DNA from: a virus | Direction: 5' to 3' (one strand) | IMG/VR virus record: IMGVR_UViG_3300046462_000629 | Span: 1 to 31,845 of that record | Length of the DNA: 31,845 bases | Part shown: positions 1 through 31,845 of the stretch, piece by piece | How the letters are laid out: every line of letters starts with the position of its first letter | Position numbering within the stretch: position 1 is the stretch's first letter | Made by a program: the position numbers and the translations under genes | The notes under the pieces: generated by a model | The model's input: the letters and a program-made list of their open reading frames with translations, nothing else | Told to the model about the DNA's origin: nothing | Database searches by the model: none

Positions 1-1
1 T

Positions 2-94
2 GAGAACGGGTTCCGAATCGACGCGTCAAACGCGTCCGATTACCTTGACCAATCTATGCGCGCGCCAATCGATGTAGAGAACCCGATTTTATGA
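2..94 (+). CDS. C-terminal end of an upstream gene, probably terminase large subunit (partial)
   Basis: The first 94 bases hold an open frame that is already running at the window edge and ends in TGA at 92-94. It encodes about 30 residues ending in ...VENPIL. The stop overlaps the ATG of the next gene as ATGA, the same coupling used throughout this operon, which supports it being a real gene end. No catalytic motif is visible in so short a piece. The terminase assignment is inferred only from position: in tailed phages the large packaging ATPase-nuclease commonly lies just upstream of the portal gene. Its identity could be checked only with sequence to the left. Confidence 0.5.
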   Translation, partial: ENGFRIDASNASDYLDQSMRAPIDVENPIL

Positions 95-654
95 AGACGT
101 TGAATCCAAACATTCACCCGCACGCGGGACACTTTTTCAAAGACTCAGATGGCGCTACTCTCCGCGCCAGCACTTGGGCCGGGGTTATCAAACGTGTGAC
201 GCTGTATCGCCAGCGCGCGGGGTATCCTCCCGGTAATCCGGAGCAGGAGGTAATCGCCCAGGCGTGTTCGCGCGACCCGGTGCTGTGCCGGGAGGACAAC
301 GGGGAACATGCGGCCCAGGTAAAACGGCAGCCGCTGAAGGCGCGCGTTCTCACTTGGTTAACACGGACCAAGGCAGACAAAGAAAAAGAATTCGTGGAAG
401 AGACAGTTGCTCGTCAACGCGCGGCTATCTGCGCGACGTGTCCGAATAACAAGGACCTTCCTGGAGGATGCGCGTCTTGTAGGGCTGCTACGAAAATTCT
501 CCGGGAGCAGATTATCGAGCGCCGTTTTCAGGATGGAAGACTTCGGGCCTGTGATGCGCTCGGCGAAGACTTGCCCACCTCGGTGAACCTGGAGCTTCAG
601 TCAGTCGAAGATGCGTCACTCCCGGCAAACTGCTGGAGGAAGCGCACGATATGA
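91..654 (+). CDS. Conserved-type phage protein with a four-cysteine zinc-ribbon-like motif
   Basis: 187 residues of unknown function. The N-terminal half is basic and aromatic, with no clear motif. The C-terminal half has paired cysteines C114-x2-C117 and C127-x2-C130 (CX2CX9CX2C), a spacing typical of small structural zinc ribbons, followed by C154 and C181, which might add ligands. There is no signal peptide or membrane helix. The start overlaps the previous stop (ATGA) and the end overlaps the next start (ATGA, 651-654), so translation is probably coupled between the packaging gene and the next zinc-ribbon protein. A packaging accessory or nucleic-acid-binding role is possible from context only. 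The reading frame is secure; the function is not. Confidence 0.8.
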   Translation: MKTLNPNIHPHAGHFFKDSDGATLRASTWAGVIKRVTLYRQRAGYPPGNPEQEVIAQACSRDPVLCREDNGEHAAQVKRQPLKARVLTWLTRTKADKEKEFVEETVARQRAAICATCPNNKDLPGGCASCRAATKILREQIIERRFQDGRLRACDALGEDLPTSVNLELQSVEDASLPANCWRKRTI

Positions 655-899
655 TTTTGGTCTTCCTAAAGTTCTTCGCGGCATATTTTCGGGCTAAGCT
701 CGCCAGCTTCCAGGGCTATGAGGTGATTGCCCCTCCACTGGCGCAGGACCGGCGTTTGGAGATTTGCAATATGTGCGACTTTTTCCAGGACGGGGAGTGC
801 CTGAGGTGCGGGTGCTCCGTCGTCGCGAAGACGATGATGGCGACCGAGAAATGCCCGATAGGCCGATGGAAACGGCTTTGGATAAGGAAGAAGAATTGA
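651..899 (+). CDS. Small zinc-ribbon-like phage protein
   Basis: 82 residues. Residues 1-20 are hydrophobic and aromatic with a few basic residues. The core has C39-x2-C42, C50-x2-C53-x-C55 and a final C68-P-I-G-R-W. This pattern of CX2C, then CX2CXC, then CP-x-G-x-W resembles small treble-clef or zinc-ribbon proteins often encoded near phage packaging and portal genes, whose function is unknown. GGAGGA at about 638-643 lies before the ATG and is one of the few Shine-Dalgarno-like sites here. It overlaps the preceding gene by 4 nt. Two adjacent cysteine-rich proteins between terminase and portal suggest they work together, which is inference. Confidence 0.8.
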   Translation: MILVFLKFFAAYFRAKLASFQGYEVIAPPLAQDRRLEICNMCDFFQDGECLRCGCSVVAKTMMATEKCPIGRWKRLWIRKKN

Positions 900-915
900 C
901 AACCACCCGCTACAC

Positions 916-935
916 AGCGACTTCTCTACTGAGCA
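916..935 (+). promoter_or_regulatory. CGACT-type start-site motif upstream of the portal gene
   Basis: AGCGACTTCT at 916-925 lies in the 36-nt gap before the portal ATG at 936, which has no Shine-Dalgarno sequence. The same ten bases occur before the genes at 11343 and 17287, and close variants before 28642 and, on the minus strand, 31524. CGACT matches positions -12 to -8 of the T7 RNA polymerase promoter. Aligned that way, transcription would begin near 930, only 6 nt before the ATG. A translation-initiation element is the alternative. Confidence 0.5.
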
Positions 936-3080
936 ATGGCAGTCAATGACCACTACACCGCTGGGGCTGGCGGGCTGAATCCTTATCCCCAGAACTACCT
1001 CGGCAGCATAATCCAGAGCCCAGAGCTTGATGCGAAGGGCAAGCCGACGCAACATTCGATTCGCGATGTCGGTATGGCGCGCGACGTGGTGAAGACCGTC
1101 ATCATGGCTGGCCGCAACCGCTCTATTGTAAACTCGCGCATCCTCGCGAAGTATAACGCGGAGCGGCCCTACGACGCCTACAAACTGGAAGCCGAAGGGC
1201 TCGGCTGGCGGAGCAATTTTACGACCAAGCCCCTGCCCGCGATGATTGAGCGAGTGGCCCCTCGTTTTAAGGGCGCAGTAGACGGGCTGAAGTATTTCAC
1301 TAATTCCTCGCTGTCGAACAAGTGGCAGAACGCTTCCGAGAAAACCGAGAAGTTCCGTGAGGTAATCACCAGGGTGATTCGAAATCGGAAAGGCTGGACC
1401 ACCCTCCTGGAAGATATCGCTTTTGATAACGCAATTTTCGGGCACACCATCACCGCGTGGCTGGACGAGTTTACTTGGTTCCCCAATCACTTCAAGCAGG
1501 ACGAAAGTTTTGTAGCGGACGGGACAAAGTCAGACCCTCGCATGGCACAGATTGTGGTGCTGAAAGAAATCTTTTTGCCCCATGAGCTTTTCCGTCATAT
1601 TAAAGACCGCGAAGCTGCGGAAGCTGCGGGTTGGAATCTCAAGAATACCATCGAGGCAATCAACACCGCTTCGCCGATTCAGATTCGGGACCGGCTCAAT
1701 GTTGGTGGCACCCTTGAAACTTGGTATCAGAACGCTCTTCGTGAGCTTACGATTGGTGCCAGTTACATGGCCGGTAACTCAGTCATTGTGGTATACACGC
1801 TGCTCGCCAGAGAAGTGGACGGGAGTGTGTCGCATTATCGTATGGCCGGTCCTGGGATGCTGGAGATTTTCTCGCGCGATAATCGTTTCCCTAGTATGGA
1901 GGATACCTGTTCGTTCTTCTCCTTCCAAAAGGGCAACGGCACTCTGCACGGTTCCAAGGGAGTCGGACGCGACATTTATGAGATGGCGGGAATGATTGAC
2001 CGCACTCGCAACGAGGTTGTGGACCGGCTGATTATGTCCGGCAAGATGGTCGTGCAAGGCGACGTGAAGAGAATCCATACGTTCAAAATGAGCGTCGTGG
2101 GCTCGACGGTAATTTTCCCAACCGGCTGGGATATCCTGGAACGACGGCTCGACGGTAACGTGGACGGATTTTTGAAGCTGGACGTTTATTTCAACCAGCT
2201 TGTGGACACCCTCATTGGGAGCACCTCGGTGCCGCAGATGGAAGGCGCGGGCGAAGCGATGCGCTCACCGGCTGCCTGGAATCTGTTGGCCCAACGCCAG
2301 GAGGAAGGCCGGGACGTTCGAATTACTCGTTTCATGGAGCAGTTCGTGCAGATGGTGGGCACGATGCAGAAAAGAATTTGTGACCCTCAGACGATAGACG
2401 ACGACGCGAAGGAAGCCCAGCGTGAACTGCTGGAGTTCATGACGAAGGAAGAAATCAAGGAGCTTTCGGGTTCCCCGGTGGCGGGCACCATCAAAGATTT
2501 GACTCCGCTCGAACGCCAGCTTATCGCTGCGTTCTGTGCAGAGAAGAAAGGCAATCCGCTTTACAATCAGCACGCTCTCGAAGTCGAAGACATCCTCGCG
2601 CGCCTGGGCAAGGATTACGTGGACAAGGTTTTGCTGCCCGACCAGGACCCTACCGAACAAGCGGAGCAACAGCGCCAGCAGATGCTGGAGTTTATGTTGC
2701 TGTCGCACGGAGAAGCGGTGCCGGTCTCGAAGCGAGACAACCACATGATTCACCTCCAGGTGTTGATGCCGTCCGCAGAGCAATTAGCCCAACAGATGGG
2801 CCAGGGACAATTCGGGACCGACTCTCTCGAAGCGGTGATTGCGCACATCAACGAGCATTACAACAATGCGGTCCAGCAAGGTGTGAAGCCTGAGGCACTC
2901 GCGCAGATTAAAGATTTTCTAAGCAAGGCCGGACAAGCTCTGGCACAATTACGTCAGCATGACCAAGCAGCCCAACAAATTGCTGACGCACACGGTCACC
3001 TCTCCACGGGGGCACCCCTGCCTCCGGGAGTTTCACCCAACATAATGCCCCCCGATGGAAATAACAGCCCAACCTCTTGA
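936..3080 (+). CDS. Putative portal protein (head-tail connector)
   Basis: 714 residues, about the length of P22-type portals and longer than T7-type connectors. Portals form the dodecameric ring at one capsid vertex through which DNA is packaged and ejected, and to which the tail attaches. The assignment rests on size, position just after the packaging-region genes and before the scaffold, and a soluble mixed alpha/beta composition with no signal peptide. Residues about 560 to 700 are glutamine- and alanine-rich helix, suiting the C-terminal barrel of long portals. The first ATG after the CGACT motif was taken as start. Its last 26 nt overlap the next gene in another frame. A sequence-only family match was not possible, so the call is by context. 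Confidence 0.7.
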   Translation: MAVNDHYTAGAGGLNPYPQNYLGSIIQSPELDAKGKPTQHSIRDVGMARDVVKTVIMAGRNRSIVNSRILAKYNAERPYDAYKLEAEGLGWRSNFTTKPLPAMIERVAPRFKGAVDGLKYFTNSSLSNKWQNASEKTEKFREVITRVIRNRKGWTTLLEDIAFDNAIFGHTITAWLDEFTWFPNHFKQDESFVADGTKSDPRMAQIVVLKEIFLPHELFRHIKDREAAEAAGWNLKNTIEAINTASPIQIRDRLNVGGTLETWYQNALRELTIGASYMAGNSVIVVYTLLAREVDGSVSHYRMAGPGMLEIFSRDNRFPSMEDTCSFFSFQKGNGTLHGSKGVGRDIYEMAGMIDRTRNEVVDRLIMSGKMVVQGDVKRIHTFKMSVVGSTVIFPTGWDILERRLDGNVDGFLKLDVYFNQLVDTLIGSTSVPQMEGAGEAMRSPAAWNLLAQRQEEGRDVRITRFMEQFVQMVGTMQKRICDPQTIDDDAKEAQRELLEFMTKEEIKELSGSPVAGTIKDLTPLERQLIAAFCAEKKGNPLYNQHALEVEDILARLGKDYVDKVLLPDQDPTEQAEQQRQQMLEFMLLSHGEAVPVSKRDNHMIHLQVLMPSAEQLAQQMGQGQFGTDSLEAVIAHINEHYNNAVQQGVKPEALAQIKDFLSKAGQALAQLRQHDQAAQQIADAHGHLSTGAPLPPGVSPNIMPPDGNNSPTS

Positions 3081-3429
3081 CTGGACTTCGAACGACGAAG
3101 AACAACTAGCTAGATTTCTCACCAGCCCGACTGGACAGAGATTTATTCCGAAGCTTCTGGAAGTAACCCCGGCTCTGCTGGAGCAGGGTCACGTCAACAA
3201 AATTTTGATTCGCAGTGGAATTGTTCGCGGATTCCAGATTCTCGCCTCGGAGATTTTGCGGCTCGCGCACCCATCTTCCAAACCTACTGAGCAAACGCCT
3301 ACGGAATATCCGGCGTTGGACGACGACGCCAAGTGGGGCAAGCCGCCACCGGAGCCCGCTCTCGATTTTGTGCCGGATATTGTTCCAGCACCCGAACCAA
3401 CACCTGAATCCCAGATAACCAAGGAATAA
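3055..3429 (+). CDS. Small acidic protein of unknown function, overlapping the portal gene
   Basis: 124 residues. The N-terminal 70 are predicted mostly helical, with a LLEVTPALLEQGHVNKILI segment. The C-terminal 50 are proline- and glutamate-rich and probably disordered. The ATG at 3055 is inside the last codons of the portal gene, a 26-nt overlap, and the gene ends 3 nt before the scaffold start. Without an upstream Shine-Dalgarno, translation is likely coupled to the portal. Position between portal and scaffold suggests a head-assembly accessory, but I do not recognise a family. Confidence 0.75.
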   Translation: MEITAQPLDWTSNDEEQLARFLTSPTGQRFIPKLLEVTPALLEQGHVNKILIRSGIVRGFQILASEILRLAHPSSKPTEQTPTEYPALDDDAKWGKPPPEPALDFVPDIVPAPEPTPESQITKE

Positions 3430-3432
3430 GTT

Positions 3433-4797
3433 ATGGCAAATGAACCCCAGAATACTCCCCCGGCTGCGGTCCCTGACCCGGCTGCTAATAATGCTGAAGT
3501 CGCCGCGAGGCTGGCCGCACAAGACGCGGCGGGTCAATCAGCGGCTGGCAAGCCTTCTGATTTTGAACCGGTGGCGTCCGCACTGGATAATTTGGCTTCG
3601 GCCAAGCAGAGGGAAATTGAAGCTGCTGCGGCTGCTGCGGTCCAACCTGCTGCGGCTGCCCCGGCTGCCCCGGCTGCGCCTGCTGCTCAACCTGCTGCGC
3701 CTGCTAAGACGCCGGAGGAATTAGCCGCTGAAGCTGCTGCGAAAACTGCTGCTGATGCTGCGACCGCTGAAGCGGAGGCTGCCAAGTTGCGAGCCCAGGA
3801 TGTTTTCAAGGACGTTCCCAGTCTTCCCCAGGGCAGCGCGCCGAAAGCTTCTGAAGCATGGAACGCTCTCAAGGAAAAAGCGGCCAAAGAGATTTTGGAC
3901 CGCGACGCAAAAATTGCAGAGCTTACCAAACAGAACACTGACCTGACCACCCGGGTTAGCACGCCGACGACTCAGCAACTCGAAGCTGAGAAGGCGATGA
4001 AAGATTTGTCTGAATGGCGGGCCAAGCTCGACCTGAAGTTCGACCCGCGATTCCAGGAATACGACAAACAGGTTTCCGACATTCACGAATTTGTTTACGC
4101 CCAGCTTCGCAAACGGGCTGACGTCGTGGGCGAGAACGTGATTGACGAAATCAAGAAACTCGGCGGGCCTGAGAACTGCAACCTGTCGGAGCTTTTCAAT
4201 AAGCTCAAGGACCCGGTTCTTCAGCGAATCGTGGAATCGAAAATGTCGGACGCGTTGCTGGCCGGTCACAAGAAGGAGCAGGCAATCAAAGAGGTTGAGT
4301 CTAACATGGGCGAATACCTCAAGCAGCGGGAAGACGCTTTCCGCAATGCCCAGACTTCTCACACCACGGCAACGAAGCAAGTGCTCGACCCGATGCTCTC
4401 GAAGCTCGACTGGTTCAATCCGAAAGCGGATGACGAGAACGGTAAGAAATTCGTGGAGGATTTGAAGGTCCAACTTGCGTCTGCGCTCCAGGATGATTCG
4501 CCGCAGATGCGCGCTATTTTGCTGACCGGCTTCGCGCAGATGTGTCATCTCCAGAACGCGAACAAGGCGCAAGCGGCAGAGCTTACGACTACCAAGGCCG
4601 CGCTCGCAGAGGCCCAGGGTTTGCTGGACCGCATCAAAAATTCCAGCACCTCACGGTTGCGTGAGTCCGGCGCTCCACCGAATGCTCAGCCCGCACCTCC
4701 TCCCAAGCAGAACGAATTTACAACTCGGCCTGCTGACGCCCTCGATGCCCTGGCCCAACAGGTCATGGCGCAACGTGTGGCTAAAGGTGCGGTATGA
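3433..4797 (+). CDS. Putative scaffold / capsid assembly protein
   Basis: 454 residues with composition typical of phage scaffolds, which guide capsid protein into a procapsid and then leave. Residues about 5-110 are very rich in alanine and proline (low complexity). A charged, strongly helical middle (about 95-395) has coiled-coil character and few aromatic residues. The C-terminal 60 residues are again proline- and alanine-rich and may carry the capsid-binding end. AAGGAA about 6 nt before the ATG is a modest Shine-Dalgarno. It sits between portal and major capsid protein, the normal place for a scaffold, although two glycosyltransferase-like genes intervene here. No protease catalytic motif was noticed. 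Confidence 0.72.
   Translation: MANEPQNTPPAAVPDPAANNAEVAARLAAQDAAGQSAAGKPSDFEPVASALDNLASAKQREIEAAAAAAVQPAAAAPAAPAAPAAQPAAPAKTPEELAAEAAAKTAADAATAEAEAAKLRAQDVFKDVPSLPQGSAPKASEAWNALKEKAAKEILDRDAKIAELTKQNTDLTTRVSTPTTQQLEAEKAMKDLSEWRAKLDLKFDPRFQEYDKQVSDIHEFVYAQLRKRADVVGENVIDEIKKLGGPENCNLSELFNKLKDPVLQRIVESKMSDALLAGHKKEQAIKEVESNMGEYLKQREDAFRNAQTSHTTATKQVLDPMLSKLDWFNPKADDENGKKFVEDLKVQLASALQDDSPQMRAILLTGFAQMCHLQNANKAQAAELTTTKAALAEAQGLLDRIKNSSTSRLRESGAPPNAQPAPPPKQNEFTTRPADALDALAQQVMAQRVAKGAV
3621..3706 (+). repeat. GCTGC-rich low-complexity tract in the scaffold gene
   Basis: This stretch is built from irregular gct/gcg/gcc alanine codons and cct/cca proline codons and encodes an Ala-Pro linker. Similar GCTG words continue to about 3780. 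It is a candidate for slippage between related phages and would be the first place to expect length variation. Confidence 0.7.
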
Positions 4798-5678
4798 ACG
4801 AGTTAGTGGTCCCTTCGGACCACAGCGAAGGGGTGACACCAGTAGTGGTGCCACCCCGAAATACTATCGTTCCCCTTCAGTCGAAGGTGCTGATAGTTAC
4901 GCCGTGGCAAAAACAGGTCTCGCCGGTCACGTCGTTTTGCGTCTCTCAGCTTAGCGACCGGAGACGCACTGCGACCGCGTTACATTTTGGTGACGCGTTC
5001 GTGGCTCATTCTCGAAACTCGTGCGCGGACACCTTTTTGGCGTCTCAGTTTGAGTGGCTGCTCACCATTGATGACGACATGATTGTTCCCTTCGGGGATG
5101 ACAATTGGTTTCGTCACTTCACCGGCTGGGGTTTCGACAAAAAATTCATGGGCTGGAATGCCCTCGACCGTTTGTTGAGCCATGGCAAGACCCTGGTGGG
5201 CGCTCTTTATTTCGGGCGGCACAAGGGCGGGCCTCCAGTATACAACGAGGGCTCCGCAAACAAGCAGGAAGCGGAGTATGCCGCGCGCGGGCCTTATGAT
5301 TTAATCAAGCCGACTCGTTGGGTGGGCACCGGCTGCATGCTGATTCACCGAAAAGTATTCGAGGACATCGAAAAAAAGTTCCCACGGTTGGCCAGGACAC
5401 CGAAGGGCACCGGGGGAAACTGGTTTACGTCCACCGAAGCGACACTTTTGCGCGACGTGGACTTCATTCGCTCCCAACTCCAGGGCAAACCGCTCGACGG
5501 GAAGGTGGCTTACGACGTGATGAATGGTCTCGAAGGCGCAGCAGCGAAGGCTGCATTCGAAAATCCGCTCGGCAGCGGTGAAGATGTGAGTTTTTGTCTG
5601 CGTGCTATGGCTGCGGGGCATCAACCTTACGTGGACATGGGGCTTAGGTGTGGGCATATCGGCCACTGGGTGTTCTGA
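4794..5678 (+). CDS. Glycosyltransferase-like protein (GT-A type), first of two
   Basis: 294 residues. The Rossmann-like core starts near residue 31 (KVLIVTPW). W-LL-T-I-D93-D94-D95 is a DXD-type motif that in GT-A enzymes holds the divalent metal and the nucleotide-sugar phosphate. G-T-G-C-M-L-I-H and a late G-E-D-V-S-F segment (about 262-267) fit the acceptor-side acidic motif of family 2-like transferases, followed by a GHIGH segment. It would act in the cytoplasm on a nucleotide sugar; the acceptor is unknown. The ATG overlaps the scaffold stop (ATGA). Residues 1-30 are not part of the fold, and their DNA forms two hairpins, so an alternative GTG start at 4887, directly before the first strand, should be considered. 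Confidence 0.72.
   Translation: MNELVVPSDHSEGVTPVVVPPRNTIVPLQSKVLIVTPWQKQVSPVTSFCVSQLSDRRRTATALHFGDAFVAHSRNSCADTFLASQFEWLLTIDDDMIVPFGDDNWFRHFTGWGFDKKFMGWNALDRLLSHGKTLVGALYFGRHKGGPPVYNEGSANKQEAEYAARGPYDLIKPTRWVGTGCMLIHRKVFEDIEKKFPRLARTPKGTGGNWFTSTEATLLRDVDFIRSQLQGKPLDGKVAYDVMNGLEGAAAKAAFENPLGSGEDVSFCLRAMAAGHQPYVDMGLRCGHIGHWVF
4806..4857 (+). promoter_or_regulatory. Two tandem RNA hairpins at the start of the first glycosyltransferase gene
   Basis: Hairpin 1 has GTGGTCC (4806-4812) pairing with GGACCAC (4817-4823) around CTTC. Hairpin 2 has an 11-bp arm at 4830-4840 pairing with 4847-4857 around a 6-nt loop, with one A-C mismatch. No T run follows, so this is not a classic terminator. It could lower downstream expression, mark an RNA-processing site, or act as a leader if translation starts at GTG 4887. 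Confidence 0.5.
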
Positions 5679-5679
5679 T

Positions 5680-6480
5680 ATGAAGAAAATTCTCCTCGCG
5701 CTCCAGTATTGGGAAGGTGACCGCGCCGCGTCAGCGAAACTGCTCAAGTTTTTAGCCGACCTGGAGCCGAAACATTGCGAGCTAGCGGATATTCTGCTTG
5801 TGAATCGCTTCGACTGCCTCCCGGAGACATCTGCGGCGACCTACGCAGAGCGGAAGTTCAACATTTTCAGTCACACCAGCCGTCGCCGTGGCACCGGCTG
5901 GCCGAATGGCTGCAATGACTTGTGGTTTTCGACCATGGAGTGGGTGCTCGGCTCTATGGAGACGAAGAAGTGTCCCGACTACAAAGCTGTTTTCACTTTT
6001 GAATCGGACGGAGCACCTATTTTCCAGGATTGGGTCCGAAGATTGAGCTTCGCGTGGGACCGGGTGCAGTCGAAATCGAAAATTTACATCGCGGGTCCCT
6101 ACATTCCGCCCCCGGTTGAGCACATCAACGGAAATATGATGATTTCCACTGACCACAAATTTTTGGACTGGCTCGTCCGGCGCGTTTCCGGTTGTCCGGC
6201 GAACATTGGATGGGATTATTACCTTTTCAGTGCGTTTAAACGATGGGGTGTTGCGAACATTCCGGAAATCGTAAGCCTGTATCACACCAAGGACTATACT
6301 GACGAGAGATTTCGCGAATTCCGAGAGAAACCAGTGGCCTGGGTTCACGGGGTGAAGGACACCTCGTTGCTGGAGTGCTCGCGGGCTCATTGGCTGGGTA
6401 AAAGGGAGCCCGTTGACCCCTCGAAGGAGCCGAATCGATTTTCTGGGGAGTTTTCCAGTTCAGTCAGCAGTCAAAATTGA
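5680..6480 (+). CDS. Glycosyltransferase-like protein, second of two
   Basis: 266 residues from the ATG at 5680, 1 nt after the previous stop. An in-frame upstream ATG at 5602 lies inside the preceding gene and is less likely. The protein begins with a beta-strand, KKILLALQYW. It has V-F-T-F-E-S-D-G at about residues 107-114, where E-S-D is a candidate metal-binding DXD equivalent, then H-I-N-G-N-M-M-I-S and W-D-Y-Y-L-F-S-A-F, an arrangement seen in nucleotide-sugar transferases of GT-A fold. The acceptor and sugar cannot be read from the sequence. Pairing with the gene before it suggests the two add successive sugars, or act on a shared target such as a virion protein or the host surface. 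Confidence 0.6.
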   Translation: MKKILLALQYWEGDRAASAKLLKFLADLEPKHCELADILLVNRFDCLPETSAATYAERKFNIFSHTSRRRGTGWPNGCNDLWFSTMEWVLGSMETKKCPDYKAVFTFESDGAPIFQDWVRRLSFAWDRVQSKSKIYIAGPYIPPPVEHINGNMMISTDHKFLDWLVRRVSGCPANIGWDYYLFSAFKRWGVANIPEIVSLYHTKDYTDERFREFREKPVAWVHGVKDTSLLECSRAHWLGKREPVDPSKEPNRFSGEFSSSVSSQN

Positions 6481-6652
6481 GGTTGACGCATTCCGTCGCC
6501 CCCGCGACATCTAAATAGCACCTTAAGCAGGTCTCCCCCGGTGCTTGGAGAATCGGCCTTACGAATTTCTGCTGCTGGGCCAACAGTGGAAACTGAGTCG
6601 CGGGTGACAGCGACAAAAACCTGAAGCTTCGGCTTCAAACACAGTTTTTACT
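6481..6652 (+). promoter_or_regulatory. Structured non-coding leader before the major capsid gene
   Basis: 172 nt with no plausible reading frame, the longest gap in the plus-strand operon. It contains three potential stem-loops: GTCGC/GCGAC (6495-6508), AGCACC/GGTGCT (6517-6522 with 6540-6545) and a TTCG hairpin (6622-6637). AGCGAC at 6610-ish shares the first six bases of the motif found before other genes. No good sigma-70 pair is present: TTGACG at 6483 has no -10 at the right distance. Capsid genes often have their own strong transcript, and this gap probably holds that control. Confidence 0.5.
6622..6637 (+). promoter_or_regulatory. cTTCGg tetraloop hairpin in the capsid leader
   Basis: TGAAGC pairs with GCTTCA around TTCG, giving the unusually stable C(UUCG)G tetraloop in RNA. 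It lies 15 nt before the capsid ATG and is followed by ACACAGTTTTT. It could be a 5' mRNA-stabilising hairpin or a weak terminator for upstream transcripts; the T run starts 7 nt after the stem, which argues against an efficient terminator. No Shine-Dalgarno lies between the hairpin and the ATG. Confidence 0.55.
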
Positions 6653-7969
6653 ATGGCTTTTTTCTGCGATGACCCTAGCGCAATCAGTGATATTGCGTCT
6701 AAGGACACAAACCGAATCGTCGGCACCATTGCCAAGGCTCTGGCTGCCAATGCTCCTTACATGAACGTAATCACCGGTGGGGTGTTCCCATCCGGCACGT
6801 CTGATGCAATCCGCTCGATTGTCCAGATGCAGGCGGCTCCTGGCGACTCTCTCGCCATTCCCACCTTCGTCTGTGATACCGACATTTGCGGTCAGACCGG
6901 TCATCAGGACCTAACCGACACTGTCGAATTCACTCTCCGCCTGGAAAGCTTCCGTGGCCGAGGCCCCAACATCTGCGTTAAGAAAGGCTATGCGGCTTTC
7001 AAAGGCAGCTATGTGATGGCTGAGGACTCGCTGAAGAAACTGGTCGTGCAATACATCAACGCGGACATCCGCGCTCAGTTGTATCTGCGCTCCGCCAGCA
7101 AGTTCACGGCGAACGCGAATTACGACTTCAACAGTCTTTTCACCGGTGGTCTGGAAACCGACCTGGGTGTGAAGTTCGCACCGTTGCTGCCCACTGGTCC
7201 CATGACCTTCAAGGCGCTTCATTACATCGCGCGCTACATGCGCGAGGTTTTGTTCGCTGAGTGGTATGGCCAGGACAGCGGCATGCCTCACTTCCGTTTC
7301 ATCGGCGGCTCCGACCAAGTGGAATATTTCCGCTCCGAAGTCGGCGTCCAGAACGTGATGGTGGCTCTGACCACTGGCGGATACAAGATGGGTGAAACCA
7401 CCTTGACGGCTTACTCGTTCGAGCAGAGCCCCGCTTACCGTGGCCTCGCCTTCGGCGTGGACCAGCGGCCTTTGCGCGCGACCGGCTTCAATCCGGACGG
7501 CACGCTCGCCCTGGTTGACCCCGTGGTCATCGTCGCGAATCCTTCGCGCGGTGTCGCGTTCGCGAAACCGAATCCGGCGTGGCTCTCCGCGCCTTATGAA
7601 CTCGGCATCCTGATTGCCGATGGCTCGTTCGAGCGTCTCGTCCCCGAGAAATACGTGGGCGAAGGCTCGTTCAAATTCGCGCCCCAGCTTCACATGGGTG
7701 AGCTTGAGTGGCACTACCAGATTGACAACCAATGTAACCAGTGGGGTGACTTTGGTTGGCACAAATACCAAATCACCCGCGCGTATCGTCCGCTGCGTCC
7801 TCAGCACATTGTGCCGCTGCTTTACAGCCGCTGCCAAGCTGACCTGGGTCTCGTGGCTTGCGCTAGTGCGAATGGTTCCAGCTTCAGCGGAGCCGACAGC
7901 TTCATCAACGTTGGGGTGTGCGGTGACAACGAAGCCCCGGTTGTTGGTCCGGGTGTTCCGACTCTGTAA
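6653..7969 (+). CDS. Putative major capsid protein
   Basis: 438 residues, a usual length for an HK97-fold capsid protein or functional analogue. It is a soluble, mixed alpha/beta protein without low complexity. It follows the scaffold region, has its own long leader and is followed by a strong hairpin, as expected for the most expressed gene. The N-terminal part is helical, the middle has a long strand-rich region, and the last 30 residues are Gly/Ser/Pro-rich. It contains around ten cysteines, which is many for a capsid protein, and disulfides or metal sites could stabilise the shell. The start ATG lacks a Shine-Dalgarno. The assignment is by position, size and context. Confidence 0.75.
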   Translation: MAFFCDDPSAISDIASKDTNRIVGTIAKALAANAPYMNVITGGVFPSGTSDAIRSIVQMQAAPGDSLAIPTFVCDTDICGQTGHQDLTDTVEFTLRLESFRGRGPNICVKKGYAAFKGSYVMAEDSLKKLVVQYINADIRAQLYLRSASKFTANANYDFNSLFTGGLETDLGVKFAPLLPTGPMTFKALHYIARYMREVLFAEWYGQDSGMPHFRFIGGSDQVEYFRSEVGVQNVMVALTTGGYKMGETTLTAYSFEQSPAYRGLAFGVDQRPLRATGFNPDGTLALVDPVVIVANPSRGVAFAKPNPAWLSAPYELGILIADGSFERLVPEKYVGEGSFKFAPQLHMGELEWHYQIDNQCNQWGDFGWHKYQITRAYRPLRPQHIVPLLYSRCQADLGLVACASANGSSFSGADSFINVGVCGDNEAPVVGPGVPTL

Positions 7970-7994
7970 CCGCTCGTCGGGGTAGGGGAAACGT

Positions 7995-8025
7995 GGGGTG
8001 GGCGGTTTAGGCCGCTCACCCCTTT
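7995..8025 (+). terminator. Strong stem-loop with short T run after the capsid gene
   Basis: An 11-bp stem (7995-8005 with 8012-8022, one G-T wobble) closes a 6-nt loop and is followed by TTTACAAC. The stem is very GC-rich while the T run is only three bases, so partial termination or 3' protection of the capsid transcript is more likely than a complete stop. It lies 25 nt after the capsid stop codon in the 73-nt gap before the next gene. Confidence 0.65.
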
Positions 8026-8042
8026 ACAACTGAATCCGCAAC

Positions 8043-8972
8043 ATGGCCGCTGATACAAATTTCCGGCAAGGTGACACCGAATGGGACCTTGCGAGAAAAA
8101 TTCTTCAGCGGCTAAATTCTTTTATCAACGTGGCATCTGATACATCAACTCAATTTGCGCAGGGCGATACTTTATACAACATAAAGCGAAAGACCTTGCG
8201 GCGGCTTAACCAACTTTTTCCCTCCGCCACCGGCGACGTCGTCTGGAGACAGGGGGATTCTCAGTGGAGCATCGAAAGAAAAATTCTTCTGGTGCTCAAC
8301 CAGGACACGGCGATTCCTATTCCGGAGACACCTGCGGTAGTGCAAAGCAAGTGGGGGTCAGGCTCGGCGGATACTACGAGCGTGACTTTAACTGGAGTCA
8401 CGGCAGGCAATATGATTGTGGTAGTAGCGGCAATCGTCGCCACCAGCCCAGCGGCCCCAGTAGACGGGGATTGTGTAGACGGAGTGTCCGACTATACGGT
8501 CGATTCGTCAACTCCAGCAATCAACACTTTTTATCGGTTCGCCGTTTGGTCTAAGGTCGCGGCAGTCAGCGGCAACCTCACTATCACTGTAGGAAACGGG
8601 GGCGTATTGGTCAATGCGCTTAATGTTTGTGCCTACGAGATTTCGGGCTTGGCTCTTAAGATGTTTGATTCTGGCAACGATGGAGTCGGAACGAGCGCCA
8701 CTCCCACAACGGATATTTTTGGGACATCGTCCGCAGGGGTAATCGTAGCTGTCGAAGCAGAGTTTACCGGGGGAGCAGGAATTACTCATACTGCCGGACC
8801 TGGATATTCGATTTCAGATTCCGGCAACGCACACGGGGATGAGAACTCAGGCGCTTTGCTGGCGGGCTGCGCGGAGCATAGGGTAACGACTGGGGCGCTC
8901 GATGTAACGAATGCGTCCTGTGTTTTAGCCCCAGACCAATCCTGGGGGATTCTGGCTGCGGCTTATAAATAA
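8043..8972 (+). CDS. Virion surface-type protein with three N-terminal QGD repeats and a beta-rich C-terminal domain
   Basis: 309 residues, function not recognised. Residues 9-25, 40-56 and 70-86 are three copies of a 17-residue unit, QGD-[TS]-x2-[WY]-x-[ILV]-x-R-K-x-L-x2-L-N, at a spacing of 30-31. Residues about 100-309 are rich in Thr, Ser, Gly and Val, with alternating strands, as in beta-sandwich decoration or adhesin domains. There is no signal peptide. It comes directly after the major capsid gene and its hairpin. The repeats could be capsid or fibre anchoring units and the C-terminal domain could be exposed on the particle, for example as a decoration protein, head fibre or fibre anchor. 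These roles are inference. Confidence 0.75.
   Translation: MAADTNFRQGDTEWDLARKILQRLNSFINVASDTSTQFAQGDTLYNIKRKTLRRLNQLFPSATGDVVWRQGDSQWSIERKILLVLNQDTAIPIPETPAVVQSKWGSGSADTTSVTLTGVTAGNMIVVVAAIVATSPAAPVDGDCVDGVSDYTVDSSTPAINTFYRFAVWSKVAAVSGNLTITVGNGGVLVNALNVCAYEISGLALKMFDSGNDGVGTSATPTTDIFGTSSAGVIVAVEAEFTGGAGITHTAGPGYSISDSGNAHGDENSGALLAGCAEHRVTTGALDVTNASCVLAPDQSWGILAAAYK
8067..8300 (+). repeat. Three tandem QGD protein repeats
   Basis: The three units start at 8067, 8160 and 8250. The protein pattern is clear (QGDTEWDLARKILQRLN, QGDTLYNIKRKTLRRLN, QGDSQWSIERKILLVLN) but codons have diverged, so the duplication is old and kept by selection on the protein. Confidence 0.8.
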
Positions 8973-8974
8973 AC

Positions 8975-9148
8975 ATGAAGACTTTGAAAGATGTTTTGGA
9001 CGAGGCTGGGGTGGAGGAGACTCATTGGCCTGTAGACTACCGGTTGGAACCGGGGGAAGTCATCCAGGATAAAACGCGGGATGAAACCACCCGCATACCG
9101 ATTATTCGTAATGACGGGAAGCGATATAACGGCACCGCAGAAAGTTGA
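8975..9148 (+). CDS. Small protein of unknown function (57 aa)
   Basis: A short frame running from ATG 8975, 2 nt after the previous stop, to TGA 9148. The product is charged and soluble, with a helical N-terminus (KTLKDVLDEAGVEE) and a basic/acidic C-terminal half, and has no cysteines or membrane segment. Its tight placement between two genes on the same strand and its coding-like composition support it as real. I do not recognise a family. Confidence 0.6.
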   Translation: MKTLKDVLDEAGVEETHWPVDYRLEPGEVIQDKTRDETTRIPIIRNDGKRYNGTAES

Positions 9149-9155
9149 CAGAAGT

Positions 9156-9347
9156 ATGTTGTCACCATTTCGAGGGAAAGAGCTTTTTGCTCTAATCCCA
9201 ATCAACATTGGGCTCGAAGGAGTCCGGCGCTTTATGGTAGCCCATCAAGCGGAGCTAACCGCTGCCCTCACCGTGGTTCAAATCCTGGTGGGGCTGGGCA
9301 CGTTGGCGATTATCATCAAAAAACTCCTGACCAAGAAACCCGAATGA
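9156..9347 (+). CDS. Small single-helix membrane protein (possible holin or membrane anchor)
   Basis: 63 residues from the ATG at 9156, 7 nt after the previous stop. An upstream in-frame ATG at 9081 lies inside the preceding gene. Residues about 35-55 (TAALTVVQILVGLGTLAII) form one transmembrane helix followed by a lysine-rich tail, KKLLTKK, placing the C-terminus inside the cell by the positive-inside rule. An N-terminal amphipathic helix precedes it. The gene overlaps the lipoprotein gene by ATGA. Small membrane protein plus lipoprotein can be a lysis pair (holin or spanin), but no endolysin gene is evident beside them, so a role in the virion or in DNA entry remains possible. Confidence 0.6.
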   Translation: MLSPFRGKELFALIPINIGLEGVRRFMVAHQAELTAALTVVQILVGLGTLAIIIKKLLTKKPE

Positions 9348-10078
9348 AGGCACTGATTCCCCTCCTATTTAGTTTGGTGTTGCTCACCGGCTGCGGGCTT
9401 ATCCCGAAGCGAGTGGAGCTTTTCCAGAGCAAGGTCCACAAGGTCCCTGAGTTTTCCGACCGACAGGTTGAATTTCAAAAGCGCGCGGCGTATCTCGCGA
9501 AGCAACGCGCGGCTGATACGGTGGATGCGGCCATTTCGACCGGCGCTTCCACTAACGTGGTCGTTCCCGCGCGCGATGCTGAGAAGCTGACCGATGCTGT
9601 GTCCACCTCGCTAGGTCCTCCGCTGACTGCGGTGACCAATGCCGACATTGCGACTGCTAATCTGCGGCATGCGACGGCGAATCGAGATGAACGTATTAGC
9701 GATTTCAAAAATTCGAATGACGTCAACGCCGGGAAGAAAATCGAAGGCACCGGCCTTATCCAGGTGCCATATTTTCTGTGGTCCGGTGGATTCCTGGTGG
9801 TTATTTTTGTCGGCTGGCATCTCGCGAAGACCGCGCTCACCGTCGCGTCTGCGGCTAACCCTGGGGCTGCCGTAGGGGTGGGGGCGATGAACATCGCGGG
9901 CAATCTTGCAGGCAAGGGCCTGCATCAGGTTGTTCTCGGCGGGTCTAATTTTTTGAAGTGGGCTGAATCCTCGCTGGACCCTGTCGTGAGTAAACAAGTC
10001 ACCGATGCATTCATCGCGCATCAGAAGGAAGCGCAGGATGGCGACGTGAAGTCGGTGGTCAAAACATTAATAAACTGA
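9344..10078 (+). CDS. Lipoprotein with an additional central membrane segment
   Basis: 244 residues. Residues 1-17 form a lipoprotein signal peptide: Met-Lys start, hydrophobic LIPLLFSLVLL and the lipobox L-T-G-C with the modified Cys at 17. This implies export and lipid attachment in the host envelope, and a diderm host is likely. Residues about 30-135 are helical and Ala/Thr/Asn-rich. Residues about 142-170 (FLWSGGFLVVIFVGWHL and onward) form a strong membrane helix followed by an Ala/Gly-rich stretch. Phage-encoded lipoproteins include spanins and superinfection-exclusion proteins, and this could be either. It is translationally coupled to the small membrane protein upstream. Confidence 0.7.
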   Translation: MKALIPLLFSLVLLTGCGLIPKRVELFQSKVHKVPEFSDRQVEFQKRAAYLAKQRAADTVDAAISTGASTNVVVPARDAEKLTDAVSTSLGPPLTAVTNADIATANLRHATANRDERISDFKNSNDVNAGKKIEGTGLIQVPYFLWSGGFLVVIFVGWHLAKTALTVASAANPGAAVGVGAMNIAGNLAGKGLHQVVLGGSNFLKWAESSLDPVVSKQVTDAFIAHQKEAQDGDVKSVVKTLIN

Positions 10079-10079
10079 T

Positions 10080-11165
10080 ATGCCAGAGTGCTTAGATTGC
10101 GGCCAGACCGACCCGAATCCGAATCCGCTGGATAGTTGCAGCCGACCGGCGTGCGATAACCCGTGTGGTAGCGGCCCACACAATACGCCTCAGTGCGAGA
10201 CGCTGCCCAGTCAGATTGAAAATTTCACGCTTCAGTTTTTCGGTGAAGTGGTCAAGACGGAGCAGAACGGTAAGGTCGTTTGGTCGTTGCCGTGCGGCCT
10301 GGACGTCGGGCTACCGGATAATCCGCGCGGCGTGAGCGAAGGGCTCGCCTGCTATTTTCTACGGCTCTTCCAGGACGGTATCACCGGGCTGAAGGGCGAT
10401 AAAGGCGACCAGGGCGTCGCGGGCACAAACGGAAACAACGCATACAGCGTGACGCTGCACACTTTCGCGCAGCCGTCGCTAGCGGCTCCCAGTGTTCAGA
10501 TTCAGACCCAGTTTAATCCTGGAGTCGGTCTCACCGGCAGCTACCTTTTCATCGATACCTCCGGATGGTATCAAGTCGCCGGGTCAGATGCGAATGGGAA
10601 TCTCTCACTCGTTTTGATTAAGCTATCGAGCACTAACGCGGGCGCGTTGGTGACTCCTGGCAAGCTGGTGATTGTTACCGGCCCTCCCGGTGCAACGATT
10701 CAAGGCCCTCAAGGCATACCCGGACCTATCGGTCCCGCTGGCTCTCCTGGCCCAGAGCCGACCGCGACCAACGGAATGTATCAGCCGAATCTGTCCGCTT
10801 CGGATGCGAATCCGGACGTGACCTATGCGGTGTTGGATTACACCACTTCGAACATGCAATTTTTGGCTCCTGTGGCCGGGACCTATTTAGTGAACGTGGT
10901 GATTACCGTCGTTGCTTTGGGGGCTGTGGTAGCTACTGACGGAGCCTTTTTGCAAGTGGTGGATGACAGCGTAGCCGCTAACATCGGCCCGGAGCAGGTT
11001 ATTACCGGGCTTGTCTCAGGTGAGCATCGCCAACTGAGCATCACCGCAATTGTGGTCACCGATTCAGATAATCACCAAATTTCTATCTACGGAAAACAAA
11101 CGGTCCTCGGGCACATGCACTATCAGGCCATTCGGTCCGTGATGACCTGGGTTCGACTGGAATGA
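10080..11165 (+). CDS. Collagen-like fibre protein with cysteine-rich N-terminus
   Basis: 361 residues. The N-terminus (1-45) is rich in Cys, Pro and Asn (C4, C7, C20, C25, C29, C39) and may be disulfide- or metal-stabilised. Residues 100-118 form a first collagen-like Gly-X-Y block with seven glycines in register. Residues about 201-225 form a second block of Gly-Pro-rich triplets. An approximately 80-residue strand-rich domain lies between them, and residues about 235-361 form a C-terminal beta domain of a size compatible with a C1q/TNF-like trimerisation head. Collagen-like triplets in phages are usually found in trimeric fibres, so this is probably a tail or head fibre contacting the host. 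Its stop overlaps the next start (ATGA). Confidence 0.75.
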   Translation: MPECLDCGQTDPNPNPLDSCSRPACDNPCGSGPHNTPQCETLPSQIENFTLQFFGEVVKTEQNGKVVWSLPCGLDVGLPDNPRGVSEGLACYFLRLFQDGITGLKGDKGDQGVAGTNGNNAYSVTLHTFAQPSLAAPSVQIQTQFNPGVGLTGSYLFIDTSGWYQVAGSDANGNLSLVLIKLSSTNAGALVTPGKLVIVTGPPGATIQGPQGIPGPIGPAGSPGPEPTATNGMYQPNLSASDANPDVTYAVLDYTTSNMQFLAPVAGTYLVNVVITVVALGAVVATDGAFLQVVDDSVAANIGPEQVITGLVSGEHRQLSITAIVVTDSDNHQISIYGKQTVLGHMHYQAIRSVMTWVRLE

Positions 11166-11341
11166 AAAATCGAGGCGGCTGCGGCAAAAACAAAAGTTGT
11201 GCGATTCCCGTGTTGAGAGACACGGAGCACGTTTATACGGGCAAGTGCAAAGCCCCGCGCGGCGGGGATAAGACCGTTGGGGTGCCCGAATATAAATTAG
11301 TAGTGACGAATCTCCCCGACCCAAATAGAGCGACTTCTTAA
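11162..11341 (+). CDS. Small basic cysteine-containing protein (59 aa)
   Basis: The frame starts at ATG 11162, overlapping the fibre stop by 4 nt, and ends at TAA 11339-11341. The N-terminal third is Gly/Lys-rich with C7, C13 and C29; the rest is strand-like. The last codons (AGA GCG ACT TCT) contain the CGACT motif that precedes the next gene, so the control element is embedded in coding sequence. Tight coupling supports a real gene of unknown function, perhaps a fibre accessory. Confidence 0.6.
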   Translation: MKNRGGCGKNKSCAIPVLRDTEHVYTGKCKAPRGGDKTVGVPEYKLVVTNLPDPNRATS

Positions 11342-11342
11342 T
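11329..11342 (+). promoter_or_regulatory. CGACT-type start-site motif before the 11343 gene
   Basis: AGCGACTTCT at 11329-11338 is identical to the copies at 916 and 17272 and is followed by TAAT and the ATG at 11343. Aligned to a T7-class promoter, +1 would fall on the A of the ATG, predicting a leaderless mRNA. No Shine-Dalgarno is present. Confidence 0.5.
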
Positions 11343-11687
11343 ATGAAACCGATTAGACTTGCGGTAGCCCAGAGCGAGACAGTTCCCCCTTCGGGAGGGT
11401 TCTCCAATCCAGTTTCGGGCGGCGAGGGCGGCGAGATTTTTCCGACCTTTACCTATCGTGGCCCGCTGGACCTGGACCTGCCGGAAGATGGCGAGATGAC
11501 GATTCACTATCGGCAGATTGACGAGCGGTCTGCGCCACGCCCCAGCGGCGAGCGGTATTACGAATGCACCATCCAGGTGAGAAAAATTTTGGACGTCAAG
11601 GAGGAGAAAGACGAAGCTCCGGCTAAGAGTTACGACGAGGCCGGGGAAGCTTTGGATAAGCTTATGGAAGAGCGGGAGGCCCAGTAA
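11343..11687 (+). CDS. Small acidic protein of unknown function before the neck genes
   Basis: 114 residues. The N-terminal half has strand-like segments (FPTFTYRGPLDLDL, MTIHYRQI). The last 35 are a charged helix ending EALDKLMEEREAQ. No cysteines, signal or membrane segment are present. It starts 1 nt after the small protein upstream and ends as TAATG with the putative neck protein, so it probably belongs to the same transcription unit and may be a neck or tail-assembly factor. No family recognised. Confidence 0.7.
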   Translation: MKPIRLAVAQSETVPPSGGFSNPVSGGEGGEIFPTFTYRGPLDLDLPEDGEMTIHYRQIDERSAPRPSGERYYECTIQVRKILDVKEEKDEAPAKSYDEAGEALDKLMEEREAQ

Positions 11688-12691
11688 TGTTCCGCGTGGA
11701 CGACATTTATGACGAGGCCAAGAAAATCATTGGCGTCTGCGACGACACCAAACTTTTTCGATGGCTCGGTGACGCCGTTGGACTCATTGCAAACAAAGAA
11801 GACCTGGAGGGATGGAAAGGGTTCATCGACGTCTGCTCTGCCGGGTGCTCGTGTGCAAGCGTGGGCTCTATTTGTAACAACCCTTCCGGTTGCGGACGCA
11901 AGTGCATTACTCTACCGAGGGAAGTCGAAACAGTCATCGGAGTAAACATCGGCGGGCAGCCGGTGCTCGGTTATGCACAGCTTTTTGAATTCCATTTGAA
12001 CGGACCCGGCTCCTGCCGGACTGTCTGCGAATGGAAGTGGATGGACCAGGGCGGGTATCATTACACTTTTCGCGACCTTGTGCATCCGGCGAAGCTGGTT
12101 GCCTACTTGGCTAACCCTGCCGATAACGGCGCGGAGTTAATTGTCTATGGCTATGATTCGAAAGGGAACGTGCTGCGGCGGATTGAAAACGGTGTCACCC
12201 TCAACGGTTACCGGGTCCCAACCATCTACGGAGTCGCTATCCCGGATTCTGAAGCCCCCGAAATCGCGAGAATCACTGGAGTGTTTAAACAGCGAACGCA
12301 GGGAAACATTCGGCTCTCGACAATCGATGACAGTGGAGCGACCGGCGTGTTGCTCGGCATCTACGAACCGGACGAGACCACCCCGCAGTATCGGCGCATC
12401 ATGCTCAATCGAAGCTGCAATTGGGCGCGCGTGGCATACCTTAAAACGAATCCTACATTTTTTAGCCGGTTCGACCACATCCCGCTGAAGAGCCGGATTG
12501 CGTTGCTGCTCGCCGTCCAGGCGCGAAAGCATTACAGCGACAACCAGATTCCGGACGCTCACGCTTTTGAAGCAGATGCGGCCCGATTGGAGCTTGAAGC
12601 GCAAATGAAGGCTGAGCCGCCTGTGTTCATGCCGGTGCAGGTCATCGACATGAGTCAGCCTCGTGACAAATACGATTACGACATTCGATAA
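11687..12691 (+). CDS. Putative neck / tail-tube adaptor protein with a cysteine cluster
   Basis: 334 residues. Its place immediately upstream of the large nozzle-like protein matches the pair of tubular tail proteins in T7-like phages (gp11 and gp12), where the first adapts the portal to the nozzle. The N-terminal helical segment (1-45) is followed by an unusual cluster C50, C54, C56, C63, C69 and C73, with C110 and C114 further on. The middle is strand-rich and the C-terminal 70 residues are helical (LLAVQARKHYSDNQI). GGGAGG 8-13 nt before the ATG is a good Shine-Dalgarno. The stop overlaps the next start (TAATG). Assignment is from order and size; the cysteine cluster is directly seen. Confidence 0.6.
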   Translation: MFRVDDIYDEAKKIIGVCDDTKLFRWLGDAVGLIANKEDLEGWKGFIDVCSAGCSCASVGSICNNPSGCGRKCITLPREVETVIGVNIGGQPVLGYAQLFEFHLNGPGSCRTVCEWKWMDQGGYHYTFRDLVHPAKLVAYLANPADNGAELIVYGYDSKGNVLRRIENGVTLNGYRVPTIYGVAIPDSEAPEIARITGVFKQRTQGNIRLSTIDDSGATGVLLGIYEPDETTPQYRRIMLNRSCNWARVAYLKTNPTFFSRFDHIPLKSRIALLLAVQARKHYSDNQIPDAHAFEADAARLELEAQMKAEPPVFMPVQVIDMSQPRDKYDYDIR

Positions 12692-14700
12692 TGGGTGAAG
12701 CCGGACAACGCATCATTGATTTTGACGGCACCTTTTTCCGGGGTGCGAAGTCAGACATGGACCCTGGCCAGCTTCCGCTCGGCTACGTTTGGTCTGCGCT
12801 GAACATGATTAACCTCGGCGGGGTGTTATCCTGCCGTCCGGGCAACAGATGCCTCGTCACTCTTCCTGATGGTAATCTCCAGGGAGCCGCGCTGTTTAAA
12901 CCGCAGGAAGGTCTGGAGCAGATTGTCATCGCGATTGACGGGGTGCTCTACGTCGCGACTTGGCCATTCCTTCAGTTTGTTCAAATTCAAAATGTGCTCT
13001 TGTCCCCAACTGCTAAGCAGGTCTTCTGGTCTCTGACTACTCAGTCGGCAGAGCGCATTGACAATTCTCTCACGTCCGCGATTCGGGTTATTATCCCTAA
13101 GTCGGTGCTCATCGTTCAAGATGGAGGACTGTCTGCACCCGCGTGGTATGACGGGCACCAGTCCGGCCAGATTCGCGGGGACCCGTTCGAGACTCCTTCA
13201 GGTGGTCCGATGGAATGGGTGGGCGACCGGTTGTGGGTGGCCTCGGGGAATCAAGTCCAGGCTAGCGATATCGGAAATCCTTTTAGCTTCCGTGAACAGA
13301 TTTATCTCGGCGGCGCATCAGCGTTTTTCTTCGCTAGTGAAGTCACGGCGATGGTGAAAACGCCTAGCATCGAGGCCCCGCAGTTGTTGGTGTTTACTGA
13401 ATCGGACGGCTCGATTCTCGAAGCCAACATTCGCGACCGGTCACAATGGCCCTCGACTCAGAATTTTCAACGCGAGGTAATCCAGGTGGGATGCACCTCG
13501 AATCGGTCCGCGTTCGCCCATTACGGTCAGGTCTGCTGGTTTTCGCCGGATGGCGTATCTATCTGGGACCCTGCCACTGCGGGCAAGCTGACTTCACGGC
13601 TGCCGGTGCGCGACAACGAAATGATGCTGAGCAAAACTCAGCTAAGCGATGATACTTCCCTCGTGGCCGGTGCGTCGTTCGGACAATTTTTACTCATGAG
13701 TGTTCCGGCTGAGGACGTGTATAACAAGCACACCTGGGTGCTGAATCACGCCAGTCTGGAGACCCTCTCAGATGACTCCGGCCCGTCCTGGTGCGGCCAT
13801 TGGACTGGCACCCGGCCAGTTGAATGGGTCTACGGAGAAATCGCGGACAAGAACAGAATTTTTCACGTATCGGTAGATGCGGACGGGAAGAATCGGTTGT
13901 GGGAATCTTTCACTCCCGACCGGCTGGACAACGGCTGCCCAATCACTTGGGCCTTTCAACCGCGCGCACATTTCGGGCAGACGTGCCCGGTGCCGGGTAA
14001 GCTCCCGGCACAACGTTGCCGATTCCAGTGGGTGGATGTCGGCCTTGCCGGTGTCGCTGAAGACCTGGACATCGGAGTTTTTTATGCTGGAGCGTTTCGT
14101 GGCGCGTTCCGTCAAATCATGTCGAAGAAAATTTCTGTGGAAAAGGGAAACCTTAATTTCCGGATTCTAATCGACATCAATTCGCAACTGTTCGGCTATA
14201 AGCCCCAGTCTCGGGTGATTCGGTCTGAGGATGCGAACCAACAGGACGACAACGGCTCTCTGTCTTCCTGCGGAGCGGAGCGACCAGACGTGGAGAATAT
14301 TGACGAGAGCTTCGAGCTACTCGTAGTGGGCCAGGGACCCGCGACCGTTCGATTTCTCCGCACCTTTGCGTTGACCGTGCCCGAAGATAAGTCCGGCGAC
14401 GGTCAGGCGTGCCAGGACGAGGCTAGTCTAAGCGCGGTTCGATTCGACGGGGCATCAGTTCAAGGACCCTCTGAAGAGGCCCTCGATATAGCATTGAGTC
14501 AGGCCCCGACTCAGGACTTTCATTCTGTGGTCACCGAGACCGTCATAGTCGGCGACTTCTCTGCTGTGGGTGTTGGTGTCGCTGAGAGCATTATTTCTCA
14601 GCGAGCAGCCGACCGAGTAGCTCTGGTGATTGCCACCAAGATGGCGGAGAACGAGCTAATCTCGGTTCTGCCTAAAACTATTTCGTTAGGCTTGGAATGA
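12691..14700 (+). CDS. Putative tail nozzle / tubular tail protein B
   Basis: 669 residues, predominantly beta-structure. The N-terminal region has a pattern common in short-tail nozzle proteins: an opening D-F-x-G segment, then P-x-x-L-P-x-G-Y followed by A-L-N-M and G-G-V-L-S-C-R-P-G (about residues 25-52). Repeating strand blocks with D-G turns follow (about 75-400) as in a beta-propeller. The last 150 residues include acidic loops and a helix at 625-655. In T7-like virions this protein forms the hexameric nozzle carrying fibres. The stop overlaps the next gene start (ATGA). A weak CGACA element 12 nt before the start lies in the previous gene. Confidence 0.65.
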   Translation: MGEAGQRIIDFDGTFFRGAKSDMDPGQLPLGYVWSALNMINLGGVLSCRPGNRCLVTLPDGNLQGAALFKPQEGLEQIVIAIDGVLYVATWPFLQFVQIQNVLLSPTAKQVFWSLTTQSAERIDNSLTSAIRVIIPKSVLIVQDGGLSAPAWYDGHQSGQIRGDPFETPSGGPMEWVGDRLWVASGNQVQASDIGNPFSFREQIYLGGASAFFFASEVTAMVKTPSIEAPQLLVFTESDGSILEANIRDRSQWPSTQNFQREVIQVGCTSNRSAFAHYGQVCWFSPDGVSIWDPATAGKLTSRLPVRDNEMMLSKTQLSDDTSLVAGASFGQFLLMSVPAEDVYNKHTWVLNHASLETLSDDSGPSWCGHWTGTRPVEWVYGEIADKNRIFHVSVDADGKNRLWESFTPDRLDNGCPITWAFQPRAHFGQTCPVPGKLPAQRCRFQWVDVGLAGVAEDLDIGVFYAGAFRGAFRQIMSKKISVEKGNLNFRILIDINSQLFGYKPQSRVIRSEDANQQDDNGSLSSCGAERPDVENIDESFELLVVGQGPATVRFLRTFALTVPEDKSGDGQACQDEASLSAVRFDGASVQGPSEEALDIALSQAPTQDFHSVVTETVIVGDFSAVGVGVAESIISQRAADRVALVIATKMAENELISVLPKTISLGLE

Positions 14701-16448
14701 ACGTAATCTTAGACACTCTATTTCTGCGCAAGCCGCGCATCGAGTATGTGTCGCCACCGATTTGCGAGGCACAGTTTTCGAGCAGCGGTGGCCCGGTTAT
14801 AATTCTGCCCGACATCCTCCGGCATCATGGACCGACGGGCGGCAGAGCGGGCGGGCGAGGCCGCAGATTCTTTTCGTTCGACAATGTTCCCGGGCAAATC
14901 TGTTTCCAGATTTATGAAGCAATAGACCCGAATAATCCGGACAGCCCTTACAATTTAATTTCGGAGTGCGTTCCTAACGGTTCGATTGCGCTGTGCTCGG
15001 AGGGCTACTATGAGATTTCCGCTATCGATGGACAGGGGCATGAGTCGGCCCGAAGTTCGCCTATCGCCATTCCAGGCGGAGGATATACCATCGTCGCTCT
15101 TCCTGTGTTCCCGCAGACCGTTGCCTACAATCTGTATAAAAGTTCTAATGGGCCTAGCGGCCCTTACAGTCTCTACTGGTATGCCTTCTCTGGAAGCTCG
15201 TTCGAAGTCTGCACGCCGGGATGTTATCGAATCACCGCAATCACTGGTGATGGCGAGACTCCGTTGAGTGACCACGTATGCACAGACTTTGATTGCTCTC
15301 CGTTGACGTGTCCTCCTGGAACGGGCTGGAATGCTATCTTATGTGAGTGTGTGCCGTGCGGGCTAATCACGAGCCCGTGTGAACCAGGGTTCACCTGGAA
15401 CGCAGCAAGCTGCACCTGTATTCCCGATGGAGGTGGCGGAGGGGACACTACCGACTTAGATGGATGCCTTGGAGATATGTTCGGAGAGACTACTCTCGCG
15501 CCGGATGGATTCACGGGGCCTTGCACTTTTGTATACGCCGGGGACCCGTTGCCGACCGGATTGGTGTTTGCGCAAGAGTCACCGATTTCGGCAAACGTGA
15601 GTGGCATCCCGACAGTGAGTGGAACTTTCCACTACAACATCACAGTTACGAGCGCGAATAACCGTGTAGCGATTTTCTACTACAAGCTGATTACGTTTGG
15701 ATTTACGAATGCGAATCCTCCCAGCGGGGCCACCACCACGCCTTACACTTTTGATTTTACTGCTAGCGGAGGAACTGCGCCGCTTACGTTTTCGATTATT
15801 AGCGGTAGCCTGCCCGATGGGCTCAGCATGAATTCAGCGGGGCATGTCTCCGGCACTCCTACTACGAATCAGACTAGCACCTTCGAGGTGCAGGTCGTGG
15901 ACTCTAGCACGGACCAGGAAATATGCTCTAGGAGCTACAGTATCGCTATTTCAGATGGCGAGTGCGCCGGTGTGCCCAGCAATATTGCAGACCTGACCTG
16001 GACGATTTCTCCGGCTGACCCCGGGAATACAATGGCGGGCGGAACAGGAACTTTTAACGCACTCTCACCGGGCGTCGGTCCTTGTTTTCAGCTTTCCACT
16101 TCCCAGGGTTTTACTTCCCGGATATGTAATCCGACAGACAATCCCGTTACGCTGACTTGGCACATTCCAGCGTGGGAAGCCGATGGAAATGTTTGCAATT
16201 ATATCGCGGGCCAGGATGGAGTAATCTTCAACATGGAGTTGTATGATTCTATTCCCGGTTCAGGAAGCAGCATTCAGTCGCCCCTACGGGACTTAGTAAC
16301 GGGTCCCTTTACTCCGTTTACATTGTCTTTGGTTTTACCGGCGCATTCGGTAAAACACATTCTGCTGGAGCTTATCGTGCGATGTTCTCCGGACACGGGT
16401 CTCGGGGGTGTCCAGATTCTGTCTCTAGGTAACATGACCCTAACGTAA
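14697..16448 (+). CDS. Fibre or adhesin-type protein with putative Ig domains and a cysteine-rich segment
   Basis: 583 residues. Residues about 200-255 contain a dozen cysteines in Pro/Gly-rich loops (CPPGTGW, CECVPCG, CEPGFTW, CTCIPDG), resembling small disulfide-knot or EGF-like modules. Two successive He_PIG-like Ig domains follow: the first near 281-330 (PLPTGLVF then SGIPTVSGTF) and the second near 334-417 (PLTFSIISGSLPDGLSM then GHVSGTPT). The signature L-P-x-G-L then G-x-x-S-G-T-P is typical of putative Ig domains in surface proteins. The C-terminal about 150 residues are another beta domain. It follows the nozzle gene with an ATGA overlap, suggesting a tail fibre or host-binding appendage. 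It has no secretion signal, as expected for a virion protein. Confidence 0.75.
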   Translation: MNVILDTLFLRKPRIEYVSPPICEAQFSSSGGPVIILPDILRHHGPTGGRAGGRGRRFFSFDNVPGQICFQIYEAIDPNNPDSPYNLISECVPNGSIALCSEGYYEISAIDGQGHESARSSPIAIPGGGYTIVALPVFPQTVAYNLYKSSNGPSGPYSLYWYAFSGSSFEVCTPGCYRITAITGDGETPLSDHVCTDFDCSPLTCPPGTGWNAILCECVPCGLITSPCEPGFTWNAASCTCIPDGGGGGDTTDLDGCLGDMFGETTLAPDGFTGPCTFVYAGDPLPTGLVFAQESPISANVSGIPTVSGTFHYNITVTSANNRVAIFYYKLITFGFTNANPPSGATTTPYTFDFTASGGTAPLTFSIISGSLPDGLSMNSAGHVSGTPTTNQTSTFEVQVVDSSTDQEICSRSYSIAISDGECAGVPSNIADLTWTISPADPGNTMAGGTGTFNALSPGVGPCFQLSTSQGFTSRICNPTDNPVTLTWHIPAWEADGNVCNYIAGQDGVIFNMELYDSIPGSGSSIQSPLRDLVTGPFTPFTLSLVLPAHSVKHILLELIVRCSPDTGLGGVQILSLGNMTLT

Positions 16449-16452
16449 AATT

Positions 16453-17265
16453 ATGAGCCTACAAGCAACCAGTCTGATTATTCAGTCCGCTCCGTTGCCC
16501 GCTTCCTTTAAAGGAAGCCCGGACGACCTGCGGGTGGAAATCGTGAAGCGATTAAAAATCGTTTCGCCCAACGGAACCAACTTCATCTTCATCGGTGACA
16601 CGGAACCCACTTCAAACGTAGGCCCCTGGCTAAAGGGCGGCACGCAGTGGTATGTCTGGGACGACGCGACCAATCGCTATGTTCCCCAGGACATCTCGGC
16701 TTCGTTCACGATTCCGTTTTTCGTGGGCGCGTCCACTCCGGCTAGCAGCACTCCTCCGATTTGGCTGTTGACCACGAAGGACCAGACCGACATCGACCCC
16801 AGCATCGGAAACCCGATTGGCTGGTATATTTTCAACGGGACGTCTTGGGTGCCGTTCCTTGGAATCGTTTTGTCCGGCCCATCCGCGAACCGGCCTTCTG
16901 CGCCTGCGGCGTATCAGCAATACTACGACACGGATATTTCCTGCTTGATTTGGTTCGAGCGAAATCAGTGGCGCACGGTCTCCGGAGTCCCTGGCGACGT
17001 CAAGGCAGTGATGTATCACTTGCTCTCGGACGCCTTGATTGGTAACCCCGGCTGGGCAGTCGTGGGAGACGGAAATCAGACCATTCGTGGCCGAATCATC
17101 ATGCAGGCTAACCACGACGGTGAAACGAGTTTGACGGTGCCCTCCGGGGTGCCTGCGCGCCAGTCTTTTGAAACTTTCGGCGAGACCGACGGGGTGCAGA
17201 TTAACCCTGCTTCGCCGACTCCGTATCCGCCTCAATTGGCTTTGTGGCACCTTTACAAGCAGTGA
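16453..17265 (+). CDS. Putative tail fibre / receptor-binding protein
   Basis: 270 residues, rich in Trp, Pro, Gly and Thr. Repeating Trp-containing strands (GTQWYVWDD, GWYIFNGTSWVPF, CLIWFERNQWR) look like small beta-repeat modules used in fibre shafts or sugar binding. The C-terminal part includes G-W-A-V-V-G-D-G-N-Q-T-I-R-G-R, reminiscent of collar-type fibre tips where G-W-x2-C/V-D/G-G and N-x-x-G-R recur. It starts 4 nt after the Ig-domain gene without a Shine-Dalgarno. Grouping with that gene supports a fibre role; the receptor is unknown. Confidence 0.6.
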   Translation: MSLQATSLIIQSAPLPASFKGSPDDLRVEIVKRLKIVSPNGTNFIFIGDTEPTSNVGPWLKGGTQWYVWDDATNRYVPQDISASFTIPFFVGASTPASSTPPIWLLTTKDQTDIDPSIGNPIGWYIFNGTSWVPFLGIVLSGPSANRPSAPAAYQQYYDTDISCLIWFERNQWRTVSGVPGDVKAVMYHLLSDALIGNPGWAVVGDGNQTIRGRIIMQANHDGETSLTVPSGVPARQSFETFGETDGVQINPASPTPYPPQLALWHLYKQ

Positions 17266-17271
17266 GAAAAC

Positions 17272-17286
17272 AGCGACTTCTCATAG
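17272..17286 (+). promoter_or_regulatory. CGACT-type start-site motif before the acetyltransferase gene
   Basis: AGCGACTTCT at 17272-17281, then CATAG and the ATG at 17287. CGACTTCTCATAG differs from the T7 promoter core CGACTCACTATAG in only a few positions and keeps ATAG at the T7 start site. The motif fills the 21-nt gap after the fibre gene. A T7-type start would fall at 17286, one base before the ATG. Confidence 0.55.
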
Positions 17287-17736
17287 ATGGTTCGACCGAT
17301 TCAATATCAAGAGCTTTCCGGGATAATCAAGGAATTAACGCCGGTGCTCGACGCGGCAGCGATTGAGTCCGGCTTCGAGCTAAAGACCAATCACGAGCAC
17401 CTTGCGAAGACCTGGACTGCTTTGCTGCAACAGGGAATTGGAAAAGGTTATGTGGCGTCTGTGAATGAGAAAGTGAAAGGCATCCTCTTGGGATTGATTT
17501 TTCCTGATTCATTAACCGGGCATCTTCGGGGTCAAGAATGTTTGTGGGCTGTCGATAAGACATCACGACGGCATTCCCTCGACCTGTTGAATCATTTTGA
17601 ATTCGATTGCAAGCGGGCCGGGTGTCATGACGTAGTTTGCACCGCGACCACCGGCCCGACTATTGAACGGATGCGAAGACTTTACGCCAAGCTTGGGTAT
17701 CATCCCGTAGCTGAGGCATTCTCAATAAAAATGTGA
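17287..17736 (+). CDS. GNAT-family N-acetyltransferase-like protein
   Basis: 149 residues, the normal size for a single GNAT domain, which moves an acetyl group from acetyl-CoA to an amine. The expected order is seen: an N-terminal helix pair, strands KGYVASVNEKVKGILLGLIF (about 58-77), a strand ECLWAV, then S-R-R-H-S-L-D-L-L-N-H-F in the place of the CoA pyrophosphate loop R-x-x-G-x-G/A (degenerate here). After that come HDVVCTAT and the closing L-Y-A-K-L-G-Y-H-P, the usual GNAT end. Embedded between fibre and internal virion genes, it may modify a virion or host protein. Substrate unknown. Confidence 0.75.
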   Translation: MVRPIQYQELSGIIKELTPVLDAAAIESGFELKTNHEHLAKTWTALLQQGIGKGYVASVNEKVKGILLGLIFPDSLTGHLRGQECLWAVDKTSRRHSLDLLNHFEFDCKRAGCHDVVCTATTGPTIERMRRLYAKLGYHPVAEAFSIKM

Positions 17737-18701
17737 GCGATATTTTCTCAGGAATTGGTCAGGTAGCGGGTGCCGCACTTCAGGCGGACGCGGTGAAGAC
17801 CGCTACGCGGATGCAAATCGATGCGTTGCGCCAGCAGCGTGAATTCGTCTTCAATAATCTGAACCCTTCGGTGATTAACGCGCAGGCGACCGCAGGGGAT
17901 ATTCAGAATACGATGGCGCGTCTCGCGCTTCAGGGACAGGTTGACCCGGCTTTGCTTCAAGCTCGGTATCAATCAGAAAATCAAATGCTGTCGCAGGCGC
18001 AGCAAATCGGGCAGCAATCGGGAGCGGTGGGGACCCAGGCAGCCCAGGAGGCTTTAGCGGGAACGCCGGGAATGACGGAAGCCAAGAATGGTTTAGTCGA
18101 TGCCGCGCTCAAACAACTTTCTGCGGGCGCTACACTTCCTCCGGACGTGGAGAACCAGCTTGTCCAGGCCGGTCTCGAACAGTCCGGCATGGTTACTCAG
18201 GGAGCATCCGGCAGAGGAATCGGCGGACAGATGCTGCGGACCGTTTTGGGAACCGCTGGTCTGAATCTTCAGATGCAACGCCAGCAGCAGGCCGCTCAGC
18301 TTTCTGAGTCGGCGCAGAACCTGGAAAATTCCAGGCAGAATATTTTGCAGCAGCTTTTCCCTCGGCTCAGTCAGACGCAACTCGCGAACCTCGGTGGAAC
18401 GCAGAGCGTGCTTGGCACTTCGGCCTCGATGCTCCCGAATGCGGGACTCTCCGGCCAGAACATTGCCAACATCTGGCTTGCCCGTGTTGGAGCTACGAAT
18501 CAACTCGCGCAGTCCTCGGCGGATGCTGCGGCTCGTGGGACCATGGGTCAGGCGACCGCGTGGGGGAACGCTTTTGGTGGTGCTGGGTCTGCGCTCGGAA
18601 GCGCGATTCCTACGATTAGCGGATGGTTTGGTGGTGGTGGCGGCGGAGGTGGCGGGGGTAACGCTGCCGATTTAGGCGGCTTAGCTCTGTCTGCGATTTA
18701 A
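17733..18701 (+). CDS. Putative internal virion / DNA-ejection protein (first of three)
   Basis: 322 residues from a GTG start overlapping the previous stop (GTGA). It begins with a short Gly/Ala amphipathic helix (FSGIGQVAGAALQADAV) followed by long glutamine- and alanine-rich helices (about 20-250), and ends with a Gly-rich tail carrying ten consecutive glycines near residue 300. Small glycine-rich start, helical Q/A body and location before two larger proteins match the T7 gp14 position among ejection proteins, which leave the virion to form a channel through the host envelope. Sequence similarity to gp14 was not evident by eye, so the assignment is by context and composition. Confidence 0.6.
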   Translation: MSDIFSGIGQVAGAALQADAVKTATRMQIDALRQQREFVFNNLNPSVINAQATAGDIQNTMARLALQGQVDPALLQARYQSENQMLSQAQQIGQQSGAVGTQAAQEALAGTPGMTEAKNGLVDAALKQLSAGATLPPDVENQLVQAGLEQSGMVTQGASGRGIGGQMLRTVLGTAGLNLQMQRQQQAAQLSESAQNLENSRQNILQQLFPRLSQTQLANLGGTQSVLGTSASMLPNAGLSGQNIANIWLARVGATNQLAQSSADAAARGTMGQATAWGNAFGGAGSALGSAIPTISGWFGGGGGGGGGGNAADLGGLALSAI

Positions 18702-18705
18702 CGAT

Positions 18706-19371
18706 ATGCCTGTCTCTCCTCTTGGTGGTTGGACCGCAGCGTCGCTGACTCCTGGGTTAGCGCCAGTGGCTCCTCGTGACCCGGGTCTCGCGACTCGGCA
18801 GGTAGCCCCCATGCCTACGCCGGGCGCGGCTCCGGGGATTCAGAGCTTGTCGGACCCGCTGATTCAAAACATGCTCCAGTCAATTTACGGTCCCAATTTT
18901 CAGAACATGCTGGGCACCGGTGCGTATCAGGCACCGCAGCAGCAGGACCCTACCAAAAATCCGGCGTTCATCGAGGCGAATGCGTATGCTCAAAATCTTA
19001 CTGCAAAAAACACTGCGATGCACGCCTACGATTCGTATCAACGTTCATTACAAGTTGCCCAGGACAAAGTTGCCTCGACGCGTTCGACTTCGGCTGGTGG
19101 TTGGGTTGACCCTAACTATAACAATGCTGTTCAGCAGCTAACTAATTTGCAGACCGGCGATGCGGGCGCGAACGCAATGAGAATTTCGCAGGCCGCTGCG
19201 CTGAGTCCGTCGTATGCGCCAAACATTTATCAATCGACTAGCCCCGGGATGAATCCTACGCAGTCGTGGAATCCCTACGGGCTCTCCGGCTGGATTTCGC
19301 CGGTGCAATCTGGACTCGGTCCTATGCAGAGTCCCTCGATTGCGAAAAACATAATGTCGATGGGAGTTTAA
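18706..19371 (+). CDS. Low-complexity structural-type protein of unknown function
   Basis: 221 residues, rich in Pro, Ala, Gln, Asn and Ser. The first 50 residues are Pro-rich and disordered, the middle (about 85-130) forms one helical region (YAQNLTAKNTAMHAYDSYQ), and the last 50 are again Pro/Ser-rich. There are no cysteines and no catalytic motif. The start lies 4 nt after the previous gene; GCGATTTAACG before it resembles the CGACT motif with one substitution, at the same 12-nt distance. Position inside the ejection-protein cluster suggests a minor virion component. Confidence 0.7.
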   Translation: MPVSPLGGWTAASLTPGLAPVAPRDPGLATRQVAPMPTPGAAPGIQSLSDPLIQNMLQSIYGPNFQNMLGTGAYQAPQQQDPTKNPAFIEANAYAQNLTAKNTAMHAYDSYQRSLQVAQDKVASTRSTSAGGWVDPNYNNAVQQLTNLQTGDAGANAMRISQAAALSPSYAPNIYQSTSPGMNPTQSWNPYGLSGWISPVQSGLGPMQSPSIAKNIMSMGV

Positions 19372-19376
19372 TTTTT

Positions 19377-21056
19377 ATGGCAATTGGTGGACCTACTGAT
19401 ACCGCTCAGTCCAGCGTAAACTCGCTCGGGCAGCCCCTCGTCACTTCTGCGGACCCTAATGTGGTTGGACCCGCAGCGGTGGAGCAGCTTGTTGATTCAC
19501 TCCGAAAGGGGTTCATTACCAACCAGGATATTTTGGACCGCATCGGTCAAGTGGGGCAGTCGAAGAAAAAGGCTCTGCTGGAAAGTCTGAAAGAATATGT
19601 CAATCCTGATGTGGTGCAGTCTCGTCTTGATACTGCTCGCGCTGCGGGTGCCCAGGCCCAACTCTCGGCCCAGCAAGCGCAGGCCCAGCAAGGGCTCGTG
19701 GAGCAACAGACAGCTTTAGCGAAGACGAATCTCGCGGCGCAACAGGCGACTGCTGTGTATGGCCCGGGCGGGCTCGATACCTACCAACAGTTCGGCCATT
19801 TTTTCGGTGAGGCTATGCCCCCGAATCCTGGTCCGGAAGATTTCAAGAAAGCTGCGGCTCGTGGAAACGAAATGCGCGGCCAGCTTTCACTTTCCGATTC
19901 CTGGTTGAAGGCGCTCACTCCAGTGGGCGAACGGACCGTGGAAGAGAATGGCCGCAAGTATACGGCTAAGGTGAACTGGCAGGGCCAGAATGTTACTCCT
20001 CCGGACGTGGAGAGCGGGTATCCCGGCTCTCCGGCATATTGGTCGTATGCCAAGCAGTTGGACAAAGTTCTTCCGCAGTTTCATCCGGCGCGCGGGCAAT
20101 ATTTTTTGGACCCCTCTGCGGTGTCCGGTGCTAAAGACATGCACGCAGGTTCGGGCTTAGTCTCGCCAGCGGGCACTCCAAATCCTCAGGCGTCCAATCC
20201 GGCAGACCGGGCAGGGTTAGCGAATCAACTCGAACAGGAAGGTGCGGAGAATGGTCCGGCCTTGGTGTCTTCTATGCCGGACGCTCAAGTCCAGGAGATG
20301 ATGAACCGGCGCTCGGTTGCGGTGGCTCAGCACACCCCCGGTGAAGCTCCGATGGTGGCTCCGAAATCTGCGCCTGCGGCTCCGGCTGCTAAGCCTACTC
20401 CCGGCATCCTGACTTACACTCCGGAAGCTTGGAAGGTCAAGAACGACATCCAGACTGCGGCGCGCGCGGATAAACGCGTGACGAACTGGGAAGCGGCTCA
20501 GCAATACATCACACCTTTTGTAAGTCGCGCGCAGGAAGTGGCGAAGATGCCTATCGAGCAACAGCAGTCCTCGAACATGGCTGTCATCGACCAGGGGATG
20601 GTTGAAAATCTTATCAAGATGTATGACCCCTCTGGCGTGATGCGAGAATTCAAGTGGGAGAAGACGGAACAGAACCAGAGCAAAATCGAACGGTATCTGA
20701 ACATGAAAAACGTCTGGCAAAAGATTAAGGGTGAAACAGTCCTTACTCCCCAGGCGCGCCAGCGGTTGGTGGATATGGGCTACGAAGCGATTCGCGGTGT
20801 CGAGTCTGCCGCTCAGCCAGCGTTTCAAAATGCGGTTCAGTCAGCGGGCACCGCAGGCATCGGCAATCCTCTGGACGCGGAGCAGTCGCGAGTTGCCAAT
20901 GGACAATTTTTGGAAAATCCCTGGCCGCTCAGCAAAGGGTCCGCGAAGGGTTTGGTTTCTGCTCCTGGGGCTGCCGCAGCGGGGCCTGTTCGATTTATTC
21001 AAGGGATTGGAAATGTGCAGCGTGGTCCAGATGGAAAATTTTACAAAGTTGACTAA
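19377..21056 (+). CDS. Putative internal virion protein (second large, gp15-like position)
   Basis: 559 residues from the ATG at 19377. A longer in-frame start at 19266 would overlap the previous gene by 106 nt and is less likely. GGGAG about 13 nt upstream may act as a weak Shine-Dalgarno. Residues about 85-140 are Gln/Ala-rich coiled coil (AQLSAQQAQAQQGLVEQQTA), 290-350 are Pro/Ala linker, and 351-495 form a compact helical domain containing VIDQGMVENLIKMYDPSGVM and QNQSKIERYLNMKN. The order small protein, medium helical protein, giant protein matches the ejection-protein series gp14, gp15 and gp16 of T7-like phages. The stop and next start overlap as TAATG. Confidence 0.65.
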   Translation: MAIGGPTDTAQSSVNSLGQPLVTSADPNVVGPAAVEQLVDSLRKGFITNQDILDRIGQVGQSKKKALLESLKEYVNPDVVQSRLDTARAAGAQAQLSAQQAQAQQGLVEQQTALAKTNLAAQQATAVYGPGGLDTYQQFGHFFGEAMPPNPGPEDFKKAAARGNEMRGQLSLSDSWLKALTPVGERTVEENGRKYTAKVNWQGQNVTPPDVESGYPGSPAYWSYAKQLDKVLPQFHPARGQYFLDPSAVSGAKDMHAGSGLVSPAGTPNPQASNPADRAGLANQLEQEGAENGPALVSSMPDAQVQEMMNRRSVAVAQHTPGEAPMVAPKSAPAAPAAKPTPGILTYTPEAWKVKNDIQTAARADKRVTNWEAAQQYITPFVSRAQEVAKMPIEQQQSSNMAVIDQGMVENLIKMYDPSGVMREFKWEKTEQNQSKIERYLNMKNVWQKIKGETVLTPQARQRLVDMGYEAIRGVESAAQPAFQNAVQSAGTAGIGNPLDAEQSRVANGQFLENPWPLSKGSAKGLVSAPGAAAAGPVRFIQGIGNVQRGPDGKFYKVD

Positions 21057-24000
21057 TGCCCCAAGAAGTTTCTCTATCGCCGGAGCAACAGGCGCAGTAT
21101 GAAAACTCGCCTACGGCTGGACAAGAGGTTCAGTTAACCCCGGACCAGCAGGCCGCATTCGACCAGCCCCAGTCCAAAGAGGTTGACCCTCTGAAGGATT
21201 TTACTTCGGAGCAGATTTTTCAGTTATCGAAGCAGGACCCTGAGTTTCGAATCCTCGAACAATTTTCCAGCCGTCCCGACCTTCAGAAGGACCCGTGGAT
21301 GGTCTCCAAGGTTGCCGACGCGTTGCACAAGCAGAAGCTGGAGCCCTGGTATCGCGGAATCTCCGCTTCGGGCATGGCGAAGGGCATCGCGGGTTTCGGC
21401 AAAGGCGCATTCACTCAAGCGAGCGATGTCGCGCAGAATGCCGCTGATTCGATTAGCTTGGGCCTCGGGCATCTGCTCGGCGCGGACCCGGGCACGCTAG
21501 ACCAGTTAGGCCGAAACATCCAGCAGCGAGTCGCAGAGTCTACCTCAGCGACTGAGGCGGCTACTACCGGCCTCGTGGGTCAAGCCGTTCGCCTCGCGAA
21601 AAAAGTTGGCGGCAAACCGCTCGACCAATACACGGAACAAGACAAAGTCAATTCACTTTTCGATTCCCTGGCCGACCTTCAGCAGCAGCAAAAGATTGCA
21701 ACCGGCCACGGCGCGTTGTTAAGTGCGGTGGGTCCGGAGGTGGTTAAGAATTTGGAGCAGCAGGGCTCCGCAGTGAGACCGGAGCAAGTGGCCTCGCTAG
21801 CCCAGGCGGACCCGTTCGCTTTTGAAGCGATGGGCAAAGGTCTGGCCCCGGTTGGCAAAGCTGCCGGTGCTCTGGTGCCTGAATCGGCTGCTGCACTGGC
21901 CCAGAAGGCAGCCCAGGCTACGATTGGACGCGGCGTGCAGGCTGTCGGTGCTCTGGTGAAGCCGGTGGCGACTGCGGTGCGCGCGGTAGCTCCGGGAGTA
22001 TCAAAGGCGGCGGGTGCTGCTGCGGGAGCAGTCGCGGCTGGTGAGCTAAATCCGGCTGCTATCCCTCTGGGTATCATGGAGGGCTTGGAGAAGGGCGGGA
22101 AGCTCGGAGAAAAAATCGCTACGGGCGCTGGCAAAGTGGCCGGTAGCTTCGACCAGCTTTCGGAAATTGGAAGACAGATTGCTGGCGCGGCCCCGCTTAA
22201 GTCTTCCCTGGCAGTCGTGGGCCGACAGGTTGCTGAAGCTGCACCTCGTGCCGCTGGCGCAGCGTTGGCCGGTGCTGGATTCGATATCGGGCTGCAAGCA
22301 GGCACTGCGGAGACTCCGGAAGAGCGAGAATCGTTCACTCCGTTTGGAACTATTTTCGGTCTCGCTCATGGCGTGAAGTATGCCGGGACCCACACGATTA
22401 GCGGTTTGATTTCCGCTCCACGCGAGTGGGGCTCGAACATTCGCACCCCCAACTCGAAGAATTTTCCGGGTCTTAATTCGGTCCATGACGCGGGTTATGA
22501 TTCGGCGTCTCCCGGGGTAAAATCCCGGGTGAATGCTTTGCGGCAGCTAGTGGAGGGAACCGGCGCAGAACTTTTTTATGCGCCCAGGCCGGAGCAAGGA
22601 CAGCCCGACAATCTACCCGACACTTTGACGGGTATGGGAATTCCCGCAGACCGGGCAGATACTTTCGCAGACAAGGCCGCTTTCACCACTACCATCAACG
22701 GAAAGAAAGTGGTGGTGATTCGAAACGTTGAGGCCGGTCCGCACGACGCACTGCACGCGATTGACGATGTGGTTGGCGCTACCCAGGTCCGGGAGCTTAA
22801 CGACGCGGTCAAGGGTCAGTATACCCCTGAGGTATGGTCGCAAATGCGCCAGCGGTATGCCGACCTGCTCGCTCCAGGCACCGACAATCCCACCGCTACC
22901 ATTCTTGACCAGACCGGCAGAGGTGACGCGGAAGCGAAGGAAAAAATAATCCGTCAGGTCCACGACACCTTCACCCAGAATAACGAGACTCCGGACATGG
23001 AGTCGTTTAAACAAGCTGCCGGTTCTGAGATTCAACGCCAGCAATCCGATGCCGCAGCGGCAGGCAAATCTTTGTGGGAGCACACCCTGACTCCCGAAGA
23101 GCAGAACAACGTAGCAGACCAATACATGGGCTCCGAAGTCCGTGCTGAGAATTTTGATTCGGCTTATAAAGGAATCGGTGATGGAAAGACGCTCACTGAC
23201 AAGCTCGCTCACGCGGTAGCGGGCACCATGGCGTCTCTCGGATTTAATCCGGTTGCTGGCCGATACTCCGACCTGGGCTTCCCGCTCGACTACGCCACGA
23301 TGAAGCAAGGGCTGAAACAGTCGGCTGTAAACAAGCCGCTGGTGTCTCCGTCCAAGCTCCCGAAAGTGGTAGCTCCGGTTGGGTCACCCGCTGCCGCGAC
23401 GCAGCAACAGAAACGCCACGAGGAAATCGTGAAGACCGCGCCGGACGTTGCGCTCCCTGGCGCTGCCAAGTCTCCGCGCGAGATGATGGGAATTTTGAAC
23501 GAGGCAGTTCTTTCGGGCTCGCCGGTAGATATTCACTACGGGCACGCGGGCGGAACCGCACCTGCGGCTGGCACTGGCGATTTGCCGGAAGCTGCGCTCG
23601 GCGGGGTCAGCCGCGCGGACAGGCGAGAAGTCATCGAGGCTTGGCGACAACTCCCGATTGCGACCCGGTCTTTTATGGCCACGTTATTCTCTCCGGAACG
23701 TTTCGACGTTACCAAGGGCGGGAAGTATCAGGTCTATGGCGGTTCGCATGCTGTTCTCGCGGCGAACCTTCAGAAGCTTGCGAATTTTTCTATCGCGCAC
23801 CCTGAGGTGAAGCTACCTGACGGGTGGAACGTTGACGACAAGTCTTTTACTCCCGACTCGTGGAATACCATTCTGGACCAAGTCCAGAAGTATTCCCGCA
23901 ACCAGTTAACTGGTCGCGCAGGCTCCGGCCAGCCGCTCGTGGTGCCGAAGATGAAGGGCTATTTTGCTCCTCCAGTCACCGGCGAGGCTGCTGTGATTCC

Positions 24001-27000
24001 GCAGGATGCTGCCGACGCAATCAATGCGGTGTTCGGCCAGACCACTCCTGCTACCGCACGCATCATGAAGAAGGATGTCGTGCCGCTGAATCTCGCGGGG
24101 CAGCGAATCGCGGAAGCCACCCTTCCAGGTAGAGTCGAAGCGCCGACCGCAGAGTCGCCGGAGTTTGAAGGGGAAACTGCGAAAGGGCTCGGCATCGAGG
24201 GCCAGCATGTCTTGGAGCCGAATCCGTTTTTACAGGAGCTAAACAAATTTTCTGACGCGCCTAGTTTCATCGAGGCACGGCGCAGGCTGAACCTGGAGCA
24301 CATGGCGGACGTTGAACATGCGCCTGCTGGTTCACCGTCGCTGCGGGGGAACACGTTGACGATGGCTGCCGGATTTCGTCCTGAATTACTCCCGGATAAA
24401 GAAAACGTGGGGAGATGGTCAAGATTCTCTCACCTAGTAGGAATGTGGTTGTCCCCAGACGGAGATTTCTATGATGCGACCCCTACCCACTATCATTCAG
24501 CGGAGAAATACATAACTGGGGTCACAAAAGAAGACCCCCGAGAATTAGCCTATAAAAAACAATGGGTCAGAGTTAATATCGATGGCGGGTCTGCCGACGC
24601 TCAGATTCTTATTGAGGGTCCGAAACCTAATCCGACTCAAATGCGGGCTTTGGATTCAGCCGCAGAGAGTCAGGGGCTACCGGTTAATAATGATAGCGGA
24701 CGGACTGTGATAGAGGCTCCTGCCGGATTCCGTCCGGAGTTGAGAGGCAATGAAGACATCCAGCAAGTTGCCGATAGATACATGAAGGCCACCGGCAGGC
24801 CGTATACCCGGCCTACTGCCGCTACGCCGCTCAATGAAGCGGTGGCGAAGCGTATCGCGGATTTTTATCAGAGTGCGGCCCATTCGCCGGACAGTCCAGA
24901 AGTCCAGTCGTCTTACAAAGCGATGGCGGACGAAACCGTTCAGCAATGGAACGCTCTGGAGAAGGCCGGATATAAGATGGAGCCCTGGACTAAGCCCGGG
25001 CAGCCCTACGGTAGCTCGGCAGAGATGACCGCAGATGTTCGAGACAACCATCACCTCTGGTTTTTTCCCACTGAGGCGGGCTATGGAACCGGCACAGAGA
25101 TTGCCAAGCATCCACTGCTGGAGGATTCTGGCGTCCAGGTCAACGGGCGTGAGCTTCCTTATAACGACGTTTTTCGCGCGGTCCACGACGTGATGGGGCA
25201 CGCAAAAGAGGGTTACGAATTCGGCCCGAAGGGGGAGCTTAACGCTTACCTCGCGCACTCCGCGATGTATTCGGATGCCGCGAAGCCTGCGATGGCTTCG
25301 GAGACTCTCGGACAAAACTCCTGGGTTAACTTCGGTGAGCACCTCCGGACCCCGGAAGGTAATATTCCCAAGAAGGGCGAAGCCGGATTTGTTCCTGCCC
25401 CGGAAAGACCATTTGCGGAGCAGAAAGCTTTTCTGTTGCCGGAGAATCTTCAGAAACTTTCTTTGGATGACGAATCTGCCCAGTTCAAACCCCGAAAGCG
25501 AAAAGACGACTGGCAGCTTAAGGAGGGACCCGGGATGTTTTCGAAGGCGTGGATTGCCCCCGACGGGAAACCGATTCAACTTGGCGGGCAGTGGCACCAC
25601 GAATGGGTAAACGAGAATCCTGATGTGGCCGAGAAGTATGGTCTGAAGCCTACGACCAGCGGCGAAGAGAATCGTTCCGAAGCTTTGCAAAAAGGTTTTG
25701 CTCGCGTGAACTACGAGAAGAACACCGGCACTTTTAAAGTGGAGGCTCGCCAGCAGGACTGGGATAAGCTGTCTCCCTCGGTGCTAGAGATGGTGAAGCG
25801 CAACCTGGGGAAGATTGACAACATGGACGTGCATTTGCTGGATGCGAAGGGCAAGAACATTGTTGACCAGGATGGCGTAGCGTTGCACACCTACGACGCG
25901 GGGGAAAAGCTGGACCACATCCCGTTGATTTCGGAGCCGTCGTCTACGGTCACTGAGACGAGCCCTCAGGCGACTGGGAAAGCAGAGTCAGCCCAATTCC
26001 GGCCCGCTGATGAAGACACCCAGATTTTATACTCCGGCAAAGGTGGAGGAGTAGGCTCCGGCGAAGGTGGCTCCTGGTGGACTTCGAGTTTGAGACGCGC
26101 CATTTCTTTCGGCCCGTCAGTTAGCAGAGTAGAAGTGCCGAAAGAAATTGCACAGGCAGCCCGCGAAGCCGCGTTGAAACAGGGTAGTGGCACCTCCACG
26201 GATTTTGTGCTTCCCAATGAGTGGGTGAAAAAGGCGGAGCCGGTGGGTGAGCTTGACCAGCCCACGTATGAACTACCGATTCAATTCCGGCCCGATGAAA
26301 CAAACCCGCGCGCGGTAAAGATGGCTGCACTCCGTGACGAGGACACCGGTAAGATTTACGAAGGCCCGATGCATGCCTTTGCTAAGCTGGAGTATCTGAA
26401 AGAAAAATACGCCAGTCGGTTGGACGAGAACGGTGACCTTCCGGATAACCTGATGCTTCAAGCCTGGAAGGCGGACCCTAACTTGTCGGAAGGATTCACT
26501 ACCAACGCGGGAGAATTTTTGAGCCGCGACGAGGCAAAAGACCGTGCGGTTGAACTAAAGCAGTATGTCGCTAAACCGAACGAGGGAAGCAGTCTGGAGT
26601 CTCAAGCGTTCACCAGACAGCAGGAGCTACAAAAAGCTGGCTACGCTCCAGACGTCCAATACCGACCGTCCGCTAAGCCGGAAGATTTTAAGAGCGAAGA
26701 AACACTTCCTCGCGCGCTCCAGTCTCCTAACTGGGCAATCTTCACGGCGACAAAAGAAGATTTAGGCCCCGGCACCAACGAGCACAACGAACTGCGAAAC
26801 GAGAATTTAGAAAAAGCTCTTGTAGCCGACGGCTTCACTCCTACCGAGGTGAGCGGAAATTACAAAGGCGTTGACCAGGGAAAAAGTTTTCTGGTGCCCA
26901 ACATGACCCCGGAGCAAGCGACCGCGTGGGGTAATAAGTATGGCCAAGAGAGCGTGCTTACTCCACACGGTATTCTTTACGGTGACGGGACGATTAACCC

Positions 27001-28456
27001 TGCCGACCATTCGAAAACTGTTGTTGGGCCAGAGGCAGAGAAGCAGGATTTTTATTCGAAGCTCAAAGATGGTCCCGCGTTCAGCATGGGAATCGATACC
27101 GACAAGCGGGTTCAGTTCAAGCCCAACACTCCAGAAGAAAGAGATTTACTCGGTGCAGCTATCGCCCCGCAGGCGTTCAGCAAAGCGGAAGTCATGGCGA
27201 TGTCGAACAAAGACCTTTTGGAACACTACCCTGAGGCAGTCGTTCCTAACAAGGTCCGAAACAAAAAGGGCAAGCTGGTAGAGCCGGAGCTAACCTCCGA
27301 TATCGTTCACGCGCCGCTCGTAGAAGCAAACGGTGGTGCGGAGTCCCCGAAGGCAATCAAAGCCTACGCGCAGAAGGTGGTTGATTTTGCCAAGCAATGG
27401 CAAGACCACCCGGCGTTTAAGGACGGGATGAAATGGTATTCTGATTTTGTCCCGAAGCTCAAAGCAAATTTTGGAAAGAACGCGCAACTGTTCGCTGAAC
27501 TACTCGCGGCGACTTCGCCGAACACCACACCGGATGTGAATTTTGGATTCGCCTACGATGCTCTGAAATCTTTCGAGACCGGAAAGTTCGACCAACAGAT
27601 TGCTAAGTTCAACGAGGGCATGAAGATGGCGGACGAGGACAACTGGCAGGACTGGTATAACAAAAATGTTCCAGAGTCAGACCGGCCTGTGAAGCCTACC
27701 AAGGCGACTTTCATGGCGGAGTGGATTGACCAGCACGACCTCGCGCCTCGCCAATCGAATGGAAAAAATTACGGGATGCATTCCGTGCCGGTGCTCCAGG
27801 TTCTTGCGCGCCGGTGGCTAAACCAAACGACCGGCCCGAAGACTCAGAATTTTATCAAGAACTTGGTTGGCTCGGAACACGAGGCCACAATCGACGTATG
27901 GGCTGACCGGACTATGAGACGCCTGGGTTACCAGGACTACCAGGACCGGTGGCGGATTTTGCCGAAGAACGCGACCGGAGTGCCAGACACTGATTTCCAC
28001 TTTTCTCAGAAAGTATTCCGCGCGGCTGCCAATCAGATGGATATCAAGCCCGATGCTCTGCAAGGGGCTCTCTGGTTCGCTGAAAAGCAGCTTTGGGCGG
28101 ACAAGGGCTGGGGACGGCTCGACCTGGGGGACTACCGTAAAGAGATGGCAAAGGTCCCAGAACTACAGAAAAGGTTTGAGCAGCGGAACGCACAGCAGGA
28201 GATGAATCTAGTTGCGCCAAGGCCCGGAGTGCAGTATAATCCAGGTATGAAATTAGTCAAAGCGACAGTGCAAGACAAAAACGGTGGAATCTTGATTGGC
28301 GGAGGTAAGTCCATTACTTCCAGTCCTTTGACGCCTGTTGACGCTTCTGCGTGGGCGGACGCAATCATATCCAATCAAATAGGACTCCCGGCGTCTCAAT
28401 ACGGGACGAAAGACCAACGTCGAAACAAGGATGACTTTAAAGTTACAATCCGATGA
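21056..28456 (+). CDS. Giant multidomain virion-associated ('polyvalent'-type) protein, 2466 aa
   Basis: The last member of the ejection-protein series, larger than T7 gp16. Domains in order: a duplicated 18-residue opening (LSPEQQAQY / LTPDQQAAF); helical region to about 250; Ala/Gly-rich amphipathic region about 255-450, a possible membrane-active part; zincin-like region with H563-D-A-L-H567 and E694/E698; helical linker to 1100; domain A (W1131-LSPDG); domain B with H1377-D-V-M-G-H1382; domain C, a diverged copy of A (W1499-IAPDG); a small YSGKGGG-SWWTSS domain about 1655-1735; a GFTTNAGEFLSRDEA domain; a DUF3293-like domain near 1893-2010; a helical domain with LLAATSPNTT and ATID2280VW; and a short C-terminal domain. 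Eight QFRP-like linkers separate the C-terminal modules. Phages and conjugative elements deliver such multi-effector proteins with their DNA. No internal stop was seen. Confidence 0.7.
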   Translation: MPQEVSLSPEQQAQYENSPTAGQEVQLTPDQQAAFDQPQSKEVDPLKDFTSEQIFQLSKQDPEFRILEQFSSRPDLQKDPWMVSKVADALHKQKLEPWYRGISASGMAKGIAGFGKGAFTQASDVAQNAADSISLGLGHLLGADPGTLDQLGRNIQQRVAESTSATEAATTGLVGQAVRLAKKVGGKPLDQYTEQDKVNSLFDSLADLQQQQKIATGHGALLSAVGPEVVKNLEQQGSAVRPEQVASLAQADPFAFEAMGKGLAPVGKAAGALVPESAAALAQKAAQATIGRGVQAVGALVKPVATAVRAVAPGVSKAAGAAAGAVAAGELNPAAIPLGIMEGLEKGGKLGEKIATGAGKVAGSFDQLSEIGRQIAGAAPLKSSLAVVGRQVAEAAPRAAGAALAGAGFDIGLQAGTAETPEERESFTPFGTIFGLAHGVKYAGTHTISGLISAPREWGSNIRTPNSKNFPGLNSVHDAGYDSASPGVKSRVNALRQLVEGTGAELFYAPRPEQGQPDNLPDTLTGMGIPADRADTFADKAAFTTTINGKKVVVIRNVEAGPHDALHAIDDVVGATQVRELNDAVKGQYTPEVWSQMRQRYADLLAPGTDNPTATILDQTGRGDAEAKEKIIRQVHDTFTQNNETPDMESFKQAAGSEIQRQQSDAAAAGKSLWEHTLTPEEQNNVADQYMGSEVRAENFDSAYKGIGDGKTLTDKLAHAVAGTMASLGFNPVAGRYSDLGFPLDYATMKQGLKQSAVNKPLVSPSKLPKVVAPVGSPAAATQQQKRHEEIVKTAPDVALPGAAKSPREMMGILNEAVLSGSPVDIHYGHAGGTAPAAGTGDLPEAALGGVSRADRREVIEAWRQLPIATRSFMATLFSPERFDVTKGGKYQVYGGSHAVLAANLQKLANFSIAHPEVKLPDGWNVDDKSFTPDSWNTILDQVQKYSRNQLTGRAGSGQPLVVPKMKGYFAPPVTGEAAVIPQDAADAINAVFGQTTPATARIMKKDVVPLNLAGQRIAEATLPGRVEAPTAESPEFEGETAKGLGIEGQHVLEPNPFLQELNKFSDAPSFIEARRRLNLEHMADVEHAPAGSPSLRGNTLTMAAGFRPELLPDKENVGRWSRFSHLVGMWLSPDGDFYDATPTHYHSAEKYITGVTKEDPRELAYKKQWVRVNIDGGSADAQILIEGPKPNPTQMRALDSAAESQGLPVNNDSGRTVIEAPAGFRPELRGNEDIQQVADRYMKATGRPYTRPTAATPLNEAVAKRIADFYQSAAHSPDSPEVQSSYKAMADETVQQWNALEKAGYKMEPWTKPGQPYGSSAEMTADVRDNHHLWFFPTEAGYGTGTEIAKHPLLEDSGVQVNGRELPYNDVFRAVHDVMGHAKEGYEFGPKGELNAYLAHSAMYSDAAKPAMASETLGQNSWVNFGEHLRTPEGNIPKKGEAGFVPAPERPFAEQKAFLLPENLQKLSLDDESAQFKPRKRKDDWQLKEGPGMFSKAWIAPDGKPIQLGGQWHHEWVNENPDVAEKYGLKPTTSGEENRSEALQKGFARVNYEKNTGTFKVEARQQDWDKLSPSVLEMVKRNLGKIDNMDVHLLDAKGKNIVDQDGVALHTYDAGEKLDHIPLISEPSSTVTETSPQATGKAESAQFRPADEDTQILYSGKGGGVGSGEGGSWWTSSLRRAISFGPSVSRVEVPKEIAQAAREAALKQGSGTSTDFVLPNEWVKKAEPVGELDQPTYELPIQFRPDETNPRAVKMAALRDEDTGKIYEGPMHAFAKLEYLKEKYASRLDENGDLPDNLMLQAWKADPNLSEGFTTNAGEFLSRDEAKDRAVELKQYVAKPNEGSSLESQAFTRQQELQKAGYAPDVQYRPSAKPEDFKSEETLPRALQSPNWAIFTATKEDLGPGTNEHNELRNENLEKALVADGFTPTEVSGNYKGVDQGKSFLVPNMTPEQATAWGNKYGQESVLTPHGILYGDGTINPADHSKTVVGPEAEKQDFYSKLKDGPAFSMGIDTDKRVQFKPNTPEERDLLGAAIAPQAFSKAEVMAMSNKDLLEHYPEAVVPNKVRNKKGKLVEPELTSDIVHAPLVEANGGAESPKAIKAYAQKVVDFAKQWQDHPAFKDGMKWYSDFVPKLKANFGKNAQLFAELLAATSPNTTPDVNFGFAYDALKSFETGKFDQQIAKFNEGMKMADEDNWQDWYNKNVPESDRPVKPTKATFMAEWIDQHDLAPRQSNGKNYGMHSVPVLQVLARRWLNQTTGPKTQNFIKNLVGSEHEATIDVWADRTMRRLGYQDYQDRWRILPKNATGVPDTDFHFSQKVFRAAANQMDIKPDALQGALWFAEKQLWADKGWGRLDLGDYRKEMAKVPELQKRFEQRNAQQEMNLVAPRPGVQYNPGMKLVKATVQDKNGGILIGGGKSITSSPLTPVDASAWADAIISNQIGLPASQYGTKDQRRNKDDFKVTIR
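24371..28246 (+). repeat. Eight FRP/QFRP-type linker motifs in the giant protein
   Basis: Short motifs begin at residues 1106 (GFRPEL), 1224 (GFRPEL), 1476 (QFKP), 1647 (QFRP), 1743 (QFRP), 1868 (QYRP), 2020 (QFKP) and 2393 (QYNP). At the nucleotide level they start at 24371, 24725, 25481, 25994, 26282, 26657, 27113 and 28232. Each lies in a hydrophilic, Pro/Ala/Ser-rich linker between recognisable domains, and none was seen in the N-terminal 1100 residues. Confidence 0.75.
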
Positions 28457-28629
28457 AAGTAAACACTAAATTGCAGAAAGAATACACCCGGGAGCAGCAG
28501 GTAGCGGCCCGGATTGCCTCGGATATCTACTCCCAGGACCCGTTCTGGCAGGAAGTGGTAGAACACCTCGACCGGAAGGAAAAGAGCCGCCAGGGGCTTG
28601 TGCAGGCTCGACCCAGAGCCCGCAAATAG
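28453..28629 (+). CDS. Small charged helical protein (58 aa)
   Basis: ATG 28453 overlaps the giant gene's stop (ATGA) and the frame ends at TAG 28627-28629. The product is highly charged and helical (LQKEYTREQQVAARIASDI) with a basic C-terminus, and has no cysteine or membrane segment. Coupling to the giant gene and lack of any other frame support it. The following motif AGCGACTGTT begins at its stop codon. Function unknown; possibly a minor virion or chaperone protein. Confidence 0.6.
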   Translation: MKVNTKLQKEYTREQQVAARIASDIYSQDPFWQEVVEHLDRKEKSRQGLVQARPRARK

Positions 28630-28641
28630 CGACTGTTAAGT
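28628..28641 (+). promoter_or_regulatory. CGACT-type start-site motif before the 28642 gene
   Basis: AGCGACTGTT at 28628-28637 then AAGT and the ATG at 28642. CGACT lies 12 nt before the start, exactly as at 11343. The TTAAGTA that follows is AT-rich, as expected for a melting region. No Shine-Dalgarno is present. Confidence 0.5.
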
Positions 28642-29316
28642 ATGACTGGCACTGAATCAGGTCTCGTTGCTCCCGCTGCGGTTGCCCCACCCGCTGCTGC
28701 CCCCGCACCCATCGCTGCCGCTCCATCCCCTGACGCGTCCCAGACGCCTAGCACCCAGGACGACCGGCTGCCCCCGGAGATTCTGAAGATTCACGCGATG
28801 CAGGCATTGATTGCCGGGAACCCGGCTGCCGTGTCCGCCCCGTTAAAAGAATTTGGTAACCGTAAGGAAGCGAAACTTATCAAGGAGCACAAGGATGCTC
28901 TAACGCAAGCCGGTTTCGGCTTTTACCGCTCTCTGAACGGTCACCTGGGGGTCATTTTCAATTCGTTGCATTTGCACCCCCAAGATTTGATGGCAGCCGA
29001 CAAGGCCGGGAAGCTCACACAACTCGCGCCTTCTTTTGATATCGTGGACCATGCGGTGTCGAAATCCGGAATTCACAATCCAGTTTTGAAGGCGAAGTCG
29101 GTCCCGAATGGATTGGCTCCGCCTACGCTTCAAGCTCCTCCTCAGGTCACTGCGGGAATGGCTCCAGGCTCCTCGCCTGTCGCGGCTGCCCCGAATTCCG
29201 TCCAGCGTAAAGCTATGGCTGCCCGGATTGGGAATATCAGCCCTGGGGCTCCGACTTCGGGCTCGATGCCGGGAGCCGGACGTTTGCTGAATCAAATCTA
29301 CAAGCCGGTTGTTTAA
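28642..29316 (+). CDS. Pro/Ala-rich protein with a small helical core, last gene of the late operon
   Basis: 224 residues. Residues 1-45 and 150-205 are Pro/Ala/Ser-rich and disordered. The core (about 45-135) is helical and contains KLIKEHKDALTQAGFGFYR and SLHLHPQDLMAADKAGKL. There are no cysteines or catalytic motif. It has its own CGACT motif, so it may be transcribed separately. Its stop overlaps by 4 nt the stop end of the convergent metallophosphoesterase gene on the other strand. It is probably a virion or assembly protein, by position only. Confidence 0.7.
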   Translation: MTGTESGLVAPAAVAPPAAAPAPIAAAPSPDASQTPSTQDDRLPPEILKIHAMQALIAGNPAAVSAPLKEFGNRKEAKLIKEHKDALTQAGFGFYRSLNGHLGVIFNSLHLHPQDLMAADKAGKLTQLAPSFDIVDHAVSKSGIHNPVLKAKSVPNGLAPPTLQAPPQVTAGMAPGSSPVAAAPNSVQRKAMAARIGNISPGAPTSGSMPGAGRLLNQIYKPVV

Positions 29317-30371
29317 CCGGGGGTCAGTTCAAGCTGGCCCTTAATCAACCTCGCGTCTGAACGGATGAACCGCTTGTAGTATCCGCGCGTGAAAAAGCGA
29401 TTGATTTCCACTCTGAACCGGGTGACAGAGCCGTCGTCCGGGTTCACTTTGAATTCCATAATCGCCCCGCCGACTTCCATCCGCAGGCGTTTCTTGCGAG
29501 CGAAAATTGTTTGGTCCTGAAACCCCGGCAGAGACACGACGTGAATGTTGCGCTCTTGCATGTAGTTCGAGACGTGATAGTGGCCCAGCACCAGGATAGA
29601 CGGCTTTTCGCCACCCTCCAGAGACTCCACAATCTTCTGCGCCGTGTAGCTGCGCGCATACGCTGAACCACCACCGGGGTGCATGATTTTGATGATAGTC
29701 GGCACGGCACCGGCCTTAATCGCGACGTCCGCTTCGACGTGACCGATATAGCGCAAATCCTTTCGGTCATTTTTGCGGGCGACAAGCTCCATGTATGACC
29801 CGATGTTGAAGCCGGGAGCAAACCAGGACTCGTGGTCGTCGCCGGTGATGAAGTAAGTCGTGATGCCTTCCCGCTGCGGATAGTTGTCGGCGAAGTATTG
29901 CGCCTGTCCATCGATGGTCGAGGAGAAAACACTTTCACCGTTGATGCGCGCCACATAGCCGTCAATCGGGTTGCCCGCATGGAACACGGTCGTGAGTCCT
30001 TCGGCTTTGAAAAGGTCGTATTGGGCGTGCAGTTCTGCGAGGCGTTCTTCCTTGCAGCACATGTGTGTGTCTGCGACCAGTCCGTGGCGAATCCAGTCGC
30101 CGGTGTTCACGACTTCCAACGGAAGATATCCGAAGGTAGGCCGGGGCAGCGTGACTGGCTCCTGGAGAACAGGAATCTCGGTTTCCGCCGCGAGCGCAGG
30201 AGCAGCAGGGTCAGCGGACCCAGCCGTCAATGGGCGGCTCAGGCTCAGTCGGCGGATTTTGTTCACCACCGCATCCAGGCTCTTGCCCATCTTGGTGGCT
30301 ATCGCCGGGTTGCTGTAACCCTCCTGCCGGAGGCTCGTCAAGGTGTCGATTTGCGTTTTGGTCCAACTCAT
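29313..30371 (-). CDS. HTH plus calcineurin-like metallophosphoesterase fusion
   Basis: 352 residues. The N-terminus (about 2-42) is a short DNA-binding helix-turn-helix of Myb/GcrA-like pattern (W-T-x2-Q-I-D-T-L-T, then G-Y-S-N-P-A-I-A, then V-V-N-K-I-R-R-L). A Pro/Ala linker follows, then a phosphoesterase domain with D101-T-H103, H131-A-G-N134-P-I-D137, G177-D178-D179-H180-E181, H231 and G263-H264-Y-H266. These are the ordered two-metal motifs of the family, which cleaves phosphomonoesters or diesters. The usual GDxxD and GNHE appear here as GNxxD and GDDHE, so Asp and Asn seem exchanged. The upstream gene overlaps its first 161 nt in another frame. It may be a nuclease acting in phage DNA metabolism; its substrate is unknown. 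Confidence 0.8.
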   Translation of the reverse strand: MSWTKTQIDTLTSLRQEGYSNPAIATKMGKSLDAVVNKIRRLSLSRPLTAGSADPAAPALAAETEIPVLQEPVTLPRPTFGYLPLEVVNTGDWIRHGLVADTHMCCKEERLAELHAQYDLFKAEGLTTVFHAGNPIDGYVARINGESVFSSTIDGQAQYFADNYPQREGITTYFITGDDHESWFAPGFNIGSYMELVARKNDRKDLRYIGHVEADVAIKAGAVPTIIKIMHPGGGSAYARSYTAQKIVESLEGGEKPSILVLGHYHVSNYMQERNIHVVSLPGFQDQTIFARKKRLRMEVGGAIMEFKVNPDDGSVTRFRVEINRFFTRGYYKRFIRSDARLIKGQLELTPG

Positions 30372-31071
30372 GTGTTTTAGGATATGGAGCGTCTTCGGCC
30401 CCGGTTTCTAGGTTCTGTTCCCGTTTTATTAACCACTCCTGTGTGGCTGGGTGTAGCACACCCCTAAAGGCTCCGTCAAAAGCTTCGAGCGCGATTTGCG
30501 CCGTGGGACCCACACCGACTAAGGCGTGCTCCAGGTCATTGATGTCGCCCAGGTAGGCCAGCCAGTTTCCGTCCAACAGGCGGCAGAGCGCGGGCTTGTA
30601 GCGAAAATGCGGTGAAGAGACTTCCTGGGTGGCCAGCAGATGTTCCTCGGCGGACTTGCGTTGCATATCGAGGACGTCCCGCTGTCTCTGTGCGATGTCT
30701 TCAAAATGCTTTTCGGTCCGCTTCTGAAACTCCAGGCTCCAGCGGTCGTCGTCATCCATGATTTTCTGAATGCGGTTCGCAGCCGCGCGAAGTGTATTCT
30801 CGCATTCGATTTTGGTCTCGGTCTCGGCGGGAGTCAGCGGAGGAACCTCTGCGGGGGCAGCCTCGGGCATGCCGAACATGTTCACGCCGGGTGGGGTCCG
30901 CATCCAGTGACTCATTACCGCGCCAGCGGTGGAGAACACCTGGAGGCAAGTGTCTATCATGAACCGGGTCGAAAGCTCCCGGCTGGAAAGCTGAATCGGT
31001 TCCGACTGATTGAGATTCTTCACTGGAACTTTACGCGAGATAGGTGTGTTTGTGCCCATTTGAAAATCCAT
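30211..31071 (-). CDS. Coiled-coil protein of unknown function overlapping both neighbours
   Basis: 286 residues. Residues 84-150 form a long charged helix or coiled coil (IQKIMDDDDRWSLEFQKRTE and onward). Residues 171-200 carry a compact module, L-A-Y-L-G-D-I-N-D-L then G-V-G-P-T-A-x-I-A-L-E-A-F-D, of a kind found in small phage proteins of unknown role. The last 53 residues are Pro/Gly/Glu-rich and are encoded by the same DNA, in another frame, as the HTH part of the metallophosphoesterase. An internal ATG at 31059 is an alternative start. The 5' end overlaps the RuvC-like gene by 52 nt. The middle looks genuinely coding; the far C-terminus may be only tolerated read-on. Confidence 0.65.
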   Translation of the reverse strand: MDFQMGTNTPISRKVPVKNLNQSEPIQLSSRELSTRFMIDTCLQVFSTAGAVMSHWMRTPPGVNMFGMPEAAPAEVPPLTPAETETKIECENTLRAAANRIQKIMDDDDRWSLEFQKRTEKHFEDIAQRQRDVLDMQRKSAEEHLLATQEVSSPHFRYKPALCRLLDGNWLAYLGDINDLEHALVGVGPTAQIALEAFDGAFRGVLHPATQEWLIKREQNLETGAEDAPYPKTHELDQNANRHLDEPPAGGLQQPGDSHQDGQEPGCGGEQNPPTEPEPPIDGWVR

Positions 31072-31520
31072 ATTGCGTCAATGGCGTTGTCGTCTAGTTT
31101 TTGTCCGCGAAATCCTGGGGACTGTTTAAACAGGGCGGCTGCCATTCCTTCTTTTGTTGCGCCGCCGAACCCGGTGGCAAACTTTTTTAAAGTGGAGACT
31201 GGCAAACATTCCAGCAAGCACGATTTGCCAAGGGTCAACCATACACAGGTCCGCAATGATGCCCACAACTGGGTTTGCAGGGTGTAAGTCGAAAATTGCA
31301 CGTCCTCGAAGACTACCACATCGGGCTTGGGAAGTGAAACCAGATATTCCTGAAATCGATGAATCCTCGGGTCGTTTCGCCGGGTCCAGCGTTCCTTCCC
31401 CCAGGCAGTAACTTCCGCCCCCGTTGCTAGCGTCCAAGTCCCAGCAGTAAGTGTATCCGCTCCGGCGAGGTTGTGAGCGAATCCCGTGTGGGTCCCCAGG
31501 TCTATGGCGAGTATTTTCAG
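31020..31520 (-). CDS. RuvC-like Holliday junction resolvase, with no ordinary start codon
   Basis: The frame encodes 166 residues with RNase H-fold resolvase features: L-A-I-D7-L-G-T-H-T-G-F-A near the N-terminus, V-V-V-F-E72-D-V-Q-F in the middle, and K-L-D143-D144-N-A-I-D148-A-I-W near the end. These give the acidic residues that bind Mg2+ for cutting branched DNA during phage DNA maturation. No ATG, GTG or TTG lies in frame ahead of the first motif. The nearest codon is CTG at 31520-31518 (L-K-I-L-A-I-D), while ATG at 31524 is out of frame. Loss of one base from the following AAAA run would join that ATG to the motif as MSEILAID. A GTG at 31319 would discard the first catalytic Asp. The 3' end overlaps the next gene by 52 nt. 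Confidence 0.75.
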   Translation of the reverse strand: MKILAIDLGTHTGFAHNLAGADTLTAGTWTLATGAEVTAWGKERWTRRNDPRIHRFQEYLVSLPKPDVVVFEDVQFSTYTLQTQLWASLRTCVWLTLGKSCLLECLPVSTLKKFATGFGGATKEGMAAALFKQSPGFRGQKLDDNAIDAIWIFKWAQTHLSRVKFQ

Positions 31521-31524
31521 ACAT

Positions 31525-31537
31525 ATAAAAGTCGCAA
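31525..31537 (-). promoter_or_regulatory. CGACT-type start-site motif on the minus strand before the RuvC-like gene
   Basis: Read on the minus strand, GCGACTTTT (31535-31527) is followed by ATATG. It falls in the 13-nt gap between the sigma-like gene's TAA and the ATG at 31524, so the motif is used on both strands. A second GCGACTACT lies 20 nt upstream, inside the sigma-like gene's last codons. Confidence 0.45.
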
Positions 31538-31845
31538 TTATTCAGAGAGTAGTCGCCCCTGGTCCAGCAACGCGACGCGAATCTTTCGGAGCGCCACGCG
31601 GTGAGTGCGCTGAATCGCCGACCGAGTTAAATCCAGCATCTCGGCAATTTCCTGAAAATTCCTTCCGCTGAAGTAGGTCAAGTTTAAAACTGCCTTCTCC
31701 CGCTCGGTGCAGATTCGTTCCACCAGCGGCTTCATTTGCTCCCAGCGTTCGCGGGTGTGGATGTCTTCGAACCTGGGGTTGTCAATTTCGTGCTCCGGAG
31801 TGATTTCTTCTGTGTCGTCCCAGGGGCCGGTTAAATCAACGTGAT
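31538..31845 (-). CDS. Sigma-70 region 4-like HTH protein (partial, runs off the window)
   Basis: About 102 residues are visible up to TAA at 31540-31538. The frame is open through the window's right edge, so the true start lies beyond it. An internal ATG at 31735 would give 65 residues, but upstream sequence in frame is clearly protein-like (acidic: PEHEIDNPRFEDIHTRERWE). The C-terminal 60 residues match sigma region 4: T-E-R-E-K-A-V-L-N-L-T-Y, then F-Q-E-I-A-E-M-L-D-L-T-R-S-A-I-Q-R as the helix-turn-helix, then A-L-R-K-I-R. It could redirect host RNA polymerase or regulate phage genes; whether a region 2 exists cannot be seen. It is 13 nt upstream of the RuvC-like gene. Confidence 0.75.
   Translation of the reverse strand, partial: HVDLTGPWDDTEEITPEHEIDNPRFEDIHTRERWEQMKPLVERICTEREKAVLNLTYFSGRNFQEIAEMLDLTRSAIQRTHRVALRKIRVALLDQGRLLSE

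Follow-up and report, generated by a model that had tools for sequence, protein, structure and literature searches.

A GT-A-fold glycosyltransferase-like gene occupies a fixed place among the head genes of a large group of uncultured phages. In the IMG/VR phage record IMGVR_UViG_3300046462_000629 (positions 1 to 31,845, all of which was analyzed and is called the window here), two same-strand open reading frames, GT1 and GT2, are flanked by a scaffold-like and a capsid-like gene. GT1 lay between these two genes in 129/129 loci that were selected by capsid protein and held both. The position of GT1 and GT2 in the head module is non-random and is a core feature of this lineage. The best explanation, which we consider fairly probable, is that they glycosylate a virion surface protein in the cytoplasm while the head is being assembled.

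Gene order in the window and in relatives

The following features of the window are considered here.

936..3080 (+), portal-like protein, 714 aa; putative role from order and size; kept in relatives
3433..4797 (+), charged scaffold-like protein of 454 aa with 20% Ala; putative role
4794..5678 (+), GT1, GT-A-fold glycosyltransferase, 294 aa, invariant island anchor
5070-5078 (+), GT1 D93-D94-D95, acidic (DxD-like) motif
5577-5585 (+), GT1 G262-E263-D264
5655-5657 (+), GT1 H288
5680..6480 (+), GT2, GT-A-fold glycosyltransferase, 266 aa, ATG at 5680
6001-6009 (+), GT2 E108-S109-D110, acidic motif
6481..6652 (+), capsid-gene leader with TTGAC-like box and conserved RNA core
6483-6487 (+), TTGAC-like box of the leader
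6515-6589 (+), RNA core of the leader, conserved and covarying
6653..7969 (+), major-capsid-like protein, 438 aa; putative role; no family match
10080..11165 (+), collagen-like protein, 361 aa, Gly-X-Y repeated in two stretches; candidate acceptor (fiber of head or tail)

Portal, scaffold, and major capsid are putative names, given solely from size, order (synteny), and conservation; the portal-, scaffold-, and capsid-like proteins had zero matches in Pfam, PHROGs, and PDB sequences. GT1 begins with an ATG and shares 4 bases with the end of the 454-aa gene, including its stop. The GT2 ATG at 5680 lies one base past the GT1 stop, and relatives align from there; the ORF tool placed the start at a GTG at 5602, within GT1. 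The GT2 stop and the capsid gene are separated by 172 bases containing the conserved structured leader, the RNA core of which (6515-6589) is probably pseudoknotted and had zero matches in Rfam. The tight coupling that had been claimed for these genes therefore holds for scaffold, GT1, and GT2 but not for GT2 and capsid. It had also been argued that scaffold and capsid genes are usually adjacent because their products are needed in stoichiometric amounts, an argument that is weakened by the capsid gene having its own conserved leader.

Loci of relatives were chosen by capsid protein alone, and their capsids ranged from 100% to about 39-45% identical to that of the window. One capsid scan retained 80 of its 131 relatives and the other 80 of 90. 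Loci without a scaffold or capsid gene were excluded before counting (20/80, 16/80, and 0/5). One excluded locus, L045, had 4160 bases 5' of the capsid gene with no match to GT1, GT2, or scaffold; because gaps of up to 4353 bases occur elsewhere, it is uninformative, yet it lends no support. GT1 was found between both genes in 60/60 loci of the window clade, 64/64 loci of a distant clade, and 5/5 loci of the remaining set; relatives do not carry these genes at random positions. GT2 was present in 60/60 window-clade loci but in 18/64 distant-clade loci. In the longer records, GT1 and GT2 each had a single location (16/16).

The lineage is a large group of uncultured soil and freshwater phages in two clades. 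Cultured relatives were not found by capsid or portal sequence for either clade, nor by GT2 sequence, and the search with GT1 gave weak matches only. PF03237 identified TerL in 0/16 longer records. One capsid relative in genome_contigs came from a Candidatus Peribacteraceae MAG. The contig it lies on may belong to a phage and have been mis-binned, and it was not used for host assignment. The protein sizes in the window, in order (714, 124, 454, [GT1, GT2], 438, on to 2466 aa), resemble those of N4 (portal of 763 aa, 115 aa, 405 aa, capsid of 401 aa, on to a giant protein gene), but nothing separates the 405-aa gene of N4 from its capsid gene. Homology to the N4 (Schitoviridae) capsid and portal was not detected: hhalign probabilities against single N4 sequences were 0.5 percent for the capsid and 0.4 percent for the portal. 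As to the giant virion RNA polymerase of Schitoviridae, the giant genes, encoding 2466 and 3355 aa, matched no polymerase family in Pfam, a search that may miss a divergent one.

Fold and conserved residues of GT1 and GT2

The original prediction of two glycosyltransferase-like genes between the scaffold- and capsid-like genes was borne out by the open reading frames and by AlphaFold2 models of GT1 (pLDDT 88.9) and GT2 (pLDDT 93.5), both of which adopt the GT-A fold, as nucleotide-sugar enzymes do. Among structural matches to GT1, STIV A197 had the best target coverage (Z 17.2, rmsd 2.4, 165 of 191 aligned, 18% identity). LH3 also matched (Z 17.9) over residues 293-537, which we take to be an accessory domain rather than the catalytic one, as did Mimivirus R699 (Z 16.4), COLGALT1 (Z 16.1), and Mnn9 (Z 16.0). 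LH3, COLGALT1, and R699 are collagen hydroxylysine transferases, and their resemblance to GT1 is suggestive in a phage that also encodes a collagen-like protein; we do not claim a link, because A197 and Mnn9 score no more than one or two Z units apart from them. GT2 matched chondroitin synthase (Z 16.4), B3GalT6 (15.7), C1GalT1 (15.4), and xylosyltransferase 1 (14.6), most of them enzymes that work on protein-linked glycans.

By sequence, the best PHROGs matches to GT1 were phrog_1574 (unknown function, E 5e-11) and phrog_12406 (glycosyltransferase, E 7e-4), followed by weaker glycosyltransferase PHROGs and Fringe, all above E 0.05. Assignment of GT1 to Fringe (PF02434) was rejected at 11.5 bits, below the Pfam gathering cut-off of 21. 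Sequence searches of the PDB returned nothing usable for GT1 or GT2, and Pfam, PHROGs, and NCBIfam returned nothing credible for GT2.

The acidic motifs noted earlier, DDD (93-95) in GT1 and ESD in GT2, are both present. D93 and D95 of GT1 were invariant in an alignment of 43 sequences, and D93, D95, E263, and D264 were unchanged throughout the window protein and a further 88 distinct ones, a set dominated by the window clade with five members from the distant set. H288, like E263 and D264 a putative catalytic residue, was nearly invariant, again in a set dominated by the window clade. Among 59 distinct GT1 proteins of the distant clade, D95 was replaced by N in 10, D93 by A or G in 3, and H288 by N in 11, which suggests that part of this clade may have lost metal binding. 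In the ESD motif of GT2 (108-110), D110 alone was invariant (54 sequences); D110 and D179 are conserved acidic residues of this protein.

Sugar genes in the scaffold-capsid gap

In relatives, the gap between scaffold and capsid genes additionally holds GDP-mannose 4,6-dehydratase (GMD), GDP-fucose-synthase-like enzymes, further glycosyltransferases, PF01370/PF16363 epimerase-dehydratases, a pyruvyl transferase, FkbM and other methyltransferases, and a GT34-like enzyme. The gap-encoded GMD exceeded the NCBIfam cut-off. A sugar-nucleotide SDR was found inside the gap in 37/55 distinct groups and was absent from the entire record in 2/16 records. By eye, some ORFs without a family match appeared heptosyltransferase-like. 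One record, a 99.97% match to the window over 11.4 kb, has no SDR in the gap; its GMD is elsewhere, adjoining a GT2-family glycosyltransferase, and it also has a GDP-fucose-synthase-like gene. The membrane-helix threshold of a simple hydropathy scan was passed by 0/61 distinct GT2 proteins, 1/50 GT1 proteins, and two same-strand cassette ORFs, both SDRs. On hydropathy, a gtr-like pattern of membrane-embedded flippase and glycosyltransferase was absent from GT1, GT2, and the cassette ORFs. With so few membrane helices, a lipid-linked export route is seemingly not encoded in the gap.

We conclude that the gap is a variable glycan island in the head module, with GT1 as its fixed anchor, and that the GT1-GT2 pair of the window is a reduced form of this lineage-wide island and not an insertion peculiar to one phage. 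The sugar-nucleotide and sugar-modifying genes in the gap strengthen the proposed link between glycosylation and head assembly, for which the fold and the fixed position also speak; the acceptor named for it is a candidate. The original interpretation is thus partly supported. The C-terminal tail of the capsid-like protein (about 398-438) is variable and Ser/Thr-rich, and this tail and the collagen-like protein (10080-11165) are candidate glycan acceptors. Pairwise distances revealed no specific tie of GT1 or GT2 to the capsid-like or collagen-like protein beyond common ancestry: partial correlations given portal were 0.11 and -0.08, respectively, for GT1 and 0.29 and 0.18 for GT2.

Proposed role, alternatives, and known systems

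The solid parts of the proposed role are the GT-A fold, the conserved motifs, the fixed position, and the kind of neighboring enzymes. The enzyme activity, sugar donor, acceptor, timing, and purpose that we infer from them are as follows. GT1 and GT2 would be soluble, probably metal-dependent GT-A glycosyltransferases that are coproduced with the head proteins. GT1 would be the core enzyme, probably starting or committing a glycan on a virion protein, and GT2 and the variable gap genes of relatives would lengthen or decorate it. A 6-deoxyhexose could be supplied via GDP-mannose dehydratase and the GDP-fucose-synthase-like enzyme, with methyl, pyruvyl, and perhaps sulfate groups as decorations. 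Most likely, the glycan would be attached to a virion protein exposed at the surface, and the capsid C-tail and the collagen-like protein are the first candidate acceptors. The sugar coat may shield the particle or tune adsorption, which would explain a fixed anchor alongside varying decorating genes. We tentatively raise the possibility that sugar coating is an obligatory core step of head building throughout the lineage. GT1 would then act in the cytoplasm on the capsid tail or a collagen-like surface protein of the forming head, and the swappable cassette next to it would set the glycan type of each phage, an exchangeable surface serotype carried within the head operon.

GT1 and GT2 might instead alter host surface polysaccharide during infection (receptor masking or superinfection exclusion), like serotype-conversion genes. 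The pyruvyl-transferase gene and the heptosyltransferase-like ORFs do recall polysaccharide enzymes, and a host-glycan role of phage glycosyltransferases is listed in parts of the published discussion (PMC10202952, PMC12619734). We consider this unlikely given the gap's lack, by hydropathy, of a membrane-bound glycosyltransferase or flippase pattern and the head-module position in 129/129 loci, where expression should be late. GT1 could also be a nonenzymatic head assembly factor that retains the GT-A fold, which would explain why GT1, present in 129/129 loci, is retained more strictly than GT2; the motif replacements in part of the distant clade and the confinement of the LH3 match to a presumed accessory domain point the same way. 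The invariance of the four acidic residues in the 88-protein set and the co-occurrence of sugar-nucleotide genes with GT1 make this improbable. Glycosylation of phage DNA, as with hypermodified bases, is still more improbable: the genes are in the head module, apart from replication genes, and cassettes for pyruvyl and methyl transfer better suit a surface glycan. The thymidylate-synthase-type enzyme PF00303, presumably the family giving rise to base hydroxymethylases, was found in 0/16 longer records. DNA-acting phage glycosyltransferases do exist, as cited in part of PMC12619734.

Glycosylation of a virion protein, the reading we prefer, has precedents. Like the mycobacteriophage Che8, the phages described here are tailed phages encoding their own glycosyltransferases. 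Freeman et al. 2023 is reportedly the primary paper on Che8-type capsid glycans. Portions of two sources describe Che8 and cluster F1 mycobacteriophages as having their own glycosyltransferases and glycans at capsid and tail tube C termini (PMC11256854, PMC12619734). In the Che8 relative Maravista, by contrast, the glycosyltransferase genes are placed near the genome 3' end, not between scaffold and capsid, in the same portion of PMC11256854. No sequence match of lineage proteins to Che8-type phages was found. STIV A197 is, like GT1, a stand-alone GT-A protein. According to an excerpt of PMC10551542, its gene is essential and its suspected target is the glycosylated coat protein of STIV; STIV is an archaeal virus of an unrelated type, and identity is 18%. 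The chlorovirus PBCV-1 and Mimivirus encode GMD and an epimerase/reductase that yield GDP-L-fucose for capsid glycans, and Mimivirus sugars sit on collagen-like proteins (PMC4691112, in part); these are eukaryotic giant viruses, however, and that part of the source reports no fixed head-operon place. Cyanophages with GDP-fucose/GDP-mannose genes, P-SSM2 and DSL-LC02 among them, have GDP-L-fucose-synthase-like proteins ∼50% identical to those of the lineage. Our searches of the open-licence PMC literature turned up no description of a glycosyltransferase gene located between those for scaffold and capsid.

Among tailed phages, glycosylated virions have so far been reported for a few mycobacteriophages, and the trait is viewed as an add-on. 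Here, across two clades for which no cultured member was found, a GT1-type enzyme is retained as consistently as the head genes, next to a changing set of sugar enzymes. If the proposed role is true, many uncultured phage particles would be sugar-coated, glycan type would be a varying phage trait, and gene order would predict which phage proteins to check for sugars.

Head-module-like gene order

The plus strand of the window (31,845 bases, an IMG/VR virus record) has a gene order like that of a head module, in which two genes for GT-A-like proteins, GT1 and GT2, lie between the scaffold-like and capsid-like genes.

Features of the window discussed here
936-3080, plus strand: portal-like protein, 714 aa (role inferred)
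between the portal-like and scaffold-like genes, plus strand: 124-aa protein
3433-4797, plus strand: scaffold-like protein, 454 aa (role inferred)
4794-5678, plus strand: GT1
5680-6480, plus strand: GT2
6653-7969, plus strand: capsid-like protein, 438 aa (role inferred)
10080-11165: collagen-like protein (Gly-X-Y in two stretches)

The start of GT1 overlaps the scaffold-like stop codon, GT2 starts one base past GT1, and 172 bases separate GT2 from the capsid-like gene. A GTG at 5602 opens a long GT2 reading frame, but the alignment of relatives begins at the ATG at 5680, which is therefore likely the true start. The portal-, scaffold-, and capsid-like proteins had no match in Pfam, PHROGs, or PDB sequences, and we infer their names from order, size, conservation, and composition. 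These names are supported by gene order and sizes resembling the phage N4 module, by a median pairwise identity that is higher for the capsid-like protein (0.77) than for the portal-like (0.58) and scaffold-like (0.41) proteins, and by the Ala-rich, charged scaffold-like protein.

Other genes were noticed in the window. Two small adjoining proteins (91-654 and 651-899) carry Cys-rich motifs that resemble each other; phrog_13558 (unknown function) is matched by the second and, weakly, by the first. A 309-aa protein 3' of the capsid gene (8043-8972), present in few relatives, has three N-terminal GDT...RK-x-L-x-x-LN repeats by eye. A giant protein of 2466 aa (21056-28456) has a 3355-aa version in one relative (L126, 6368-16435) with radical SAM, histidine phosphatase, and acetyltransferase domains, which is odd for a presumed virion protein. 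On the minus strand, the protein at 29313-30371 has a GcrA-like N-terminal domain barely past the Pfam cut-off and a weak, sub-cut-off calcineurin-type phosphoesterase match; it is perhaps a DNA-binding/nuclease fusion.

GT1 and GT2 and their place in relatives

In the family libraries GT1 matches phrog_1574 (E 5.4e-11), whose function is unknown, and the glycosyltransferase family phrog_12406 (E 7e-4); GT2 had no credible match. AlphaFold2 models built from alignments of 43 (GT1) and 54 (GT2) sequences reached mean pLDDT values of 88.9 and 93.5, and by Foldseek and VIA-align the predicted fold of both is that of a GT-A glycosyltransferase. The GT1 model matches LH3 (Z 17.9, 187 aligned), STIV A197 (Z 17.2, 165 aligned of 191, identity 18%), Mimivirus R699 (Z 16.4), COLGALT1 (16.1), and Mnn9 (16.0). 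The matched portion of LH3, residues 293-537, is what we take to be its accessory domain, and the substrate of GT1 is therefore not deduced from this match. The GT2 model matches CHSY3-CHPF (Z 16.4), B3GalT6 (15.7), C1GalT1 (15.4), and xylosyltransferase 1 (14.6). Across 88 distinct GT1 proteins, five of them from the distant set, plus the window, D93, D95, G262-E263-D264, and R270 are invariant and H288 occurs in 87 of 89 rows; invariant residues of GT2 are D110, H148, N150, G151, and D179. Compared directly, the profiles of GT1 and GT2 give no match, which argues against a recent duplication.

Loci were gathered with three capsid-protein queries in viral_contigs and scored by profile HMMs, and positions were counted where both the scaffold-like and capsid-like genes were present. 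The first two queries left 80 of 131 relatives in the window clade and 80 of 90 in a distant clade, whose entry capsid is 39% (first tblastn table) or 45% (alignment) identical to that of the window. Both genes were present in 60 of the 80 window-clade loci (44 distinct groups), with GT1 and GT2 between them in 60/60. The distant clade had both genes in 64/80 loci, GT1 between them in 64/64, and GT2 too in 18/64; among its 40 distinct loci (capsid identity ≤95%), 33 had both genes and all 33 had GT1. The third query gave both genes in 5/5 loci, each with GT1 and GT2. The original suggestion to look for the same insertion in relatives is borne out for GT1 in every locus of the three sets that has both genes, and its position is conserved. 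A mixed set had GT1 then GT2 in 72/72 groups with both genes (72 of 106), a count biased by loci picked through GT1 or GT2 themselves. Sixteen longer records have one place each for GT1 and GT2, the GT1 match of the most distant being broken into two adjoining pieces. One distant GT1 is 28% identical to that of the window over 260 aligned positions.

The sole capsid relative in the genome collection, L213 (JABFSS010000103.1), sits on a contig assigned to a Candidatus Peribacteraceae MAG; this may hint weakly at the host, or the contig may be a phage sequence that was mis-binned.

Variable sugar genes and the capsid leader

The gap from GT1 or GT2 to the capsid gene is longer in most relatives (up to 4.4 kb from GT2), and ORF clustering and family matches place additional sugar genes there. 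These include NAD-dependent sugar-nucleotide epimerase/dehydratases (SDRs) and a polysaccharide pyruvyl transferase, and in the distant clade methyltransferases, FkbM among them, and a GT34-like enzyme. Glycosyltransferase-like ORFs, called by eye from DxD-like motifs alone, and a sulfotransferase-like ORF, also called by eye, are without family match. In locus L016, a GDP-mannose 4,6-dehydratase (GMD) passes the NCBIfam cut-off (485 bits versus 415) beside a GDP-L-fucose-synthase-like protein that falls short of its own (409 versus 500). An SDR occurs in the gap in 37 of 55 distinct groups, 13 of which have the GMD and fucose-synthase types together by best BLAST match; in 12/55, the window's among them, no other sugar gene was recognised in the gap. 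The gap also holds, in 11/55 groups (e.g., L023, 9348-9839), an endonuclease VII-type cluster, a possible means of cassette movement. In a 73-kb record (L001/G001), one end of which agrees with the window to 99.97% across 11.4 kb, GMD lies outside the gap (39185-40114, 481 bits), near a gene of Pfam glycosyltransferase family 2. The same record has a fucose-synthase-like gene ~10 kb 5' of GT1. GMD passes the cut-off in 8/16 records and any PF01370 enzyme in 14/16. From this placement, GT1 is the anchor that stays while the remaining genes move.

The stretch 5' of the capsid gene (window 6481-6652) is kept even behind kilobases of cassette. It has a TTGAC-like box followed by an RNA core (6515-6589) whose helices are backed by paired changes: in 19 sequences, standard pairs fill 73.7% of cells (65.9% shuffled, at most 49.3% slid) and two-sided changes 38 cells (18.8 shuffled). 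A tandem pseudoknot pattern fits 34/54 leaders, compared with 3 to 12 of 54 in ten shuffle rounds and 7/54 within the capsid gene, and the fitted helices vary from locus to locus. The leader RNA probably contains pseudoknots. It matches no Rfam family. Some distant relatives have a GGCC...GCC arrangement that is alike by eye. The leader suggests that capsid output is set independently of that of scaffold, GT1, and GT2, and it is possibly a new regulatory RNA controlling capsid output.

Proposed virion glycosylation and its alternatives

From gene content and position, the most likely role is that soluble head-module enzymes would put a glycan onto a virion protein in the cytoplasm. Modification of the host surface is disfavoured by the fixed place within the head module and by the lack of membrane enzymes, hydropathy giving no membrane-helix pattern in them. 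Glycosylation of DNA is likewise disfavoured, PF00303 being absent in 16/16 records. A purely structural GT1 would accord with the distant clade, where D95N occurs in 10/59 proteins and D93 is missing in 3/59, but the motif residues are invariant in the window clade, making that reading less likely.

For virion glycosylation, candidate acceptors are the capsid C-terminal tail and the collagen-like protein. Capsid residues 401-438 are the least conserved part (mean column conservation 0.56-0.60 versus 0.75-0.94 elsewhere), and the tail has 25% Ser/Thr versus 12% in the body (62 distinct sequences). The tail recalls the glycosylated capsid C-termini reported for mycobacteriophages (PMC12619734). 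Gly-X-Y stretches, with Thr among the commonest Y residues, occur in 57/58 distinct window-clade collagen-like proteins; in the distant clade just 9/32 matches to that protein's profile have at least 6 consecutive Gly-X-Y. In a distance test on 26 genomes, GT1 tracks the portal with rho 0.62 and GT2 more loosely, with 0.24; neither is specifically linked to a candidate acceptor.

The proposed system would fall into a known kind: phage enzymes of Che8 and relatives are reported to glycosylate the virion (PMC11256854, PMC12619734). Other precedents are the virus-encoded GDP-fucose pathway that supplies PBCV-1 capsid glycans (PMC4691112) and STIV A197, a stand-alone GT-A enzyme suspected to modify capsid protein (PMC10551542). 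No cultured member of the lineage was found in the phage collection, and no earlier account of such a glycan island between scaffold-like and capsid-like genes in the open-licence literature. As far as that literature shows, the new element is a glycan island whose anchor is invariant and whose site, flanked by the scaffold-like and capsid-like genes, is fixed throughout a large lineage.
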